Source: Candidatus Kuenenia stuttgartensis (lineage in GTDB: Bacteria > Planctomycetota > Planctomycetia > Planctomycetales > Planctomycetaceae). From it: a stretch of DNA of 64,000 nucleotides. How positions within the stretch are numbered: the first letter of the stretch is position 1; every line of letters begins with the position of its first letter. The stretch spans positions 1 through 64,000 of the forward strand of contig CAMDRI010000004.1 of assembly GCA_945906725.1 (NCBI GenBank), in the 5' to 3' direction. The notes beneath the pieces are model-generated. The model made no database searches, was not told the origin of the DNA, and was given only the letters and a program-made list of their open reading frames with translations. Position numbers and translations under genes: made by a program. Shown piece after piece: positions 1 to 64,000 of the stretch.

Positions 1-854
1 GCCTTGCCGAGCGACCAGCAATGCCGCAACAGGATGGCTGTGTTCGTCGGGAATGTCTCGCGGAGCGATTCGAACTGCCGCAGCACGACCGGCGCGGGAG
101 GCAGGCGATTCAAGGTGTTCGCGAACTCGACTGCGGCCGCCTCGGTGCGCTCCTGCTGCTTGTACAACGCGGTGGCCGCCGAGATCGTTTCGTTCGGCTT
201 CTTGGTCATGATCAAGACCTTCACGCGGTCCCGCAGGAACTCGGAGTTGTCCGGATCTTCGCGCAGCAGCGCGTCAACCAGCTTGACCGCATCGTCCGCT
301 TGCTCGAACCAGACCGCCATGCCGAGCAGTTCGCGATGATGTTCGGGGATCTCGCCGGACAGTGACAACGCGGTCTTCAAGGCGGCCAGTGCCTTGTCCA
401 ACTGCACGCGAGCCGCTCGCAGCTTACTTTCCGAACGCTGTTTCACATGCTTGGCCTGGAACGCGAAGATCGCATACAGCGAGACTGCCGCGGACGAAGG
501 GTTCTGGTCGTACAGTTCCAATAGTGGAGTGATCGCCGCTTCGTCACCCTCGAACAACTTCAGCCGCAGCGAATAGCCTTTGTACTTGGGATTGTTCGGT
601 GCGGCATCGAGCGCCAGTTTGATCTCGGCTTTCGCGGCGTCGAGCCGTTCGAGTTGCTCCAGCGCGCAGGCTCGCAAAAAATGTCCCACCGGCGTGGACT
701 CCCCCGCGCCCTCCGACAGCTTGTCGAGCGCCTCTTGCGGCCGAGCGAACTGCAACGCCTTTCGCGCCGCGAGTGCGGCTGGTGAGAGACGCTCGCCACC
801 GCAGCCGGGGATCGCGGTGAGTAGCAGTAGTCCCATCAGGATCATGGACTTCAT
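1..854 (-). CDS. Helical-repeat (TPR-like) lipoprotein, 3' end beyond window
   Basis: Reading leftward from the ATG at 854 the frame stays open to the window edge (284 codons), so the C-terminus is missing. It opens with MKSMILMGLLLLTAIPGC, a type II signal peptide with lipobox I-P-G-C, so Cys18 should be lipidated and the protein envelope-anchored. The mature part is Ala/Leu/Glu-rich helical sequence with TPR-like units such as AKAEIKLALDAAPNNPKY, then further helix pairs. Such proteins usually act as scaffolds in planctomycete envelopes, but no specific partner can be named. The lipoprotein signal decides the start; no ATG lies just upstream in frame. The downstream gene is outside the window. 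An inverted repeat lies about 70 bp upstream of the start. Confidence 0.75.
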   Translation of the reverse strand, partial: MKSMILMGLLLLTAIPGCGGERLSPAALAARKALQFARPQEALDKLSEGAGESTPVGHFLRACALEQLERLDAAKAEIKLALDAAPNNPKYKGYSLRLKLFEGDEAAITPLLELYDQNPSSAAVSLYAIFAFQAKHVKQRSESKLRAARVQLDKALAALKTALSLSGEIPEHHRELLGMAVWFEQADDAVKLVDALLREDPDNSEFLRDRVKVLIMTKKPNETISAATALYKQQERTEAAAVEFANTLNRLPPAPVVLRQFESLRETFPTNTAILLRHCWSLGK

Positions 855-925
855 GGTGTTTCGCCGATCGTTGTTGGCCGCTGCCTGGCTGATCTTAGGC
901 AGCGAGTCGGAATTGGAAAATCGGT

Positions 926-990
926 AGCCACGCTCGCCAGAGCGTGGGTGTTTTGAAACGCCGGCCCACGCTCTGGCGAGCGTGGCTACG
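926..990. repeat. Repeat family B, inverted pair
   Basis: The left arm GTAGCCACGCTCGCCAGAGC (926 onward) is mirrored by its reverse complement ending at 990, with about 14 bp between the arms. It sits between the divergent side of the gene starting at 854 and the end of the lipoprotein gene at 1020. A further half copy lies at 49774-49800, so this is a dispersed element and not just a local hairpin. It could fold as a cruciform or terminator in RNA, but there is no T-run. Confidence 0.85.
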
Positions 991-1019
991 TGCCGGATAC
1001 TTGTTTCCTGCCAACGGTC

Positions 1020-1451
1020 TCAGTGCGTCAGCCGAAAATGGAATTGGTTGTCACCGGCGTGAACTTCGCGCACGAGCTTCGTGGCCTTGAGTGTTCCGAT
1101 CACACCTTCCGGAGAGTTGCCGGACTTTGCGGCAGCTCTGTTCGACGGACTGAGCCGTTGCACGCGGATGGCCACTCGGTTCCGGCCGATTTTGGCACCG
1201 GGACGGGATTCGTCCAACATCAATCGGAAACGTCCCGATTCGTCGCTCGTCGCCGTGGAAGCTCGTCCGGTCGAAGTTCCCGCCGTGTTCAGCGGCTCGA
1301 ACAGAATCTCCGCCACGGCCGGTTGACCGCAAAAGGTGATGTCACCGCTGACCTCGGCCAGCGTACCGTCCTTCTGGCCGCAGCCAGACAGCATGCAGAA
1401 CAGCAGGCAGAGCAGCAGGCAGAGCAGCCATTGGGCAGGCTTTTCGCGCAA
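1020..1451 (-). CDS. Small lipoprotein with transthyretin-like/carboxypeptidase-regulatory-like fold
   Basis: About 143 residues. The segment WLLCLLLCLLFCMLSGC is a lipoprotein signal with lipobox L-S-G-C, followed by a beta-rich domain (G-D-I-T-F-C-G-Q-P, EILFEPLN, DESGRFRLMLDE) of the type often annotated as carboxypeptidase regulatory-like. Such lipoproteins are commonly found next to DUF1559 genes in planctomycetes, as here. The frame runs open to an ATG at 1634, but that start would put 84 residues before the lipobox and would translate a tandem repeat at 1511-1590. I therefore prefer the TTG at 1451, which gives a normal signal length. No strong ribosome site is visible, so the start is uncertain. 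Function is unknown. Confidence 0.65.
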   Translation of the reverse strand: MREKPAQWLLCLLLCLLFCMLSGCGQKDGTLAEVSGDITFCGQPAVAEILFEPLNTAGTSTGRASTATSDESGRFRLMLDESRPGAKIGRNRVAIRVQRLSPSNRAAAKSGNSPEGVIGTLKATKLVREVHAGDNQFHFRLTH

Positions 1452-1510
1452 CTCAACCGAGTCACTGGGTAGCGCTGCGAAGCCGCAACACAGCGCAGAG
1501 TGACGAGTGC

Positions 1511-1590
1511 AGAGTGCAAAGTGCAAAGTGCAAAGTCGCAACGACCGCAGATGAGTTTGATCGATACTTTTCACTTTGCACTCTTCACTC
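1511..1590. repeat. Short tandem repeat (AGTGCAA units) with inverted partner
   Basis: Positions 1511-1536 hold about three tandem copies of a GTGCAAA-type unit, and 1571-1590 carry the inverted version TCACTTTGCACTCTTCACTC. It lies in the junction between the DUF1559 gene and the small lipoprotein gene, and is open in the lipoprotein's frame if a longer start is used. Confidence 0.8.
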
Positions 1591-1602
1591 TCAATCAACC
1601 AC

Positions 1603-2712
1603 TTAATACTGCGACGCGACTCGTTCATGGCCATCGATGGTCGAGAGCGACTCGAAGATCCCTTGGTCGATGTTCTGGCCGAGTAACCGCACGTTGCCGT
1701 CCGCGAAGAGAAATTGTGCTCCGCCGGTGTGGTCCGACTGGAACGAGAACAACTGCCGTTCGTTCGACGTCACCCCCATCTGCAACGGATACGGATTCAT
1801 CGGAAAGGGGACTCCCGTCCCGGCGGGCGAGACTGGGCAGTCGGGCAGTTGGATGTCGCGTGTCACGGCCAGCGCATCGACCACCCAGGTCGATCCCGCT
1901 GGAGAAAGATACACAACGGCTGCCATCGCCCAGGGGTACTCGACCGGCAACGTCGAAAATGTAGAGTTGGGGCCGCCGTAGGTCAGCCGGCCGCCGGCTT
2001 TCTCACCAAGCATAAATGTCGACGAAGTTCCATCACCAATGTCTTGCGGCCGGCAAGTGCTGTTGTAGCCGAATGCCCCGCGAGTCTCGTGCGGAGCCTG
2101 TTGCCAATAATGCAGCAGTCCACCGGGACATGCCGCCTCCGGGCCGGGCAGCGCGCGAATGATGTCTTTTCCGTGGCTGAACGAGTAATCGGTCGGAGCC
2201 CCCTGCATCCACAAACTGGGGCTGCCCAGCGACTTTGCCGGATGCGACGCGCTGGGACAGATCAGCGTGGAGATGAGGGTCGCATTGAGCGGCCACATCG
2301 AATGGTCATTGAGATCCGTCAGGCTCGACAGCCACGTCTTGCGGAAGTCGTACTGGCGGTACATCGGCTGCTGACCGAGATCCGGCAGCAGCATGTGGAA
2401 TCCGCTCCAATGCACGCGGAACTGCAACGCCGAGCCTCCCGGCGGCGGAGGCGGATTGCCATCCTCTTGCCGCACGAAGCTGGGTGGAAAGCAGCGGTGC
2501 GTGCTTTCGTAGCTGGCTAATCCCAGCCCGATCTGCTTGAGATTGTTCTGGCACTGGACCGCCCGCGCCCGCTCGCGAGCTTGTTGCACTGCCGGCAACA
2601 ACAGCGAGACCAGAATCGAGACGATGGCGATCACGACCAACAACTCGATCAGCGTGAAACCGCGTCGGCCGTGAACTCTAAGATTCAAGGGTTCTTGCTC
2701 GATCTCAAACAT
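1603..2712 (-). CDS. DUF1559 protein with type IV pilin-like N-terminus
   Basis: 369 residues. The N-terminus has a class III prepilin site, RRG followed by [18 protein letters not shown], with Glu at +5, so a prepilin peptidase such as the one at 6958-8259 should process it. The next segment, [16 protein letters not shown], is the hallmark of the DUF1559 (SBP_bac_10) family, which is expanded in planctomycetes. The C-terminal [14 protein letters not shown] also fits the family. The frame is open to an ATG at 2895, but the ATG at 2712 lies 22 residues before the prepilin site and avoids an odd 61-residue extension, so I chose it. The protein is probably an inner-membrane pseudopilin-like protein; its exact role is unknown. 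The small lipoprotein gene follows on the same strand. Confidence 0.9.
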
Positions 2713-2903
2713 GGTGCGGGATTCTAGGAGACCTAGCGATTTCCGGGCGATGCCAGTTTTTTGGACACACTTTGTGCCTTCGTGCCTTTGTGGTTGAAAA
2801 AATCTGACGAACCACGAAGGCTCGAAGTCTTCATTGCGCCTGCCTGCCGCCCCACGAGTTCGTTCGATAAAGTATCGCCCCACGAAAGGAATCACTCAGC
2901 GCG

Positions 2904-4829
2904 ATGTTTCGGATTCATGCACTCGACGTTTCGGTCGTCAACAAAATCGCCGCTGGCGAGGTCATCGAGCGTCCCGCCAACGTCGTCAAGGAACTGCTCG
3001 AAAACAGTCTCGACGCGCTAGCGACGCGGATCGAAGTCGATCTCGAAGCCGGCGGCGGCGAACTGATTCGCATTGTCGATGACGGCGAGGGCATCCATCC
3101 CGACGACCTGCTGCTGGCTGTCACCGCTCACGCGACCAGCAAGATCGCCACGGCTGACGACCTCTTCCGCGTGCAGACGATGGGCTTTCGCGGCGAGGCC
3201 CTAGCGTCGATCGCCGAGGTCAGCCGGCTCCGCATTCGCAGCCGCCCGCCCGATGCGGCCAATGGATTTGAAATCGCCTCCGAATTCGGACAGATCGCGT
3301 CTCCTCAGCCGTGCGGCTGCCCGGTTGGAACGCAGATCGAGGTCCGGCAACTCTTCGCCAACACACCCGTCCGACGCAAATTTCTGAAGTCCATCGGCAC
3401 CGAGTTCGCGCACATCACCGAGCACTTTACGCGCATCGCTCTCGCGCAGCCGCGACTGCATCTCGTGCTGCGGCACAACGGAAAAGTCGTGTTTGAGTTA
3501 CCCGGCACGCCACAATTGCTCGACCGCATCCGCTTGCTGTTCGGCAACGAACTGGCGGACAACTTGATCCCGGTCGAATCGGAGTCGCAAGGGGTGCGAA
3601 TGTGGGGCTACGTCGCCCATCCGTCCGCCAGCAAGAGCACTCGCAAGAGTCAGCACTTGTTCCTCAACGGCCGCTGGATTCAAGACCGCTCGCTGCAACA
3701 CGCGCTGACCGAAGCGTATCGAGGTTTGCTGATGATTGGCCGCCAGCCAATCTCGTTCTTGTTTCTGGAAGTTCCCGCCGAGATCGTGGACGTCAACGTC
3801 CACCCGACCAAGTCCGAGGTCCGCTTCACCGATGGCCAAGCCCTGTTCCGCCAATTGCTGTCGATGCTGCGGACGAAGTTCCTAAGTTTGAATTTTGAAT
3901 CGACGATGCACCTGCCGTCGAACGGCGGCTTTTCAGCGGCCGGAGCCGGGCCGCGACCGCGCGGTTTCGAACTGCATCCGTGGTCGCCGCCGACGGCATC
4001 CACCGAAGATGGTTCGCCGTCGAGCAATTCGTTGTGGGGCAACGTGCCTCGGCTGCCAGCCGAACTACCACGTTTTGGCGAGGCTGAATCGCAGCCTGTT
4101 TCCGACGAATCTGAGATTTCAAATCTCAAATCTCAAATCTCGGATCCTGCGGCGGACCTGGCGTCGTTCACAATCTCTTCGGCTCCGGCGGAGTCGCCGA
4201 ATGGCGATGCGGCGGAGACTCAAGCGAGCCGCGTGAGCCACGGAACTGGTCACGTCCAGTTGCGGGCCATGCAGATCCGCGACACGTACATCGTCGTCGA
4301 GACGGACGAGGGGCTGACGCTCATCGACCAGCACGCGCTGCACGAGCGGATCGTCTACGAGTACCTGCGTCCGCGCGTGCTCAACAATGCGGTCGAGTCG
4401 CAGCGGATGCTCGTCCCCGAAACAGTCGAACTCACGCCGAAGGAAATGGCGTTGCTGCTGGAATACGCCGACGTTCTCAACCAGCTCGGCCTGGGCGTTC
4501 AAGAGTTCGGTCGCCAGACGGTGCTGGTCGATCGATATCCGGTGATGCTCAAGAAGGCCAACCTCCCGCAATTAGTTCGCGATCTGGCCGAGCAACTCGA
4601 TCAGCCGGAAAAACCGCCCGACCGCCGCGATCTGCTCGATTCGCTGCTGCACATGATGTCCTGCAAAGCGGCAATCAAGGCTGGCCAACGCTTGTCGCCG
4701 GAGGAAATCGACAGCCTGCTCGCCCAACGCCACTTGATCGACGACGCCCATCACTGCCCGCACGGTCGCCCAACGGCGCTCGTGTTGACGGAAAATGAGC
4801 TCGAACGCCAGTTCGGGCGACTGGGCTGA
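2904..4829 (+). CDS. mutL: DNA mismatch repair protein MutL, endonuclease type
   Basis: 641 residues. The N-terminal GHKL ATPase domain shows KIAAGEVIERPANVVKELLE, ENSLDA, DDGEGI and GFRGEAL. A variable linker (about residues 330-450) leads to the C-terminal dimerisation domain. There, DQHALHERIVYE (residues 475-486) matches the DQHA(x)2E(x)4E metal site of nicking MutL proteins, and SCKAAIKAG and CPHGRP (618-623) match its partner motifs. This is the type found where MutH is absent, so the protein probably nicks the daughter strand itself. The linker carries an in-frame short repeat at 4117-4143. The start follows GCG directly with no obvious ribosome site, but MFRIHALD and the family length support it. 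Confidence 0.97.
   Translation: MFRIHALDVSVVNKIAAGEVIERPANVVKELLENSLDALATRIEVDLEAGGGELIRIVDDGEGIHPDDLLLAVTAHATSKIATADDLFRVQTMGFRGEALASIAEVSRLRIRSRPPDAANGFEIASEFGQIASPQPCGCPVGTQIEVRQLFANTPVRRKFLKSIGTEFAHITEHFTRIALAQPRLHLVLRHNGKVVFELPGTPQLLDRIRLLFGNELADNLIPVESESQGVRMWGYVAHPSASKSTRKSQHLFLNGRWIQDRSLQHALTEAYRGLLMIGRQPISFLFLEVPAEIVDVNVHPTKSEVRFTDGQALFRQLLSMLRTKFLSLNFESTMHLPSNGGFSAAGAGPRPRGFELHPWSPPTASTEDGSPSSNSLWGNVPRLPAELPRFGEAESQPVSDESEISNLKSQISDPAADLASFTISSAPAESPNGDAAETQASRVSHGTGHVQLRAMQIRDTYIVVETDEGLTLIDQHALHERIVYEYLRPRVLNNAVESQRMLVPETVELTPKEMALLLEYADVLNQLGLGVQEFGRQTVLVDRYPVMLKKANLPQLVRDLAEQLDQPEKPPDRRDLLDSLLHMMSCKAAIKAGQRLSPEEIDSLLAQRHLIDDAHHCPHGRPTALVLTENELERQFGRLG
4117..4143. repeat. Family E short repeat (ATCTCAAATCTCAAA units) inside mutL
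   Basis: Tandem ATCTCAAA-type units, translated as EISNLKSQISD in the MutL linker. Similar ATCTCAAAT-type strings occur in frame at 23808-23824 and 56683-56706, so this is a recurring simple sequence. It lies in a region of MutL that is poorly conserved and tolerant of insertion. Confidence 0.8.
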
Positions 4830-4916
4830 CGAGCCTGATCGAGCCGAATAAACTCCGACAGCAATCTCGGCAAGTCTTCTTTACTAGCCCCCAACCCCTA
4901 GCCCCAATCCCTCCCC

Positions 4917-6413
4917 ATGATTTGTGTCAGTATCGGCCGCACTCGCCACAAGATGGTGACCCTGGAACATCAAGCTCTTGCCCAGAAGGGGGCCGAGCTG
5001 GTCGAGTACCGCTTGGATTATCTGTCGCATCTCCCCGATTTGGGGCGGCTCCTGAAAGACCGACCGACCCCGGTGGTCATCACGATCCGCCGTGCCGAGG
5101 ACAAAGGCCGGTGGCGCGACACCGAAGAGCAGCGACAGACGTTGTTGCGACAGGCGATCGTGCAAGGAGTGGAATACGTCGATCTGGAGTGGGACATCGC
5201 CAGGCAGATTCGCCGGTACGGCAAGACCAAGCGGATCATCAGCTACCACAACTTCAGCGAGACGCCAGAAGACTTGGCCGACATTCATGCTCGGATGACG
5301 AAGATCGACCCGGACATCATCAAGCTGGCGACGTTGGCCAACTCGCCCGGCGACATGGTCCGGATGCTGCAACTGGTCAAGCACAGCAGCGTGCCGACTG
5401 CCGGCTTCTGCATGGGCGAGTTCGGCATGGCCAGCCGAGTCCTCTGCGGAAAATACGGTTCGCCGTTGACCTACGCGACGTTCAACAAGGACCGCGAGTT
5501 GGCTCCGGGGCAGTTGTCGTTCGATGAGATGCAGCGACTCTACCGCTTCGACCAGATCAACGCCGACACGCAGATTTTCGGAGTGCTCGGCGATCCGTTG
5601 TCACACACCTACAGCCCGCTGATTCACAACGCGGCGTTTCAGCACTTGGGAATGAACGCGGTCTATGTCCCTTTCCGAGTGCCCAAAGACAAGCTGGCCT
5701 CAACGCTGCTCGAATTCGATTGGCTCAACGTGAAGGGCTACAGCATCACGATTCCGCACAAAGAGGACGTCATCGGCAAGGCCGACTTCAGCGATGAGGC
5801 GGTGCGAATCATCGAAGCTGCGAACACGCTCTGGAAGGATGTCGGCGGCCAATGGCACGCGACGAACACGGACTACCTCGCCGCCCTGCAAACGCTGGCC
5901 ATTGGATTGGAGTCCGAACCCGACAACCACTTCGTCCTCGCCGGCAAACGCGTGACGATGTTGGGTGCCGGCGGAGTTGCGAAAGCCATCGGTGCCGGTG
6001 TGGTGAAGAACGGCGGAATCCTGACGATTGCCAGCCGTTCGCACACGCGAGCGAAAGAACTCGCTGAGAAGCTGGGGTGCCAACATGTCCTGTGGGAGAA
6101 TCGGGGGGCGCAGTACGCCGATGTGCTCATCAACTGCACGCCCGTCGGCATGCATCCGAATGTGGATGACTCGCCGTTTGCCGACAATTGGCTGCGCGAC
6201 GGAATGCTCGTCTTCGACACGATCTACAATCCGGAGAAAACGCTGTTCATCAAACAAGCCAAACAGCGTGAATGCCGTACGATCTCTGGACTGGAGATGT
6301 TTATCCGCCAAGCGGCCGCACAATTTGAACTCTTCACGGGCCAGCCCGCGCCCATCGAGCACATGCGCGAAACGCTGCGACGCGAGCTGTCTCCCGTTCG
6401 ATTGAATCCGTGA
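4917..6413 (+). CDS. aroDE: Bifunctional 3-dehydroquinate dehydratase / shikimate dehydrogenase
   Basis: 498 residues, catalysing two successive shikimate-pathway steps in the cytoplasm. Residues 1 to about 215 are a type I dehydroquinate dehydratase: catalytic His111 in SYHNF and Schiff-base Lys136 in IIKLATLANS. From about 221 (FGVLGDPLSHTYSPLIHNAA) a shikimate dehydrogenase follows, with catalytic Lys282 in SITIPHKED, Asp319 in NTDYLAAL, the NADP-binding LGAGGVAKAI, and NCTPVGMHP. This fusion order is known from plants and from Chlamydia and planctomycete relatives. The aroK gene follows 12 bp later, and the prepilin peptidase gene overlaps aroK, so the three genes are probably co-transcribed. 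Confidence 0.95.
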   Translation: MICVSIGRTRHKMVTLEHQALAQKGAELVEYRLDYLSHLPDLGRLLKDRPTPVVITIRRAEDKGRWRDTEEQRQTLLRQAIVQGVEYVDLEWDIARQIRRYGKTKRIISYHNFSETPEDLADIHARMTKIDPDIIKLATLANSPGDMVRMLQLVKHSSVPTAGFCMGEFGMASRVLCGKYGSPLTYATFNKDRELAPGQLSFDEMQRLYRFDQINADTQIFGVLGDPLSHTYSPLIHNAAFQHLGMNAVYVPFRVPKDKLASTLLEFDWLNVKGYSITIPHKEDVIGKADFSDEAVRIIEAANTLWKDVGGQWHATNTDYLAALQTLAIGLESEPDNHFVLAGKRVTMLGAGGVAKAIGAGVVKNGGILTIASRSHTRAKELAEKLGCQHVLWENRGAQYADVLINCTPVGMHPNVDDSPFADNWLRDGMLVFDTIYNPEKTLFIKQAKQRECRTISGLEMFIRQAAAQFELFTGQPAPIEHMRETLRRELSPVRLNP

Positions 6414-6424
6414 GGCAGGAGTTC

Positions 6425-6961
6425 ATGGTCATCACGTTGATCGGATATCGCGGTACTGGCAAGAGCACGCTGGCGGCTCCGTTGGCGCAGCGGCTGGGAT
6501 GGGAGTGGGTCGACGCCGACGTCGAAATTGAACGCCGCGCGGGACGATCGATCCAAGACATCTTCGCGACTGATGGTGAACCGGAGTTTCGCCGACTCGA
6601 ACGGGAGCTGCAGTCGGAATTGCTGAAATGTGACCGATTGATCATCGCGGCCGGAGGGGGGGTGATTTTGAACGAGGCCACTCGCGCTGACATGAAGTCC
6701 GCCGGACCGGTGATTTGGCTGCGAGCATCGGTGGACACCATCGAACGCCGCCTGGCGACTGATCCCACGACCGGTCAGCGCCGACCGAATCTCACCAGCG
6801 ACGGCGGCCGTGCGGAGATCGAACGCCTGTTGACGATGCGTGAACCCTTGTATCGCGAGTGTGCGACGATCACGCTGGATGCCGACACCGCGTCGGCAGA
6901 GCAACTGGTCGATGACGTGTGGCAAAGTTTGCCAGCGACTGTCCGAGGAGGCGCTTCGTGA
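6425..6961 (+). CDS. aroK: Shikimate kinase
   Basis: 178 residues, phosphorylating shikimate with ATP, the step after aroDE. Walker A is GYRGTGKST (residues 7-15), the shikimate-binding Asp lies in VDADVEIE, and IIAAGGGVILNE and the lid segment DPTTGQRRPNL follow. A GTG at 6410 overlapping the aroDE stop is possible, but the ATG at 6425 sits just after AGGAG and gives the usual MVITLIG start. The end overlaps the next gene by four bases (GTGA). Confidence 0.95.
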   Translation: MVITLIGYRGTGKSTLAAPLAQRLGWEWVDADVEIERRAGRSIQDIFATDGEPEFRRLERELQSELLKCDRLIIAAGGGVILNEATRADMKSAGPVIWLRASVDTIERRLATDPTTGQRRPNLTSDGGRAEIERLLTMREPLYRECATITLDADTASAEQLVDDVWQSLPATVRGGAS

Positions 6962-8259
6962 TTCCGTACGATTTGCCTCCGGCCTTCATGGTCGTCTTCA
7001 TGTTTCTCTACGGCGCGGTGCTGGGCAGTTTTCTGACCGTGTGCGTGCATCGTTTTCCGCCGCACGAGACGGTTTTCCGAGCTTGGCGTTCGTTGATCAG
7101 TCCGCTGTCGTCCTATTGCGACCGCTGTGGCATACCTCTGCCGGCGAAAGACAACGTGCCGATCCTGGGTTGGCTGTGGCTGCGCGGGCGATGCCGCTTC
7201 TGCAAGCGTGGCATCCCCGGAAAATATCCGCTGATCGAATTGGCCAACGGGTTGCTGTTCGTGCTGGTCTATTTTCTGGAGGTGCCGCAGGGACGCTTCA
7301 CGCCGCTCACCGACAGTTGCTTGAGCGTCTCGGTCGGCTCGCTGAAGTTCACCGATCTCGTCGGACCAATGAGCATCGCGGCTGTGAATTGGCGAGTCGT
7401 TTATCACCTCGTGTTGATCGAAGCCCTGCTCGTCGCGTCGTTGATCGACTGGGAGTTGATGATCATCCCCGATTCCGTGACGCTGCCGCCGATGGTGTTG
7501 GCTGCGGTCGGAGCGGCTGCGTTCGGTAATTTCTGGCTGGTGCCGGTGTGGACTCAAGACCCGGTCCAGTGGAACTCGCTCATCGCCTACTTCACGGGCG
7601 AGTGGCCGAAGGGGGGCGCGGCGTCTTCAGTTCCCGATTGGATTCTGCACTTCCGGAATTGGCACGGGTTGAGCGTCAGCATTGCCGGCTGGCTGGTCGG
7701 CGGCGGGATGATCTGGGTCATTCGACTGGTCGGCCACGCGGCGTTGAAACGCGAGGCGATGGGATTCGGCGACGTGGTGCTGATGGCGATGGTCGGAGCA
7801 TTTCTCGGTTGGCAGCCGACCGTCGTCGCGATCCTCATTGCGGCGATTCTGTCGGTCGCGTTGATTCTGGCCACTCGGCTGTTCGCCTGGAATCGCGAGA
7901 TTCCTTTCGGGCCATTCTTGAGCCTCGGCACTTTGATCACGTTGCTCGGCTGGAAGTGGATTTGGATTCGCTTCGAGCCGCTGTTCTCGAACCCGGTCTT
8001 CCTGGGGGTGAGCGCTCTCTTCCTGCCCATCGGCATGTTCGTGATGTTGCTGGTGGTCCGCACGATCCGACGACTTTTCGGCTGGTCGCTCGACGACGAT
8101 CTGTTTGAGAACGAAGAGTGGAACTCAGCCGATCACCTGTTTCACTTCTCCGGCGAGACGGTCGATCGGCAACAAGGCCAATGGCGACGCGACTCATGGC
8201 CGGGCGAGTCTTCCGGCCGCGGCCAATCGCAATGGGAACAGTGGCGGCGGCCTCGGTGA
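6958..8259 (+). CDS. Type IV prepilin peptidase / N-methyltransferase (A24 family)
   Basis: 433 residues, polytopic inner-membrane protease. It cleaves and methylates prepilins and type II secretion pseudopilins such as the DUF1559 protein and GspK in this window. LGSFLTVCVHR and two zinc CxxC pairs (Cys54/57, Cys79/82) mark the methyltransferase part. Catalytic aspartates are Asp164 in SLIDWELMIIPDS and Asp272 in GFGDV. The GTG start at 6958 follows GAGGAGG and overlaps aroK by four bases (GTGA), so translation is probably coupled. The C-terminal tail after the last membrane helix, about 50 residues rich in Glu, Gln and Trp, is longer than in most PilD proteins. Coupling to shikimate genes is unusual. 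Confidence 0.95.
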   Translation: MIPYDLPPAFMVVFMFLYGAVLGSFLTVCVHRFPPHETVFRAWRSLISPLSSYCDRCGIPLPAKDNVPILGWLWLRGRCRFCKRGIPGKYPLIELANGLLFVLVYFLEVPQGRFTPLTDSCLSVSVGSLKFTDLVGPMSIAAVNWRVVYHLVLIEALLVASLIDWELMIIPDSVTLPPMVLAAVGAAAFGNFWLVPVWTQDPVQWNSLIAYFTGEWPKGGAASSVPDWILHFRNWHGLSVSIAGWLVGGGMIWVIRLVGHAALKREAMGFGDVVLMAMVGAFLGWQPTVVAILIAAILSVALILATRLFAWNREIPFGPFLSLGTLITLLGWKWIWIRFEPLFSNPVFLGVSALFLPIGMFVMLLVVRTIRRLFGWSLDDDLFENEEWNSADHLFHFSGETVDRQQGQWRRDSWPGESSGRGQSQWEQWRRPR

Positions 8260-8270
8260 GAAGTCGGAAC

Positions 8271-8350
8271 AAAAACGGTATCACGGCGATCGGCATTCGG
8301 CGACCGGCCGATGGCCGTGGGCTGATCGCCGTGATACCGTTTTTTGAATC
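8271..8350. repeat. Repeat family D, inverted repeat and possible terminator
   Basis: The arms 8271-8291 (AAAAACGGTATCACGGCGAT start) and 8324-8344 (ending TACCGTTTTT) are exact reverse complements. The right arm ends in a T-run, so it can act as a terminator for the prepilin peptidase gene. A near-identical stretch of more than 40 bp recurs at 58599-58643 in front of a giant gene, so this is a dispersed element. Confidence 0.85.
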
Positions 8351-8383
8351 CACAACACTGGGAATCACACGCGGGAGACCACC

Positions 8384-9274
8384 ATGTTTCAGAACGTTCT
8401 GCATTCCGTCAGCTATGCCGGCGTCTGGCCGGGACAGGCTCGATTGAGTCTGGATGATTTTCTGACCCGTGCCTGGTCGTTGGGCTATGATGGTGTGATG
8501 CTCATGGCCAAGCGGCCGCATCTATCGGTGCTCGACTTTGAAAACGTCGCCACCGAACGCTTGCGCTGGCGTATCGACGAACTCGGTCTGAGGGTCGCCT
8601 GCCTCGCGGGATACACCGACTTCACGATCGGCAGCGATCGTCCCGATATTCCCACGCGCGAAATGCAGGTGCTCTACATCACGCAGTTGGCGAAGCTGGC
8701 CGCGACGCTGGGCTGCAAGCTGGTCCGCGTCTTTACCGGTTACAGCCGACCAAACGTCGGTTACGACCAAGCCTGGAACTGGTGTGTCGAGTCGTTGAAG
8801 GAATCGTCTCGCCGGGCCGCTGACTTCGGGGTAACGCTCGCGTTGCAGAACCATCACGACACCGCCGCTCACTTCGAGAGTTTTGCTGATCTGCTCGACG
8901 ATGTGGACGAACCGAATTGCCAAGCCGCGTTCGATGCGTGGTCTCCGGCGCTACACGACTCCGATTTGGTCGCGGCGGTGAAGCGGCTCGGTTCGCGGAT
9001 CGTCCACACGACGGTCGCCGACTACGTTCGCCGGCCGCGATTCAGTTATGTGTCGAACCTCGTTAATTATGTCGCGGAATCGGACGCGATCCGAGCCGTG
9101 CCGATGGGTGAAGGCTTCATCGACTACCGCTCGTTCTTCGCCGCGTTGCGGGAAGTCGGCTATCAAGGAGCCGTCGCCTACGAAATGTGTTCGCCGCTGC
9201 GAGGTGGCGGCAGCGAAGAGAATCTCGACCGTTATGCCAAACGATTCCTCGAATGGATGAGCCTCGCGGAGTAG
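8384..9274 (+). CDS. Sugar phosphate isomerase/epimerase-like TIM barrel protein
   Basis: 296 residues in the xylose-isomerase-like TIM barrel superfamily (AP endonuclease 2 fold). Strand ends carry plausible metal and substrate residues: LALQNHHDT, AAFDAWSPAL, RIVHTTVADY and AVAYEMCSPL. The usual first metal ligand Glu is Gln-Asn here, which may mean a changed metal site. Planctomycetes carry many such proteins, mostly of unknown substrate, often near sugar or DUF1501 genes. ATG at 8384 follows GGGAGACC. It is convergent with the sigma factor gene, with hairpins between. Confidence 0.88.
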   Translation: MFQNVLHSVSYAGVWPGQARLSLDDFLTRAWSLGYDGVMLMAKRPHLSVLDFENVATERLRWRIDELGLRVACLAGYTDFTIGSDRPDIPTREMQVLYITQLAKLAATLGCKLVRVFTGYSRPNVGYDQAWNWCVESLKESSRRAADFGVTLALQNHHDTAAHFESFADLLDDVDEPNCQAAFDAWSPALHDSDLVAAVKRLGSRIVHTTVADYVRRPRFSYVSNLVNYVAESDAIRAVPMGEGFIDYRSFFAALREVGYQGAVAYEMCSPLRGGGSEENLDRYAKRFLEWMSLAE

Positions 9275-9304
9275 AACAGCATTCGCTTCCGGTGAATCGA
9301 AAAC

Positions 9305-9356
9305 CGCGCACTCGGTGCGCGTGCATCCTTTCACGCCACCGAGTTCATCTCGGTGG
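9305..9356. terminator. Two hairpins between convergent genes
   Basis: 9305-9321 is CGCGCAC-TCG-GTGCGCG, and 9336-9356 is CCACCGAG-TTCAT-CTCGGTGG. They lie between the convergent ends of the TIM-barrel gene (9274) and the sigma factor gene (9436). No long T-run follows, so intrinsic termination is a guess. Confidence 0.45.
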
Positions 9357-9435
9357 TCCCGACAACTCGACGGAAAGCCCTCAAAATTTCACCTTGAACT
9401 ACTCAAGAAAAGCGATGACGGCTACGTACTTCGGC

Positions 9436-10197
9436 TCACTCCGGCAAATATCCCTCGACGTACTTCATCAGGTCGAGGCAATTCAGTTCGTCCTTGATCC
9501 CGTCGAGCGTCGGTTCGATGAGCGTGCGAGCGACTTCTTGGACGATGTGATCGGCGAAGCGTTTTCTGGCTCGGCTGAGTTGCTTGCGGAACGCTTCGGA
9601 CGTGAGCGTCTGGCCGGTCATCTCGGAGACCATCTTGGCCAGCGTCGGCGAATCCGCACTCTCGTACTGAGCGGACACTCGCAGCACCGTGCAGAACAAG
9701 TTGTTGGTCGTCCGCTTTTGGTACTTGTCGAGCGACTTCCAGGCCGCCTTCAAAATGCACTTCCGCCAATCGCTGGTCCATTCGAGCTGCGAGTGCTCGG
9801 AGACCGGCATGTGCTCCAACGTCTCAATCTGCAGCGGCACTTGATTGCGTCGGCAGAGCCACTGCATCGCCGCGTTCCGCACAATCGTGATCAGGTAATA
9901 GCGGAACTTCCCCTTGTTCGAGTCCGCCGTGTGAAAACCTTTCTGGACCATCCGCAGCATGAATTCCTGCTCGACCTCTTCGGCGTCGTTGGGATCGTGG
10001 ATCAGCGTGGCAACGTATTTGCGGATCGCTCGGCCGTAGCGTTTCACGAACAACGTCGGATTGTTGACCGCCGTCCAGCGCGTCGAGATGCGATTCAGCC
10101 ACATCCGCTCACCGGTCTGCGAGTACGACGACTCGACCTCGCCGCTACCAGTCGCAGGATTCGAGTCATCGAGTTTTGAATCAACGTCGGAGGCCAT
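9436..10197 (-). CDS. ECF-like RNA polymerase sigma factor
   Basis: 253 residues. The region around HDPNDAEEVEQEFMLRMVQ followed by KGKFRYYLITIVRNAAMQWL is a typical sigma region 2 (the FRYYL-type core-binding helix), and AFRKQLSRARKRFADHIVQE looks like the region 4 end. Planctomycetes have many such extracytoplasmic-function-like factors, usually regulated by a nearby protein that I cannot identify here. A GTG at 10215 is also in frame, but the ATG at 10197 has GAGGAAGG about 8 bp upstream and gives the better start. No anti-sigma gene is adjacent. Confidence 0.85.
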   Translation of the reverse strand: MASDVDSKLDDSNPATGSGEVESSYSQTGERMWLNRISTRWTAVNNPTLFVKRYGRAIRKYVATLIHDPNDAEEVEQEFMLRMVQKGFHTADSNKGKFRYYLITIVRNAAMQWLCRRNQVPLQIETLEHMPVSEHSQLEWTSDWRKCILKAAWKSLDKYQKRTTNNLFCTVLRVSAQYESADSPTLAKMVSEMTGQTLTSEAFRKQLSRARKRFADHIVQEVARTLIEPTLDGIKDELNCLDLMKYVEGYLPE

Positions 10198-10406
10198 CAC
10201 GAAAACCTTCCTCACGAAATACCACGCCAGCGTATCTCAGCGACGTGACGCCGAACAACTCGCCCTCGAAAATCGGCACAACCGATACGGCATGTCAAAG
10301 TCTGCCAAATCGGAGAAATCTTGCTTGTGAGTTGCGGTGGTTCGGTGCGATAAACAAGAGTGTGCCGATACGAGCCGCGACCCGGCTTGTCCCGCCCCGC
10401 CCGCAA

Positions 10407-10748
10407 ATGGACATGGGATGCTCGTGGCTACTGGACGACCTCGACCGGCTCGGCATGGTGGACAACACGGTCGTCTTCTGGCTGGGTGACTTCGGCCGCA
10501 CTCCGAAGATCAACTCCGCCGCTGGCCGGGACCACTGGGTCGGCTCGACCGTCTTCACCATCGGCGTCGGCGGTTTCAAGATCGGCTAAGTCATCGGAGC
10601 CAGTAACCAATACGCCGAACAAACCGTCGGCAAGCCCATCGAAATCGAAGACCTCGCCGCCACGTCCTCCAGCGTGCAAGAAGGCTACGAAGAGTTCCTC
10701 TGGACCTTGCTCAACACCCGCGAATTCCAATCTAATTACGGGCGGTGA
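10407..10748 (+). pseudogene. DUF1501/DUF1553 fusion remnant
   Basis: Reading from about 10407, the sequence resembles the C-terminal half of a DUF1501 protein: LLDDLDRLGM, then VVFWLGDFGRTPKIN and AGRDHW, parallel to the intact gene next door (SEFGRTPKINNNAGRDHW). A TAA at 10587-10589 stands where the family has a Gln (GQVIG), so CAA probably became TAA. After the stop the same frame continues as VIGASNQYAEQTVGKPIEIE, and then ends with GYEEFLWTLLNTREFQSNYG, which matches the C-terminal tail of DUF1549/DUF1553 proteins. So it is a deleted, interrupted, composite gene relic. The N-terminal half is missing. Confidence 0.75.
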
Positions 10749-10752
10749 TTTG

Positions 10753-12084
10753 ATGCCGAACATTCCAAACTCAAGACGTGCGTTTCTCCAAGCCAGCGGC
10801 GTTGCCGCCGGCGCCTTCGTCGGCAGGCGAAACGTCTTCGCCGAATCGACAAGTGCGAATCCTCCCGCCAAGCGGGCGATCGTATTGTTTTTGCAGGGGG
10901 GCTGTTCGCAACTCGATACATGGGACATGAAGCCGGACGCTCCGGCTGAGTACCGCGGCGAATTCGACTCGATCGCGACTGCCACGGCGGGATACCGCCT
11001 GTGCGAACACATGCCGATGCTGGCGGCGCGGACAAACCAATTCAACGTTTTGCGGAGCGTGCATCACGGGACGCCCGGCCATGAGGCGGCGATTCACTGG
11101 GTGTTAACTGGCTACGACTATCCGGGAGCAAACACGACCACGAAGAACCGGAACGACAAGCCGTCGGTCGGCTCGTTCGTTGCAAAGGTCAAAGGCCCCA
11201 GCCAGCCGGGGTTGCCGGCGTATTTTTGCGTGCCAGACAAGGGGCAGCTCGGCGATCGCGTGCGCTATGCCGACTCGCATTTCTTAGGCATGGCCTACGC
11301 GCCGTTCGAGTCTGGGCCAGTTCCGGTCGATGCGACTTCGCCGTACCGAGTTCCGCAACCGCTGATGATGTTCCGCGACATGCCGTTGGCCCGATTCTCA
11401 GACCGCCAGGGCTTGTTGCAGCAGTTGGACAAATTCCAGCGAGAAGCCGACGCCTCCGGGATGATGTCCGGCATGGACCAATTCCGCCGCGCGGCGCTCG
11501 ACATGATCACGCATCCGGTGACTCAGGCGGCGATTGATCTCTCGCAGGAGACGCCGGCGACTCGGCAGCGATTCGGCAGCAACAAGTTCGGTCAGCGAGC
11601 ATTGATGGCTCGGCGACTGGCCGAGGCCGGCGTGCCGTTCACGCTGGTGAACCTCGCCGACAACCAAGATTGGGACACGCACGTCGATAACTTCAATGCG
11701 ATGAAGACTCGCCTGCTCCCGTTGCTCGACCGTGCCGTCGCGACGCTGCTCGATGAATTGAAAGAACGCGGACTGCTCGATTCAACGCTGGTCGCGGTCG
11801 TGTCGGAGTTCGGCCGCACTCCGAAGATCAACAACAACGCCGGCCGCGATCACTGGTGCGACGTCTTCTCCGTCATGCTGACCGGCGGTGGATTGAAGAC
11901 CGGCCAAGTGCTCGGCACCAGCAACACGCGCGCGGAAATCCCACAGGACCGGCCGATCCACTACAACGACGTCCTGGCCACGATCTATCGGCAACTCGGC
12001 ATCGCAACCGACCGAGTCTTTATGCACGAGGGGCGGCCCGTGCCGATTCTGTATCAGGGAACCCCGATTCCTGAACTGATTTGA
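10753..12084 (+). CDS. DUF1501 domain protein (Tat-exported)
   Basis: 443 residues. It opens with MPNIPNSRRAFLQASGVAAG, a twin-arginine-type signal, then VLFLQGGCSQLDTWDMKP. Domain hallmarks include LRSVHHGTPGHEAA, NLADNQDWDTHVDNFNAMK, SEFGRTPKINNNAGRDHW, LGTSNTRAEIPQ and HYNDVLATIYRQLG. The family belongs to the alkaline-phosphatase/sulfatase-like superfamily and is greatly expanded in planctomycetes, usually next to DUF1549/DUF1553 genes; substrate unknown. The frame is open upstream into the pseudogene region, but the signal peptide fixes the start at 10753. The intact gene lies next to its decayed relative, so one copy was probably duplicated or rearranged. Confidence 0.93.
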   Translation: MPNIPNSRRAFLQASGVAAGAFVGRRNVFAESTSANPPAKRAIVLFLQGGCSQLDTWDMKPDAPAEYRGEFDSIATATAGYRLCEHMPMLAARTNQFNVLRSVHHGTPGHEAAIHWVLTGYDYPGANTTTKNRNDKPSVGSFVAKVKGPSQPGLPAYFCVPDKGQLGDRVRYADSHFLGMAYAPFESGPVPVDATSPYRVPQPLMMFRDMPLARFSDRQGLLQQLDKFQREADASGMMSGMDQFRRAALDMITHPVTQAAIDLSQETPATRQRFGSNKFGQRALMARRLAEAGVPFTLVNLADNQDWDTHVDNFNAMKTRLLPLLDRAVATLLDELKERGLLDSTLVAVVSEFGRTPKINNNAGRDHWCDVFSVMLTGGGLKTGQVLGTSNTRAEIPQDRPIHYNDVLATIYRQLGIATDRVFMHEGRPVPILYQGTPIPELI

Positions 12085-12142
12085 GCGACGCTGGTCAGCA
12101 ATCGTTGCGGCGAGCAGGGGTGGACACCTAAAGTCGGCCGCA

Positions 12143-13234
12143 ATGATCACTGAAAGTCCCTTAATCACCCAACTCGCCGACGCTTCGACTCCCGCCGCGT
12201 CGTTGCGGCATATTCTCGACCTGACTCCGTCGGAACTCAACGATTGGGTGGTCGCTCGCGGTTGGCCGAAGTTCCGCGCGGGGCAATTGCAGAAGTGGCT
12301 GTTCCACCGCCGCGTGACCTCTTTCGAACAGATGTCCGACTTGCCGAAGCCGATGCGCGAGCAGCTTGCCACCGAGTTCCAACTCTTTGCGGCCGAAGTG
12401 GAATCGCATCAAGTCGCGTCCGATCGCACCGAGAAACTGCTGCTGAAACTCGGAAACGGCGAGACCACCGAATGCGTGCTGATGCGTGAACCTAATCGAG
12501 TCACGGTCTGCATCAGTACACAGGTTGGCTGTGCGATGGGTTGCGTGTTTTGTGCCAGCGGGATGCTTGGCCTCAAACGCAATCTGTCGCCGGGCGAGAT
12601 TCTCGAACAACTGCTGCGACTGCAAACGCTGCTCGGCCTCGACGAGCGGATCACGAACATCGTCGTGATGGGGATCGGCGAGCCGCTTGCGAATTTGCCG
12701 GCGGTTTTGCAGGTGCTGGCGGCGGCTAGTTCGCCGGAGGGACTGGGCATCGGTGCTCGGCACATCACGGTCTCGACCGTCGGTTTGCCGGCAAGAATCC
12801 GGGAGTTCGCTCACACCGGCAAGCAGTACAATCTCGCGATTTCGTTGCACGCACCGAACAACACGCTGCGAGACAAACTCGTCCCGGTCAACGACAAGAT
12901 CGGTGTCGAGGCAATCCTCGATGCGGCGGACGAATACTTTGAAGTGACTGGCCGCCGAGTCACCTTTGAGTACGTCCTGCTCGCCCAGGTCAACGATGAA
13001 CCGCAGCACGCTCAGCAATTGGCTCAACTGCTGCGAGGCCGCTGCGCTCATGTGAATTTGATTCCGATGAACGGCGTCTCGCTCCTGCCGTATCACGAAC
13101 CGGCGGCTCCGCGCACACAGCAGTTCGTCGCGATTCTCGAACAAGCTGGCATCCCCGCCTCCGTACGCAAACGCAAGGGTGCCGATATCGACGCCGCCTG
13201 CGGTCAATTGCGGCTGAAGCACGAGAAGTCGTAA
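12143..13234 (+). CDS. rlmN: 23S rRNA (adenine2503-C2)-methyltransferase RlmN
   Basis: 363 residues, a radical SAM enzyme that methylates A2503 of 23S rRNA (and often A37 of some tRNAs). The cluster-binding CAMGCVFC is Cys130, Cys134 and Cys137, followed by MGIGEPLANL, HITVSTVGLP and LAISLHAPN. The catalytic C-terminal Cys353 lies in DIDAACGQL. GTTGCC-type start context is weak, but the length and the N-terminal FRAGQLQKWLF fit the family. The next gene is convergent and ends 8 bp away. Confidence 0.97.
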   Translation: MITESPLITQLADASTPAASLRHILDLTPSELNDWVVARGWPKFRAGQLQKWLFHRRVTSFEQMSDLPKPMREQLATEFQLFAAEVESHQVASDRTEKLLLKLGNGETTECVLMREPNRVTVCISTQVGCAMGCVFCASGMLGLKRNLSPGEILEQLLRLQTLLGLDERITNIVVMGIGEPLANLPAVLQVLAAASSPEGLGIGARHITVSTVGLPARIREFAHTGKQYNLAISLHAPNNTLRDKLVPVNDKIGVEAILDAADEYFEVTGRRVTFEYVLLAQVNDEPQHAQQLAQLLRGRCAHVNLIPMNGVSLLPYHEPAAPRTQQFVAILEQAGIPASVRKRKGADIDAACGQLRLKHEKS

Positions 13235-13241
13235 CGCCAGT

Positions 13242-14081
13242 TCAATTGAGCTGCGGATCGAGTTCCTCGATCTCCACGATGCGATGTACTTCACGAAGAC
13301 GCTGCTCCGCGAGATTACGCAACGGCAGGGCATCGGCACGCTCGAAGCAAGGAATCGCCTTTTGCAGCAAACGGATTGCGCGAGGGAACTTGCCTTGCAG
13401 TCGTCGCAACTCGGCAAGGTTCATCAAATCGGTTCCTTCGCCGCACGCATCCAGCATCAGACGATGCAATCGCAGTGATTGCTTCAGCCAACGAATGCCG
13501 TCATTGAGTCTGCCTTGCATACCGGCCAGAAGACCGAGGTTGCCGGAGTCCGTGGCTTGGCCCTCCCAAGAGCCGCGCCATTCCTCGATGGCCAGAGCCC
13601 GTCTCCACAGTGATTCGGCGAGTTCGAAATCCTGTTTCAAAAAGGCGTCACAACCGCAGCCAGTCAGATCGCATGCCAGACCTCCAAGCTCATCGGCGGA
13701 CTGCTGCAGCGACTTGGAGGCTTGTCGCATTCGCCACGTCATCGACTGCTGTTGCCAAATCTCGGCCGTGTCCCATTGCTTCGATTGCCGATACACCGCC
13801 GCCAGATTGTGACAGGCGGCTTCGGTCAGTTCGGCATCATGGCACGTCAGGCCGATTTGCAGCAGCGCCCGAAATTGTTTGGCAGACTCACCAAGCTCGC
13901 CGCGTGAGAGCAACAGCCCCGCAGCTTTCACTTGCTCGCTGAATTCGCATCTCGTGACGACAAGTGTCGTGCAGTGCGATTCGTGGAACAGGTTTTCAAC
14001 CTGCCCTAAATTGGATTGCAGGCCAAAAACCTGCCCCACAGCAATTTCAGATTTTTGAGTCACCGTCGTAACGCTCCGCAA
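13242..14081 (-). CDS. Tetratricopeptide-repeat protein
   Basis: 279 residues. The body holds TPR-like helix pairs: EAACHNLAAVYRQSKQWDTA, LAESLWRRALAIEEWRGSWE, NLGLLAGMQGRLNDGIRWLK and MNLAELRRLQGKFPRAIRLL. No signal peptide is clear, so it is probably cytoplasmic. The start could be TTG at 14081 or GTG at 14063; the GTG has GCGGAG about 10 bp upstream and is slightly better. It is divergent from the STAS gene and convergent with rlmN. Confidence 0.7.
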   Translation of the reverse strand: MRSVTTVTQKSEIAVGQVFGLQSNLGQVENLFHESHCTTLVVTRCEFSEQVKAAGLLLSRGELGESAKQFRALLQIGLTCHDAELTEAACHNLAAVYRQSKQWDTAEIWQQQSMTWRMRQASKSLQQSADELGGLACDLTGCGCDAFLKQDFELAESLWRRALAIEEWRGSWEGQATDSGNLGLLAGMQGRLNDGIRWLKQSLRLHRLMLDACGEGTDLMNLAELRRLQGKFPRAIRLLQKAIPCFERADALPLRNLAEQRLREVHRIVEIEELDPQLN

Positions 14082-14282
14082 GAGGAATGAATCCGAGAGC
14101 GAGCGTGCGTGGCATCACGAGGATAACAGATTACAGGAATTTCCGGTCACGTCAACTTTGACGGTTGTAGCGATTGGCCGGTTGAGACCTGGCCGCTTGC
14201 AGGCTGCCTTCGGTGAGTCGTAACATCTCGCCCGTTGATGGTTTTGAACTGAGTTGGTTGGCTGGCAACCGAAAGTCCCACC

Positions 14283-14669
14283 ATGTTTGACGCTCAAGAT
14301 GACAGCATTGACCCCGCCGAAAGCTTCGAACTGAAGTGGCAAGGGAGTTGCATCGTGGTGATTCCGGCGGCCTGCGTGGAAACCATGGGGTGGGATTTGA
14401 TCGAACCGGCAGCGGCGATCGTTCTGGAGCCACTCAAGGAACTGAAGGTGCCGATGGTCGTTTTCGACTTGAGCAACGTGGCGTATTTTGGTTCTGTGTT
14501 TTTGGCATTTCTGCTGCGTTGCCACAAGTTGGTTAAAAGTCGTGGCGGCGAATTGGTACTGTGCGGCCCCAGTGTGATGGCTCGCGAACTCTTGAGAGTC
14601 ACGTCGCTTGATACGCTTTGGGCGATCTATGATTCACGCGAGGAAGCGCTGACGGCGTTGGCCGTGTAA
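14283..14669 (+). CDS. STAS domain protein (anti-sigma factor antagonist-like)
   Basis: 128 residues in one STAS fold. [20 protein letters not shown] is the loop-helix that carries the phosphorylatable Ser in SpoIIAA-type proteins; the Ser is kept (FGS) but the preceding Asp is Gly. The N-terminal 15 residues are acidic. Such proteins bind anti-sigma kinases; no partner kinase or sigma gene is adjacent, although the sigma factor at 9436 is in the window. A divergent promoter region of about 200 bp separates it from the TPR gene. Confidence 0.8.
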
Positions 14670-14722
14670 TGATCATCTGAGCTCGGTGCTGCTTCTTGGA
14701 CTGAAACGCTACGGAAGCTCAC

Positions 14723-15871
14723 ATGACGGATCGACCGAGTACTCCCGACGAAATCGAACCCTCGCAGTCCTTTCAGGAAATCTTGTCATCTCCGCTGGAG
14801 GAGCAATTGCGAGCCACGGCTCCGCAAGACCTCGCGGCACGCATGGCCGACGAACTTCCGGACGACGTTTTTGATCCCGATCCGACGGAGTTCGTTCGAC
14901 AACCGCGCCCGCCAGTTACGCTGGAGTCATTGATTGCAGGCATCAAGCAGGATGCCGACAAGCTGGCTCGCGACAACGCGGCCATGGGGGACGTGAAGAT
15001 TTTGGCCCGCGCGTTGAAAGAGTTGCGCTATGCCTTCAAGATCTTCACTCCGTACCGACAGCACCGAAAGGTGACGGTCTTCGGTTCGGCACGAACCAAG
15101 CCTAATCATCCCAGCTATCAGCAATCGGTTGACTTCGGCCGCCGCATGGCGGCGCTTGGCTGGATGGTCCTGACCGGCGCGGGGGGCGGGATCATGGAAG
15201 GGGCGCACGTCGGTGCCGGGCGCGACATGGCGATGGGCGTCAACATCATGCTCCCCTTCGAGCAGGCCGCGAATCCGATCATTCTCAACGATCACAAGCT
15301 CATCAATCTGAAATACTTCTTCACACGCAAGCTGCTGTTCGTCAAAGAAGTCAGCGCGATCGCGTTGTTTCCGGGCGGATTCGGAACTCAGGACGAGTGC
15401 TTCGAGACGCTGACGCTGGTCCAAACTGGCAAGCATGAACTGATGCCGATTGTCTGCGTCGACGATCCGACGAATGACTACTGGCAGAAATGGCGGGGAT
15501 ATCTGGTGGACGAATTGCTCTCTGAGGGGCTGATTTCTCCGGAGGACTTATCGCTGTTCAAAGTGACCAACAGTGTGGATGCCGCGATCGAGGAGATTCT
15601 GCACTTCTTCCGCGCCTACCACAGCATGCGGTTCGTGCGTGGCCAATTGATCGTGCGGTTGAACCTTCCGGTGTCCGACGATTTGCTCACGCGGTTGAAC
15701 GACGAGTTTTCCGACTTGCTGGAATCCGGACGCATTGGTCGCGCAACCGCGCATCGCGCCGAGTCGGATGAACCGGACACGCTCGAACTGCCACGGCTGA
15801 CACTGAACTTTGACCGCAAAAAAGTCGGTCGCCTGCGACAAATGGTGGACGTGCTCAACAACGACGCGTAA
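14723..15871 (+). CDS. LOG family (lysine decarboxylase-like) protein
   Basis: 382 residues. A Rossmann-like LOG domain contains GAGGGIMEG (152-160) and PGGFGTQDE (217-225), the phosphoribohydrolase signature of cytokinin-activating LOG proteins. In bacteria these release bases from nucleoside 5'-monophosphates. The N-terminal 110 residues (acidic, Pro-rich, then a helical segment) and the 80-residue C-terminal part ([20 protein letters not shown]) extend beyond a minimal LOG protein. The start has GGAAG upstream. The gene follows the STAS gene by 53 bp, so they may be co-transcribed. Confidence 0.88.
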
Positions 15872-15873
15872 TC

Positions 15874-15927
15874 GTAGCCGAGTCGGTCCGTGACTCGAAC
15901 TTCCGGTCACGGAGTGACCGGTCTACT
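15874..15927. repeat. Repeat (family J) hairpins after LOG gene
   Basis: Begins GTAGCCGAGTCGGTCCGTGA and ends GGTCACGGAGTGACCGGTCT, with internal hairpin GGTCAC-GGA-GTGACC. It shares the GTAGCC...-CTAC end design of families B, C and I. It overlaps the end of the ClpP-like gene (from 15923) by a few bases and lies between convergent genes. Confidence 0.7.
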
Positions 15928-16558
15928 TTTGGCGAATTTGCGTCCAGACGTCGCCGGCGAAGATGTCGACCATCTCGGCCAGTCCTTCCGCGACGAACTC
16001 TGGGCCAGACACGAATCGCCCCGGCCGAGTCCACGTCTGCAGTTTCACCGGGTCAACACCCAACATGCGGACCAGCAATCCGTCCATGTCGGCCTCCAGC
16101 AGCTTGAAGTGCCGAGTCCATTCGGCGGCCTCTTCGAGCCGGACTTCCTCTTCGCTTTGCCAGCGGATCGGGTGAAACAACAACGTCGAGTGGGGCGTGA
16201 CGAGTCGTCGTTCGCACGCCGCGAACGGCAAAATCGTCGCTGAGGAACATTCCCCTGCCACAACTCCGACAGCTCGCAATCCGCGCAGCTTGATGAGTGT
16301 CGCCAATGCCAGCCCGCAATAAATGCTGCCGCCGCCGCTGTCGAAGAAGATCGTCCCGCGACTGTTGCGAGGCACTTCCAACAACTGTTGAAACAGCTCG
16401 GTTTGTTTGTCGGTCAAGTCACCGAAGATACCGGCTTCCCACTCGCTGTCCTTCGCCGAGGACGACAATGCCCAAGCTCCGGGAGGAGGGTACGGCGACA
16501 AACGAGAAGCTTCGGGCTCGGCAGCGTGACCGGTATGACGATTCTTCTTGCGGATCAT
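15923..16558 (-). CDS. ClpP-class serine protease-like protein
   Basis: 211 residues. The fold of ClpP/SppA shows [20 protein letters not shown], then [13 protein letters not shown] with the probable nucleophile Ser106, and PHSTLLFHP with the probable catalytic His129. The expected third residue, an Asp in the RDxF segment of ClpP, is not kept ([11 protein letters not shown]). So activity may differ from ClpP. The N-terminal 40 residues are a low-complexity His/Pro/Ser stretch. It follows the PQQ-type protein gene with 15 bp between, so the two are probably co-transcribed. Confidence 0.75.
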
Positions 16559-16573
16559 GGAAACCTTCGTGGG

Positions 16574-17806
16574 CTATTCGATGCAGTACAGCGAGTCTGT
16601 TCCGCGAATCAGCATCCGGCCTTGGCTGATCGCCGGCGAAGCGAACGTGTCCTCGGCGAGTTTATTTTCGGCGACGACTTCCAGAGTCGGCCCCGGCTTG
16701 ATGACTTTCATCAGACCGTGATCGTCCAGAAAGTAGACGAGTCCGTTGGCCGTCACCAGCGACGCCGAGTAGTGCGGGCCGAGTCGCTCCTGCCACTGAA
16801 TCTGACCGGACACCGCGTCGTAGCAAGTGCCGATGCCGCCGTCTGAGACGATCAGAAAGTAATCACCGCATGCAATGGGAGACGGGACATAGGAGTCCGC
16901 CTTTTTGTAGTGCCACTTCACATGCGACTCATTGGTGATCTTGCCGCTGCCGCGCGGGTCGATGGCCATGATGTGATGATCGGGGAATCCGCCGGTCATG
17001 AAAATCAGTCCCTTGTTGTAGACCAGCGACGCGACGAACTGCTCGGTCGGACCGTCGAGCATCCAGAGTTGCTTGCCGGTGTGCGGATCGTAGCTGGCGA
17101 CGCACTTGCTACCCGACAGCATCATCTGCGTGCGGCCGTCGATCTCGCGAATGATTGGCGTGCAGTAGCTGCGTGTCTTGTACTCGCGCGGAGTTTTCCA
17201 GACTGTCTCGCCGTTTGATCGCTTCAACCCCGTCAAGTACGACTCGCCGTCATGGTCGCCATTGACGATCAACAAGTCTTTGAACACGACTGGCGACGAG
17301 CAGAAACCATGCACCGATTTAAACACGCCGGGCCGAGTCTGCCAGAGTAGCTTGCCGTCGAGGTCGTACGCCGCAACCAGCATGTCTGTCTGATCGAGAA
17401 ACGAGACGTAGACCTTTTCACCGTCGGTCACCGGAGTACCGCTGGCCCAACTGTTGAGTTTGTGCTTCTTTTCGAGCGGCGTCTCGACGACGACTTTTTC
17501 CCACAGCAGTTTGCCGGTGGCGAGGTCGAGGCACATCAGCATTCGACTGGGCTGATCGCCGATGTTGGCTCCGACGAGGAACACGCGATTGCCAAGCACA
17601 GTTGGCGACGAGTGTCCGCCGTAGGGAAGCGCGACCTTCCAGGCAATATGTTCGGTCTCGCTCCACGTCACCGGAACTTTGGTCTCGTCGCTGGAGCCAT
17701 CGCCTCGCGGTCCGCGCCAGCCCGGCCAATTCTCGGCCTGACCGATGGATGCGAATGCAAAGCCACACCAGACCACCAAACCAAACCATCTGAACTGCGT
17801 TTGCAT
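16574..17806 (-). CDS. PQQ-binding-like beta-propeller protein, secreted
   Basis: 410 residues. A signal peptide MQTQFRWFGLVVWCGFAFAS ends near SIGQA, and the mature protein begins ENWPGWRGPRGDGSSDE, typical of planctomycete PQQ/outer-membrane-assembly-like propellers. Repeat blades include CLDLATGKLLWEK, AYDLDGKLLWQT, SYDPHTGKQLWMLD and CYDAVSGQIQWQE. It probably folds as a beta propeller in the periplasm; no PQQ-ligand residues can be assigned. It is divergent from the MnmE-like gene. Confidence 0.88.
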   Translation of the reverse strand: MQTQFRWFGLVVWCGFAFASIGQAENWPGWRGPRGDGSSDETKVPVTWSETEHIAWKVALPYGGHSSPTVLGNRVFLVGANIGDQPSRMLMCLDLATGKLLWEKVVVETPLEKKHKLNSWASGTPVTDGEKVYVSFLDQTDMLVAAYDLDGKLLWQTRPGVFKSVHGFCSSPVVFKDLLIVNGDHDGESYLTGLKRSNGETVWKTPREYKTRSYCTPIIREIDGRTQMMLSGSKCVASYDPHTGKQLWMLDGPTEQFVASLVYNKGLIFMTGGFPDHHIMAIDPRGSGKITNESHVKWHYKKADSYVPSPIACGDYFLIVSDGGIGTCYDAVSGQIQWQERLGPHYSASLVTANGLVYFLDDHGLMKVIKPGPTLEVVAENKLAEDTFASPAISQGRMLIRGTDSLYCIE

Positions 17807-17933
17807 GAGTCACCTTTCTGTCCCGAAAGTTCGAATAACGTGAGCCTTGGACATCATGGCGTTTTCGGGGATGGTCTGGCCAGTCACCATGTAGGTTTGA
17901 AATTCTAGTTCGGACCATCCAGCATCCGCAGTC

Positions 17934-19031
17934 ATGCTTGCTCGCTCGCTGACCGCTGCTGTGTGGACGCCGTCCGGCCGAGGGGCCGTGGCGACGATTC
18001 GTGTGCAGGGCGATCTCGCAACGCTGTCCGAGAGGATCGTTGGAATCTTTCAAACGGCGAGTGACCGTTCGCTGGAAGAGACGCCACAACAACGAATCGG
18101 TTTCGGCCAATGGGGACGCGATGCGGCCGAGGATGTCGTCTTCTGCCGCACGGGGTCGGATGCTTGCGAGATCCATTGCCACGGTGGCAACGTGGCGGTG
18201 CGGCGGATTCTGGACGATCTGAAAAGTCTCGGTTGCGAAGTCGTCGATTGGCGATCGCAACTTCAAGTCGAACGAGGCGTGTGGGAGTGTGAGCACGCGG
18301 ACGCGCTCTCGCGAGCGACGACTCTGCGGTCCGCCGGTTGGATCGCGGCTCAGGCCGGGCGAATGGAACGAGCGATCGCGGAGATGACTGAACTGGTCGC
18401 CAACGGGCAGCGCGAGCTTGCCGCCTCACGGGCGAACGAGATGCTGGCGTGGGCGAACTTCGGTCTGCATCTGACTCGTCCTTGGGAGGTTGTGTTGGCG
18501 GGGCGGCCGAATGTTGGCAAGTCGAGCCTCATCAACGCGCTGGTTGGGTTTGATCGCTCGATTGTGTTTGACGAGCCGGGGACGACGCGCGACGTGGTCA
18601 CGGCCGACACAGTTTTCGACGGCTGGGCGATTCGGTTGAGCGACACGGCGGGGCAGCGCGGCTCGGCTCAAGACCTCGAAGCGGCCGGCATCGCGCGAGC
18701 ACGCGAAGCCTTTGTGAATGCCGACGAACGATTGCTGCTGCTCGACATCAGCCATCCACCCCACGCCGACGATCGGCAATTGCTTGTCGAATGGCCCGAT
18801 GCGATCGTCGTCGCGCACAAAGCCGACTTGCCAGACGTCTGGGGCGAAGCGTTACCGACGAATGCGATCCGTGTGTCATCGTTGCAGCGCACAGGGCTGA
18901 AGGAATTGTCGTCGGCCATCGCGACTCGGCTGGTCCCGCAGTTGCCGTCCGAAGTGGAGACGATCCCGCTGACCGACCGGCAATGCTCCGAGTTGATGGC
19001 CTTTCGCCAACCGCTAACCCCGAATTCCTAA
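17934..19031 (+). CDS. MnmE/TrmE-like GTPase, short and lacking the C-terminal Cys
   Basis: 365 residues against about 450 for MnmE. The N-terminal TrmE domain (DACEIHCHGGNVAVRRILDD) is followed by helical sequence and the inserted G domain: G1 GRPNVGKSS (190-198), GTTRDVV, DTAGQRG and HKADL in place of NKxD. After the G domain only about 25 residues remain (PLTDRQCSELMAFRQPLT), so the last helices and the terminal FCxGK catalytic Cys of MnmE are absent. So it should not do the normal tRNA U34 modification. It may be a paralogue with another role or a decaying copy. The tail encodes a CTAACCCC-type string. It is convergent with the FG-GAP gene. Confidence 0.8.
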   Translation: MLARSLTAAVWTPSGRGAVATIRVQGDLATLSERIVGIFQTASDRSLEETPQQRIGFGQWGRDAAEDVVFCRTGSDACEIHCHGGNVAVRRILDDLKSLGCEVVDWRSQLQVERGVWECEHADALSRATTLRSAGWIAAQAGRMERAIAEMTELVANGQRELAASRANEMLAWANFGLHLTRPWEVVLAGRPNVGKSSLINALVGFDRSIVFDEPGTTRDVVTADTVFDGWAIRLSDTAGQRGSAQDLEAAGIARAREAFVNADERLLLLDISHPPHADDRQLLVEWPDAIVVAHKADLPDVWGEALPTNAIRVSSLQRTGLKELSSAIATRLVPQLPSEVETIPLTDRQCSELMAFRQPLTPNS

Positions 19032-19039
19032 CCCCTCCG

Positions 19040-22000
19040 TCAACGGCCGAGCCAGAACACACGGTGATTCTGCTCACGTGTTTGGTAGCGGTGTTGATCG
19101 GCGCGGTGAATTGGCGAGTCGGGGAACTCGGCTCCGGTTGGATCGGGGTAGCCGCGCATCGCTCGGAACGGGAGCGGTTCGACGAACTGGCCGTAGATCG
19201 TGTTGAGGTCGGCGTCTTTGTCCCAGCCGATGTTGTGGATGATGAAGTCGCGCTTCCAACCGGGCGGAAGTTTCGGAGCTTGATCCGCTCGGAAGCGAAT
19301 CGTCACGGCGTCCCCCGCGCCGAGAATCGCCAGCCGGTCGTCGGAGTCTTTCAGCAATTCGGAGATGTCCCCGAAGCGTGTGAACCTTCCCCCCATCGGC
19401 GGCCATTGCGTCTCGATCGTGATTTGCGAGGCGTCGTAGCGTTCCGGCCCAAATTCCGGATGCGGCAGGCGCGCCGAGAAGCCGCGAAACTGCAGGTCGG
19501 CATTTAGCAGCGGCAATGGTGTCAGCGTGTGTTCGAGCGGCGGTTCATCGACCGTGAAGAACATCTCGTCCCAATAGAGTTCCATGCTGGTGACGATGCG
19601 AATGCGAGTTGTCTCGTTCCGGCCCCCTCTCCCTTCGGGAGAGGGCTGGGGTGTGGGACGCGAGTCAGAGTTGCCGCCGTTCCCGAGCTGATTTGCCTTC
19701 GGACGTCGTTCGGCCGATTGGTCCTCACCAGGCCTTCGGCCACCCTCTCCCGGAGGGAGAGGGGCGTCTTCGAGGCCCAATGCTGTGGAGAGATCAACCG
19801 CAATCGTTTTCGTTTTTCCGCCTGGAAAGCCGATGTACGGGATCGCTTCTCGCCACTCGCCATTCGCGTCGGGCAGCCAAATCGATGGCGGCTTCGGAGC
19901 TTCGCGATCCGGGTTCTGTGACAGCGAGACGTTGATCGACGTGTCGGTCGGGAAGATCCAGCCAGTCAGAAACAGCGTCACGTTCTTCGCGTCACCCAAG
20001 TCGCCGAGATCGAGTTCGATGAAGTGCTCTTCGGTCAGACCTTGCTGAATGATCTTGTCGAAGGCGCGGAGGTATTGATCGTCACAGCGAGCCAACTTGG
20101 GCAGCACATCGCGCCCGCGCGAATCACGAGCGGCAATCGGCAGGTGACGTTTCCGAACCGGATGCAATTTAAATTCCGAGATGCTCGGCGGGCCGACTTT
20201 CTCGTTGCTGAAGAACTCGACGTCTGCCGGATGATCGACGGCCAACAGTTGGACTTGATCGAAATACGCGGCCTCCCAAAGTTCTTCGGTGAGCATCACG
20301 CGGTACTCGCCGTTCGATTCGCGGAGCCGGTCGCCGTCGATCTTGAGGTATTCCCATTCGCGACACGGAGCCATGACTCCCTCGGCCAGTTGCAGTCCGA
20401 TCGGAGCGGCCCACAGGCAGTCGGTGAAGAACGCCCATTGCTCGCCATCCCACGTGTAAATGTACGGGCACGAGCCTTTCAGAATCTGCTGCGCAGCGAT
20501 CGGCAATCCCGATGGCGGTCGCAGCACGTTCTGCGGAATGCCGTTGGTCCAGACGACGCGAGCGACATCCGCCTGCTTCAGCGGGCCGAGCCCGAAGTGC
20601 GTGGACTGCCCGTCGACGACTCGGACGTGAGACTTGCGCCCCGGCAACTCCAGAAGTCCGGCGGCTCGCAGTTCCAGCAGGCTGCCGAGTCCGTGCGTGT
20701 TGACTCGTTCGCTGTTGCGCTGCGGCTTGCGATCCGGGTCGGCTCGCAGCGAGAGGTCGAGCCAGCCGTTCTGGTTGCCGCCGTCGTTGCGAATCCAAAT
20801 CGGCCGCTGATCTGTCACGACCAGCACGTCTTCATCGCCATCGGCGTCGAAGTCAGCGACTCCACACGTGACCATCCGATAACGATTCTTCAACTCGAGT
20901 TTAAATGTCTCATTGATCGTGAAGAAGCCAAGACCAAAACGCCATGAGAGCGGTTCTCGTTTTCCATCGTTATCAAAGTCTGCCAGTAACGCCCCATCCC
21001 CTCGCCCAGTCCATCCTTTATCAATCTCGCGACATAGCACATGCCTGGTGACGGGAACCTCGGGATCCATTGAAAGGTTATCTCGCGAAGGATCATCTCC
21101 AGCAGCAAACAGTTGCCAATTTAATGGACTCGTCCGCAAGTCCATCAAATGCAGCGAGCAACAAAGCCCCAATCGACTGTAATTTGGAGGAAACTCACGC
21201 CAGCGCAGACGACCGTGCGAAATGTTTTCCAGCCAGCCAGGCTTTGCGATGTGTAGTCCCGTCACGAGCACGTCGGTCTGCACGTCGAAATTCCAATCGA
21301 CCGGCAGCAGCACCGTCGCTTGCAGATCGGCCGGCGGCAGCGCAGATCGAGAGGAAATATCGGTGAATTTGGTGTGCTCGCGGCTGTCGTTGTTTTGCCA
21401 GATGCTCAGGCCGGAGCCGCTCGACACGATCAAATCTAAATCACCGTCGTGGTCGATGTCCGCCGGTGCGATGGCCAGCACTTTGGGCAGCGACTCGAAC
21501 GCCGAGTCTTGGGCGAGTCCCTTCAACGATCGGGCCTTCGATTCCTTGTCGTATTCGTTTCGCAGCAACAGCACGCCGTCGTCGCCGAAGATCAGCAGGT
21601 CGATATCCGCGTCGACTGCCTGAGTGGCTGCTCCGGTCGGCAAGGCCGTGTCTGACTTCGCGGGCTGACCGATGAAGCGATGATCATCCGGCGTCTCTTC
21701 GGTGTCGCGGTCGAGATCGCAGGCGACCAGTTTCGACATGCCACTCGGCACGACCGCTTCGCACAGCGTCGTCCAACGCGAATCCCCCTTCGAGTTCTCT
21801 GGCTGGCCAAACACAATGACCTGGCCGCTGAGCAATACGATCACATCCCAGCGGCCGTCGAGATCGAAGTCGGCGATCTTCACGTCGCGAATGCCGGCCA
21901 GTGCCGGCAATTGGTCAGCGGCCGCCGCCTCAGCGAACGTGACGGCGACGGATGATTCGCGGACGGTCGTCGCTCCCAACAACTTGGCCGCGTATTTCGC

Positions 22001-23032
22001 TCGCCATTCGGCCGGGTAGTCCGTGACGATCACGTCTAATGGGTGCTTGGTCGCGCGCTTCACGTCGAGTTTGGTGGCGATCTCCGGTCGCAGAACATTT
22101 GCGATCGGCCGCACCAACCGCAGCACGGTCGGCCAGTCTTGCTTCTCGGTCGCGGCTTCGGCATTCGACAGCGCGTCGGGCAGGTTGAAGTTCAACAGTT
22201 TTTGAATCAGCTCCACGAACGGCGGACTGCACTTGTGCAATCGCTTCAGAGTTGTTGCCAGCGCGGAACTCGACGACGCTTCCGCCGGCTTGCCAGAGGA
22301 GACGGATTCCTCAATCGACGTCGCTTGGACGATGACCAGTTCGATCAACGCCCACAGATTGTCCGGCTGCGCGTCGGCCACCCGCTGCAAGGCGGCCGCG
22401 CCTCGCCTTTGCAATTCTTTCTCGGCCGGGTCGCGCTCGTCGAAGTTTCGAGTCGCCAGATACAGCTCGGCGAACATGGCCGTGTCTTCATTTGAGAGTC
22501 GAATCACGGTTTCTAATTCGTCGACAAGCTTGGCCCGTTCCGCTCGGACAACGTCTGTCTGGCCGGCGTTCAAGGACGTTTCAATCCGCTGCTCGGACAA
22601 CTTCGCGGCCAGCCAATGACCGAGCGAAGCGTTCGGACTTTTGGACAACAACGTGGCCACCGCTTCCTCGGCCCTGGTCAATCCGGTGGCAAACATCTCC
22701 GGATTGCGCAGGCGTTCCGCGTCCACCGCTGAGAGCGCCAACACGCAGGCGATCGCGCGATTTGGCATCGAAACACTCTCGTTCGCGGCGAGCTTGCCGG
22801 ACTCGTGAAACTTGTCAGCCGCCGCCATGTACTCGTCGAACTTGACCGCGTTCTCCAGCAGCGCAAGCCCTTCGTTGTTGAGTTCCACCGCCCGCGCCGG
22901 ATCGCTGGCTGTCGCCGGGACAAGTTGGTCCTCGCCCCCGCGCCGGAGGCTCCAAACCACTCCCAAACTTCCAACAACCAACACGATCAACCACCACAGA
23001 ATTGGCGAGCGGGATCGAGACGAATCCGACAT
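19040..23032 (-). CDS. FG-GAP/VCBS and UnbV-like large envelope protein
   Basis: 1330 residues. One N-terminal membrane segment (SPILWWLIVLVVGSLGVVWS) anchors it, then about 350 residues of helical, TPR-like sequence. FG-GAP-type calcium blades follow: KIADFDLDGRWDVIV, APADIDHDGDLDLIVSS, ADFDADGDEDVLVV. An UnbV/ASPIC-like region (NTHGLGSLLELRAAG) and a beta-rich C-terminal third complete it. The ATG at 23032 has AAGGAG 7 bp upstream and directly precedes the membrane helix. Residues about 1089-1137 (19620-19766) are a translated copy of repeat family A. It probably faces the periplasm or outside. The divergent neighbour is an asparagine-synthase-like gene. Confidence 0.85.
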   Translation of the reverse strand: MSDSSRSRSPILWWLIVLVVGSLGVVWSLRRGGEDQLVPATASDPARAVELNNEGLALLENAVKFDEYMAAADKFHESGKLAANESVSMPNRAIACVLALSAVDAERLRNPEMFATGLTRAEEAVATLLSKSPNASLGHWLAAKLSEQRIETSLNAGQTDVVRAERAKLVDELETVIRLSNEDTAMFAELYLATRNFDERDPAEKELQRRGAAALQRVADAQPDNLWALIELVIVQATSIEESVSSGKPAEASSSSALATTLKRLHKCSPPFVELIQKLLNFNLPDALSNAEAATEKQDWPTVLRLVRPIANVLRPEIATKLDVKRATKHPLDVIVTDYPAEWRAKYAAKLLGATTVRESSVAVTFAEAAAADQLPALAGIRDVKIADFDLDGRWDVIVLLSGQVIVFGQPENSKGDSRWTTLCEAVVPSGMSKLVACDLDRDTEETPDDHRFIGQPAKSDTALPTGAATQAVDADIDLLIFGDDGVLLLRNEYDKESKARSLKGLAQDSAFESLPKVLAIAPADIDHDGDLDLIVSSGSGLSIWQNNDSREHTKFTDISSRSALPPADLQATVLLPVDWNFDVQTDVLVTGLHIAKPGWLENISHGRLRWREFPPNYSRLGLCCSLHLMDLRTSPLNWQLFAAGDDPSRDNLSMDPEVPVTRHVLCREIDKGWTGRGDGALLADFDNDGKREPLSWRFGLGFFTINETFKLELKNRYRMVTCGVADFDADGDEDVLVVTDQRPIWIRNDGGNQNGWLDLSLRADPDRKPQRNSERVNTHGLGSLLELRAAGLLELPGRKSHVRVVDGQSTHFGLGPLKQADVARVVWTNGIPQNVLRPPSGLPIAAQQILKGSCPYIYTWDGEQWAFFTDCLWAAPIGLQLAEGVMAPCREWEYLKIDGDRLRESNGEYRVMLTEELWEAAYFDQVQLLAVDHPADVEFFSNEKVGPPSISEFKLHPVRKRHLPIAARDSRGRDVLPKLARCDDQYLRAFDKIIQQGLTEEHFIELDLGDLGDAKNVTLFLTGWIFPTDTSINVSLSQNPDREAPKPPSIWLPDANGEWREAIPYIGFPGGKTKTIAVDLSTALGLEDAPLPPGEGGRRPGEDQSAERRPKANQLGNGGNSDSRPTPQPSPEGRGGRNETTRIRIVTSMELYWDEMFFTVDEPPLEHTLTPLPLLNADLQFRGFSARLPHPEFGPERYDASQITIETQWPPMGGRFTRFGDISELLKDSDDRLAILGAGDAVTIRFRADQAPKLPPGWKRDFIIHNIGWDKDADLNTIYGQFVEPLPFRAMRGYPDPTGAEFPDSPIHRADQHRYQTREQNHRVFWLGR
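19620..19766. repeat. Repeat family A, copy 1, inside FG-GAP gene
   Basis: On the minus strand it reads APLPPGEGGRRPGED, then about 70 bp of variable core, then TPQPSPEGRGG. Each end contains a small hairpin (CCCTCTCCC-N3-GGGAGAGGG type). The host frame is not interrupted. See copies 2 (49384-49548) and 3 (55941-56098). Confidence 0.9.
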
Positions 23033-23163
23033 GAGGCGACTCCTTGAATTGAGCCGCGAGTTGTAATCCGAAAAACAGGCCAACAGAATGCCGCCGAATG
23101 GTCGTAGCCTACGGACTTTGCCACGGCTCTGATGAAAACAATTTGCATCGTCGCGAGAAAGCC

Positions 23164-24498
23164 ATGCACCACGCCTACGTCGAACGCGTTGTCGATCTGC
23201 TCGATCCCGCCGGCAACGTCCTGCTGAACATGTCCATCGAGGAGGCGACTGAGCGAGTCGCATCGGGCGATGCCGCTCGCGTGCGCGAGATCGACGGTCA
23301 GTTTGCCCTTTGGGCGAAGCGCGGAAACCTCGTGCGGCTGGCGCGCTCGATCGGCCGGCCGCTGCGGTATTTTTTGGCGAAACGGGCTGAGGGGCCGTGC
23401 CTGATCATCGCCGAGCGAATCGACGAGATCGCCGCCTGGTTGCGAGCCGAAGGTTACGGCGATCAGTTTCATCCGTCGTACACCCGCATGGTCCCGGCTC
23501 ATCATCTGACCGAGATCGCATTGCTGGGCTGCCCCGACCCGAATCCGACACTGACGCGGTTCTTTGCTCCCAAACGGAATCAACTCTCGACGAATCTCGA
23601 TGAGATCGGCGCGGCCTACATCGGCACGCTCGCGGCCGAGTGCGACAAATGGCTCGATCGCATCGACTGCCGCGAACCGCTCGGCGTGCTATTCTCGGGC
23701 GGCATCGACAGCGGAGCACTGTTTCTCGTGCTGCACCACCAGTTGCTGCGTCGCGGCGAGTCGCCGGCGCGACTGAAGGCGTTCACGCTCAATGTGGTGG
23801 ATTCAAATCTCAAATCTTCGGACGTCGTTCAAGCTGTCCGCTTCCTCAGTGAGCTCGATCTCGGCCTGTTCCTCGAAGTCATCGACGTGTCGAGCAGCGA
23901 ACTCGACGTCGCCGAAACAATTCGAGTGATCGAAGACTACAAGCCGCTCGACGTACAATCGGCAACGATGGCTCTCGGGCTGTGTCGCGGCATTCGCAGT
24001 CGGTATCCCGATTGGAAATACCTCGCGGACGGCGACGGCGGCGACGAGAACCTCAAGGACTACCCGATCGAAGACAATCTCGAACTGACAATCCGCAGCG
24101 TGCTCAACAACACGATGCTTTATCAAGAAGGTTGGGGCGTCGAGGCGATCAAGCATTCGCTGACGTACTCCGGCGGACAAAGCCGAGGCCACATTCGGAC
24201 GGCGGCCCCGGCTCGCGCGTGCGGCTTCGTCGGCTTCAGCCCGTACGCGCTGCCGAACGTCATCGAAGTCGCCGAAGGGATTCCATTCATCGAGCTGACC
24301 GACTGGGATCACTCGCGACTGTACGCCCTCAAAGGGGAGATCGTTCGCCGAGGCGTCGAAGCGATCACCGGTCTGACAATGCCGATCTTCGAAAAGCGCC
24401 GCTTCCAACATGGTGTCGTTGATGAGGCCAGCTTTGAGCAACTCTTTGCTCATTCCGAGGCCGACTATCGCCGAATGCTGACGGCGGCGTTCGCGTGA
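23164..24498 (+). CDS. Asparagine synthase-like ATP-pyrophosphatase
   Basis: 444 residues. The PP-loop SGGIDS is at 178-183 (LGVLFSGGIDSGALFLVLHH), and the second nucleotide motif is LADGDGGDENLKDYP. The N-terminal 150 residues look like a degenerate glutaminase-2 fold but lack the catalytic Cys2. So the synthetase half probably uses ammonia or an unknown amine. The target is unknown; many such proteins build amides in natural-product or cofactor pathways. An ATG at 23098 is in frame, but 23164 has GCGAGAAAG upstream and begins MHHAYVERVVDLLD, so I chose it. A short in-frame string ATTCAAATCTCAAATCT lies at 23808-23824. The gene is divergent from the FG-GAP gene. Confidence 0.75.
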   Translation: MHHAYVERVVDLLDPAGNVLLNMSIEEATERVASGDAARVREIDGQFALWAKRGNLVRLARSIGRPLRYFLAKRAEGPCLIIAERIDEIAAWLRAEGYGDQFHPSYTRMVPAHHLTEIALLGCPDPNPTLTRFFAPKRNQLSTNLDEIGAAYIGTLAAECDKWLDRIDCREPLGVLFSGGIDSGALFLVLHHQLLRRGESPARLKAFTLNVVDSNLKSSDVVQAVRFLSELDLGLFLEVIDVSSSELDVAETIRVIEDYKPLDVQSATMALGLCRGIRSRYPDWKYLADGDGGDENLKDYPIEDNLELTIRSVLNNTMLYQEGWGVEAIKHSLTYSGGQSRGHIRTAAPARACGFVGFSPYALPNVIEVAEGIPFIELTDWDHSRLYALKGEIVRRGVEAITGLTMPIFEKRRFQHGVVDEASFEQLFAHSEADYRRMLTAAFA

Positions 24499-24500
24499 AC

Positions 24501-24547
24501 GTAGCCGACGCGTCTCGCGTCGGTCGGATGCGAGACGCATCCGTCAC
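24501..24547. repeat. Repeat family I, palindrome after asparagine-synthase-like gene
   Basis: Begins GTAGCCGACGCGTCTCGCGT and folds back through GCGAGACGCATCCGTC. Same GTAGCC-type end as other repeats here. It lies between the end of the gene at 24498 and the start at 24628. Confidence 0.75.
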
Positions 24548-24627
24548 GACAACAACCTACTTTGAATTCGTCATCTCTGCCCGATATCGTGCGCCCCTTT
24601 CTTGCTTGACTTCTCAGGAGTTCGATC

Positions 24628-25773
24628 ATGAGTTTCGATCGTTTAGCCGCACTGCGGTTGTCTGCCGGTCTGATCCTGTTGGGGACATTGCTCGGCTGCG
24701 GAGGCGATTCGTCGGCTCCCTCGGGAAACGGTTCCTCGCCAAAGCCGGACTTGGGAAAGGTGGCTACGAATCCGCCGGGCAAGCTGAAGCGGATCATCGT
24801 GCTGACCAACGGCAACGCTCCGTTCTGGGACGCCGGAGCAGCGGGAGCCAATGACGCGGCGAAGGAACTCAACTGCGAGGCAGACGGTTTTCAGGTCGTC
24901 GTCGAGCGCGGTGAATTTGACGTCGCCAAGCAGCTCAACAAGCTGCGGCAGTATGCGGGAGCGACCGACATCGCAGGTGTCGCTCTGTCGGTCGTCGATG
25001 CCGAGAACGCCGCGATCCCGCGCGAGATGGCTCGGTTGCAAAAGGCGGGAATCAAGGTGGTGACGATCGACTCGGACGTGAACCGAGAGACCGCTCGCGA
25101 CAGCCGCTTCGCCTACTTGGGGACCGACAACATCGTCGGTGGCCGCGAGCTGGGGACTGCCGCGAAGGCGTTGCTACCCGACGGCGGCAAGTATGTCACG
25201 TTCGTCGGTGTGAAGACCGCCGCCAACGCGAAAGAACGAATTGGTGGCTTTGCCGAAGGGGCCGGCGAGAAATTCACGTCGGTCGAGAATCTCGGTGACG
25301 GCGGCAAGTCGGACGTCGCGCGAGTCAACGTCCGTGAGGCTCTGAACCGCAACGCCGACGCGAAAGTCCTGGTCGGCATCTGGTCGTACAACACTCCGGC
25401 CATCATCGATATCGTCAAGCAGTTGAACTCGCGCGAGAAGCTGAAGATCGTCGGCTTCGACGCCGAACCACAGGCGATCGCCTTCATGGGCGAAGGAATG
25501 CTCGACGTGATGGTCGTCCAGAATCCGCATCAGATGGGCTATCAAGGGGTTCGTTTGCTGAAGGCGCTTATCCAGAACGACCAGAAGGTCGTCGACGAGA
25601 TGCTGCCCGACCACGGTTCGTCCAACGGCGATCTGTACGACACCGGCTTGAAGTTGATTGTCCCGAACGAAGGCTCGCCGCTCAGCGCTGAGCTGTTCGG
25701 CAAGAAGACCGAGTTCCTGAAACTCGATGCATTCAAGGAGTGGCTGACGAAATACAACCTGACCGGATCGTAA
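24628..25773 (+). CDS. Sugar ABC transporter substrate-binding lipoprotein (RbsB-like)
   Basis: 381 residues. Lipobox LLGC gives lipidated Cys24. The two-domain type I periplasmic binding fold shows IIVLTNGNAPFWDAGAAGAN, VALSVVDAENAAIPREMARL, VVTIDSDVN, YLGTDNIVGGRELGTAAKAL and VVGFDAEPQ-like KIVGFDAEPQAIAFMGEG. So it probably binds ribose or another sugar. The start has CAGGAG upstream. The permease gene follows 189 bp later across an inverted repeat; no ATPase gene is adjacent. The ATPase must be elsewhere or shared. Confidence 0.92.
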   Translation: MSFDRLAALRLSAGLILLGTLLGCGGDSSAPSGNGSSPKPDLGKVATNPPGKLKRIIVLTNGNAPFWDAGAAGANDAAKELNCEADGFQVVVERGEFDVAKQLNKLRQYAGATDIAGVALSVVDAENAAIPREMARLQKAGIKVVTIDSDVNRETARDSRFAYLGTDNIVGGRELGTAAKALLPDGGKYVTFVGVKTAANAKERIGGFAEGAGEKFTSVENLGDGGKSDVARVNVREALNRNADAKVLVGIWSYNTPAIIDIVKQLNSREKLKIVGFDAEPQAIAFMGEGMLDVMVVQNPHQMGYQGVRLLKALIQNDQKVVDEMLPDHGSSNGDLYDTGLKLIVPNEGSPLSAELFGKKTEFLKLDAFKEWLTKYNLTGS

Positions 25774-25777
25774 TCCT

Positions 25778-25952
25778 GGAGTGCGGTGGCTTGACACCGC
25801 CCTCCATTCATTGGGCCAGCCGACGACATTGATGCGTAAGAGGTGGACGTGGCGACCAACCATCCGCCAACCTCTCACGACGACGTTGGTCAACCTCGCG
25901 AAAGCGGGACTCCCGCGATCAATGGGAGGCGGTGTCAAGCCACCGCACTCCG
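25778..25952. repeat. Long inverted repeat between binding-protein and permease genes
   Basis: Left arm 25778-25808 (GGAGTGCGGTGGCTTGACAC start) and right arm 25921-25951 (ending CAAGCCACCGCACTCC) are nearly perfect reverse complements, with about 112 bp between. Arms could form a long stem in mRNA between rbsB-like and rbsC-like genes, or be the ends of a small non-autonomous element. The right arm ends about 12 bp before the GTG start and next to its ribosome site. Confidence 0.85.
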
Positions 25953-25962
25953 AGGGGACTCG

Positions 25963-27192
25963 GTGAACCGTTCCGCCATCTCATCGCTGCTGCGGCCATA
26001 CCGAGCCGAGTTGTCGCTGATCGCCGCCGTCGTCGCGGTCGTGCTGTTGACGATTTGCTTGGACAAGAACCGCACCTACCTCAACAAGCCGCAGGACAGT
26101 CTGTACGAGTTGCTGCGGCACGCGTCGATGTTGGGCATTCTGGCGTTGGGGGCGTCGGTCGTGATCATCTCCGGCGGGATCGACTTGTCGGCCGGATCGG
26201 TGATCGCCTTCAGCGGGACGATTTGTGCGTCGCTGATTCAAGCACTCGCGCCGGTGGACGCTCGTGGGACGCCGATCACGACCGGATTACCGTGGTGGGT
26301 GTTCGCCGTGGCGTTCTGCGGCACGATGCTCGCGGCCTTTCTGATCGGCAGCCTGCACACCTGGCTGATCACGGTGGTGCGCTTGCCGCCGTTCGTGGCG
26401 ACGTTGGCGTCGCTGGTTGGTCTGCGCAGCTTCGCTCGCGTGTTGATTTCGAATGTGACGCAGGCGATCTCCGGTCAGGAGAACTCGCAAATCTACCTCT
26501 ACGACCCCTTCTTCCTGCGACTCGGAGACGACTGGCGGATCCCGTTGCTAATCTTCGCAGTGCTAGCATTCTTCACTTGGGTGCTGCTGAGTCGCACCGT
26601 GACGGGCCGACACTTGTACGCGATGGGAGGCAACGAAGCGGCCGCCCGACTGAGCGGCATCCGCACCGAGCGGCTGAAGTGGTTGGCCTATTGCTACGGC
26701 TCGATGACGGCGGCGATCTCCGGCATTCTCTACACGAGCTATACGAGCGCTGCCGACCCGACGACGATGGGCATCGGCTACGAACTGGACGCGATCGCCG
26801 CCGCCGTCGTCGGTGGATGTAGCTTAGCCGGCGGCATCGGCACGGTCACCGGCGTGGCGCTCGGAGCACTCTTCCTGCGAGCCGTCATCGATGCGGTCAA
26901 CAAGACGGTCACGTTCAAGCCAGATGAATACCAAGGCCTGATCGTCGGCCTGCTGGTCGTGCTGGCGGTAACGCTCAATGAATTTCGAGGCCAGAGCGGA
27001 GTGACTCGCCGTTTCTTGCCCGGTGGTTTGGGGATCGTCACCTGGCTGAATCTGACGCTGCTCAGCGGCGTGCTCGCGACGGTGATTGTGTCGTCCCACA
27101 AGTTGGCGATCGGGATGATCACGGCGGCGATTGTGAGCTTGCTGCTGGGAGCACTCGCCGTTTGGGAGCGCTCGCGAAAACGCTCCGGCTGA
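25963..27192 (+). CDS. Sugar ABC transporter permease (RbsC-like)
   Basis: 409 residues, polytopic membrane protein of the BPD_transp_2 family, with GIDLSAGSVIAFSGTICASL, VRLPPFVATLASLVGLRS, NEAAARLSGIRTERLKWLAY and GGCSLAGGIGTVTGVALGAL. The GTG at 25963 has GAGGGGACT upstream and gives a clean start VNRSAISSLLRPYR; the frame is also open upstream through the inverted repeat. It works with the binding lipoprotein before it. The last about 50 residues contain two extra membrane helices, longer than usual for RbsC. Confidence 0.92.
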   Translation: MNRSAISSLLRPYRAELSLIAAVVAVVLLTICLDKNRTYLNKPQDSLYELLRHASMLGILALGASVVIISGGIDLSAGSVIAFSGTICASLIQALAPVDARGTPITTGLPWWVFAVAFCGTMLAAFLIGSLHTWLITVVRLPPFVATLASLVGLRSFARVLISNVTQAISGQENSQIYLYDPFFLRLGDDWRIPLLIFAVLAFFTWVLLSRTVTGRHLYAMGGNEAAARLSGIRTERLKWLAYCYGSMTAAISGILYTSYTSAADPTTMGIGYELDAIAAAVVGGCSLAGGIGTVTGVALGALFLRAVIDAVNKTVTFKPDEYQGLIVGLLVVLAVTLNEFRGQSGVTRRFLPGGLGIVTWLNLTLLSGVLATVIVSSHKLAIGMITAAIVSLLLGALAVWERSRKRSG

Positions 27193-27203
27193 CGGAGGAG
27201 GAT

Positions 27204-27330
27204 ACGACGAATTGACGGAGACGACGAATGTTGGCATGGTGGCGGTTTCGGCACGTTGAGTCCGATCGCTGACGTCGCGGTGAGCCCGCTGGGTTGTTTG
27301 ACTTCTGAAATTCGTCCTTCAATTCGTCGT
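27204..27330. repeat. Imperfect inverted repeat upstream of MoxR gene
   Basis: 27204-27229 (ACGACGAATTGACGGAGACG start) pairs with 27310-27330 (ATTCGTCCTTCAATTCGTCG). It lies in the intergenic stretch 27193-27425 between the permease gene and the MoxR gene, which has no gene and no other feature I can see. Confidence 0.6.
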
Positions 27331-27425
27331 TCCCTTTCTCCCAACCAATGGATGCTGTCTAGTCGCGAACTCTTTATCCTCCCGCCGTCCTCCCCGCTGT
27401 CTCACCCCTGATTTCGGAACCGCTC

Positions 27426-28367
27426 GTGTCGCAAGAACATTTCGCGTGGATCAAAGCCCTCGAAGCGAACGTCTCCAAGGCGTTGTTGGGCAAACCAGAG
27501 CCAGTGCATCTCGCCATTGTCGCGCTGTTGGCGGAGGGGCACATCCTGATCGAGGATGCTCCGGGAGTCGGCAAGACGTCGCTGGCGAAAGCCTTGGCCA
27601 AAAGTCTGAACTGCGATTTCAAGCGACTGCAATGCACACCCGACATGTTGCCGAGCGACATTCTTGGAAGCAGCGTGTACTTGCCGAACCGCGGCGAATT
27701 CGAGTTCAGGCAGGGGCCGATCTTCTCGCACATCCTGCTGATCGACGAGATCAACCGCACGACACCCCGCACGCAGTCGGCGTTGCTGGAAGCGATGAAC
27801 GAGTTGCAGGTCTCGATCGAAGGGCACACCTATTTGCTCAAGCGTCCGTTCTTCGTCTTGGCCACGCAGAACCCGTTCGAGTTCGAGGGGACGTTCGCGT
27901 TGCCGGAAAATCAGCTCGACCGGTTTATGCTCTGCATCGACATCGGTTATCCCGATCTTGCCATCGAGAAGGAAATCCTCACCAGCCACCGGACGGGCGA
28001 GCCGGTCGATGCGTTGCAGCCAGCCATGACACTCGAACACCTCGCCGAGTTGCAGCAGGCAGTTCGCGACGTGCGCGTCGACGATTCGATCAACGAGTAC
28101 TTGCTGCGGATCGTGCAAGCGACGCGAACCCACTCGGAATTGTCACTGGGCATCAGTACTCGCGGGGCTTTGACGCTATACCGAGCGGCTCAAAGTTACG
28201 CGCTGCTTGAACAGCGAGCGTTCGTTGTCCCTGACGATATCAAGAGGCTAGCCATCCCGGTTTTGGCTCACCGAGCGATCAGCAAGGGGCTCGTTCGCGA
28301 GGGCCAGCGAGATCGCGTGAAGTCCGTGATCCGCCAAATCTTGGAAAAGACGCCTGTCCCGAAATGA
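27426..28367 (+). CDS. MoxR family AAA+ ATPase
   Basis: 313 residues. Walker A is APGVGKTS (45-52), Walker B ILLIDEINR, sensor 1 LATQNP, and TRGALTLYRAAQSYA in the lid. MoxR proteins are chaperone-type ATPases that often act with DUF58 and VWA proteins. Here neither partner follows, so the neighbours do not tell its client. The start is GTG at 27426. Confidence 0.93.
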   Translation: MSQEHFAWIKALEANVSKALLGKPEPVHLAIVALLAEGHILIEDAPGVGKTSLAKALAKSLNCDFKRLQCTPDMLPSDILGSSVYLPNRGEFEFRQGPIFSHILLIDEINRTTPRTQSALLEAMNELQVSIEGHTYLLKRPFFVLATQNPFEFEGTFALPENQLDRFMLCIDIGYPDLAIEKEILTSHRTGEPVDALQPAMTLEHLAELQQAVRDVRVDDSINEYLLRIVQATRTHSELSLGISTRGALTLYRAAQSYALLEQRAFVVPDDIKRLAIPVLAHRAISKGLVREGQRDRVKSVIRQILEKTPVPK

Positions 28368-28444
28368 CCGGTTTGAGGTAAATCTTGCCGCGGAATGGAT
28401 CTATTCGTTGTTTTCAAACTCACGGAAGAGACTCAGGGGGAGCT

Positions 28445-31294
28445 ATGTTTGCTCCGCATCGCCAATCGTGCTCGATCTTCGCTGTGGCACTGCTCTGCGG
28501 TGTCGCCGTCGGTTGCATCGACACCGACCAAGGTGCAGTCCTCGTCAAGCCGCATAAGCAAAAGTCGAAGAGTGGCTCGATCGTGTCCGAGTCGTCCTCT
28601 CGTCAGCCAACTCGCCGCGCGAACGGCAGCCGCGATCCGAAGTTGGAACAAGAACTCGCGCAGGTCGATGAGCTGATTCGACAGGCCGGTGGTTCCGATG
28701 TTGACGAGCTCGCGAACGAACTTGACGAAGTGAATCCTGGCAAGTCGGTGATCCGCACTGCATTCGCCGAAGAGCCCGTCGGCGGCAAGAAAGAAACTCC
28801 CAAAGCTGGCAAAGCCAACCGGCTGGCGAAAGAGTCCAGCCCGTATCTGTTGATGCACGCTCACAACCCGGTCGATTGGTTCCCGTGGGGTCCGGAAGCG
28901 TTCGAGAAGGCGAAGAAGGAAGGCAAGCTGGTTTTCCTGTCGATCGGCTACACCAGTTGCCACTGGTGTCACGTCATGGAACGGCTGGTGTTCTCGAATG
29001 ACGAGATCGCTAAGTACATGAGCGACAACTTCGTCTGCGTGAAAGTGGACCGTGAGGAGCGACCCGACGTCGACGACATCTACATGACCGCGCTGTCGGT
29101 CTATTTCCGGCTGAGCGGTTCGGAACAGAACGGCGGCTGGCCGCTGTCGATGTTCATGACCGCCGAAGGGAAACCGATCGCGGGAGGCACCTACTTCCCG
29201 CCCGAGGATTCCGAGGGACGCATGGGCTTCCCGACGGTGATGAAACGCATTTCCGATTTGTGGCGAGACGATCGCAAGGCGCTCGAAGGAAACGCTGACG
29301 TCCTGACGACGAACATTCGCCGAGTGATGACCACCAAGCTCGTCGTGCAAGACACGCCGCTGACGGCCGAGCTCGCCGCCGCGACGGTGAAGCACCTTGC
29401 CACCACGCACGACACGAAGTTCGGAGGCTTCGACTTCAATCCCGCTCGCGCGAACGCGCCGAAATTCCCGGTGCCGAGCAAGCTTGCGCTGGCATTGTAC
29501 GCGGCCAGTCGCGACAGCGACGACGCTCTGCAAGCAAAGGTCACTTTCACGCTCGATGCGATGGCTGCGGGCGGCATTCGCGATCATCTCGCCGGCGGCT
29601 TCCATCGCTACAGCACCGACCGAGCTTGGAAGGTGCCGCACTTCGAGAAGATGCTGTACGACAACGCACAGCTTGCCGACGTGTACGTCGAAGCATTTCG
29701 CCAAACGAAAGACCCAGCCTACAAACTGATCGCTGAGGAGATCTGCGACTTCGTGCTCCGCGAGATGACTGACAAACGGGGCGGATTCTTTTCGGCGCTT
29801 GATGCCGACAGCGAGGATGTCGAAGGTAAAAGCTACGTCTGGTCCGAACGCGAGATCGACCAACTGCTTGGCTCCGAGGCCGAGGCGTTCAAATTCGCCT
29901 ACGGATTGAAAGAGAAGAACTCGTTTGAAGTCGGCTACGTTCTGCATCAACCGCAACCGCTCGATCAAGTCGCCGCGAAGTTGAAGTTTTCTCCCGACGA
30001 TCTCGACCGACGATTGGCAGCCGCGAAGCAAAAACTTCTGGCGGCTCGTAACCGTCGGCCGCAGCCGCTGACCGACGACAAAGTCCTCACCGGTTGGAAT
30101 GGCCTGATGATCCGAGCGTTGTCGAACGCCGGCGCTCGCTTCGATCGAGCCGACTATCTTAGCGCCGCCGAGCGAGCCGCGATTTTCGTCGTCACCGAAC
30201 TGCGAGACAAAGAGGGCCGCCTGCACCGCAGTTATCGCGGCTCGGCGAGTCCGATTTTGGGATACCTCGACGACTACACCTACCTCGTGGACGGCCTGAT
30301 CTCGCTGCATTTGGCGACGAAGGAACCGAAATGGCTCAACGCGGCCAGCCAGCTGACGGACGATCAACTGAAACTCTTCTGGGATGAACAGAACAGCGGC
30401 TTCTTTTTCACTGCGACTGACCACGAAGAATTGCTCGCACGGTCGAAGGACCGGTACGACTCGGTTGTGCCATCGGGCAATAGCGTAGCCGTCCGCAACC
30501 TGATTCGACTTACGGCTCTGACCAAGAACGAGAGCTACCGCGAGAAGGCGGAGCAAACCTTGAAGTCCGCCGCCGGTTCAATGCAAGATTCGCCGGGAGG
30601 CTTCGCGAACATGGCTCTCGGCCTGTTCGAGTTTCTTGACAAGCCCAACTTCGGAGCGTCTCGCCGCAGCGTCGATCCCAGCATCCAGGCTGTGTCTACC
30701 GAAGAAGTCATCGACATCGCCGTGAAACCAAAACGCGAGCAGACGAATCCGGTACCGCTCGCCGATAAGCCCCCAAAGAGTTCGCCGAAGTCAGAGCCCG
30801 CCGAAAAGACGAAGAAGACCGACATCCTGGCAGCCGAGGCACATCTGAGCGTCGATCGTCTGCCGGCCGGAAGCTCCTGCCGCATCGCGATGGTGCTCGA
30901 CATCAAAGAAGGCTGGCACATCAATCAAAATCCGCCCGATCCCGTGGAACAGTCGCCAACCACGTTCACGATGAAAACCAAATACGGCAGCAAACTGCTC
31001 AATGTGAAGTACCCCAAGGGGCACAAGTTCACGCCCCCCGGTGCTCCGGAACCGATCGTCGTTTACGAGGGCCAAATCGTCCTAATTGGCACGATCGAAG
31101 TCCCCGAAGAGGCGGCGGGCAACACGGAAGAATTCGACCTGCTCGTCAAATACCAAGCCTGTAGCAATGACCGCTGCGAACCACCGAAGACACTCACGCT
31201 CAAAGGGAAAGTCGAGGTCGCTCCTGCTGACGAGAAGGTCAAATCAATCAACGACAAGCTCTTCAACCCGAGGCCTGCGACGAAAAAGAACTGA
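28445..31294 (+). CDS. DUF255 thioredoxin-like lipoprotein fused to DsbD N-terminal-like domain
   Basis: 949 residues. Lipobox AVGC gives Cys24. From about residue 120, [20 protein letters not shown] and CHWCHVM (172-178) mark the DUF255/YyaL domain, a thioredoxin-like fold joined to an (alpha/alpha)6 barrel ([40 protein letters not shown]). The last about 130 residues ([36 protein letters not shown]) resemble the DsbD N-terminal domain, with its Cys pair. So it may take part in periplasmic disulfide exchange. ATG 28445 follows GGGGGAG; it is the better start. The family is widespread, but this fusion and the lipid anchor are notable. Confidence 0.88.
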
Positions 31295-31395
31295 GCTCGT
31301 AGTGAACCGAGTCATCGGGTCTGAGTCGCACATTCGACCTCATCGATGGAGTCACAACGAGCGCACCCGGTCGTCAACCAAAGCAGACTTATTCC

Positions 31396-31983
31396 ATGCA
31401 CCCATCACTCAATGCGAATCTGTTTCTCGTCAAAGAACACACCGGCTTTTTCAAAGCGGCGAACAACTACGACATCCACGATCCAGAGACGGGTGAGATC
31501 GTGATGGAGTGCCGCGAAGAGAAGTTGGGGTTCTTGACCAAGATGCTGCGTTTCACCGACTACAAACGGATGACGCCGTTCGACGTCGAGATTCGGTCGC
31601 CCGACGGTGAGCAAATTGTGCGGGTGACTCGTGGTATTTCCATCTTCCTCTCAAAAGTGATGGTGCTCGATGAGAATGACCAGGTAATCGGTGGCTTCAA
31701 GCAGAAGTTCTTCTCGATGAGCGGGGCCTTCACGGTTTTGGGCACCAACGACGAGCCGCTTTGCCAACTCAAAGGCAAGTGGACGGGGTGGGATTTCAGC
31801 TTCATGGCCGGCGACCAGCAACTGGCTCGCGTGACCAAGAAATGGGCCGGGCTGGGGAAAGAGCTTTTCACCACGGCCGACAATTATGTGCTGCAAATCA
31901 ACGACTGCGTGCCAGCCAATAGTCCGTTGCGACAGCTCATCGTCGGTGCGGTGATGTGTATCGACATGGTTTTGAAGGAATAG
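31396..31983 (+). CDS. Scramblase/LURP-one-related (Tubby C-like) protein
   Basis: 195 residues. Beta-rich sequence with repeated strand-loop units (KHTG-type LVKEHTGFFKAANNYDIHDP, VIGGFKQKFFSMSGAFTVLG, LKGKWTGWDFSFMAGDQQLA) fits the LURP-one/phospholipid scramblase family. A C-terminal hydrophobic helix (QLIVGAVMCIDMVL) may sit in the membrane. Function in bacteria is unknown. Confidence 0.8.
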   Translation: MHPSLNANLFLVKEHTGFFKAANNYDIHDPETGEIVMECREEKLGFLTKMLRFTDYKRMTPFDVEIRSPDGEQIVRVTRGISIFLSKVMVLDENDQVIGGFKQKFFSMSGAFTVLGTNDEPLCQLKGKWTGWDFSFMAGDQQLARVTKKWAGLGKELFTTADNYVLQINDCVPANSPLRQLIVGAVMCIDMVLKE

Positions 31984-31999
31984 AAGGCTCTCGATCCCG

Positions 32000-32290
32000 T
32001 CACTCTGGCAGCGGAATCGCGCCGGGGGCCGGGACTCCCTTGCCAGACTTGATGTACTGACCTCGTTGTTGAGCGTACTCGTCGGGAGTCAGTGAATCGT
32101 CGGCCACATCAGGGTTCTTCGCATCCTCGAAGTAGCGTTTGAGAAACGGCACGCACCAACCACAGCCCGTGCCGGCTCCACCGCATTCGGAAAGCTGGCT
32201 GGCTCGACTTAGAGAATGAATCCGCTGGAAGTTGAGGATCTTCCGCTTCGAGATGTGAAAGCAGTAGCAAATCGTGTCGTCCAATTCCAC
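32000..32290 (-). CDS. BFD-like [2Fe-2S]-binding protein
   Basis: About 96 residues. CYC (in TICYCFHISKR) and ECGGAGTGCGWCVPFLKR supply four cluster Cys in BFD-like spacing. BFD domains pair with reductases or assist iron release from bacterioferritin. The C-terminal 40 residues are polar and Pro-rich. The start is GTG at 32290 (with CGGAG upstream) or TTG at 32296. The gene for its partner is not visible nearby. Confidence 0.82.
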   Translation of the reverse strand: MELDDTICYCFHISKRKILNFQRIHSLSRASQLSECGGAGTGCGWCVPFLKRYFEDAKNPDVADDSLTPDEYAQQRGQYIKSGKGVPAPGAIPLPE

Positions 32291-32311
32291 GAGCAAGACT
32301 CCGATACGTTG

Positions 32312-33289
32312 TCAGTCGTTCTGAACCGGCCGATGCAGCTCGATGTGACCGTCGACGGTTCGCCGTTCCAGGCCGACTTGTTTGAGCAGCGTATCGAGAA
32401 TCTCGCCCACCGTCGTCTGCTTCAATTGGAGTGTCACCGGCTTTTGCAGTTGTTCGTCATCGACACGATTCAAATCCCAGACGATGGGGACTCCGGCGAG
32501 TTCCTCGACGGTGTCCAAGACTTTGACGAATGGCACCGGCTTCGCCTGATCGAATCGCACGATCTTCTGCTGCAGCTTGGCCTCGATCGCTTCAGGCGAC
32601 AACACGGCCGGAGCCGGCGGGGTCGCAGGTTTTGGCTCGTCCATCGGAGGCTTCTCGACAACAGTAGCCGGTTTGTCGTCACGCGGCGGTTCGACAACGT
32701 CAGCCGGTTCGGGGAGCGGCGGCAACTGCAACTTGGCGACGCCCTTCGTGACGTCTGCCTCTGGGATCGTCGGATCAGGTTCGGCAGCAGCCTTGGAGTT
32801 CTGTTCGTCCACTTGCGAGGGCGGGGATTTGTCGTGGGATGCGCTCCCTGCCGATTGAGTGACCGGCGGAACGGATTTGGACTGTCCTGAATAGCGACCG
32901 GAATTCACGACGATCAGCAGCATGACCCCAAACAGTGCGGCGACGATCCAACCCAGCGCGGCGGGCCGACGACTCAGTCGGTCCCAGGCGGACATCGGAG
33001 GTTGCAATGCGACTCCGAGATCGGAGGCGCTCGACGCGGTTTTCAAACTCGCCCGACGCGTCAGCGAGGGGTCGGGTGTCTCCGCGGACGATGACCCCTC
33101 GCTGGCGCGTCGGGCTGAATTGTCAGAGCGAGGCAATGCCTTCGCCTTCACACCTGCCGAGCCATCGCCCTCGATCAACAGCGACTCGTGGCAGTCCGGA
33201 CAGTCGAAGGCTCGCCCGACAAACAACGCGCGGTTCTGCAACCGCAGCGGAGCTTGGCACGACGGACATTGAAATTGCACGACGGACAT
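32312..33289 (-). CDS. Zinc-ribbon, membrane and STN-like domain protein
   Basis: 325 residues. An N-terminal zinc ribbon (CPSCQAPL ... CPDCHES) is followed by a low-complexity part, a membrane helix (GWIVAALFGVMLLIVVNSGR), a Pro/Lys-rich spacer and a C-terminal domain (LAGVPIVWDLNRVDDEQLQK, VTLQLKQTTVGEILDTLLKQ) resembling the STN/secretin N0 fold. So it may contact a secretin or TonB-type pore. An ATG at 33394 is in frame; 33289 (MSVVQFQCPSC) starts right at the zinc ribbon and is preferred. Positions 33051-33116 are a translated palindrome. Confidence 0.72.
   Translation of the reverse strand: MSVVQFQCPSCQAPLRLQNRALFVGRAFDCPDCHESLLIEGDGSAGVKAKALPRSDNSARRASEGSSSAETPDPSLTRRASLKTASSASDLGVALQPPMSAWDRLSRRPAALGWIVAALFGVMLLIVVNSGRYSGQSKSVPPVTQSAGSASHDKSPPSQVDEQNSKAAAEPDPTIPEADVTKGVAKLQLPPLPEPADVVEPPRDDKPATVVEKPPMDEPKPATPPAPAVLSPEAIEAKLQQKIVRFDQAKPVPFVKVLDTVEELAGVPIVWDLNRVDDEQLQKPVTLQLKQTTVGEILDTLLKQVGLERRTVDGHIELHRPVQND
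33051..33116. repeat. Repeat family G, in-frame palindrome in zinc-ribbon gene
   Basis: Left arm 33051-33073 (GCCCGACGCGTCAGCGAGGG start) and right arm 33093-33116 (ending GCTGGCGCGTCGGGCT) are nearly perfect reverse complements. Translated on the minus strand they give ARRASEGSSS and DPSLTRRAS, without a stop. Confidence 0.88.
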
Positions 33290-33534
33290 GCGTGGGACCG
33301 TGAGCGAGGGTAAAGACAGGATTGATCGTTGGTTATTGGTCTTGCGGCCAGTCAAGTCCTCCGGTCGCGAGTGCTGCGCCGCTTCCCATTGCACAACTCA
33401 AGAACTTGCGCCGACTGAGAGACATCGTCAAGACCGCCCCTTCAAGTCTGATCAACAACGCAAAAACGCTGCACTCGCCGAGATGGGCGAAAGTCTAATC
33501 GCGCGGGATTCTCGCAGCGACTGCTGTGGGAAGA

Positions 33535-34440
33535 TCACTTCGACTTCAGCAATGCGTCTCGAACATTCGCCAATTCCTGGCGTTTGGCGGTATCGACTTT
33601 CGGGAAGTGCAGGTCCAGCGACGACAGCGTGTCGATGACGGCCGCGGCAACCACGATGCGCGTGAACCACTTGTTGTCGGCAGGAACGACATACCACGGC
33701 GAATCCTTAGTCGCCGTGTTGCGAATCATGTCCTCGTACGCCTTCATATAATCGCCCCAATGTTCACGCTCTTCGGCGTCAGCGGATGAAAACTTCCAGT
33801 TCTTCGAGGGTTCGTCCAAACGGCTTAGAAATCGGTTGAGTTGCTCTTTCTTCGAGACGTGCAGGAAGAATTTTCTCACGATCACGCCATTGCGAGAGAG
33901 GTACTGTTCGAGGTTGCGAATGTCCTCAAAGCGCTCATCCCAAATGTGCTTCGTGACGAGTTCGGGAGGCAGCTTTTGTTTTTCGAGCAACTCCGGATGC
34001 ACGCGGACAACAAGCGTCTCTTCGTAGTACGAGCGATTGAAAATGCCGATGCGTCCGCGTTCCGGCAGGCATTTCAGGCAACGCCAAAGGTAATCGTGAT
34101 CGAGGTCTTCGCTGGTCGGGGCTTTGAACGAGAAGACTTGGCAGCCCTGCGGATTGATCCCCGACATGACGTGCTTGATCGCTCCGTCTTTGCCGGCCGC
34201 GTCCATCGCCTGGAAGATCAGCAACACCGACCGGCGGTCCTGCGCGTACAACCGCTCCTGCAACGCAGCGAGGGCCTCGATCCCCTCCGCCAGCACTTGT
34301 TCCGCGAGCGGCTTATGCTCGTCCTTCAGCCAAGCCGTGTCTCCGGGGTCAATGTCCTTGAGCCGAAACTTCTTGCCATCCGTGATGGAGTAGTGCTTGG
34401 CAAGTTTGTGGGCGTGCTGGGTCAATTCTTTCAGTTTCAT
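33535..34440 (-). CDS. ppk2: Polyphosphate kinase 2
   Basis: 301 residues, PPK2 family, transferring phosphate between polyphosphate and nucleotides. Walker A-like MDAAGKDGAIKHVM, then GIFNRSYYEETLVVRVHPEL and the lid region with DERFEDIRNLEQYLSRNGV. So it is a single-domain enzyme. The ATG at 34440 gives MKLKELTQHAHKLA; the frame is also open to 34539 through the repeat at 34504-34564, but that start is unlikely. Confidence 0.95.
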   Translation of the reverse strand: MKLKELTQHAHKLAKHYSITDGKKFRLKDIDPGDTAWLKDEHKPLAEQVLAEGIEALAALQERLYAQDRRSVLLIFQAMDAAGKDGAIKHVMSGINPQGCQVFSFKAPTSEDLDHDYLWRCLKCLPERGRIGIFNRSYYEETLVVRVHPELLEKQKLPPELVTKHIWDERFEDIRNLEQYLSRNGVIVRKFFLHVSKKEQLNRFLSRLDEPSKNWKFSSADAEEREHWGDYMKAYEDMIRNTATKDSPWYVVPADNKWFTRIVVAAAVIDTLSSLDLHFPKVDTAKRQELANVRDALLKSK

Positions 34441-34460
34441 GACATGCTTCCCGAATGCAA

Positions 34461-34495
34461 AACAGCCCGACGCGAATCCTCGCGAACGGGCTGTT
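34461..34495 (-). terminator. Hairpin between TIM-barrel and ppk2 genes
   Basis: AACAGCCCG (34461-34469) pairs with CGGGCTGTT (34487-34495). On the plus strand a T-run follows (to 34504), and on the minus strand TTGC follows, so it can act in either direction. It lies between the end of the gene at 34570 and the start of ppk2. Confidence 0.45.
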
Positions 34496-34503
34496 GAGTT
34501 TTT

Positions 34504-34564
34504 TAGGATGGGCACTCCTGCCCGTCCCTTGAACCACATGGTCGGGCAAGAGTGCCCAACCTAC
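34504..34564. repeat. Repeat family C, intergenic copy
   Basis: Arms TAGGATGGGCACTCCTGCCC (34504 onward) and the reverse-complement-like CGGGCAAGAGTGCCCAACCT (34543 onward). In-frame relatives lie at 53694-53783 and 56484-56560, and one arm is at 63966-63995. Confidence 0.88.
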
Positions 34565-34569
34565 GGAGA

Positions 34570-35565
34570 CTATTTCTCAAACGCCGAATCGAACCGGCGG
34601 TTCGACGGAGTGAAATCCACGTTCTTGCAGAACTGAGCGGCCTCGCGAGCGCCGTGTTCCCGCTCCATGCCGCAATCTTCCCACTCGACCGAGAGTGGGC
34701 CGCTGTAGCCGACCGCGTTGAGGGCGCGGATGATTTCCTCAAAGCGAACGGCTCCGCGACCGACCGAACGGAAATCCCAACCGCGGCGCGGATCGCCGAA
34801 CGACAGGTGGCTGCTGTTGATGCCCGTGCGGCCGTTGAGCGTCGTGCTCGCGTCCTTCATGTGGACGTGGTAGATGCGATCCGGGAAGTAGCGAATGAAC
34901 TCAACCGGATCGACCCCTTGCCAGATCAAGTGGCTGGGATCGAAGTTGAAGCCAAATGCCTCGCGTCGGTCGAGCACTTTCAAAGCCCACTCAGCCGAGT
35001 AGATGTCGAACGCGATTTCGGTTGGATGAACTTCGAGGGCGAACTTCACGCCGCAATCATCGAACACGTCGAGGATCGGGTTCCAGCGATCGGCCAGCAA
35101 TTGGAAGCCCGCTTCGATGGTCTCGCGCGGCGTCGGCGGGAAGTCGTAGATGTACGGCCAGATGCTCGAACCGGTGAAGCCATTGACGACGCCGACTCCC
35201 AGCTTCTGAGCGGCTCGCGCGGTGTTCTTCATTTCGGCGATGGCCCGCTCTTGAACCTTCGCCGGATTGCCGTCACCCCAGACATACGGCGGCAGGATCG
35301 CCTTGTGCCGCGAGTCGATCACGTCCAGCACCGCTTGGCCGACCAAGTGGTTCGAGATCGCGAACAACTTCAGGTCATGCTTCTCGAGCAAGTCCCGCTT
35401 GCGAGCACAGTAGGTGTCATCGGAGAGAGCCTTATCGACTTCGAAGTGGTCGCCCCAGCAGGCGAGTTCGAGGCCATCGTAGCCGAAGTCTTTCGCCTTC
35501 TTGCAAAGATCTTCGAGCTTCAAATCTGCCCACTGACCGGTGAACAACGTGACGGGACGAGCCAT
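34570..35565 (-). CDS. Sugar phosphate isomerase/epimerase-like TIM barrel protein
   Basis: 331 residues. Metal-site strands typical of the xylose-isomerase-like barrel: [12 protein letters not shown] (Glu), [12 protein letters not shown] (Asp, His), YHVHMKDAS (His), [12 protein letters not shown] (Glu). So it is probably a catalytically intact isomerase or epimerase; substrate unknown. ATG 35565 follows AGGAGATTGTC, so it is preferred over an in-frame ATG at 35670. A second family member is at 8384-9274. Confidence 0.92.
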
Positions 35566-35733
35566 GACAATCTCCTGATACTGAGTCTTGACGTGCGACA
35601 ACGAGAGTGAGAACGAATCCACAAAGACGGCTGATGCCCACCGCGAGCACTTCGACAGACAGCCAGACACCCTTGTAACCAGCCGCTTTTTCGAGTGTCA
35701 AACGAGTGACGTCAGGAGCGAACGGACATCAAT

Positions 35734-36396
35734 TCAGGCTTCTGGGTGTGAGGGCAGCTCAATCGAGTCCGTGCTCCTAACCACTGCCACCGCCTGAGCG
35801 ATCTCGCGGTCGGTCAACAGTCCGGTCAGCCGTCCCGCAAAGCCGGGCGAAACATGCCAGCGGCCTAGCACGTCGAACATAGCCTCGCACTTGCTCGGTT
35901 CCAAACCGAACTGAGCTTTCAGCGACAATGCTTCAAACGGCGGCAAGTCCTCAAACTGGCTGATTAACAAGAAATCTCCCTCATTCGGCAACGTCAGATG
36001 TACTTGCCGAAGATTGGCGGGGAATGCCCCCTGCGAAGTGAGCGAGATGCGTCGCGGACCGGAAGTTCCCCACGCTTTAAGCTGCTGCGGTTCTTGCTCA
36101 GCGATGCGAGCCGCTGTTTCGCAGACAGCGAACAGCACCGACTCGTCTACCAAGTCACCGTCGAATCGCTCGCGGTGGAGATGCTTCTGCCATGTTTCTG
36201 AGAGGAGATCGAGTTGCACCTGTGGCGGGACCGCTCGCAAGAACGGAACCTCTGACAGATAGCCAAAGCCCTCGGCCGCTTCAGGGCCAAATTGTCTGGC
36301 CAGCACAATCCGTTCAAGCGTGTCGAGACACGCGATCCGGAAGGTGAGGTAACTCAAAGTGTTGTTCGGCAGCAGCGCATTGGTGATGGTCAACAT
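35734..36396 (-). CDS. Hypothetical protein
   Basis: 220 residues, not recognised. Predominantly helical N-terminal half (LSYLTFRIACLDTLERIVLA, VQLDLLSETWQKHLHRERFD), beta-containing middle (RRISLTSQGAFPANLRQVHL) and a final helical segment. No signal peptide or membrane segment. It follows the topoisomerase gene by 165 bp and may be in the same transcription unit. Confidence 0.6.
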   Translation of the reverse strand: MLTITNALLPNNTLSYLTFRIACLDTLERIVLARQFGPEAAEGFGYLSEVPFLRAVPPQVQLDLLSETWQKHLHRERFDGDLVDESVLFAVCETAARIAEQEPQQLKAWGTSGPRRISLTSQGAFPANLRQVHLTLPNEGDFLLISQFEDLPPFEALSLKAQFGLEPSKCEAMFDVLGRWHVSPGFAGRLTGLLTDREIAQAVAVVRSTDSIELPSHPEA

Positions 36397-36561
36397 GGGA
36401 CGACATGCTGGCGTCGGTGCGACCCGACTTCAACGAGAATCCCGTGAGTCAGTCATTTTCTTCAAAACTGCTTTCGCGAGCCTGCCCGGCTCCCCGAAGA
36501 CCGTTGAGTTTTCGTGACACGCACAGCCTACGCTGTTAGCAAGGCTTAACATCCTGGCGAC

Positions 36562-38478
36562 TCAGATATCCAAATCCTCCACCTGGCTGGCTTCGTCCAT
36601 GATGATGCGGTAGCGCTCGCTGGGGTCTTTGCCGAGGAGTTCGGTGAAGGTCTTGTCGGCGTCGAGTTGGCTTTCGATGTCCACTCGCAGCAGGATGCGC
36701 GTCTTCGGGTTGAGCGTGGTTTCCTTGAGCTGCGACGCGGTCATTTCACCCAAGCCTTTAAAGCGGCTGATCTCGAAGTTTCGGTTCTTCGGGAGCGTGG
36801 CGAGGATTTCTTCGCGGTGCGCATCGTCGCGGGCATAGTGCGATTCCTGACCGACGGCGATGCGGTACAGCGGCGGCAGCGCGAGGTACAGCTTCTCGCC
36901 GCGAATCAGTTGCGGCATGTGGCGGAAGAAGAACGCCAAGAGCAGCGTGCTGATGTGGTAGCCGTCGCTGTCGGCGTCCATCAGCAGGATGATGCGGTGA
37001 TAGCGCAGCTTGTGCATGTCGAAGCCGGGGCCGATGCCGGTGCCGAGAGTTTCGACGAGATCGTGGATTTCCTGGTTGCCCAGGATCTTGCTGGTCGCGA
37101 GCGACTCGGTATTGAGCACTTTACCTTTGAGCGGCAGGACAGCCTGCGTCTTGCTGTCGCGGCCCATCGCGGCGGTGCCACCGGCGGAGAGACCTTCGAC
37201 GATGAACAGCTCGGAGTCTTCCGGCTTGCCACTGCGGCAGTCGAGCAATTTGCCGGGGAGATTTGTCTTTCGACCGCCCGGAGTTTTGCGACGCACTTCC
37301 GTCGCGGCCTCACGGCTGGCCTGCCGGGCACGCGCGGCGAGCACGATGCGGCCGACGACCGCGTCGGCAATTGACGGGTTGTTGTTCAGCCACGTTTCGA
37401 CGCCGGGACGCACGAGTCCTTCGACCGCGCTGGTCATCTCCGGGTTGTTGAGCTTGTCCTTCGTTTGCCCTTGAAACATCGGATCGGACAGGAAGATGGA
37501 GACGATCGCGACGAGTCCCTCGCGGATGTCTTCGGCCGTCAGCGTGATGCCTTTCAGCTTGATGTCGTGCATCTCGATGTAGTTTTTGACCGCCTTGACG
37601 ACGCCCGAACGAAAGCCGATTTCGTGCGTGCCTCCCGCGTGCGTGCGGATGCCGTTGACGTAGCTCATGACTCGCTCGTCGGTCGACTCCGTCCAGGCGA
37701 GCGCCAACTGCAACTTGTGATTGCCGAGTTCCTTGTCGATCGTGAAGAGCTGCTCGTGAATCTGTTTGCGTTGGTCATCCTTCACGACCTTTTGCAGATA
37801 CGCCACGATTCCTTCGGGGTGGAAGAATTCGTGCTGTTCTTTCTTGGCCTCGTCGTGAAAGACGATCCGCAGCCCGCCGTGGACGAACGAGATGTCTTCG
37901 AGATGCTGCTTGATGACGTCGGCGTTGAAGCGAATGTTGCGGAAGATTTCGTCGTCGGGGCGGAAGAAGATCGTCGTCCCGCGTCCTCGGAACGGCCGAA
38001 TCTTCGCGACCGGTCCCTGAGGCTTCCCGCGACGGTACGTCTGCTGGTACTCGTGGCCGTCGCGATGGACGGTCGCGATCATTTCTTTGGAGAGCGCGTT
38101 GACGACCGACGAGCCGACACCGTGCAAGCCGCCTGATCTCGCGTAATTCTTGTTCGAGAATTTGCCGCCGGCGTGCAGAATGGTCAGCACGACTTCCAGT
38201 GTGGAGGTTTTCGTCTTCGAGTGCTTTTCAACGGGGATGCCACGCCCGTTGTCCTGCACCGACATCGAGCAACCGTCCTTGTGCAACGTCACGTCGATCC
38301 GGTCGCACTCGCCAGCGAGGTGTTCATCGACTGCGTTATCGACGATTTCCCAAATCAGGTGATGCAGACCGCGGGCATCGACGCCACCGATGTACATGGC
38401 TGGCCGTCGCCGCACGGCTTCCAGGCCTTCCAGGATTTCGATGTCGTCGCTGGAGTACTTTGCTTTCTGCTCCGCCAT
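36562..38478 (-). CDS. Type IIA DNA topoisomerase subunit B (GyrB/ParE-like)
   Basis: 638 residues, ATPase and TOPRIM subunit that would pair with a GyrA/ParC-type partner. GHKL ATPase: RPAMYIGGVDARGLHHLIWE, DNGRGIPVE, GLHGVGSSVVNALS. TOPRIM: the usual EGDSAGG is EGLSAGG here (428-434), while DADSDG is kept in place of DADVDG; QTKDKL is the K-loop. The length is near ParE. ATG 38478 (MAEQKAKYSSDDIEILEGLE) is preferred over an upstream ATG at 38550. No subunit A gene is in the window. Confidence 0.9.
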   Translation of the reverse strand: MAEQKAKYSSDDIEILEGLEAVRRRPAMYIGGVDARGLHHLIWEIVDNAVDEHLAGECDRIDVTLHKDGCSMSVQDNGRGIPVEKHSKTKTSTLEVVLTILHAGGKFSNKNYARSGGLHGVGSSVVNALSKEMIATVHRDGHEYQQTYRRGKPQGPVAKIRPFRGRGTTIFFRPDDEIFRNIRFNADVIKQHLEDISFVHGGLRIVFHDEAKKEQHEFFHPEGIVAYLQKVVKDDQRKQIHEQLFTIDKELGNHKLQLALAWTESTDERVMSYVNGIRTHAGGTHEIGFRSGVVKAVKNYIEMHDIKLKGITLTAEDIREGLVAIVSIFLSDPMFQGQTKDKLNNPEMTSAVEGLVRPGVETWLNNNPSIADAVVGRIVLAARARQASREAATEVRRKTPGGRKTNLPGKLLDCRSGKPEDSELFIVEGLSAGGTAAMGRDSKTQAVLPLKGKVLNTESLATSKILGNQEIHDLVETLGTGIGPGFDMHKLRYHRIILLMDADSDGYHISTLLLAFFFRHMPQLIRGEKLYLALPPLYRIAVGQESHYARDDAHREEILATLPKNRNFEISRFKGLGEMTASQLKETTLNPKTRILLRVDIESQLDADKTFTELLGKDPSERYRIIMDEASQVEDLDI

Positions 38479-38575
38479 GAATCGCCTCGATCCGTCGCTG
38501 GAAAAATGTCGCTCGCTGTTGGAGCGTGCGAAGAATTGCGATCCGGACAAGGGTCGGCAAGAGAGAGACGAGTCG

Positions 38576-40432
38576 TTACTGGGTGCCCAGCAACAATTGC
38601 TGCGGATAGCCTCGGCCGAGTTCGGTCAGATCCTTGAGGAACAGGATCACCGGCGGCTTCTTGGATTGCGTGGTGTCGATGACCGCCTCCAACCGCATGA
38701 ATGGGCCAGCTTCGTCGAAATAGCCGACGGAGTTGACTCGGTAGATGCCGCCGCGAGCAGTGACGTACTTGTCCAACTGCTGCATCGTCGGCAGATCGAC
38801 GAGGTTCTCGATGACCAGCCAGCCAGCGGTTGCTCGTGCGCCGGTCGTGTCGACCAGTGGGCCGCCGTCCGCGCCTTGCCGTTTGGCGAGGATCGCCTGG
38901 GCGATGCTCTCCGTCATGCCAGGAACGGACAGCAAAGTGTCGTAGCGTGCCTCGTTGATGTTGATGCGGCCGTCGGTGAATTGTTCGGTGTTGACGGCGA
39001 GCGTGTCGAACAGCGACGGCAGATAGCCCACCATGCTGCTGCTGTCCGATGCCCACGGGCTTTGCAAAGTCGTCACAGAACCGTTGACGGTCGCCTGAGC
39101 GGTCGCACCAACCAACTCGTACAGCGACTGGAGTTGCTTGCCGGCGCCTTTCGAGAGGTCGATGCCGCCGCGAGTGACCGTGCCCCCGCCGCCACCGCCG
39201 ACCGCGCTGCCCAAGGCTGTCGCCGCTTGTTGCAGTTGCTGGTACTGCTGATTGAGATTCGCTGTCGAGATGTTGCCGCCGCCGCTCTGATTCGTATTGC
39301 CCGATCCAGAATTCTGACCGCCGGTGGACTGAGTGGCGGAGTTGACCGCAGACTGAGCTTGGGCGGTGACTCGGTACGCGACCACGAATTGAGCGACCGT
39401 CGCGTCAAACTCCTCTTCAAGCTGGTCGTACAACTCGGCGAGGTTGTTGTTGTTGATGTTGATCCGCGTCGAGCCATCCCAGCGAGTGTTTGTCTCGCGG
39501 CCGTGCGCGCTGAGATACGCAGACCAGCCCAACTGCAGCGCGCCGTCCGCGTTATCGGGAGGCCAACTCACGTCGCCGTCGTTCTCGTTGGGATCGAGCA
39601 GTCCGTTGCGATTGAAGTCCTCGCCGTACAGGTACTCCGGCGATACGCCGCGCACGAGCAGCAACTCGTCGAGCGATTCCAATGGGCTGTTCTTCGACGA
39701 GTACGACGGCTGCAACCCGTTGTAGTAATCCGACTCGCAACCGTTGGTGCGGCTGGTTTCGTCGTCGTCGATGAAATCGAGAATGGCATCCGCCAGTTCG
39801 TAGGTCATGCCGGGAATCATCAACAGCCGACTGGCAGGATCGGTGGCAGAGACCGTGCCGCTCGACGTGCCATCCGAGGACGATGTGGAGGTACCGCCCG
39901 TGGTCGATCCCAAAGTCGTCGATCCGGAAGTCGCCGATGTGCCGCTGCTCGAAGAGTTGCTGCCGGCCGAAGTCGTGCCACTCGTCAACGTGGTACTGGA
40001 CTGCTGCTTTTTTTCGGCGGCCACCAGTGCGTTGAGATTCAGCTTGGAGGACTCGTCGATCAGCCCAAAGCGAAGCGTCGTGCCGCTCGGATCGCTTTCA
40101 TTGGGAGCGACCAGGCTGAAGCGAGCTCGGCCGCGTGGACCGTTCGCCTCTCTGAGCGTCACGCCGCCGAAATGCTGCGGATCGTGCAAGACGTTCTCGA
40201 AGCTCCCATCGGCCGTCGGCCGGCCGAGCACCGCCGCCGCCAATTCGATCCCGGAATCCGCACACGCGCGGGCTTGAGCTTCGCGGCCGAACACGCCGGT
40301 CGCGTGGCTTTCGGAAACCATCAACTCGGAAAACGAATACGCTCCGAGGGCCAACAGCGCGATCACGACCAGCACGACCAACAACACGCTGCCGCGTCTT
40401 GGCGGTGAATTCGGCGAGGTGATCGAAGGCAT
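38576..40432 (-). CDS. gspK: Type II secretion minor pseudopilin GspK-like
   Basis: 618 residues, about twice the usual GspK length. PPRRG followed by SVLLVVLVVIALLALGA is a prepilin-type signal; the +5 Glu is absent, as is common for GspK. Then SESHATGVFGREAQARACAD and the repeated GspK core: LMIPGMTYELADAILDFIDD and LLSVPGMTESIAQAILAKRQ, both SAM-like helix turns, plus LLLVRGVSPEYLYG. Insertions include a Ser/Thr/Gly-rich tract (about residues 145-200), a Ca-type loop DFNRNGLLDPNENDGD and an Asn/Gln/Gly tract. Prepilin peptidase is at 6958-8259. Other T2SS genes are not in the window. Confidence 0.88.
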   Translation of the reverse strand: MPSITSPNSPPRRGSVLLVVLVVIALLALGAYSFSELMVSESHATGVFGREAQARACADSGIELAAAVLGRPTADGSFENVLHDPQHFGGVTLREANGPRGRARFSLVAPNESDPSGTTLRFGLIDESSKLNLNALVAAEKKQQSSTTLTSGTTSAGSNSSSSGTSATSGSTTLGSTTGGTSTSSSDGTSSGTVSATDPASRLLMIPGMTYELADAILDFIDDDETSRTNGCESDYYNGLQPSYSSKNSPLESLDELLLVRGVSPEYLYGEDFNRNGLLDPNENDGDVSWPPDNADGALQLGWSAYLSAHGRETNTRWDGSTRININNNNLAELYDQLEEEFDATVAQFVVAYRVTAQAQSAVNSATQSTGGQNSGSGNTNQSGGGNISTANLNQQYQQLQQAATALGSAVGGGGGGTVTRGGIDLSKGAGKQLQSLYELVGATAQATVNGSVTTLQSPWASDSSSMVGYLPSLFDTLAVNTEQFTDGRININEARYDTLLSVPGMTESIAQAILAKRQGADGGPLVDTTGARATAGWLVIENLVDLPTMQQLDKYVTARGGIYRVNSVGYFDEAGPFMRLEAVIDTTQSKKPPVILFLKDLTELGRGYPQQLLLGTQ

Positions 40433-40514
40433 GGCAGGCTCACGAAGGCAAGTCGGACTCATCGCTCAGTCACGTTCCGAACGAGCATACCGCCGCAACG
40501 GGCGCAAACAAGAC

Positions 40515-40545
40515 GGCCCGGCGATCGTCAACCGAACGCCGGGCC
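40515..40545 (-). terminator. Probable terminator of the EF-hand gene
   Basis: Stem GGCCCGGCG (40515-40523) and CGCCGGGCC (40537-40545). In the minus direction it is followed by GTCTTGTTTGCG, so a modest T-rich tail. It lies between the end of the EF-hand gene (40589) and the start of gspK (40432). Confidence 0.55.
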
Positions 40546-40588
40546 ATGTCAGGGAGATTGTTTCGTTGCAATCGATCAGTTTCGATCG

Positions 40589-42211
40589 TTAGGGCTGCGC
40601 CTTGTCTTTCTCTTCTTCGCGACGCGGCGGGCGACCTTCCGGACGTGGTTCGGGCTTACGTTCTCCGTCTCGCGGACGATCCGCTTCCTGTCTGCGTTCA
40701 CCATCGCGAGGCCGGTCACCGTCTCGGCGAGGCTCGCCATCGCGCGGCGGTTGTCCTCGGCCTTCGGGAGGACGACCTCCCTCCTGACCTCGGTCACCTT
40801 CGCGGCGCTGCAATTGGATGCCGAAGGAGGCATCGAACCGCAGTTCCGCTGCGTCTTGTGGTCCCCCTTGTGGCGGGCCGAGCAACTCGGCGCCATCGAG
40901 CTGGCCGTCGTTGTTGCGATCCAATTCGCCGAAGACTTCCTTCAGCCGATCGAGTTCATCACGGCTGAGCCGTCCGTCTTTGTTTCGATCGAGCAATTCA
41001 AAGAACCGAGGCATCGGGCCTCGACGACCTTCTCCTTGAGGTGGACGATCTCCATCCGGGCGACGATCTCCATCCGGAGGACGATTGCCTTGGGGAGGCC
41101 GTTCGCCGAGACGACCCTCAGGACGACGATTACCGTTGCGCCGTTCGCCTTCTCGTGGGCGATCACCTTCTGGACGACGTTCGCCATCGCGCGGGCGATC
41201 ACCTTCGCGTCGAGCTTCCGGACGGTCGCCATCTGGCCTCGCTTCGGGACGGCGTTCACCATCTGGCTTGCGATCTCCTTCGCGCCGCTGTTCCCCTTCG
41301 CGAGCTTGAGCGAACGCTTGCAGATCATCCAGCGTCAGCACGTCCTTCTTCGCACGTTCAAACATCGGTCGCACGCGGTCACGGAATTGTTCTGGGATTT
41401 CTTCGAGCGTGACTTTGCCGTCGCCGTTCGTATCCATCCGTTTGAATTGCTCTTCAGGATTTTGATTCGGACGGCCCCCCGGATTTCCGGGAGCACCCGG
41501 CGGCGGGGAAAACTCGGCCATCGCGCGACCGAACTCTTCCTGGGACAGTTCATCCTTGCCGAGCTTCTCAAACACTTTGCCGAACCGTTCGCGCATCCCT
41601 TCCGGGAGTTCGTCTTTTTGCAGCTTGCCGTCGTTGTTCTTGTCGAGCCGCTTCAAGAACTCACCCTGACCGAAACCTCCAGGGCGTCCGCCAGGAGCAC
41701 CACCCGCCATTCGCTGACGCATTTGCTCAAAGTCATCGGCGGTGATCGAATCCTTGCCTTGTCGCTCCAACATATCGCGGAGGAATCGGGCCGGACCGTC
41801 TTCGGGAAGTTCCTCTTTGGACAGTTTGCCATCGTTGTTCTTGTCGAGCCGTTCGAGCATCTGCTTGAAGTCGAGCATCGGCCGGCCACCGGGGCCGCCG
41901 GCTCCGCGATCAAATCCGCCACCCTGGACCGGAGCGTCACTGCGCTTCGCGGCGGCGTCGAATTCCGCTTTCGTCAGCTCGCCGTTGTCGTCCTTGTCTC
42001 CCAACCGCACGAGCCGATCGAAGTAACGGGCTTGCTCTTCGGGAATTTCATCCGGCACCAGTTTGCCGTCACCGTTCTTGTCCAACTTATTGAACAGGAC
42101 TTCCTGGTCATTCGCCGCCGGCTTCTTCGCATCGTCCTCGGCATACGTCGCGAGCACCGGCAATCCGAGCAGCCCGGTGGCCAACAGCGCCCAAAAATTG
42201 ATCCGCTTCAT
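40589..42211 (-). CDS. Secreted multi-EF-hand protein with Arg/Asp/Gly-rich tracts
   Basis: 540 residues. Signal peptide MKRINFWALLATGLLGLPVL ends near TYA. Seven EF-hand-type loops: DKNGDGKLVPDE, DKDDNGELTKAE, two DKNNDGKL loops, DTNGDGKVTLEE, DRNKDGRLSRDE and DRNNDGQLDGAE. Between and after them are charged repeats such as RREGDRPRDGERRPEGDRP. So it should bind several calcium ions and nucleic acid, polyanion or surface ligands are possible partners. The ATG at 42211 is preferred over 42286 because the signal peptide starts there. One of its repeat units resembles the insertion in the symporter gene at 43357-44895. Confidence 0.88.
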   Translation of the reverse strand: MKRINFWALLATGLLGLPVLATYAEDDAKKPAANDQEVLFNKLDKNGDGKLVPDEIPEEQARYFDRLVRLGDKDDNGELTKAEFDAAAKRSDAPVQGGGFDRGAGGPGGRPMLDFKQMLERLDKNNDGKLSKEELPEDGPARFLRDMLERQGKDSITADDFEQMRQRMAGGAPGGRPGGFGQGEFLKRLDKNNDGKLQKDELPEGMRERFGKVFEKLGKDELSQEEFGRAMAEFSPPPGAPGNPGGRPNQNPEEQFKRMDTNGDGKVTLEEIPEQFRDRVRPMFERAKKDVLTLDDLQAFAQAREGEQRREGDRKPDGERRPEARPDGDRPEARREGDRPRDGERRPEGDRPREGERRNGNRRPEGRLGERPPQGNRPPDGDRRPDGDRPPQGEGRRGPMPRFFELLDRNKDGRLSRDELDRLKEVFGELDRNNDGQLDGAELLGPPQGGPQDAAELRFDASFGIQLQRREGDRGQEGGRPPEGRGQPPRDGEPRRDGDRPRDGERRQEADRPRDGERKPEPRPEGRPPRREEEKDKAQP

Positions 42212-42346
42212 AATGTGGTTCCTGACGAGAAGTTGACTGGGTTCGGCCCAACGGCGGGGCGTGAGCATACGGCATTCAACCCGCAATTCCAGGTGGGGTT
42301 TCGCGAGATTCTTTGCCAGGAGACACGTTTTCGAGCGTGTCCAAGG

Positions 42347-43369
42347 CTAAACCGGCCAATCGAACGCGATGTCGAGCACCGGTGCCGAGTGGGTCAACGC
42401 CCCAATGCTGATCCGATCCACGCCGGTCTCGGCAATTTCCCGGACATTGTCGAGCGTAATCCCGCCGGACGCCTCCAACCGCATGGCCGGAGCGATTTCG
42501 TCTCGTAACCTCACCGACTCGCACAACAGCGACGGCCCCATGTTGTCGAGCAGCACGATCTCCGGACCACCCGCCAGTGCGTCGCGAAGTTGTTCGAGCG
42601 TGTCCACCTCGACCTCAATCGCGATCCCGTCTGGCGAGACGCTTCGAGCCTGCCGCACCGCGTCGGCAATTGACGGACCTCTGACCTCTGACCCCTGACC
42701 CCTGATCCATGCCGCCAAGTGGTTGTCTTTGATCAGCACTCCGTCGTGCAGGCCCATCCGATGATTGGTTCCGCCGCCGCAACGAACGGCGTACTTTTCG
42801 AGCGCTCGCCAGCCGGGCAAAGTTTTTCGCGTGTCGAGGATCACAGCGTTCGTTCCGGCCACTGCGTCGATGAACTTCCGAGTCTGTGTTGCGACGCCCG
42901 ACAAGTGCATCAGAAAATTCAACGCCGTTCGCTCGCCGATGAGCAACGAACGGAGTGACCCGGACGCTCGCGCGACGACGGTTTGAGCCGCCACAAACGT
43001 CCCATCGGCGACTAGCGATTGCCAGGCGACGGTCGGATCGAGCCGACCGAATACCAACTCGGCCACTGGCCCACCGACGAAGACTCCCTCGCGTCGCACG
43101 ACGACGTTGATCGTGGCCGTCTCCACTGGATCAATAAGCGCGGCACAGGTGAGATCGCGATCCAACTCGCTGGGCAGCGAGTCCGGCATCTCGTCCAACA
43201 GAGAATCAATCGTCGTGACCGAAAAGACATCCGCGAGTCGATCCAATGGACTGCCAACGATCGTCGCCGCGTCGCCCAAGTCTTCTGAAAGTGCCGCTTC
43301 AATCAAACGCAGTGCCGCGAATTGCTCGGCCGATCCGAAGGCGAGCGGTGTCTGATTCATGTCGGGCAT
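42347..43369 (-). CDS. nadC: Quinolinate phosphoribosyltransferase (NadC)
   Basis: 340 residues, making nicotinate mononucleotide from quinolinate in NAD biosynthesis. Family motifs: LDTRKTLPGWRALEKYAVRC, GGGTNHRMGLHDGVLIKDNH, VEVDTLEQ and EASGGITLDNVREIAETGVD. The enzyme is longer than the usual 280-300 residues: an insertion of about 38 residues follows EDLGD, before DLTCAAL, and an in-frame short repeat (RGQGSEVRG) lies at 42673-42708. ATG 43369 has AGGAGG 10 bp upstream and overlaps the preceding symporter gene by 13 bp, so translation is probably coupled. Confidence 0.95.
   Translation of the reverse strand: MPDMNQTPLAFGSAEQFAALRLIEAALSEDLGDAATIVGSPLDRLADVFSVTTIDSLLDEMPDSLPSELDRDLTCAALIDPVETATINVVVRREGVFVGGPVAELVFGRLDPTVAWQSLVADGTFVAAQTVVARASGSLRSLLIGERTALNFLMHLSGVATQTRKFIDAVAGTNAVILDTRKTLPGWRALEKYAVRCGGGTNHRMGLHDGVLIKDNHLAAWIRGQGSEVRGPSIADAVRQARSVSPDGIAIEVEVDTLEQLRDALAGGPEIVLLDNMGPSLLCESVRLRDEIAPAMRLEASGGITLDNVREIAETGVDRISIGALTHSAPVLDIAFDWPV
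42673..42708. repeat. Family F short repeat inside nadC
   Basis: Tandem units of the GACCTCTGACCCCTGA type, translated RGQGSEVRG between KDNHLAAWI and PSIADAV. A relative lies at 51977-52018 in the giant gene. Confidence 0.8.
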
Positions 43370-44895
43370 GGTGGCTCAGCCTCCTGGGATTTCTCGCCCC
43401 GATCAACGCACACGGCCACGGCCAGATCACCGGTGACGTTCAGCGTCGTGCGGCACATATCGAGCAGTCGATCCACGCCCAGGATAATGCCAATCCCGTC
43501 GCCCGGCACATCGACCGATTTCAGGACCAGCACCACGAGCGGCAAAGATCCTCCCGGTACGCCAGCCGTACCAACTCCCGCCAGAATCGACATCAGCACG
43601 ACTTGCACCTGTTGAGCCATCGTCAGTTCAACACCAAAGACCTGCGCGAGGAACAGGACCGTGATCCCTTCGTACAACGCCGTGCCGTTCTGATTCGCGG
43701 TTGAACCAACTGTCAGCACGAAATTCGCGACCTCCCGTTTGACGCCAAGTTTCTCTTCGGCGACGCGGAGTGACGTCGGCAGCGTTGCGTTCGACGATGA
43801 CGTCGCAAAAGCGGTCAGCAGCACCTCGGTGATGCGGCCAAAGAATTGGCGAGGCGAGAGCTTTGCGAACAACCACACCACAAGCGAATAGACCCCAAAC
43901 ATGTGCAGCGCGAGCGCGGCGACCACCGTCCCCACATACCAAATCAGAATCTGCAAAATGTCCACACCGAGTGTCGCCGTCAGCTTGAACATGAACCCCG
44001 CAACGCCGATCGGAGCCAGCCGCATTGCCCAGCCGATCACGACCATCGCGATGTCGTAGATCCCTTCCAAGACTTTCACCAACGGTTCGGTTCGTTCCGG
44101 TGAGATGGAAATCGCGACTCCGCAAGCCAGCGAGAAGAACATCACTGCCAGCATCCCGCCTCCCGGAGAACTGCCGTCCAGCGCGCCGACCATTTCTTGC
44201 AGTGGATTCTTTGGGATGATGTCCAGCAGCGAATCGCGAGCCGTCTTTGCTTTGGCTGCCTGCGACATCGCCTTGTCCGCATCTTTGGCGTAGGTCTCTT
44301 GCAAGAGCATCCGTTTTTCTTTGGGCAACCCGGCTCCTGGCTTCACGACATTGGCCGCGACCAACCCAATCCCAACCGAGACCGACGACAACAGCAGCGT
44401 CATCATCAGCGTCCGTGCGCCGAGCCGTCCCAGTCGCCGCACGTCGCCAATGCCAGCAACACCCAGCGTCAGTGCCGAGAACACCAGCGGCACAACGACC
44501 ATCAAGATCAACCGCAAGAAAACTTGCCCGAGCGTGTCGGCAACATTGTCCGTCAGCCACTGCAACGTTGAGTGCAGCTTCAGGGCCTCGGGGTGTAATT
44601 CGGCCAATCGCTGCTGAATGCCTCCCGTCGCCATCGCTTCGTCAAAGTCGTCTGGCCGTAACTCCTGCTTGCCGAGCTTTGTGAAGACTTGGTTGAACTC
44701 TGCACGCAAGTCTTTCGGCAGTTCGTCTGCTTGGAGGATCTCGTCGCCGTTCAGGTCGAACCGAATGAGAAAACCACTGGGTACGGCGGCCGGCCAGGCT
44801 TGTCTGGCGATCAAGCCAAACGTTGCACCGATCAGCAGTCCGATCAGGATTTTCCAGTGCAGCGACAGTCGCGGCTTCGATGCGGGATGGTCCAT
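43357..44895 (-). CDS. Dicarboxylate/amino acid:cation symporter with EF-hand insertion
   Basis: 512 residues, SLC1/DAACS family, a sodium- or proton-driven importer. Hallmarks: LLTAFATSSSNATLPTSLRV (hairpin 1), VGSTANQNGTALYEG, GVGTAGVPGGSLPLVVLV (hairpin 2) and VDRLLDMCRTTLNVTGDLAV. Between the first two membrane helices is an extra segment (about residues 46-90) with an EF-hand-type loop D47-L-N-G-D-E-I-L-Q-A-D-E58 and a second half KLGKQELRPDDFDEAMA. This is absent from ordinary members. It should face the periplasm. A second insertion, LPKEKRMLLQETYAKDADKA, lies between later helices. Confidence 0.92.
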   Translation of the reverse strand: MDHPASKPRLSLHWKILIGLLIGATFGLIARQAWPAAVPSGFLIRFDLNGDEILQADELPKDLRAEFNQVFTKLGKQELRPDDFDEAMATGGIQQRLAELHPEALKLHSTLQWLTDNVADTLGQVFLRLILMVVVPLVFSALTLGVAGIGDVRRLGRLGARTLMMTLLLSSVSVGIGLVAANVVKPGAGLPKEKRMLLQETYAKDADKAMSQAAKAKTARDSLLDIIPKNPLQEMVGALDGSSPGGGMLAVMFFSLACGVAISISPERTEPLVKVLEGIYDIAMVVIGWAMRLAPIGVAGFMFKLTATLGVDILQILIWYVGTVVAALALHMFGVYSLVVWLFAKLSPRQFFGRITEVLLTAFATSSSNATLPTSLRVAEEKLGVKREVANFVLTVGSTANQNGTALYEGITVLFLAQVFGVELTMAQQVQVVLMSILAGVGTAGVPGGSLPLVVLVLKSVDVPGDGIGIILGVDRLLDMCRTTLNVTGDLAVAVCVDRGEKSQEAEPPCPT

Positions 44896-44907
44896 GAGCC
44901 AATCACC

Positions 44908-47031
44908 TCACGGGCGCGACTTGCGCTTGTCTTTGTCCCGTTGCCGTTTTTGGACGTTGACGGGAACGCCGTTGACGTCCTTCATCTCGCCCATTTCTTC
45001 GAGTTTGTCTTTCATACGGCTCCAGAAGTTGTTGGCCGGTTTGTCGGGGCCACCGTTCGGCGGGATGAGGAGTGTCGTGTTGTTCGTTGATGGAGGCGTC
45101 GGCACCGCGCGATCCAGAATTTTGCGTTCGCCCATGCTCCACACGCTCGACGCGATGAAGTACACGCACAGCCCGGCCGGGACGTGATAGAACATGAAGC
45201 CCATCATCAGCGTCATCCAAAAGAAGACCTTCGCCTGCATCCGAGTCTGCTCGTCGGTTGGCGGCGGCATGAACATTTTCTGCTGGAACAGGAACAGGCT
45301 CGTCGTGATAATCGGCAGCAGATTGAAGTCATTCCCGAGGAACGGCAGTTTCATCGGCAGAGGGAAGAGTGCGTCCGGCGCGGCGAGGTTGTCGAACCAC
45401 AGGAACGGCGCACGACGCAGATCAACCGACGTGCTCAATGCCTGATACAGCCCGATGAAGATCGGCAATTGCATCAGCACCGGCAGGCAGCCGCTGAGCG
45501 GATTGAAGCCAGTCTCGGCGAACAGCTTCATTTGCTCTTCGGCGAACTTCTGTTTGTCGCCGGCGTACTTCGCTTTTAGTTCGGCGATTCGCGGTTGCAC
45601 TTCCTTCATCCGCTTGGCATTGATCGCCTGTTTGCGGCTGATCGGGAACATGCAACTGCGGACGAGCACCGTCAGCAGCATGATGCAGATGCCGAACGGC
45701 AGGCCGAATGCGTGAAACGTGTTGAGCACCCACAGCAGTCCATTGGCGATGACGGCCACCAGTGAAGCCGGAATAAACAGGAAGCCGCTGAACTCGATGA
45801 CCTTCTCCGCCCCGAGCGGGGTCAGCAGCGCGACACGCTTGGGACCGAGGTAAAAGTCGTAGTCGTGAGTGATCTCGTCCTCGGCCGGCACAGTGTGCTC
45901 GACCGAACGAAGTTGCACGCTGACTTCGCTCCAGGCGGGCAGAGCGGCATTTTTCTGGACGACCTGCGGCTTGGCGAAGTCGAGATAACTTGCTTGCTTC
46001 TGAGCGGCGTCCTGCGGCAGGACCAACGCGGTGAAATACTGTGTGTCCAGTCCGATGTACTGGAATGTACGGTTGCCAGCTTTCAGTTCTTGAATCTTGC
46101 CGTTGTCGAGTTCTTTGACGATGGCGGCTGAGGCCACCGCGTTCGTGGTGAGGCTGCCGTCCTGTTCCCGAATCCCAAACTTCACGTCGCGAAACTTGCT
46201 GGCGTTCTCGGCGTTTTCTAAGGGCAAGCCGGCCGGGCCTTGCAGGTCGTAGACGACGGTCAGTTCCTTCGAGGAGAGATTCTTGAAGCTCAACTGCACA
46301 GCGAATTGATAGCCGGTCGGGTCTTCGTCGCGATTCGCGTCCGCCTTCTCCCAGCGACGGACTTCGTATTTTTTGAGAAGCTCCCAGACGCCATCCGGCG
46401 TCTTGATGCCAAACGTGACGCTCTTCGGAACTCCCTTCGCTTCGGCAGCGACTTCGACGTCTTCCGCGACGACATCCCAGTTCAGCCGCGCGAGGTTCGC
46501 ATCAGCATCGAGCTTCTTCAATTTCTTGTCGATGTCGTCGATCGCGAGTTGCCCCGTCACTGGCGGAGCAGCCTTCAGTGTTTGCAACTTGTTCGTCAAA
46601 TCATTGCCGAGCAGGCTGAGTTGCAGCACAGCGGCACCAGGCTGAAAGGGTTTGAGTGCCTTGTATCGCGGATCGTTCAGCTCGGCGGAGACGATCCCCG
46701 CGCCGACAGTGCTGAGCGTGACCTTCAAACCGAATCCAGTTCTCGGATCGTCGGAGCCGATCACGACGCTCTTGGTCGGATGATCGGGCAACTTGGTTTC
46801 AACAACGGCGACGACTTCCGTATCGGACTTGTCACCCTTGTCTGCTTTGTTCTCGTCCGCGGCTTTGTCGTCGGCGACAGCGTCATCCGGCTTTGGATCG
46901 AGTTTCTTAGCGGGTGGCTTTGCTGGCGGCGGAAACATGCCTGGAAACAGCTTCGGCCCGACGCTCATCCAGCCGAACAGGATGAGGAACGAGAGAACGG
47001 TGAAAGTCAGCAGGCGGCGTTGTTGATCCAT
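44908..47031 (-). CDS. yidC: Membrane protein insertase YidC
   Basis: 707 residues, inner-membrane insertase that inserts proteins alone or with SecYEG. The N-terminal helix (RLLTFTVLSFLILFGWMSVG) is followed by a Pro/Lys/Asp-rich linker, a large periplasmic domain (about residues 90-430) and the conserved C-terminal helices: FGICIMLLTVLVRSCMFPIS, ADELMKL-like QAINAKRMKEVQPRIAELKA, GCLPVLMQLPIFIGLYQALS and WMTLMMGFMFYHVPAGLCVY. The C-terminal tail is Lys/Arg-rich. The start fits the family. Confidence 0.96.
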   Translation of the reverse strand: MDQQRRLLTFTVLSFLILFGWMSVGPKLFPGMFPPPAKPPAKKLDPKPDDAVADDKAADENKADKGDKSDTEVVAVVETKLPDHPTKSVVIGSDDPRTGFGLKVTLSTVGAGIVSAELNDPRYKALKPFQPGAAVLQLSLLGNDLTNKLQTLKAAPPVTGQLAIDDIDKKLKKLDADANLARLNWDVVAEDVEVAAEAKGVPKSVTFGIKTPDGVWELLKKYEVRRWEKADANRDEDPTGYQFAVQLSFKNLSSKELTVVYDLQGPAGLPLENAENASKFRDVKFGIREQDGSLTTNAVASAAIVKELDNGKIQELKAGNRTFQYIGLDTQYFTALVLPQDAAQKQASYLDFAKPQVVQKNAALPAWSEVSVQLRSVEHTVPAEDEITHDYDFYLGPKRVALLTPLGAEKVIEFSGFLFIPASLVAVIANGLLWVLNTFHAFGLPFGICIMLLTVLVRSCMFPISRKQAINAKRMKEVQPRIAELKAKYAGDKQKFAEEQMKLFAETGFNPLSGCLPVLMQLPIFIGLYQALSTSVDLRRAPFLWFDNLAAPDALFPLPMKLPFLGNDFNLLPIITTSLFLFQQKMFMPPPTDEQTRMQAKVFFWMTLMMGFMFYHVPAGLCVYFIASSVWSMGERKILDRAVPTPPSTNNTTLLIPPNGGPDKPANNFWSRMKDKLEEMGEMKDVNGVPVNVQKRQRDKDKRKSRP

Positions 47032-47052
47032 GTCAGATTCTGATGCAGTTTA

Positions 47053-47084
47053 ATTAAAAAACAAAAGGGTGCGTGGACGCACCC
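47053..47084 (-). terminator. Rho-independent terminator of the phosphoesterase gene
   Basis: In the minus direction GGGTGCG-TCCA-CGCACCC is followed by TTTTGTTTTTTAATT, a strong intrinsic terminator. It lies between the end of the phosphoesterase gene (47114) and the yidC start (47031), so the two are separate transcription units. Confidence 0.9.
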
Positions 47085-47113
47085 CTCATCGTATTCCCGG
47101 TTCACCGATCGAC

Positions 47114-47848
47114 CTAGCGGCCATCACGAAGACGGTCACCGAGGAAGTTGTCGAGTTCCGGGATGTCGTAGATTTTCTTGGCCGTCGTATCGACGTCGTA
47201 CTTCACTCGGCGATAAGTCAGCTTGTCGTCGTCGAGAATCACATACGACGAATCGGGCACGCCGTTGCGAGGCTGTCCGACCGAGCCGACGTTGACGAGG
47301 TGCTTCTGATTCGTCAGCCGGTACTCGAAATTGACCTCTTCCGGAGACAAGAAATTCAAATCCTCGGTGAAGATGCCGGGAATGTGCGTGTGTCCCTGGA
47401 AGCACCACCGCTCGACCAAGCCAAAGATGCGTTCCATCTTGCGTTGGTTGTAGATGTCTTCCGGGAAGACGTATTCATTGAGCGGGTTGCGGGCCGAGCC
47501 ATGCACGAACAGCAAACCTGGCTCGCGGCGGATGCGGGGCAGTTCGCCGAGAAACTCCCAGCGGCGTTCACTGTTCTCGCCAGTTTCAAGCTGCTTCCGA
47601 GTCCAGAAGATTGCCCGCTCGGCTCCGGCGTTGAAGCCTTCCGGATCGAACAAGGCTCCCTGGTCATGATTGCCGAGGATGACCAGATCACAGCTCATGA
47701 CACGGTCGATGCACTCGCGCGGGTTCGGGCCGTAGCCGACGATGTCACCCAGGCAATAAATCTCTTTGATGCCCTGCGACTTGATATCTGCGAGGACCGC
47801 ATCAAGGGCCTCCAGATTTCCGTGAATGTCGCTGATGATGGCTCGCAA
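47114..47848 (-). CDS. Metallophosphoesterase (calcineurin-like)
   Basis: 244 residues. Metal-site motifs in order: [38 protein letters not shown] and [10 protein letters not shown]. So it is a two-metal phosphoesterase of the YfcE/diadenosine-type group; substrate unknown. The frame is open to 47926, but TTG at 47848 has GCGGAG upstream and gives the typical [11 protein letters not shown] start. A terminator follows. Confidence 0.9.
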
Positions 47849-48045
47849 CGCAGACTCCGCGACGAAAACAACCGCACAGGTGCCGAGACGGCCGGGCAGT
47901 CTAGTGGCGTTGAGAAGTAGGGGCAATCATCGCCTTTCGGCCACGCGGAGCACACGGCTTCACGCAGAAGTCACCGCCCGGCGCGGGCCGAACGGCCGGT
48001 CAGGCAAGGTGTGCCGAGTGGGCGAGTTAGAGCGCCGTAGCTGCA

Positions 48046-48834
48046 TCAACCACCAGAATGTCCGCTTCCTTTGGGATCCGACCACCGAGACAGCACCGAC
48101 GAACCGATCAGCGTGGACGCTCCGAAGATCGCGATTCCCAGCAGCGTTGAGGCGATCACCGCGGCGAAGAGCTTGGCCGTGCTGAACTGCGTCCCCTGTA
48201 AGATCATATAACCCAGGCCGTGACGTTCGGCCAGGTTTCCGGCGAAGAACTCGCCGACGATCGCGCCGACGACGGCCATCCCGCTCGACGTGCGAGCCCC
48301 CGCCACTAGAAACGGCACCGAGTGCGGCAACCGCAGCTTCCACAGCACTTGCCAGCGAGTCCCTCGGTACAGCCGAAACAGGTCGAGCAAATCAGGATCA
48401 ACCGCCAGCATTCCGGCCGTGACGTTCGTCACGATCGGGAACAGGCTGATCATGAACGACACCAGCACGATGCTGTGAAAACCGGCTCCGAACCAGACAA
48501 CGATGATCGGAGCCACCGCGACGATCGGAACCGTCTGCAAAAAAATCGCGTACGGGTAACAGCTACTCCGAATCATCCGCGACTGCGAGAACACGCAGGC
48601 GGTCAGCGAGCCGATCAACAGGCTGCTCACGAACCCACACAGTGCAGCTCCGGCCGTCAGCCCGATCGCGGTGAGTAGTTCCGAGCAGTTCTCCACCGCC
48701 GCCTGTAACACGCCACTCGGCTTCGGAACCAAAAAGGCTTTGATACCGAAGCCCATGACCACGTAATGCCACGCCGCGATCACGAGCACAAACAACACTG
48801 CCGGAGGCAACGCCACTTTGACGACTCGATTCAT
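48046..48834 (-). CDS. ABC transporter permease (SsuC/TauC/NrtB type)
   Basis: 262 residues, polytopic inner-membrane permease. The permease signature is in GARTSSGMAVVGAIVGEFFA, with YAIFLQTVPIVAVAPIIVVW before it. It should import a small oxyanion, sulfonate or nucleobase precursor; substrate not decidable. ATG 48834 overlaps the ATPase gene stop by four bases (ATGA), so translation is coupled. No substrate-binding gene is nearby. Confidence 0.93.
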   Translation of the reverse strand: MNRVVKVALPPAVLFVLVIAAWHYVVMGFGIKAFLVPKPSGVLQAAVENCSELLTAIGLTAGAALCGFVSSLLIGSLTACVFSQSRMIRSSCYPYAIFLQTVPIVAVAPIIVVWFGAGFHSIVLVSFMISLFPIVTNVTAGMLAVDPDLLDLFRLYRGTRWQVLWKLRLPHSVPFLVAGARTSSGMAVVGAIVGEFFAGNLAERHGLGYMILQGTQFSTAKLFAAVIASTLLGIAIFGASTLIGSSVLSRWSDPKGSGHSGG

Positions 48835-49769
48835 TGCGCGGCCTCCCTCAGGCAGCGGCTAACCTCACCGGTCAGCTTTGCGAACTCCAGCGTCGAACGG
48901 AGTTCCACGTTGCGCGGATGCTCGAACGGCACGGCGATATCGGCAACGAGCGTGCCGGGAGAATTGCTCATCACCAGCACGCGCTGGCTGAGAAACACCG
49001 CCTCGGAGACGTTGTGCGTCACAAAGATTCCCGTCCAGCGCTGTTCGGTCCAGATGCGGAGCAGTTCTTCGTTGAGCTGTTGCCGCAGCAAGTCGTCGAG
49101 CGCCGCGAACGGCTCATCGAGCAGCAGCAACTCCGGATGCGTGACCAGCGCTCGCGCGAGCGAGACGCGCATCCGCATTCCGCCCGAGAGCATTCGCGGC
49201 CGCTTGACCGCGTCGTCTGGCTTCAGGCCAACCAATTGGAGGCTGTTGTTGACGGCGACCTGCTGCTCGGCGAACGACACGCCGCGCAGTTCCAGCGGCA
49301 GCCGGATGTTGTCGAAGACGCTTCGCCAAGGCAGCAGGTTGGAATCTTGAAACACGAACGCGACGCGAGGATCGCCTGTGGCTATTCCCTCTCCCCCAGG
49401 AAGAGGGCTAGGGTGAGGAACCAGAGGCGTTTTAGTTTTCTCGCGCGCAGACCTCTGATGCCTGGTCGAAAATTCCCGGGCTACGTCGATCGCTTGCCGT
49501 CCCTCACCCGGCCTTCGGCCACCTTCTCCCAAAGGGAAAGGGGACGTGGCGACGCTCACTTTGAGTTCACCACCCGTCGGTAACATCAAACCGGCGATCA
49601 TCCGCAGCAGCGTCGATTTGCCGCATCCGGACGGACCGACCATCGAAATCAATTCACCGTGCGAGACCGCAAGATTCGCGTCGCGCACACCCAGTTGGCC
49701 GGATGCGAATCGCATCTCGACACCGATCGCATTGACACACAAGTCTTGCGGCAAGGGGGCTGTTTCCAA
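48831..49769 (-). CDS. ABC transporter ATPase with an inserted palindromic element
   Basis: About 312 residues. Walker A GPSGCGKST (44-52), Q-loop VFQDSNLLPW, signature LSGGMRMRVSLARAL, Walker B LLLLDEPFAALDD and switch His in VTHNVSEA. Between Walker A and the Q-loop, where the family has 10-15 residues, lie about 55 residues encoded by repeat family A (49384-49548). Upstream, the frame is open to 49868 through a family B half repeat; TTG at 49769 is the first start codon downstream of that repeat, so it is my choice, but the start is uncertain. It works with the permease at 48046. Confidence 0.85.
   Translation of the reverse strand: METAPLPQDLCVNAIGVEMRFASGQLGVRDANLAVSHGELISMVGPSGCGKSTLLRMIAGLMLPTGGELKVSVATSPFPLGEGGRRPGEGRQAIDVAREFSTRHQRSAREKTKTPLVPHPSPLPGGEGIATGDPRVAFVFQDSNLLPWRSVFDNIRLPLELRGVSFAEQQVAVNNSLQLVGLKPDDAVKRPRMLSGGMRMRVSLARALVTHPELLLLDEPFAALDDLLRQQLNEELLRIWTEQRWTGIFVTHNVSEAVFLSQRVLVMSNSPGTLVADIAVPFEHPRNVELRSTLEFAKLTGEVSRCLREAAQ
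49384..49548. repeat. Repeat family A, copy 2, inside ABC ATPase
   Basis: On the minus strand it reads ATSPFPLGEGGRRPGEG, then a variable core, then VPHPSPLPGGEG. No stop or frameshift is introduced. It lies in the loop between Walker A and the Q-loop. Confidence 0.92.
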
Positions 49770-49773
49770 TTTG

Positions 49774-49800
49774 TAGCCACGCTCGCCAGAACGTGGGCCA
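49774..49800. repeat. Repeat family B, half copy
   Basis: GTAGCCACGCTCGCCAGAAC followed by GTGGGCC, one base different from the left arm at 926-950. Placed between the giant gene end (49841) and the ATPase start. Confidence 0.85.
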
Positions 49801-49840
49801 GCCGACCTGGAACAACATTCTGGCAAAAGTCGCGACTCTC

Positions 49841-52800
49841 CTACGAGGCGGCGGCATTCTGACGGCAACTTTGCAGGACGCCAATCCCCAGCACGATGGA
49901 TGCAATCGCAAACGCCACAAAGCAGGCTTCACTGAACGGCGACGGCAGAAAGAACATGCCGAGCAATCCGAGCACGCTCAGCCCGCCGCTAAATTGGCGA
50001 CACGGAAAACCGCTCGATGAGCCGGCGATCAGCCGCAACAGCCAAACTGCGATCGAAGCCCAAATCACCGCCCACACCAAGCCGAGCCCTGACTTGTCTG
50101 ACTCATTCGACCGCACGGACAACGCCAGCCGCGGCGAACCGCTCGCGCGAGAGAACCGCAAGACATTCCCATCGCGCTGAATCTCGATGGGCAGCGACAA
50201 GCCACCGGCCTGCGTCCAGCCAGACATGCCGACAGGTTCTTCAATCAAAGCAGCAAGGGATTGCTGGTCCGCAGAGACATTAAGATTAATGGAACCAACA
50301 TTGGTCGAACCCACAACGCCCCAATTGTTGTTCACGCCAACTCCGAACGGCAATCTGCCGCTCACTGGACCACTTCCTCGGCCACCGAAGCCGCCTGGTC
50401 CTCCTCCAGCTTGACCGCCGCCACCTTGTTGGCCTCCTCCCAACGGAACCCCGTTGCGGCCTCGGCGACCGTTGGCGAGATCGGACCTTCCCATCATCCC
50501 TGCCATTCCATCAAAAAGGCCTCGCTCTCCGCCTACAGCGCCACCCATCCCTGCTGCGCCCGGTGGAGCGGGTGCGTTGGTGACGTTCGACTCACGGCTC
50601 TGCTGTTGTGGAATCGCGAACTGCTGCGCCTGCTGCTGCGCCATCTTCTCGTTGTCGACCGCTTTGTTGAGTTCGCCGAGTTGATCGACCGCTTGTTTGC
50701 GGCGATTGGCTCGATCGACTTCAGAGACACCCTTCCCGGCCGATTGCCGCGTACCTGCGGTTCGTCCTAAGGGAGCTGCACCCGGCTTCTGCGCCGCCGG
50801 CGGTGAATCCCGAGCGACATTGAGTTTGAACTTCAGGCCGCTGTCCAAACTGGTGCCGGGAGCGCCTGCTCCCAGGAGCGAGTCCGTGACATTGCTGAGA
50901 TTCAGCACACCGTCACCGTTCCGGTCTTCGCCGGGGTCGAGCACTCCGTTGCCGTTCAAGTCCTCCCCGTTGCTGATGACCGCCGAGTTGCCGAAGAACA
51001 GGTCGCGGTTGTTGTCGGCCACGATCTGGCGCTGGAAGCCTCCCCCTTGCTGACCCCCTTGGCCGAAGAAGAGTTTGCTGTTCACGTTGGCCTTGGCTTC
51101 GCGTTGCGCGGCGAGAGCTTGAGCCGCCTGCTGCTGATCCTTCGCGACATAAAAATTCGACCCGCCATCCGTCTGCTCGATGATGATGCGGCTTTCGAGG
51201 TCGGCATTCTTCGCGTCGAACTCCTGCAGCGATTCCGCCAGCTTGCGCCCTTCTTCCGACTGCGGCGCGGAACCCGGGCCGATGCCGGATCGATTGTCGT
51301 AGTTGTGCAGCGCCAGTCCGAGTTGCTTGAGATTGTTCCGAGCCTGCCACTTCTGCGAACTGGGATTATTCCCTTCAATAACGCGAATCAACTCGTTGGC
51401 CTCTTGCAGCCACGTCGAGCGGTACGTCACGTCGACCGCGTCCGCATCTTGCCGATTCAAATTGTGCCGCAACGGATCGTTGACCTCTTTTGCCGACCAC
51501 TCCTTCGGGACATGCACGGACCACAGTGTCCGCGCGATGGGGATGCCGAATTCCTTGTCGTCCGAAAGGGACACGACGTTCGCGGTCGGCAATTCGAATT
51601 CTTGAGCCCAGACTTTCAATCCGCGCGGCAAAGCCCCGGTCGACAGCCGGCCGCTCAGCACGAGCTTCACCTGGAACGACAGGTCCGCTTCGCTGGTCTT
51701 GGGCAGTGCAATGAGCTGGTAAGTCTTGCCCTCCTTCTTGAGCTCCAACAGTCGCGCCGGTTGATCCGCGACGAAGACCGATAGTGCCTGCGACTTCGTC
51801 GGCAGTTGCAGAGCTAGAAACTGCCGCGAACGATTCTTGATCGTGTAAACGCACTGCATCCGCCAGGTGCCATCGGCCGCAAGCACCGTCGTCAGGTCCG
51901 CGAGGTTCACCGATGCGGCGGCACCCGCTTGGGCGGCGAATGACTTCAAAGACCATCTCGGCGCGGCGACTTCTGCATTCTGATCACTGATCTCTGGCCT
52001 CTGACCTCTGATTCGCAGCACGGCCGTTGCCTGGTCGACGAGATGCTGATCGACGACGATCGGCAACTCGTCGCGCTGCACGGCTTCTCCCACTTCGCCG
52101 ACGGGCGCGAGTTGATTCGCGCTGATGTTGATGACCACCACGTACTGCCTTTGCGTGTCGAGCGGCGAGAACGGCGACGCTTCTTGCCCGTCGACGGCCG
52201 GCGCGGCGGCTGTGTCACCGTCGATCAAGACGGCCCGCTCAAAAGTGATCGTCGGTGCGGTGACTTCGCGCTTCTCAGCCGGTGGTGGCAGCGTCGCTGT
52301 CGCCAACAAGAAATACCGCGCCCCAGCCGGATCTTGCAGCGCGACCGTCCAGCGCGTGCGACCGCTTCCCTCACCGGCCGATGCAAATGATGTCTGCCGA
52401 ATGCCAGCCCCTTGGAAATCCAGTTTCCCCGCCAGCCAGTCGGGAGTCGTGAACGTGAACGTGTCAGACGCGGCTTCGGCAATCTTCCACTGCAACGCCA
52501 ACGAGTAATCGACCGCCGTGTCCGAGACCGTCACCAGCGTGACTGCATCGGCCGACAGCTTCGGCACCGCGCGAGCCAAATCAAAACCGAGCACCTCCGG
52601 CATCACCACGTTCGACGTGAACACGAACTTTGTCGGCCGGCTGAGCTTGCTGCGCAGCTCTTCGCTGCAATGCTCCGGATCGGATGTCTTCCAAGTGTTG
52701 AAGCTGCTGACCGTCGCCTGATACGCCGGATCGAACCAGACCGCCGCTTGCGTCACCAACTTGCTGAGCTCCAACGGTGTCGGCGCGGTAATCTCGGCAA

Positions 52801-55800
52801 TCGCATCCTCCGGTTCCTTTGCGACGTTCCCTTGCAATATGACCTCAACCGCTCCGATGCGTGGCTCGGTGAATTCGACTGTCAGGACGTTCGTCGCCGG
52901 ATCAATGTGCCAGTCTTGCAGAGCCGTCGCATCGACATCGACTGGCAACCACATCGGCGGCAACTGCACGCTGACGCTCGACCGCAGCGCTCCCGCCAAC
53001 TCCCATCGCAGACGAGACGACATCCGCACCTTGCGACGTTCCACAATCAGCGCGTGTTCCGCGAAACCGGTCGATTCTGGCGCTCGGCGTTGAGCCGAAA
53101 AGCTGATCTCAAACGGCCGCTGCGTGTACCGGAACGCCGACAACGGTGCCCCCATTCCAATCCATGAAGCCCCCGCCTGCATCGCGAACTGATTCGCGTT
53201 GATCTGCGCCAGCCCTTTTGTCGCGACGTTTTTCACTGCGAACTGCGGCGCTGCAAACAACCCCACGATTCCGAAGTCTCGCGAGACCGCCAACGGAGCG
53301 AACGTCGGCAACTTGATCGCCACCGCCTCGTCGGCCACATGAGTCTCCAGGAACAGGTCAAACCCCAGCGAAGTTTGATCGCCGACCGCACGCCGCAAGA
53401 AGACGCGCAACACACGGCCATCGACGTTCTCGCCGAGTTCCCAGCCGCCCACATCCGGCCCGCCGATCGAGCGAACCTTCAATTCCTTCGGCAGAGAGAA
53501 CGAGACATCATTGATTGCTCCGCGCGGCACCTTGAACTGCCAGCCGGAAACGATTCGTACTCCCGCATCTTCAACCTGCACCGCTGTCTGTGAATCCGCT
53601 TGCACGATGGCATCGACCGCCCCCGCTGCTTGCTTCGGCTGCCAAGCGAGCCGAATTTCGCCCCCCGCGCTGATCGGAACCTCGAAGTAATTTGTAGGAT
53701 GAGCACTCTTCCCCGTCCGGTCTTTATCTTCCGTCGTCGGATTCTTTGAACCGTTCGGGGCGGGCAAGAGTGCCCAGCCTACGTCACCACGACGCATCCG
53801 AAACGAATTGCTGGCCCCATTCACTCGAAACGACACGTCCTCCGTCGGCGGGATGAACAGCAGCTTGCCGCTCGGCAGCGGATCGATACCGATCACCAAT
53901 TGCCCGGCCGGGCCTTGCTGATTCACCGGCACCTCGGCCGTCAGGTCGAGCACATGCAGTCCCGGCTTATCGATCACGACATGCAATCGCGTCGTACCGT
54001 TCTCGTCGCGCACGACCAACGCCGCCGGGGCCTCATCCAACTTCGCTTCACTGAGCGACGCCAACCGTAGCGGGATCGGCAGCACAATTTGTTGTTTGCG
54101 AAAACTGAACAGCGTGATCCGCGCTGTGACCTTCGCCGTCGCGTCAGGTCCGTCCACTTTCTTGTTCGGAGCGACCACAACCAGCGCCTCGGCCACGAGT
54201 CCGTCTTGCGGGGCAGGGGGAGTGACTCGCGATTCGGGATGTGCCGCATTCCAGAGTTCGACGAACTTCGCGTGCGGCAGATACACCCGCTCGGCAGCGA
54301 GCGGATCTTTCGGATCGTCGAACGGAAAAATGATCGTCGGCCGCACGGGAATATCGGGATTCGGATTGACCGCCGGCGCGACCGCCGGTCTCTGAACTTG
54401 CGGCGCTTGAGCGAACGCCGAGTTGGCCGCAAGGAACGCAAAGAGACACAAAGAGGCGGTGCGGCGAGTCAGCGATCGTGTCCAGAACGCTTTCGTTTTC
54501 ATGCGCGGCCACGCGCTGGCGAGCGACTCGCCCGCCGCGCGGAGCGTCCACAGTGCAATCGCGGCAACGGTGCCGAAGAAGATTCCGTCGAGCGTGTTCT
54601 GCCACGCCAGCGGCGCGATCGCGGCCAGAGCCAACGGCAACGTCAGTCCCAGCGCGGCCCAACTGGCTTTGAGAGTCCGCCGATTCGGAGGGAGCAGCCA
54701 CGCCAGGAACGCCAACGCCGCGATCCACACGACTCGCCCGGTCCAGCCCATTGCGCGATTCTCGTAAACCAGATCCAGCCCAATCCCGTTCGCGGCCGTC
54801 TCCGTGCCGAGATATCGAAACTTCTTGGTGGCCGCCCCGTTCTGCGATTCCAACGCCATCGTCAGCGACAAGAGCCCGCCACGTTCGCCGCGACGATTCA
54901 TTTCGTCGATGAGCTTCTGCACGCCTTCGATATCTTGTTCGTTGCCGCGAAGGATAAGGACGTCATCTATGTCCTTGACGCTCACGTAGCCCTTCAAGGG
55001 GGAGCCGGCAATCCTTACGGGATCGGATTTTGAGTCGGACATCTCATCGCGAAGTCCGCGTGAGTCGCGGACTTTCGAGGAGAACCCTTTTTTCGCGAAC
55101 TTATCGTCCGCTTTTCTTGTCGCCGCTTCCTCGACCAGTTTTTGGTTGAGTTGTGCCTGTATCTCAGGCAACGACTCTGATGTCGGAGGCATGTCAGTGG
55201 CCATCGGCGTCATCGCTTGTGGGGCCGCCATCGGCGCGCTCGTCACTCCGGCCGGAGCGGTCGCTGCAACTTTGCTCGGCTCGGCAAAGAACGTTGCCTT
55301 GTCGTCCGCGACTTCAGACCGGTCGTACAACATTTCGGTACCACCACTCACATCAATTTTCCATTTCAGTCCGGCGGCATTGCGCGCGGATTGCACCGAC
55401 GGAGCTACGTTGACCCACAGGAAGGAGCCGATTCCAAAAAGCACGATGGGAGCCACGACGCCTCGTTTCCAGCCCCAACGGAATAGCGACCAGATAATGG
55501 CGACGATCGCCAGTACCAGCACGAGGGCCGAGGCCATCCGAATGATGTTGCGAACGCTCGGCGGCGACAGCGACTTCGGCAGGTTGCTCAGCCAATCGCT
55601 ACGGTCGAGCGGGGTGGCGGGGTCGGGAACAAAAACTCCTTGGCTGTCGGTCAGCAGCAGGTCGGGCGGGTAACGCAGTTCCCATTGTTGGTCGAGCATC
55701 TGCATCGGCTGCGACACGCCGGCTCCGCTGAGCACCGTCAACTCTGGCGGCGGCTGACGCAACTCGCCCGTGCCGCGCAGCGCCGGCACGTTCGTCCGAT

Positions 55801-58585
55801 AGAACAACTGCAACGACCGCTCGGCCGCCGGATTGTCGCTCGGCCGCAACGGGATCAGGAACGCACCGTCGGCTCGGCGAACTTCAACCGGCAGGCCATC
55901 GACGAGAGCGGCCCAGAGATCGGCGGATTGTCGTTTGTCCGGCCCCCTCTCCCCTTGGGGGAGGGCTGGGGTGAGGGATCCGGACGTCGTTTGACCGTCG
56001 GTCGCGGAGTTTACCTTGTTCGTCTTCGTGAGGTTTGTGGAGCGCTCGGTTCCCTCACCCGACCTTCGGCCACCCTCTCCCAAGGGGAGAGGAGACGTGG
56101 CGGAGTCGAACTTGATTCGCAGGCTTTGCACTCCGACGGCGGTGAATTGAAACGTCGCTTGATGCTGGAACTCGCCGGCGGGGCTGAGCACGCTGTTGAT
56201 CGAGGCGACTCGGCAGATCGCGGTCGGCACCGGCAGGCGATCGAAGCGTTCGTCGGCGATAGCGATGTTCGGAGCGCCCGCGAAATAGCGATACGCGGCG
56301 ACGATGCGCTGGCTCGGTGAGTAGGCCAGCGGAGCGGGAAGGTCTATCGGATCGACTTCGGGGAGGTTCGTTTTGTTACCGTCTTGAGCGGTGATCGTGA
56401 GCCGCTGATCGCCCTCGGCTTCGATGGAGATGAAACCGTTCTGGCGGTCGGCTTGGATGATGCGGAGATGTGAGAGTTGCTCCGTAGGATGGTCCGCATT
56501 CGGCGGATTGCCCGTCCCTGCGTTCCCTTCATCCGGTCGGGCAGGAGTGCCCAACCTACGCGCGGAGACGCTCGTCACCACCAGCGTTGTTGTCCCGACC
56601 AAATGCCGATCCAGACGCAGCGTCCAAATCAATTCGCCGTTCTCGCCGGGCTTCGATGTCTGTTCGACGATGCGGGCGGAAGAATCTGAAATTTGAAATC
56701 TCAAATCCTTGCCGGCGGATTCCGCCAACGCGACTTCGAGCACTCGCAGGCCGCCACCGGTGATCGTCAGGTCCGACTCGAAGTGCGCGTGCAGCGTTTT
56801 TTTGTCGAGCCGCGCGAACGTCAGTGTGCGAGCGGCGATTCGCGACGGTTTGCGTTCGATCTTCAGCGTGCCGCTGAATCGGGTGCCTTGGTACTCAAAG
56901 CCGAGCCGTGCTCCAGGGACCGGCACGTTTGTCGGGTCGAGTCCGCTGATCTCGCCGGGTAAGACAACGAGGTCCGCGTCGGCCTTGATCACGTACGTCC
57001 CTTCGGAGACGGACGACTGAGGCAGTCGCAACTCCGGCAGAGTCACATCGACTGGCTTGTCCTCGACCGGCCAGCCGTCGGGGTCGCGGTGTGCTCGGAC
57101 TTCGAGCTTTGCCTGCTGACCCGGTCGCAACGGCTGCGGCAACGGAATGCGAATGTGATTGATCCCCGGCTCGTCCTCTTTTGTGCGCACCTGCCACGGC
57201 AACGGCTGACCGTTGACCGAGACCGCCGTCAGCAACCACTCGGCCGGTAGCGAGACTTCCAATTCAAACAGCGGAGCGAATGACGTTTCCATCGTCGCGG
57301 CGGTGATCAGGTCGAGGCCCGTCGCAGTCAGATCGAAGATCGACGAGATGCTCGCCTGCACGTCCTGCTCTTTCGGCTGCGCGACGAAGCCCAGCGAGAA
57401 ATCTTCCTTCCAGACATCAAACAGCAGCGCGACTTGCCCGGCATCGGTCGCACCCTCCGTGCCGATGGATTTCAGATAGGCCTCGTTGACCGTCGCCGTC
57501 CGCACACCGACTGACTCAACTGTCCGCAGTCGCACGGCCGGAGCGTGTTGCACGAGTGCTCGGCCAATGTGCGACGTGATTTGATTGATCTTCAACGTCG
57601 GAACACGCCACGACTCTCCGGCCGGCACTGCCATCACGCCACGAAAGTCGATCCGCCGCAAACCGTCAAGCGGCTGCCGATAATTCAACGTGATCCGCGT
57701 CGAGTTCGCATCCTCGGGATGATCGGACAACTCCCACGCTTCGAGTCCGTTGGAATCGACATCGGTGATCTCCAACGTCTTCGGCACAACGCAGACCAGC
57801 CGGTCGAGCGGCGTGCCATGCACCTGCAATGCTGTGACCGCGTGCCAAGTGATCTCGCCCGGAGCGACTCGCAACCCGAAACCCGTTGTCGCAAACAGCA
57901 GCGAATCGGTCGCGCGCTCGCGTTGCCGATCGGTGAGCTGAATCGCCACCGCGTTCCGCTTCCCGCCGACCGCCAGTTCATAATTTGCCGGCTGATCGTT
58001 CGCCGTCGGCCGCTCGACGCTCAGCCCATCGAGTTGCAAATGTTTCCCCGCCGGCACCGCAATCTTTAACGTCGCCGCGATCCCCGGCAGCACTCCGACC
58101 GACGCGACCTTGTCCACACCGACCGCCGACAACGGCGTCGAAAGTTCAAGCGTCAACGTGTGCTCGCCGTGCGTGTCGCTGAGCAAGAACAACGTCTGAT
58201 CGTTGCGACCCAATTTCGCCGACTGCCCGTTGAGCTTCGCGCCCTCGACCGCCATCGCTCCGAACGGCAACGGCAACGCCTGCCACGACTCGGCAAGGTG
58301 ACTGATTTTGATTGTGGCCTGAATGACCAGTTGCTCGCCCTCAAACTTCGCCGCATACGTCGCTCCCGAAATCATCGCCCCGATCGGAGCAGTAGTCTTG
58401 GTCGGCGCATTCTTCTGGGCGTCGCGATACAGCTTGAGAAATTCATCGCGAGGCAACAGCACGCCTCGCTGGTCCTTCGCGATCACCGTATCGAGTTCTT
58501 CCACCGGCACGAACACGCGACGAGCTTCAACCTCCTGGGCAGCCATCGGGAACCAACAAATCAGTGCCAAAAGCAGAGCGATCAT
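49841..58585 (-). CDS. Giant two-module envelope protein
   Basis: 2914 residues, not recognised as a named family. A signal peptide MIALLLALICWFPMAAQ starts it. Module 1 (ARRVFVPVEELDTVIAKDQ, ISGATYAAKFEG) spans about 1-1000, then membrane helices near 1010-1060 and 1270-1370, with an N1/secretin-like segment (VLILRGNEQDIEGVQKLIDE) between. An internal signal-like stretch (SLCLFAFLAANSAFA, about 1375-1390) opens module 2 (VYLPHAKFVELWNAAHPES), homologous to module 1. Later come a DUF1559-like NNLKQLGLALHNYDN (about 2415), a Ca-type loop DLNGNGVLDPGEDRNGDGVL, a Gly-rich tract and C-terminal helices. The signal peptide decides the start at 58585; the frame is open to 59164. It contains several in-frame repeats. 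Confidence 0.75.
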   Translation of the reverse strand: MIALLLALICWFPMAAQEVEARRVFVPVEELDTVIAKDQRGVLLPRDEFLKLYRDAQKNAPTKTTAPIGAMISGATYAAKFEGEQLVIQATIKISHLAESWQALPLPFGAMAVEGAKLNGQSAKLGRNDQTLFLLSDTHGEHTLTLELSTPLSAVGVDKVASVGVLPGIAATLKIAVPAGKHLQLDGLSVERPTANDQPANYELAVGGKRNAVAIQLTDRQRERATDSLLFATTGFGLRVAPGEITWHAVTALQVHGTPLDRLVCVVPKTLEITDVDSNGLEAWELSDHPEDANSTRITLNYRQPLDGLRRIDFRGVMAVPAGESWRVPTLKINQITSHIGRALVQHAPAVRLRTVESVGVRTATVNEAYLKSIGTEGATDAGQVALLFDVWKEDFSLGFVAQPKEQDVQASISSIFDLTATGLDLITAATMETSFAPLFELEVSLPAEWLLTAVSVNGQPLPWQVRTKEDEPGINHIRIPLPQPLRPGQQAKLEVRAHRDPDGWPVEDKPVDVTLPELRLPQSSVSEGTYVIKADADLVVLPGEISGLDPTNVPVPGARLGFEYQGTRFSGTLKIERKPSRIAARTLTFARLDKKTLHAHFESDLTITGGGLRVLEVALAESAGKDLRFQISDSSARIVEQTSKPGENGELIWTLRLDRHLVGTTTLVVTSVSARRLGTPARPDEGNAGTGNPPNADHPTEQLSHLRIIQADRQNGFISIEAEGDQRLTITAQDGNKTNLPEVDPIDLPAPLAYSPSQRIVAAYRYFAGAPNIAIADERFDRLPVPTAICRVASINSVLSPAGEFQHQATFQFTAVGVQSLRIKFDSATSPLPLGEGGRRSGEGTERSTNLTKTNKVNSATDGQTTSGSLTPALPQGERGPDKRQSADLWAALVDGLPVEVRRADGAFLIPLRPSDNPAAERSLQLFYRTNVPALRGTGELRQPPPELTVLSGAGVSQPMQMLDQQWELRYPPDLLLTDSQGVFVPDPATPLDRSDWLSNLPKSLSPPSVRNIIRMASALVLVLAIVAIIWSLFRWGWKRGVVAPIVLFGIGSFLWVNVAPSVQSARNAAGLKWKIDVSGGTEMLYDRSEVADDKATFFAEPSKVAATAPAGVTSAPMAAPQAMTPMATDMPPTSESLPEIQAQLNQKLVEEAATRKADDKFAKKGFSSKVRDSRGLRDEMSDSKSDPVRIAGSPLKGYVSVKDIDDVLILRGNEQDIEGVQKLIDEMNRRGERGGLLSLTMALESQNGAATKKFRYLGTETAANGIGLDLVYENRAMGWTGRVVWIAALAFLAWLLPPNRRTLKASWAALGLTLPLALAAIAPLAWQNTLDGIFFGTVAAIALWTLRAAGESLASAWPRMKTKAFWTRSLTRRTASLCLFAFLAANSAFAQAPQVQRPAVAPAVNPNPDIPVRPTIIFPFDDPKDPLAAERVYLPHAKFVELWNAAHPESRVTPPAPQDGLVAEALVVVAPNKKVDGPDATAKVTARITLFSFRKQQIVLPIPLRLASLSEAKLDEAPAALVVRDENGTTRLHVVIDKPGLHVLDLTAEVPVNQQGPAGQLVIGIDPLPSGKLLFIPPTEDVSFRVNGASNSFRMRRGDVGWALLPAPNGSKNPTTEDKDRTGKSAHPTNYFEVPISAGGEIRLAWQPKQAAGAVDAIVQADSQTAVQVEDAGVRIVSGWQFKVPRGAINDVSFSLPKELKVRSIGGPDVGGWELGENVDGRVLRVFLRRAVGDQTSLGFDLFLETHVADEAVAIKLPTFAPLAVSRDFGIVGLFAAPQFAVKNVATKGLAQINANQFAMQAGASWIGMGAPLSAFRYTQRPFEISFSAQRRAPESTGFAEHALIVERRKVRMSSRLRWELAGALRSSVSVQLPPMWLPVDVDATALQDWHIDPATNVLTVEFTEPRIGAVEVILQGNVAKEPEDAIAEITAPTPLELSKLVTQAAVWFDPAYQATVSSFNTWKTSDPEHCSEELRSKLSRPTKFVFTSNVVMPEVLGFDLARAVPKLSADAVTLVTVSDTAVDYSLALQWKIAEAASDTFTFTTPDWLAGKLDFQGAGIRQTSFASAGEGSGRTRWTVALQDPAGARYFLLATATLPPPAEKREVTAPTITFERAVLIDGDTAAAPAVDGQEASPFSPLDTQRQYVVVINISANQLAPVGEVGEAVQRDELPIVVDQHLVDQATAVLRIRGQRPEISDQNAEVAAPRWSLKSFAAQAGAAASVNLADLTTVLAADGTWRMQCVYTIKNRSRQFLALQLPTKSQALSVFVADQPARLLELKKEGKTYQLIALPKTSEADLSFQVKLVLSGRLSTGALPRGLKVWAQEFELPTANVVSLSDDKEFGIPIARTLWSVHVPKEWSAKEVNDPLRHNLNRQDADAVDVTYRSTWLQEANELIRVIEGNNPSSQKWQARNNLKQLGLALHNYDNRSGIGPGSAPQSEEGRKLAESLQEFDAKNADLESRIIIEQTDGGSNFYVAKDQQQAAQALAAQREAKANVNSKLFFGQGGQQGGGFQRQIVADNNRDLFFGNSAVISNGEDLNGNGVLDPGEDRNGDGVLNLSNVTDSLLGAGAPGTSLDSGLKFKLNVARDSPPAAQKPGAAPLGRTAGTRQSAGKGVSEVDRANRRKQAVDQLGELNKAVDNEKMAQQQAQQFAIPQQQSRESNVTNAPAPPGAAGMGGAVGGERGLFDGMAGMMGRSDLANGRRGRNGVPLGGGQQGGGGQAGGGPGGFGGRGSGPVSGRLPFGVGVNNNWGVVGSTNVGSINLNVSADQQSLAALIEEPVGMSGWTQAGGLSLPIEIQRDGNVLRFSRASGSPRLALSVRSNESDKSGLGLVWAVIWASIAVWLLRLIAGSSSGFPCRQFSGGLSVLGLLGMFFLPSPFSEACFVAFAIASIVLGIGVLQSCRQNAAAS
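51977..52018. repeat. Family F short repeat in giant gene
   Basis: GATCTCTGGCCTCTGACCTC-type units, translated IRGQRPEISDQNAE. Related to the nadC copy at 42673-42708. Confidence 0.7.
53694..53783. repeat. Repeat family C, in-frame copy in giant gene
   Basis: Arms GTAGGATGAGCACTCTTCCC and GGCGGGCAAGAGTGCCCAGC. Translated as VGWALLPAPNGS and DRTGKSAHPTN. A second in-frame copy at 56484-56560 is read in another frame. Confidence 0.88.
55941..56098. repeat. Repeat family A, copy 3, in giant gene
   Basis: On the minus strand ATSPLPLGEGGRRSGEG, core, then SLTPALPQGERG. The second arm is read in a different frame from copies 1 and 2. No stop is introduced. Confidence 0.92.
56484..56560. repeat. 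Repeat family C, second in-frame copy in giant gene
   Basis: Arms GTAGGATGGTCCGCATTCGG and GGGCAGGAGTGCCCAACCTA. Translated as ARRLGTPARPDEG and PPNADHPTEQLS. The frame of the arm differs from that at 53694-53783. Confidence 0.85.
56683..56706. repeat. Family E short string in giant gene
   Basis: GAATCTGAAATTTGAAATCT followed by CAAA, translated DLRFQISDS. Same ATCTCAAAT-type string as in mutL and the asparagine-synthase-like gene. Confidence 0.65.
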
Positions 58586-58586
58586 G

Positions 58587-58690
58587 GCTTTCCCGAAAGC
58601 CGATGGCCGTTTGCTGATCGCCGAGATACCGTTTTTTGAATCCTCGCAAAACGGCATTACGGCGATCGGCTGTCGGCTGGCAGAGATCGG
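58587..58690. repeat. Repeat family D, copy in front of giant gene
   Basis: Contains CGATGGCCGTTTGCTGATCG then CCGAGATACCGTTTTTTGAA, nearly identical to 8310-8350. It ends just upstream of the preferred start at 58585, and the giant frame is open through it. It may carry or hide the true ribosome site (CGGGAAAG). Confidence 0.82.
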
Positions 58691-58711
58691 CCAGAACCGT
58701 CGTGCCGAGGT

Positions 58712-58828
58712 CAGGTCTTCAAATTTCAATTTTGGTTTCCCGATCATGGACTGACTCTCTTCCCACGCGAAACGGTCGAACAATCTGAGGTTGAGTTCGT
58801 GGCGCCAAAATTGAAATTTGAAGACCTG
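58712..58828. repeat. Perfect 24-bp inverted repeat upstream of giant gene
   Basis: 58712-58735 (CAGGTCTTCAAATTTCAATT start) and 58805-58828 are exact reverse complements, with 69 bp between. It lies in the gap between the two giant genes and could form a long stem, a terminator or operator, or be a small element. The 69-bp core contains an ATG that is in frame with the giant gene (58747). Confidence 0.9.
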
Positions 58829-58845
58829 ACTCCTGACCGATGGGA

Positions 58846-61800
58846 CTACGAACCGGATTCGGGTGGCGGGCTGACGGTGGCTGGGAACGGTTGCGACCAA
58901 TCGAAGCGGTTGCCGTTCGATTTTCGTACCGCTCCGAAGAGCGACTGGACCATCCACAACGCGAACATCAAGACAACGCCCCAGCGAGCCGCGGCGACTC
59001 CGTGCAGAACCGTGTCCGCGTCGTTGAGTCCGGCACAGACGGCGATCAATACTCCGGCCAAGACCCAACCGAGCCGGTTGCGCCACGTCGTCGGAATCAG
59101 CACGACCCCCAGCACGAACAGCGAAATCGTCGCCACGATCGCGGCGAAGCTGACCTTCCACCACGTCACTTCCAGATATTCCGCGCCGCCGAGATTGTGG
59201 AACGAGTACGCTTGCCCCTGTGTCGCGAAGTCAGCAACACCAACGGAGGACGTGCCGATCCATTGATCGAGTTCGCTTTGATTGACCCCCGAAGAGACCT
59301 GACCGTCGATCGCTCGCTTGAGCGTCAGGTGCTGCTCGCGAATGAACAGGTTCGGCGTGCCGACGAGCGAGAACTTCTCCGGCACCCAGACGACCGTTCG
59401 GAGTTGTTGGATCGCGACGGCAGCCCCCTTCGGGCCGCCGATTCGCGGTAGCGAGACTCGCAGATTTCCAAAGTTGAGCGCGAATGGTTTCGGATTGATC
59501 GGCCACAGGAATTGCAGTGTGACCGAGAACGGCTCATCCGACTTCCCGCCGCGTGCGACGCTCACAAAATAACTGTCGAACGCATCGTCCGAGCCTTTGC
59601 CCGCCTTCTCCGGCGAGACCGATTTGTTGTCGACGAGCACGCCAAGAATCTCCGCTCCCTTTGGCAAGTCGATGCGGAGTCGTTGTCGCTCGCTGGTCTT
59701 AAGCTTGAAGCGGCAGCGGTACGACGCCTTGTCGTCTTGATCGACGACGACCTCGACCAGCCCGCGCGAGACAACCGTCTCGACCACTTCCTGAATCTCG
59801 TGCTTCGCGGCAGACACTTTCAGAGACACTGGCTGCGAGTAATACCGATAGGCCAGCGAGCCATCCTGCGACAGCAGCGACAACTCGCGCGGATCAATCG
59901 CTTCGAGCACATCGCCTGCTGCGTCGGCCGAGACCGTCAACGCCTTGTCCTTCTGAACCGTGACCTCTCCGTAGACGTCGGATAACTCGACCTTGCCCGC
60001 CTTCGATTCTCCGTCGCCGGGCAGACCGACTGCACGAACCGGCTTGAGTTCCTGTTGCCACGAGAGCGTCGATCCGGCCTTCTTGTCCTGCCCATCGCCC
60101 CCCAGTCCTTGCCCCTCAGCCATTTTCAAGTCGTAGGTGATCTCGAACGGCACATCGCCGACCGCCTCGCGTTGCAGGATGATCGTCCACGTGACCCAAC
60201 CCTCGACCGCATTCTCGGCTTTCTTCTTTTCTTTAATCGCGGGAACCGTCGCTCCCTGAGCCATCCGAATTTGCACCGCATCGGCCAGCGCTTCGGGGAC
60301 CGCGATTTGGAACGTGTCGAGCCCCGCGAACTGGACGTGATACGTCACTGTCGTGCGGACGTCGGCTGTCTCCGGCTTCGCATTCAGCAACGTCGCCACT
60401 GATGCCGTCAGCCGAGTTGGCCGTCGAGTCGTCTTCACCGGAATCTCGACTGGCCGCCGCGTGAACGACCACGCCGACGCGAGCGTCCCACCCGCAACGA
60501 AAGGTGGGTTTGGATCGGCGTTGCGTTCCGGTTGCACGCCCTTGATCGCCTTCTCGTCAGAGAGCACTTCGATCGCGGGTGCCGCGAAGATCGCCACCTG
60601 ACCGGTCTCACGTTCGACGTTCAACGGTTCGAGCAACGGCAGCGTCAGGTTCTGTTCCTTCGCCGTCGCGTCGAGCGTCACATGCCCGACGATGTTGAGC
60701 TCAATCGCCCCTTCACGTTTCATGTCGAGCACGACACGCAACACGCTGCCGCCGTCTTTGGTCTCGACGGTGTGTTCTTTGACGAACGGGCCGACGACGC
60801 TGTCGATCTTCAAGCCGTCCGGCACGCGCAATTGCAGATCAAACAGCCCGGCTCGCTCGACCGTGTAGTTCAACTGTGTCAGCGACCGCAGTTCGTCGTC
60901 GAGGAATTGCAGCCGCGCGACATGATTCACCAGCACGCGCGGCTCAACCGCTTTCGCGGTCAACTTGAGTTCGACCTTCGGCGAATAAAACTTGTACGCC
61001 AGCGAACCGGGGCGGCGAATCTGTTCCGCGACTTCCGCCTCTTCGATGCGAGTCAATCCCGTGAGCTTCTCGACATTCAGCAACAGATCGGCACCCTTCG
61101 CGACGACAAGCTGCCCGCTTTCACGCACGACATCGAGAGCATGAATCCCCGCCGCCGGAGCATTTTCGTTCAGACCAACCACAGCAAACGCCTCGGCCGG
61201 TGCAGGTCGCTCCGTGTGAACTTCGAGCGTCAGTACTTTTTTCGCTCCGCTGAGCAACTCGATGGTGACGACTTGCCGAGTCGCTTCGTCGGCCGCTTTC
61301 CATCCTTTGACATTCGCATCGTTGGAGGAGACGCCGAGAATGCGATCTCCCTTAGGCACGGCGACTCGCAACTGAGTCAGTTCGCCGCGCAACACGTCGT
61401 ACCGCAAGAAAGCATCGGTGTGGATCAGGCCGTCGGCCACCGACACCTGCGTGTGATTCGTGACGCTGGCGAGCAAATCCATTTCTGGTTTGATGCTCGC
61501 TTTGGGATGCCACAATACTCCGATGCGGCTCGCTGCGCCGAGGTTGCCGGCGATCTTGGTCTCTTTGCCCTTCGGGGCTTCCACCGGCTGCCGCACGAGC
61601 AGCGGAGTGACCTCGACCGCTTGATCCGCTTCGGGAATCAGCAATTCGAAATTCGTGACGCCAACGGCCGGGACTTCGAGATCGAAACTTTTGCCATCCG
61701 GTGACGACCGTACCCGCACGGCAAGCTGGATCTTCACCTTGTGTTCGCCCGGCGTCGGAAACAGCAGCGAATACAGGCCGTCGCCAGTCGCTCGCAGCAG

Positions 61801-62316
61801 GACTTTCTCTTTCGCGTCGGCTCCGCCGTCGCTGGTCACTTCGCCGACCGCCGCGTCGCCGAACTTCAAAGGTAATTCGGACCACACCTTGCCGAGCACT
61901 CGCACCGAGTACTCCGCCTCGATCCGAGCGACATCCCGATCGATCCTGCCGCGATAGTTGGCAACTGAAATCACGGCGGCCACTGGCGGTTGTCCAACCT
62001 GCTCACCGGATTTGTTCCAGAGCTTGCGGTACTCGGCATACGACATGAACACGGTCGCCTTCTGCTTCTCGAAGACCGTGCTGAGTTGCTTGTACGGCAC
62101 GTAAATGAGCTGTTCCCAAGTGACCTGCGGATCGTCCTTGGGTTTTGCAGGTTCGGCGGCTTCCTGGGCAAACGCTTGTAGCGTCGGAGGACTGCTCGAA
62201 AGTCCGGGCAGGATTGAGCTAACCGCTGACCAGCCCAGCAGCAAAAACAAAATCGTGCGGATCGAAGTGCCTCGCAGATGGAAAGTCGCGAGAAATCGTG
62301 AGTTCCGAACGCTCAT
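58846..62316 (-). CDS. Large envelope protein, single module related to the giant neighbour
   Basis: 1156 residues. Signal peptide (LFLLLGWSAVSSILPGL) ends near QAFAQ. The mature N-terminus QVTWEQLIYVPYKQLSTVFE, FMSYAEYRKLWNKSGE, AAVISVANYRGRIDRDVARI matches both modules of the 2914-residue neighbour. A beta-rich body (LTRIEEAEVAEQIRRPGSL and similar) ends in two or three membrane helices (SFAAIVATISLFVLGVVLIP, GVVLMFALWMVQSLFG). Function unknown. ATG 62316 has AAGGAC upstream and precedes the signal peptide. The tandem arrangement implies a duplicated planctomycete envelope family. Confidence 0.8.
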   Translation of the reverse strand: MSVRNSRFLATFHLRGTSIRTILFLLLGWSAVSSILPGLSSSPPTLQAFAQEAAEPAKPKDDPQVTWEQLIYVPYKQLSTVFEKQKATVFMSYAEYRKLWNKSGEQVGQPPVAAVISVANYRGRIDRDVARIEAEYSVRVLGKVWSELPLKFGDAAVGEVTSDGGADAKEKVLLRATGDGLYSLLFPTPGEHKVKIQLAVRVRSSPDGKSFDLEVPAVGVTNFELLIPEADQAVEVTPLLVRQPVEAPKGKETKIAGNLGAASRIGVLWHPKASIKPEMDLLASVTNHTQVSVADGLIHTDAFLRYDVLRGELTQLRVAVPKGDRILGVSSNDANVKGWKAADEATRQVVTIELLSGAKKVLTLEVHTERPAPAEAFAVVGLNENAPAAGIHALDVVRESGQLVVAKGADLLLNVEKLTGLTRIEEAEVAEQIRRPGSLAYKFYSPKVELKLTAKAVEPRVLVNHVARLQFLDDELRSLTQLNYTVERAGLFDLQLRVPDGLKIDSVVGPFVKEHTVETKDGGSVLRVVLDMKREGAIELNIVGHVTLDATAKEQNLTLPLLEPLNVERETGQVAIFAAPAIEVLSDEKAIKGVQPERNADPNPPFVAGGTLASAWSFTRRPVEIPVKTTRRPTRLTASVATLLNAKPETADVRTTVTYHVQFAGLDTFQIAVPEALADAVQIRMAQGATVPAIKEKKKAENAVEGWVTWTIILQREAVGDVPFEITYDLKMAEGQGLGGDGQDKKAGSTLSWQQELKPVRAVGLPGDGESKAGKVELSDVYGEVTVQKDKALTVSADAAGDVLEAIDPRELSLLSQDGSLAYRYYSQPVSLKVSAAKHEIQEVVETVVSRGLVEVVVDQDDKASYRCRFKLKTSERQRLRIDLPKGAEILGVLVDNKSVSPEKAGKGSDDAFDSYFVSVARGGKSDEPFSVTLQFLWPINPKPFALNFGNLRVSLPRIGGPKGAAVAIQQLRTVVWVPEKFSLVGTPNLFIREQHLTLKRAIDGQVSSGVNQSELDQWIGTSSVGVADFATQGQAYSFHNLGGAEYLEVTWWKVSFAAIVATISLFVLGVVLIPTTWRNRLGWVLAGVLIAVCAGLNDADTVLHGVAAARWGVVLMFALWMVQSLFGAVRKSNGNRFDWSQPFPATVSPPPESGS

Positions 62317-62722
62317 GAGCGGAAGTCCTTGAGGCAATAACGAATTCAAAACCAGTCGAATTCGGAGTTTAGGCAACTCGGGTAAGTCTTGCCAATTGGC
62401 AAGTCCGGGAAGACTGGGGATTCTCGAGGTCGCAAGAACTTCAATGGCAGAAGTCCGTTCGACGCGCGACGTGACCATTAGGATTCCGAAAACTTGGCAG
62501 AATCCTCCAAAGAAGTCGACGCGGCAGGCGACTTTGGCCTTAGTTGACGGCACCAGTTTTCAAACACGGGACCTCGCATTGGCGAAGCCATCACATCACG
62601 AAAGAGGGTGGTCTGGTCCGTCAACGAGACCGTTCCTAGAATCCGCCCCCTTCCGTGACGGCCGAGTTGCCAGCGGGACCAATTTCCTTCCGAACGAACG
62701 ATCTGACTGGTAGCAATCCCGC
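62317..62722. other. Intergenic region between divergent genes
   Basis: 406 bp without a supported gene. It must hold the promoters for the divergent minus gene (62316) and plus gene (62723). A perfect 16-bp palindrome CTTGCCAATTGGCAAG at 62388-62403 is a candidate operator. No clear -35/-10 pair was recognised. The short open frames here are not convincing. Confidence 0.6.
62388..62403. promoter_or_regulatory. Candidate operator palindrome
   Basis: CTTGCCAATTGGCAAG is a perfect palindrome about 72 bp upstream of the minus-strand start at 62316. A dimeric regulator could bind it. No relative elsewhere was seen. Confidence 0.4.
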
Positions 62723-63712
62723 ATGGCTGACCCGCGCATCAATCTGAAGAACCCCAATGTGGCGGCCGTGTTGGCGTTTCTGATTCCCGGACTTGGCCAT
62801 TGGTATCAAGGTCGTCGTTTCAAGGCAGCGATCTATTCGATCTGCGTTTTGGGGACGTTCTGCTGGGGGCAGGCGATGGCGGAATGGAAGGGGGTCTACT
62901 TCCGCTGGCAGGAATTCGAAGGCCAAAATCGCTTTCGTACGAGGGACCGCACCATCGGATACCTGTCCCAAGTCTTGGTGGGATTGCCGTCACTACCGGC
63001 CATCATTCAGTGGCGGCGGTACTCCAGCGACGATGCCGATGGACGCGACTTCACGAAGTTGGATGGTCCCATCGACGCAGCGTTTGATGGGTATGCGAAA
63101 TTGGATTCTGTGAATGATGCCTGGGAGGGTCCGGTCACTGGCCAAATCCAATTGTCGCCGGACGATTCCGGAGCACGAGGCTTCGGACAAGATGTTCGCG
63201 GACACTTCCGCGGCAAGTTGACCGGAGACGCGCCCCGCGATGTCGAATTCGATGTCGCCGGATTGCTTACGATTGCTCCCAAGTTGTTGGGCAATGGCAA
63301 CGTTACCATCACGATTGATGGAAAAAATCGAGCAAAAGAATATTCGAGTTCGAAGCGTCTTCTTCGTTGTCGCATCGTGACGAAACGCGGCGAGTTCGAT
63401 GCTCCGATGGGCGAACTTGAGGGGACGATTCCAAGAGCGTTCATGGACTGGTATCAAGTTCCGCTCGAGGACGACGCCGTTCAGGGGATGAATCGGCGAC
63501 TCGGTCGGCGGTACGAGATCGCCTTGTTGTTCACCTGGGTCGCCGGACTGTTGAACTTGCTGGCGATTTGGGATGCCTACGAAGGTCCGGCCTACGGTTA
63601 CGGCGACGAGGTCGATCAATCAGAGGGACAACCTTCAACTGCGCCGCCCGCCACGGCGATTCCGACTCCCGTTGCTGCCGCGGTTTCGGCGACTCCTGTG
63701 CCGAGTTCGTGA
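62723..63712 (+). CDS. Membrane protein resembling DUF6677
   Basis: 329 residues. NPNVAAVLAFLIPGLGHWYQ begins a TM2-like pair of helices and then QVLVGLPSLPAIIQWRRY, with a large central beta-rich domain (VEFDVAGLLTIAPKLLGNG) and a C-terminal helix (LFTWVAGLLNLLAIWDAYEG). I recall the N-terminal NPNxAALLAxLxPGxGHxYQGR pattern in planctomycete DUF6677 proteins, but cannot confirm it. Pro/Ala-rich tail. Paired with the small membrane protein 66 bp later, divergent from the large envelope protein. Confidence 0.72.
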   Translation: MADPRINLKNPNVAAVLAFLIPGLGHWYQGRRFKAAIYSICVLGTFCWGQAMAEWKGVYFRWQEFEGQNRFRTRDRTIGYLSQVLVGLPSLPAIIQWRRYSSDDADGRDFTKLDGPIDAAFDGYAKLDSVNDAWEGPVTGQIQLSPDDSGARGFGQDVRGHFRGKLTGDAPRDVEFDVAGLLTIAPKLLGNGNVTITIDGKNRAKEYSSSKRLLRCRIVTKRGEFDAPMGELEGTIPRAFMDWYQVPLEDDAVQGMNRRLGRRYEIALLFTWVAGLLNLLAIWDAYEGPAYGYGDEVDQSEGQPSTAPPATAIPTPVAAAVSATPVPSS

Positions 63713-63778
63713 CGATCGCGGCTTGCTCGTGTAATCGGCCTTCACTCTCGGCTCTCATCACTGGACTCTCAACTCACC

Positions 63779-63970
63779 ATGCTGCTCGCCGCTCAAAACG
63801 TGTTGTGGTATCTGCTGCCGTTGGCGATCGCGATCAGTCTGGTTTACAGCGCAAGCCGGTTTGAATTGCCGGAGCGGATTATCCACCGAGCCACGCGGCT
63901 GTTTTTGCAGATCGTGCTGTTCATGGGAACGATCTTCGCGATCCTGTTCGTGCTGTCCGACGGCCTGTAG
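63779..63970 (+). CDS. Small membrane protein
   Basis: 63 residues, two membrane helices (NVLWYLLPLAIAISLVYSAS and LFLQIVLFMGTIFAILFVLS) joined by a polar loop RFELPERIIHRATR. Probably translated with the DUF6677-like gene. Function unknown. A repeat family C arm begins at its end. Confidence 0.75.
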   Translation: MLLAAQNVLWYLLPLAIAISLVYSASRFELPERIIHRATRLFLQIVLFMGTIFAILFVLSDGL

Positions 63971-63995
63971 GACGGGCACTCTTGCCCGTCGCATT
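63966..63995. repeat. Repeat family C, arm at window edge
   Basis: GTAGGACGGGCACTCTTGCC then CGTC, a family C arm overlapping the stop of the small membrane protein gene. The other arm, if present, is outside the window. Confidence 0.75.
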
Positions 63996-64000
63996 GGACG

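Follow-up and report, generated by a model that had tools for sequence, protein, structure and literature searches.

The closest described systems to the locus analysed here are ECF sigma/membrane anti-sigma signalling (PF04542, PF08281, PF13490) and the vWA "force transducers" tethered to the inner membrane. The latter have been reported in Planctomycetes and combine a YfbK-like vWA domain with one helix and a long linker; they adjoin tolQ/tolR-like genes, and many carry an SHLS membrane motif (PMC12204202). The DUF1559 proteins also bear on the locus; no paralogue group of P. limnophila is larger than theirs, which counts 68 members, two of them essential (PMC10632474). The phylum's giant genes are exemplified by R. 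baltica RB11769, a very large planctomycete gene of unknown function (PMC2754498), which the genes described below resemble in giant size, by description only.

The window, a stretch of 64,000 nucleotides, comes from contig C4 of a planctomycete metagenome-assembled genome (G000). Two giant proteins, A and B, are encoded on its minus strand, with the following parts:

58846..62316, minus strand: gene A, 1156 aa; orthologous frame in relatives
Residues 21-39 of A: signal-like segment, with AFA-Q at 48-51 (hydropathy/model)
59362..61977, minus strand: A ectodomain, residues ~114-985; beta-sandwich domains in tandem, about five, each of ~175 aa
58918..59154, minus strand: A C-terminal helices, residues 1055-1072, 1078-1098 and 1100-1133; predicted membrane anchor (hydropathy and model)
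49841..58585, minus strand: gene B, 2914 aa; homologous modules B1 and B2; putative start at M194 of the open frame
55637..58516, minus strand: B1 ectodomain, residues ~24-983 (hhalign to A and B2)
55403..55537, minus strand: first predicted membrane helix pair of B, residues 1017-1061 (hydropathy); homology to A reaches approximately here
54521..54748, minus strand: second hydrophobic cluster of B, ahead of the junction; two scored segments (residues 1280-1298 and 1309-1327) and one more picked out by eye (~1337-1355)
54407..54448, minus strand: internal signal-peptide-like segment of B, residues 1380-1393, CLFAFLAANSAFAQ, after the K/R-rich RMKTKAFWTRSLTRR; aligned in relatives
51476..54334, minus strand: B2 ectodomain, residues ~1418-2370 (hhalign to A and B1)
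51284..51346, minus strand: DUF1559-core-like stretch in B, RNNLKQLGLALHNY, residues 2414-2434; Pfam PF07596 E = 0.004, below cut-off
49874..50080, minus strand: C-terminal membrane helices of B, residues ~2836-2904 (hydropathy)

Hydropathy analysis placed hydrophobic segments near the ends of both A and B, in agreement with the original prediction, and also in the middle of B; the signal-like segment anticipated near B residue 1380 was located at the residues given above. Scans of A and B against Pfam and NCBIfam returned zero matches above cut-off, a PDB sequence profile search yielded no accepted match, and nothing matched in a plasmid tblastn search. TolA matches of B to PDB sequence profiles were located in its glutamine/alanine-rich coiled region and were set aside. 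The pair is flanked in the window by an ABC transporter ATPase and permease (48046-49868) and a DUF6677 protein (62723-63712); both are kept beside A/B only within the genus and were therefore not treated as partners.

It had been predicted that A and the two halves of B share a starting module. This module is real, and it constitutes merely the first ~100 residues of a homologous unit of ~950 residues, within which hhalign self-comparison detected internal repeats of ~175 residues each. BLASTP, run with composition-based statistics off, aligned A with the first half of B over ~850 columns (E = 9e-23) and with the second half at E = 2e-12. Comparison of family profiles with hhalign gave E = 3.6e-51 over 931 columns for A and B1, 7e-57 over 863 columns for A and B2, and 5.7e-51 over 850 columns for B1 and B2, the similarity spanning nearly the whole ectodomain. 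A reversed B2 profile used as control gave E = 0.43, excluding the possibility that the halves of B resemble each other merely by chance. Pairwise identity among the modules is low (18-22%), and A, B1 and B2 are supported as one tandem family.

Of 56 window-family genomes with a completeness of 90% or more, 51 have A and with it the A-B pair. A phylum-wide sample of 294 genomes, searched with one profile, gave A in at least 97; the A-B pair likewise recurs across the phylum, beyond the window's family. All 58 hits from a scan of 84,980 species belong to Planctomycetota, which fits the planctomycete specificity originally predicted, and B lies directly 3' of A on the same strand at every one of the 50 scan loci (out of 58) holding both. 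Thalassoglobus neptunius KOR42, a cultured member of the window's family, has the pair. The window genome carries a second, paralogous pair, A'B' (L151), whose parts match their positional counterparts best (A-A', 2e-55; B1-B'1, 5.5e-47; B2-B'2, 2.3e-32). The A, B1 and B2 modules each group together in a FastTree tree of 62 modules with long branches flagged, the long-branched A'B' rows being the exception; 9 label changes were observed against 32.4 in shuffles. Since these clades are separate phylum-wide, the triplication is ancient, predating the spread of the family. As for other neighbours, ParA is encoded upstream of A at four loci of the window's family, and an inositol monophosphatase upstream of A' at seven A'B' loci.

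The larger gene had further been proposed to be a fusion of two former genes. B does consist of two single-module units, and separately encoded halves were found as adjacent genes in two distant lineages. L143 has three adjacent genes encoding A, B1 and B2 of 1128, 1237 and 1138 aa, and L148 has three of 1202, 1419 and 1470 aa; at both loci the tree places the second gene in the B1 clade and the third in the B2 clade. In the close relatives L065 and L067, B is interrupted by inserted DNA just 5' of the internal signal-like segment; 3' of the insertion both the reading frame and the signal segment are retained. These two are metagenome assemblies, separate and concordant. Fused B occurs in most lineages sampled, the A'B' paralogues included, and the fused state therefore looks old, so that the proposal must be amended in its timing: the splits in L065 and L067 are recent, secondary fissions.

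At the junction within B, K/R-rich sequence is followed by a hydrophobic run and then AFA-Q. Hydropathy was unable to separate the internal signal segment from membrane helices, and a positional test was used instead; by this test 31 of the 46 B proteins have the strict AxA form and the other 15 lack it. Five hydrophobic segments, the fifth read by eye, lie 5' of the segment; as this number is odd, the chain would return to the cytoplasm ahead of it, as an internal signal sequence requires.

Outside the window's family and the A'B' paralogues, A/B is adjoined at 13 loci, a minority of the non-family loci, by the gene of a vWA-domain, anti-sigma-like membrane protein. At 12 of these a vWF_A-VWA-YfbK_C protein is encoded directly upstream, and the thirteenth (L160) has one divergent zf-HC2-VIT-VWA protein; an ECF sigma factor gene accompanies the vWA gene at eight of the 13. 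In G067 the genes overlap throughout (gaps of -4, -4 and -4 nt); most other sigma/vWA loci have small gaps, and one of 860 nt occurs in G062. In one genome each of six families (G121, G174, G189, G252, G261 and G200) the A/B-linked gene is the sole YfbK_C gene of the genome; we estimate the chance of such an adjacency at about 1 in 2000 per genome, given that some two positions next to A/B are available in a genome of several thousand genes. The linked protein has a membrane segment at about residue 100 (hydropathy). Pfam detected zf-HC2 in L156 (5.7e-8), L160 (1.2e-6) and, weakly, L150 (0.002), and an HxxxCxxC zinc motif is found in the anti-sigma-like N-termini at four loci and is missing from others. 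Its position, its membrane segment and the zf-HC2 matches at three loci suggest an anti-sigma role. No separate A was recognised at the sigma/vWA loci L144, L149, L150, L156, L157 and L159; frames of ~1100 aa beside B at L144, L150 and L156, considered as diverged A, proved to be the vWA proteins.

That A, B and the sigma/vWA parts belong together is well supported. The likeness to ECF sigma/anti-sigma signalling is borne by eight lineages in which A/B stands with a sigma factor and an anti-sigma-like protein with a membrane helix. The arrangement differs in that the presumed periplasmic part is a YfbK-type vWA (or VIT-vWA), that giant membrane proteins with beta arrays close the cassette, and that the window lacks sigma and anti-sigma genes. 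No sigma/vWA neighbour of A/B was present at the loci fetched for the window, its family and the A'B' pairs; the window's own family has lost the adjacent genes or never had them. Unlike the vWA force transducers, the A/B-linked proteins start with an anti-sigma-like domain and adjoin A/B; tolQ/tolR-like genes were not recognised among the recurring neighbours of A/B, and the SHLS motif was not seen in the membrane segments of three linked vWA proteins. The original prediction had assigned no function; the operon context improves on this, with a putative tie to ECF sigma/vWA anti-sigma signalling.

We tentatively propose, as a reading somewhat short of probable, that A, B1 and B2 form a three-subunit, periplasm-facing complex of the inner membrane that is the envelope partner of the ECF sigma/vWA anti-sigma circuit. 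The three would be ancient paralogous subunits of one complex. A signal sequence would export each of them, its array of some five beta-sandwich domains would face the periplasm, and the helices that follow the array would anchor it in the inner membrane. The C-terminal alpha-helical bundles, predicted from hydropathy, point to the inner membrane, and the "surface system" of the original prediction, doubtful on this ground, is accordingly weakened to an "envelope system". B would be made as one chain in which the internal signal sequence sends the second module across the membrane again; signal peptidase may cut at this site to release B1 and B2 in equal amounts. The most likely contact would be docking of the vWA domain on the beta-sandwich arrays; whether the sigma factor is held or released would depend on the assembly, ligand or tension state of the complex.

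The same operon evidence would be expected if A/B were the output of the circuit and not its sensor, namely a structural scaffold of the envelope, such as a skeleton spanning the periplasm or associated with the wall. The ECF sigma factor would then induce A/B under envelope stress, with the vWA anti-sigma protein sensing something else. A housekeeping structural role fits the presence of A in 51 of 56 window-family genomes, where an adjacent sigma factor is lacking, and the conserved columns, which hold no catalytic residues. However, vWA is a protein-protein interaction domain, and a link beyond common regulation is suggested both by its strict adjacency to A/B and by the fact that six genomes have no other gene of this type. 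We consider A/B as mere output possible, if somewhat unlikely.

A thread of DUF1559 (PF07596) matches runs through the B proteins. The B protein of L054 contains the whole domain at residues 1018-1163 (E = 1.9e-19, 71.2 bits), and matches above cut-off were also obtained for the B proteins of L052 (28.4 bits, 2.2e-6) and L049 (24.4 bits, 3.6e-5); the window's B scored 17.5 bits, under the Pfam cut-off of 23.3 bits. Many B proteins carry a piece of 20-30 residues of the DUF1559 core motif after B2. The likeness to DUF1559/SBP_bac_10 thus comprises a domain in one B relative and a core motif in many B proteins, the window's included; the difference is that it covers less than 10% of B in that one lineage and amounts to a 21-residue scrap in the window's B. 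Neither Pfam nor NCBIfam matched a prepilin-type N-terminal methylation motif in A or B; this motif does occur in the product of a separate DUF1559 gene of the window (1606-2895). The pieces in B may reflect a functional tie to pseudopilin-like proteins or captured fragments of an abundant gene family.

These matches could mean that A/B belongs to a type IV pilin-like (DUF1559) machine for assembly or secretion, its arrays holding or guarding pseudopilin-like DUF1559 proteins. The extreme abundance of DUF1559 proteins in planctomycetes, the whole domain in L054, the motifs after B2 elsewhere and the DUF1559 gene in the window itself all agree with such a role. Nevertheless, the whole domain is confined to one lineage, with matches of 20-30 residues elsewhere; pilin assembly genes do not recur beside A/B, and short motifs could be captured from a 70-copy gene family. 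A pilin-related machine is hence regarded as improbable.

The fold of the modules was approached with AlphaFold2. A model of A from 43 sequences (pLDDT 79.5, pTM 0.46) is all-beta over residues 114-985, followed by three helices, and a model of a central domain pair alone (residues 430-770) reached pLDDT 87.6 and pTM 0.70; each module ectodomain (A, B1 and B2) is an array of about five beta-sandwich domains. The best Foldseek matches of A were to Ost1/ribophorin I (E = 2.5e-10 for the full model, 3.3e-8 for the domain pair), and further matches were to integrin alpha legs, PIG-T, M1 aminopeptidase N-domains (LTA4H) and inter-alpha-inhibitor, PIG-T and LTA4H matching the domain pair. TM-scores were at most 0.36, low because domain orientation differs, and we read the matches as a common fold class and not as kinship. 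A BFVD fold search returned weak, general beta-sandwich matches alone. Glycine, proline, tryptophan and arginine/glutamate make up most of the fully conserved columns, with no catalytic residue set seen among them, which speaks for a structural rather than an enzymatic role of A/B.

A resembles ribophorin I/Ost1, the M1 aminopeptidase N-domain, VIT and the integrin alpha leg in its tandem beta-sandwiches of similar size, a likeness of structure alone with no detectable sequence relation. A has five domains and three anchoring helices, whereas the ribophorin I/Ost1 group has two domains and one helix. No peptidase match corresponding to the zinc-binding catalytic domain of M1 aminopeptidases was found in A/B with Pfam or NCBIfam. 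Since Ost1/ribophorin I heads the structural matches of A, with integrin alpha legs next and PIG-T and LTA4H matching the domain pair, A/B might serve a membrane enzyme as accessory subunits, with the beta domains holding substrate; ribophorin I/Ost1 of oligosaccharyltransferase and PIG-T of GPI transamidase would be the models. The TM-scores argue against this, as does the failure of Pfam (to E = 1 for ribophorin I/Ost1) and PDB sequence profiles to match Ost1/ribophorin I or PIG-T by sequence; nor was a glycosyltransferase recognised among the recurring neighbours of A/B. We hold an enzyme-accessory role to be highly improbable.

Finally, that A and B are unrelated giants whose similarity is an artefact of convergent beta-rich composition, as identities of just 18-22% might suggest, is refuted by the reversed-profile control (E = 0.43 against 1e-51 or less) and by the phylum-wide persistence of the A, B1 and B2 clades, leaving it a negligible probability.

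A and B constitute one of the largest conserved gene pairs in Planctomycetota, a phylum with poorly explained envelope biology, and are covered by no Pfam or NCBIfam family. Through their operon link to ECF sigma and vWA anti-sigma genes, giant proteins without a known function become the subject of a signalling hypothesis that can be tested, and cultured carriers of A-B in the window's family make fractionation and mutant work feasible. Fused B with its internal signal, encoded by separate genes elsewhere, lends itself to the study of how genes fuse and split and how polyproteins are exported. The fullest form of our proposal, that an envelope complex specific to Planctomycetota and spread across the phylum, built of three giant paralogous subunits, two of them made as a polyprotein cut at an internal signal peptide, is a periplasmic sensor-scaffold read by a vWA anti-sigma factor, is rather doubtful as a whole. 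If true, it would represent a new cell-envelope surveillance architecture, in bacteria with an unusual, FtsZ-less envelope.

Gene B of the giant envelope protein family, which encodes two homologous modules (B1 and B2), carries an in-frame insertion of an interspersed inverted-repeat element, at about residues 831-883 of its product. A second copy is likewise inserted in frame, in the neighboring ABC ATPase gene. The translated reading of the copies is SPLPLGEGGRRSGEG...LTPALPQGERG, and the element is absent from most B relatives among the aligned B proteins. The window features concerned are as follows:

49380-49543, 55938-56094 and 19618-19764: copies of the inverted-repeat element
58599-58643 and 8307-8351: 45-nt near-identical repeat (93%)
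1606-2895: DUF1559 pseudopilin-like gene with an N-methylation motif (PF07596, 6e-45)
roughly 54890-55010 (approximate): gene B mid-linker stretch VSVKDIDDVLILRGNEQDIEGVQKLIDEM

One copy of the 45-nt repeat sits just 5′ of the point where gene B probably begins, the other lying distant within the window, and a start further upstream is less likely because of the repeat at 58599-58643. After module B2, the DUF1559-like motif in gene B (51297-51338) shares 76% identity with a 42-nt stretch of the pseudopilin-like gene. Judged by eye, VSVKDIDDVLILRGNEQDIEGVQKLIDEM looks like a secretin-type N1/NolW repeat; Pfam returned no secretin-type N1/NolW match for this stretch, which was not found in the other aligned B proteins.

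Elsewhere in the window, a 565-aa protein (40589-42286) combines many EF-hand motifs with a long basic proline/arginine-rich tail. A DUF6677 (TM2-like) membrane protein (62723-63709) adjoins gene A and is divergently transcribed, a neighborhood kept in the genus only.

Two A/B loci of other planctomycete genomes carry further genes:

L160, 10415-14999: ECF sigma factor and 1343-aa zf-HC2-VIT-vWA protein, divergent from A/B
L136, 1600-5457: 1286-aa B1-type gene, an additional, third one immediately 3′ of an ordinary A-B pair

The L160 protein shares its VIT-vWA architecture with inter-alpha-trypsin heavy chains. The additional B1-type gene of L136 is a recent duplication specific to that lineage.
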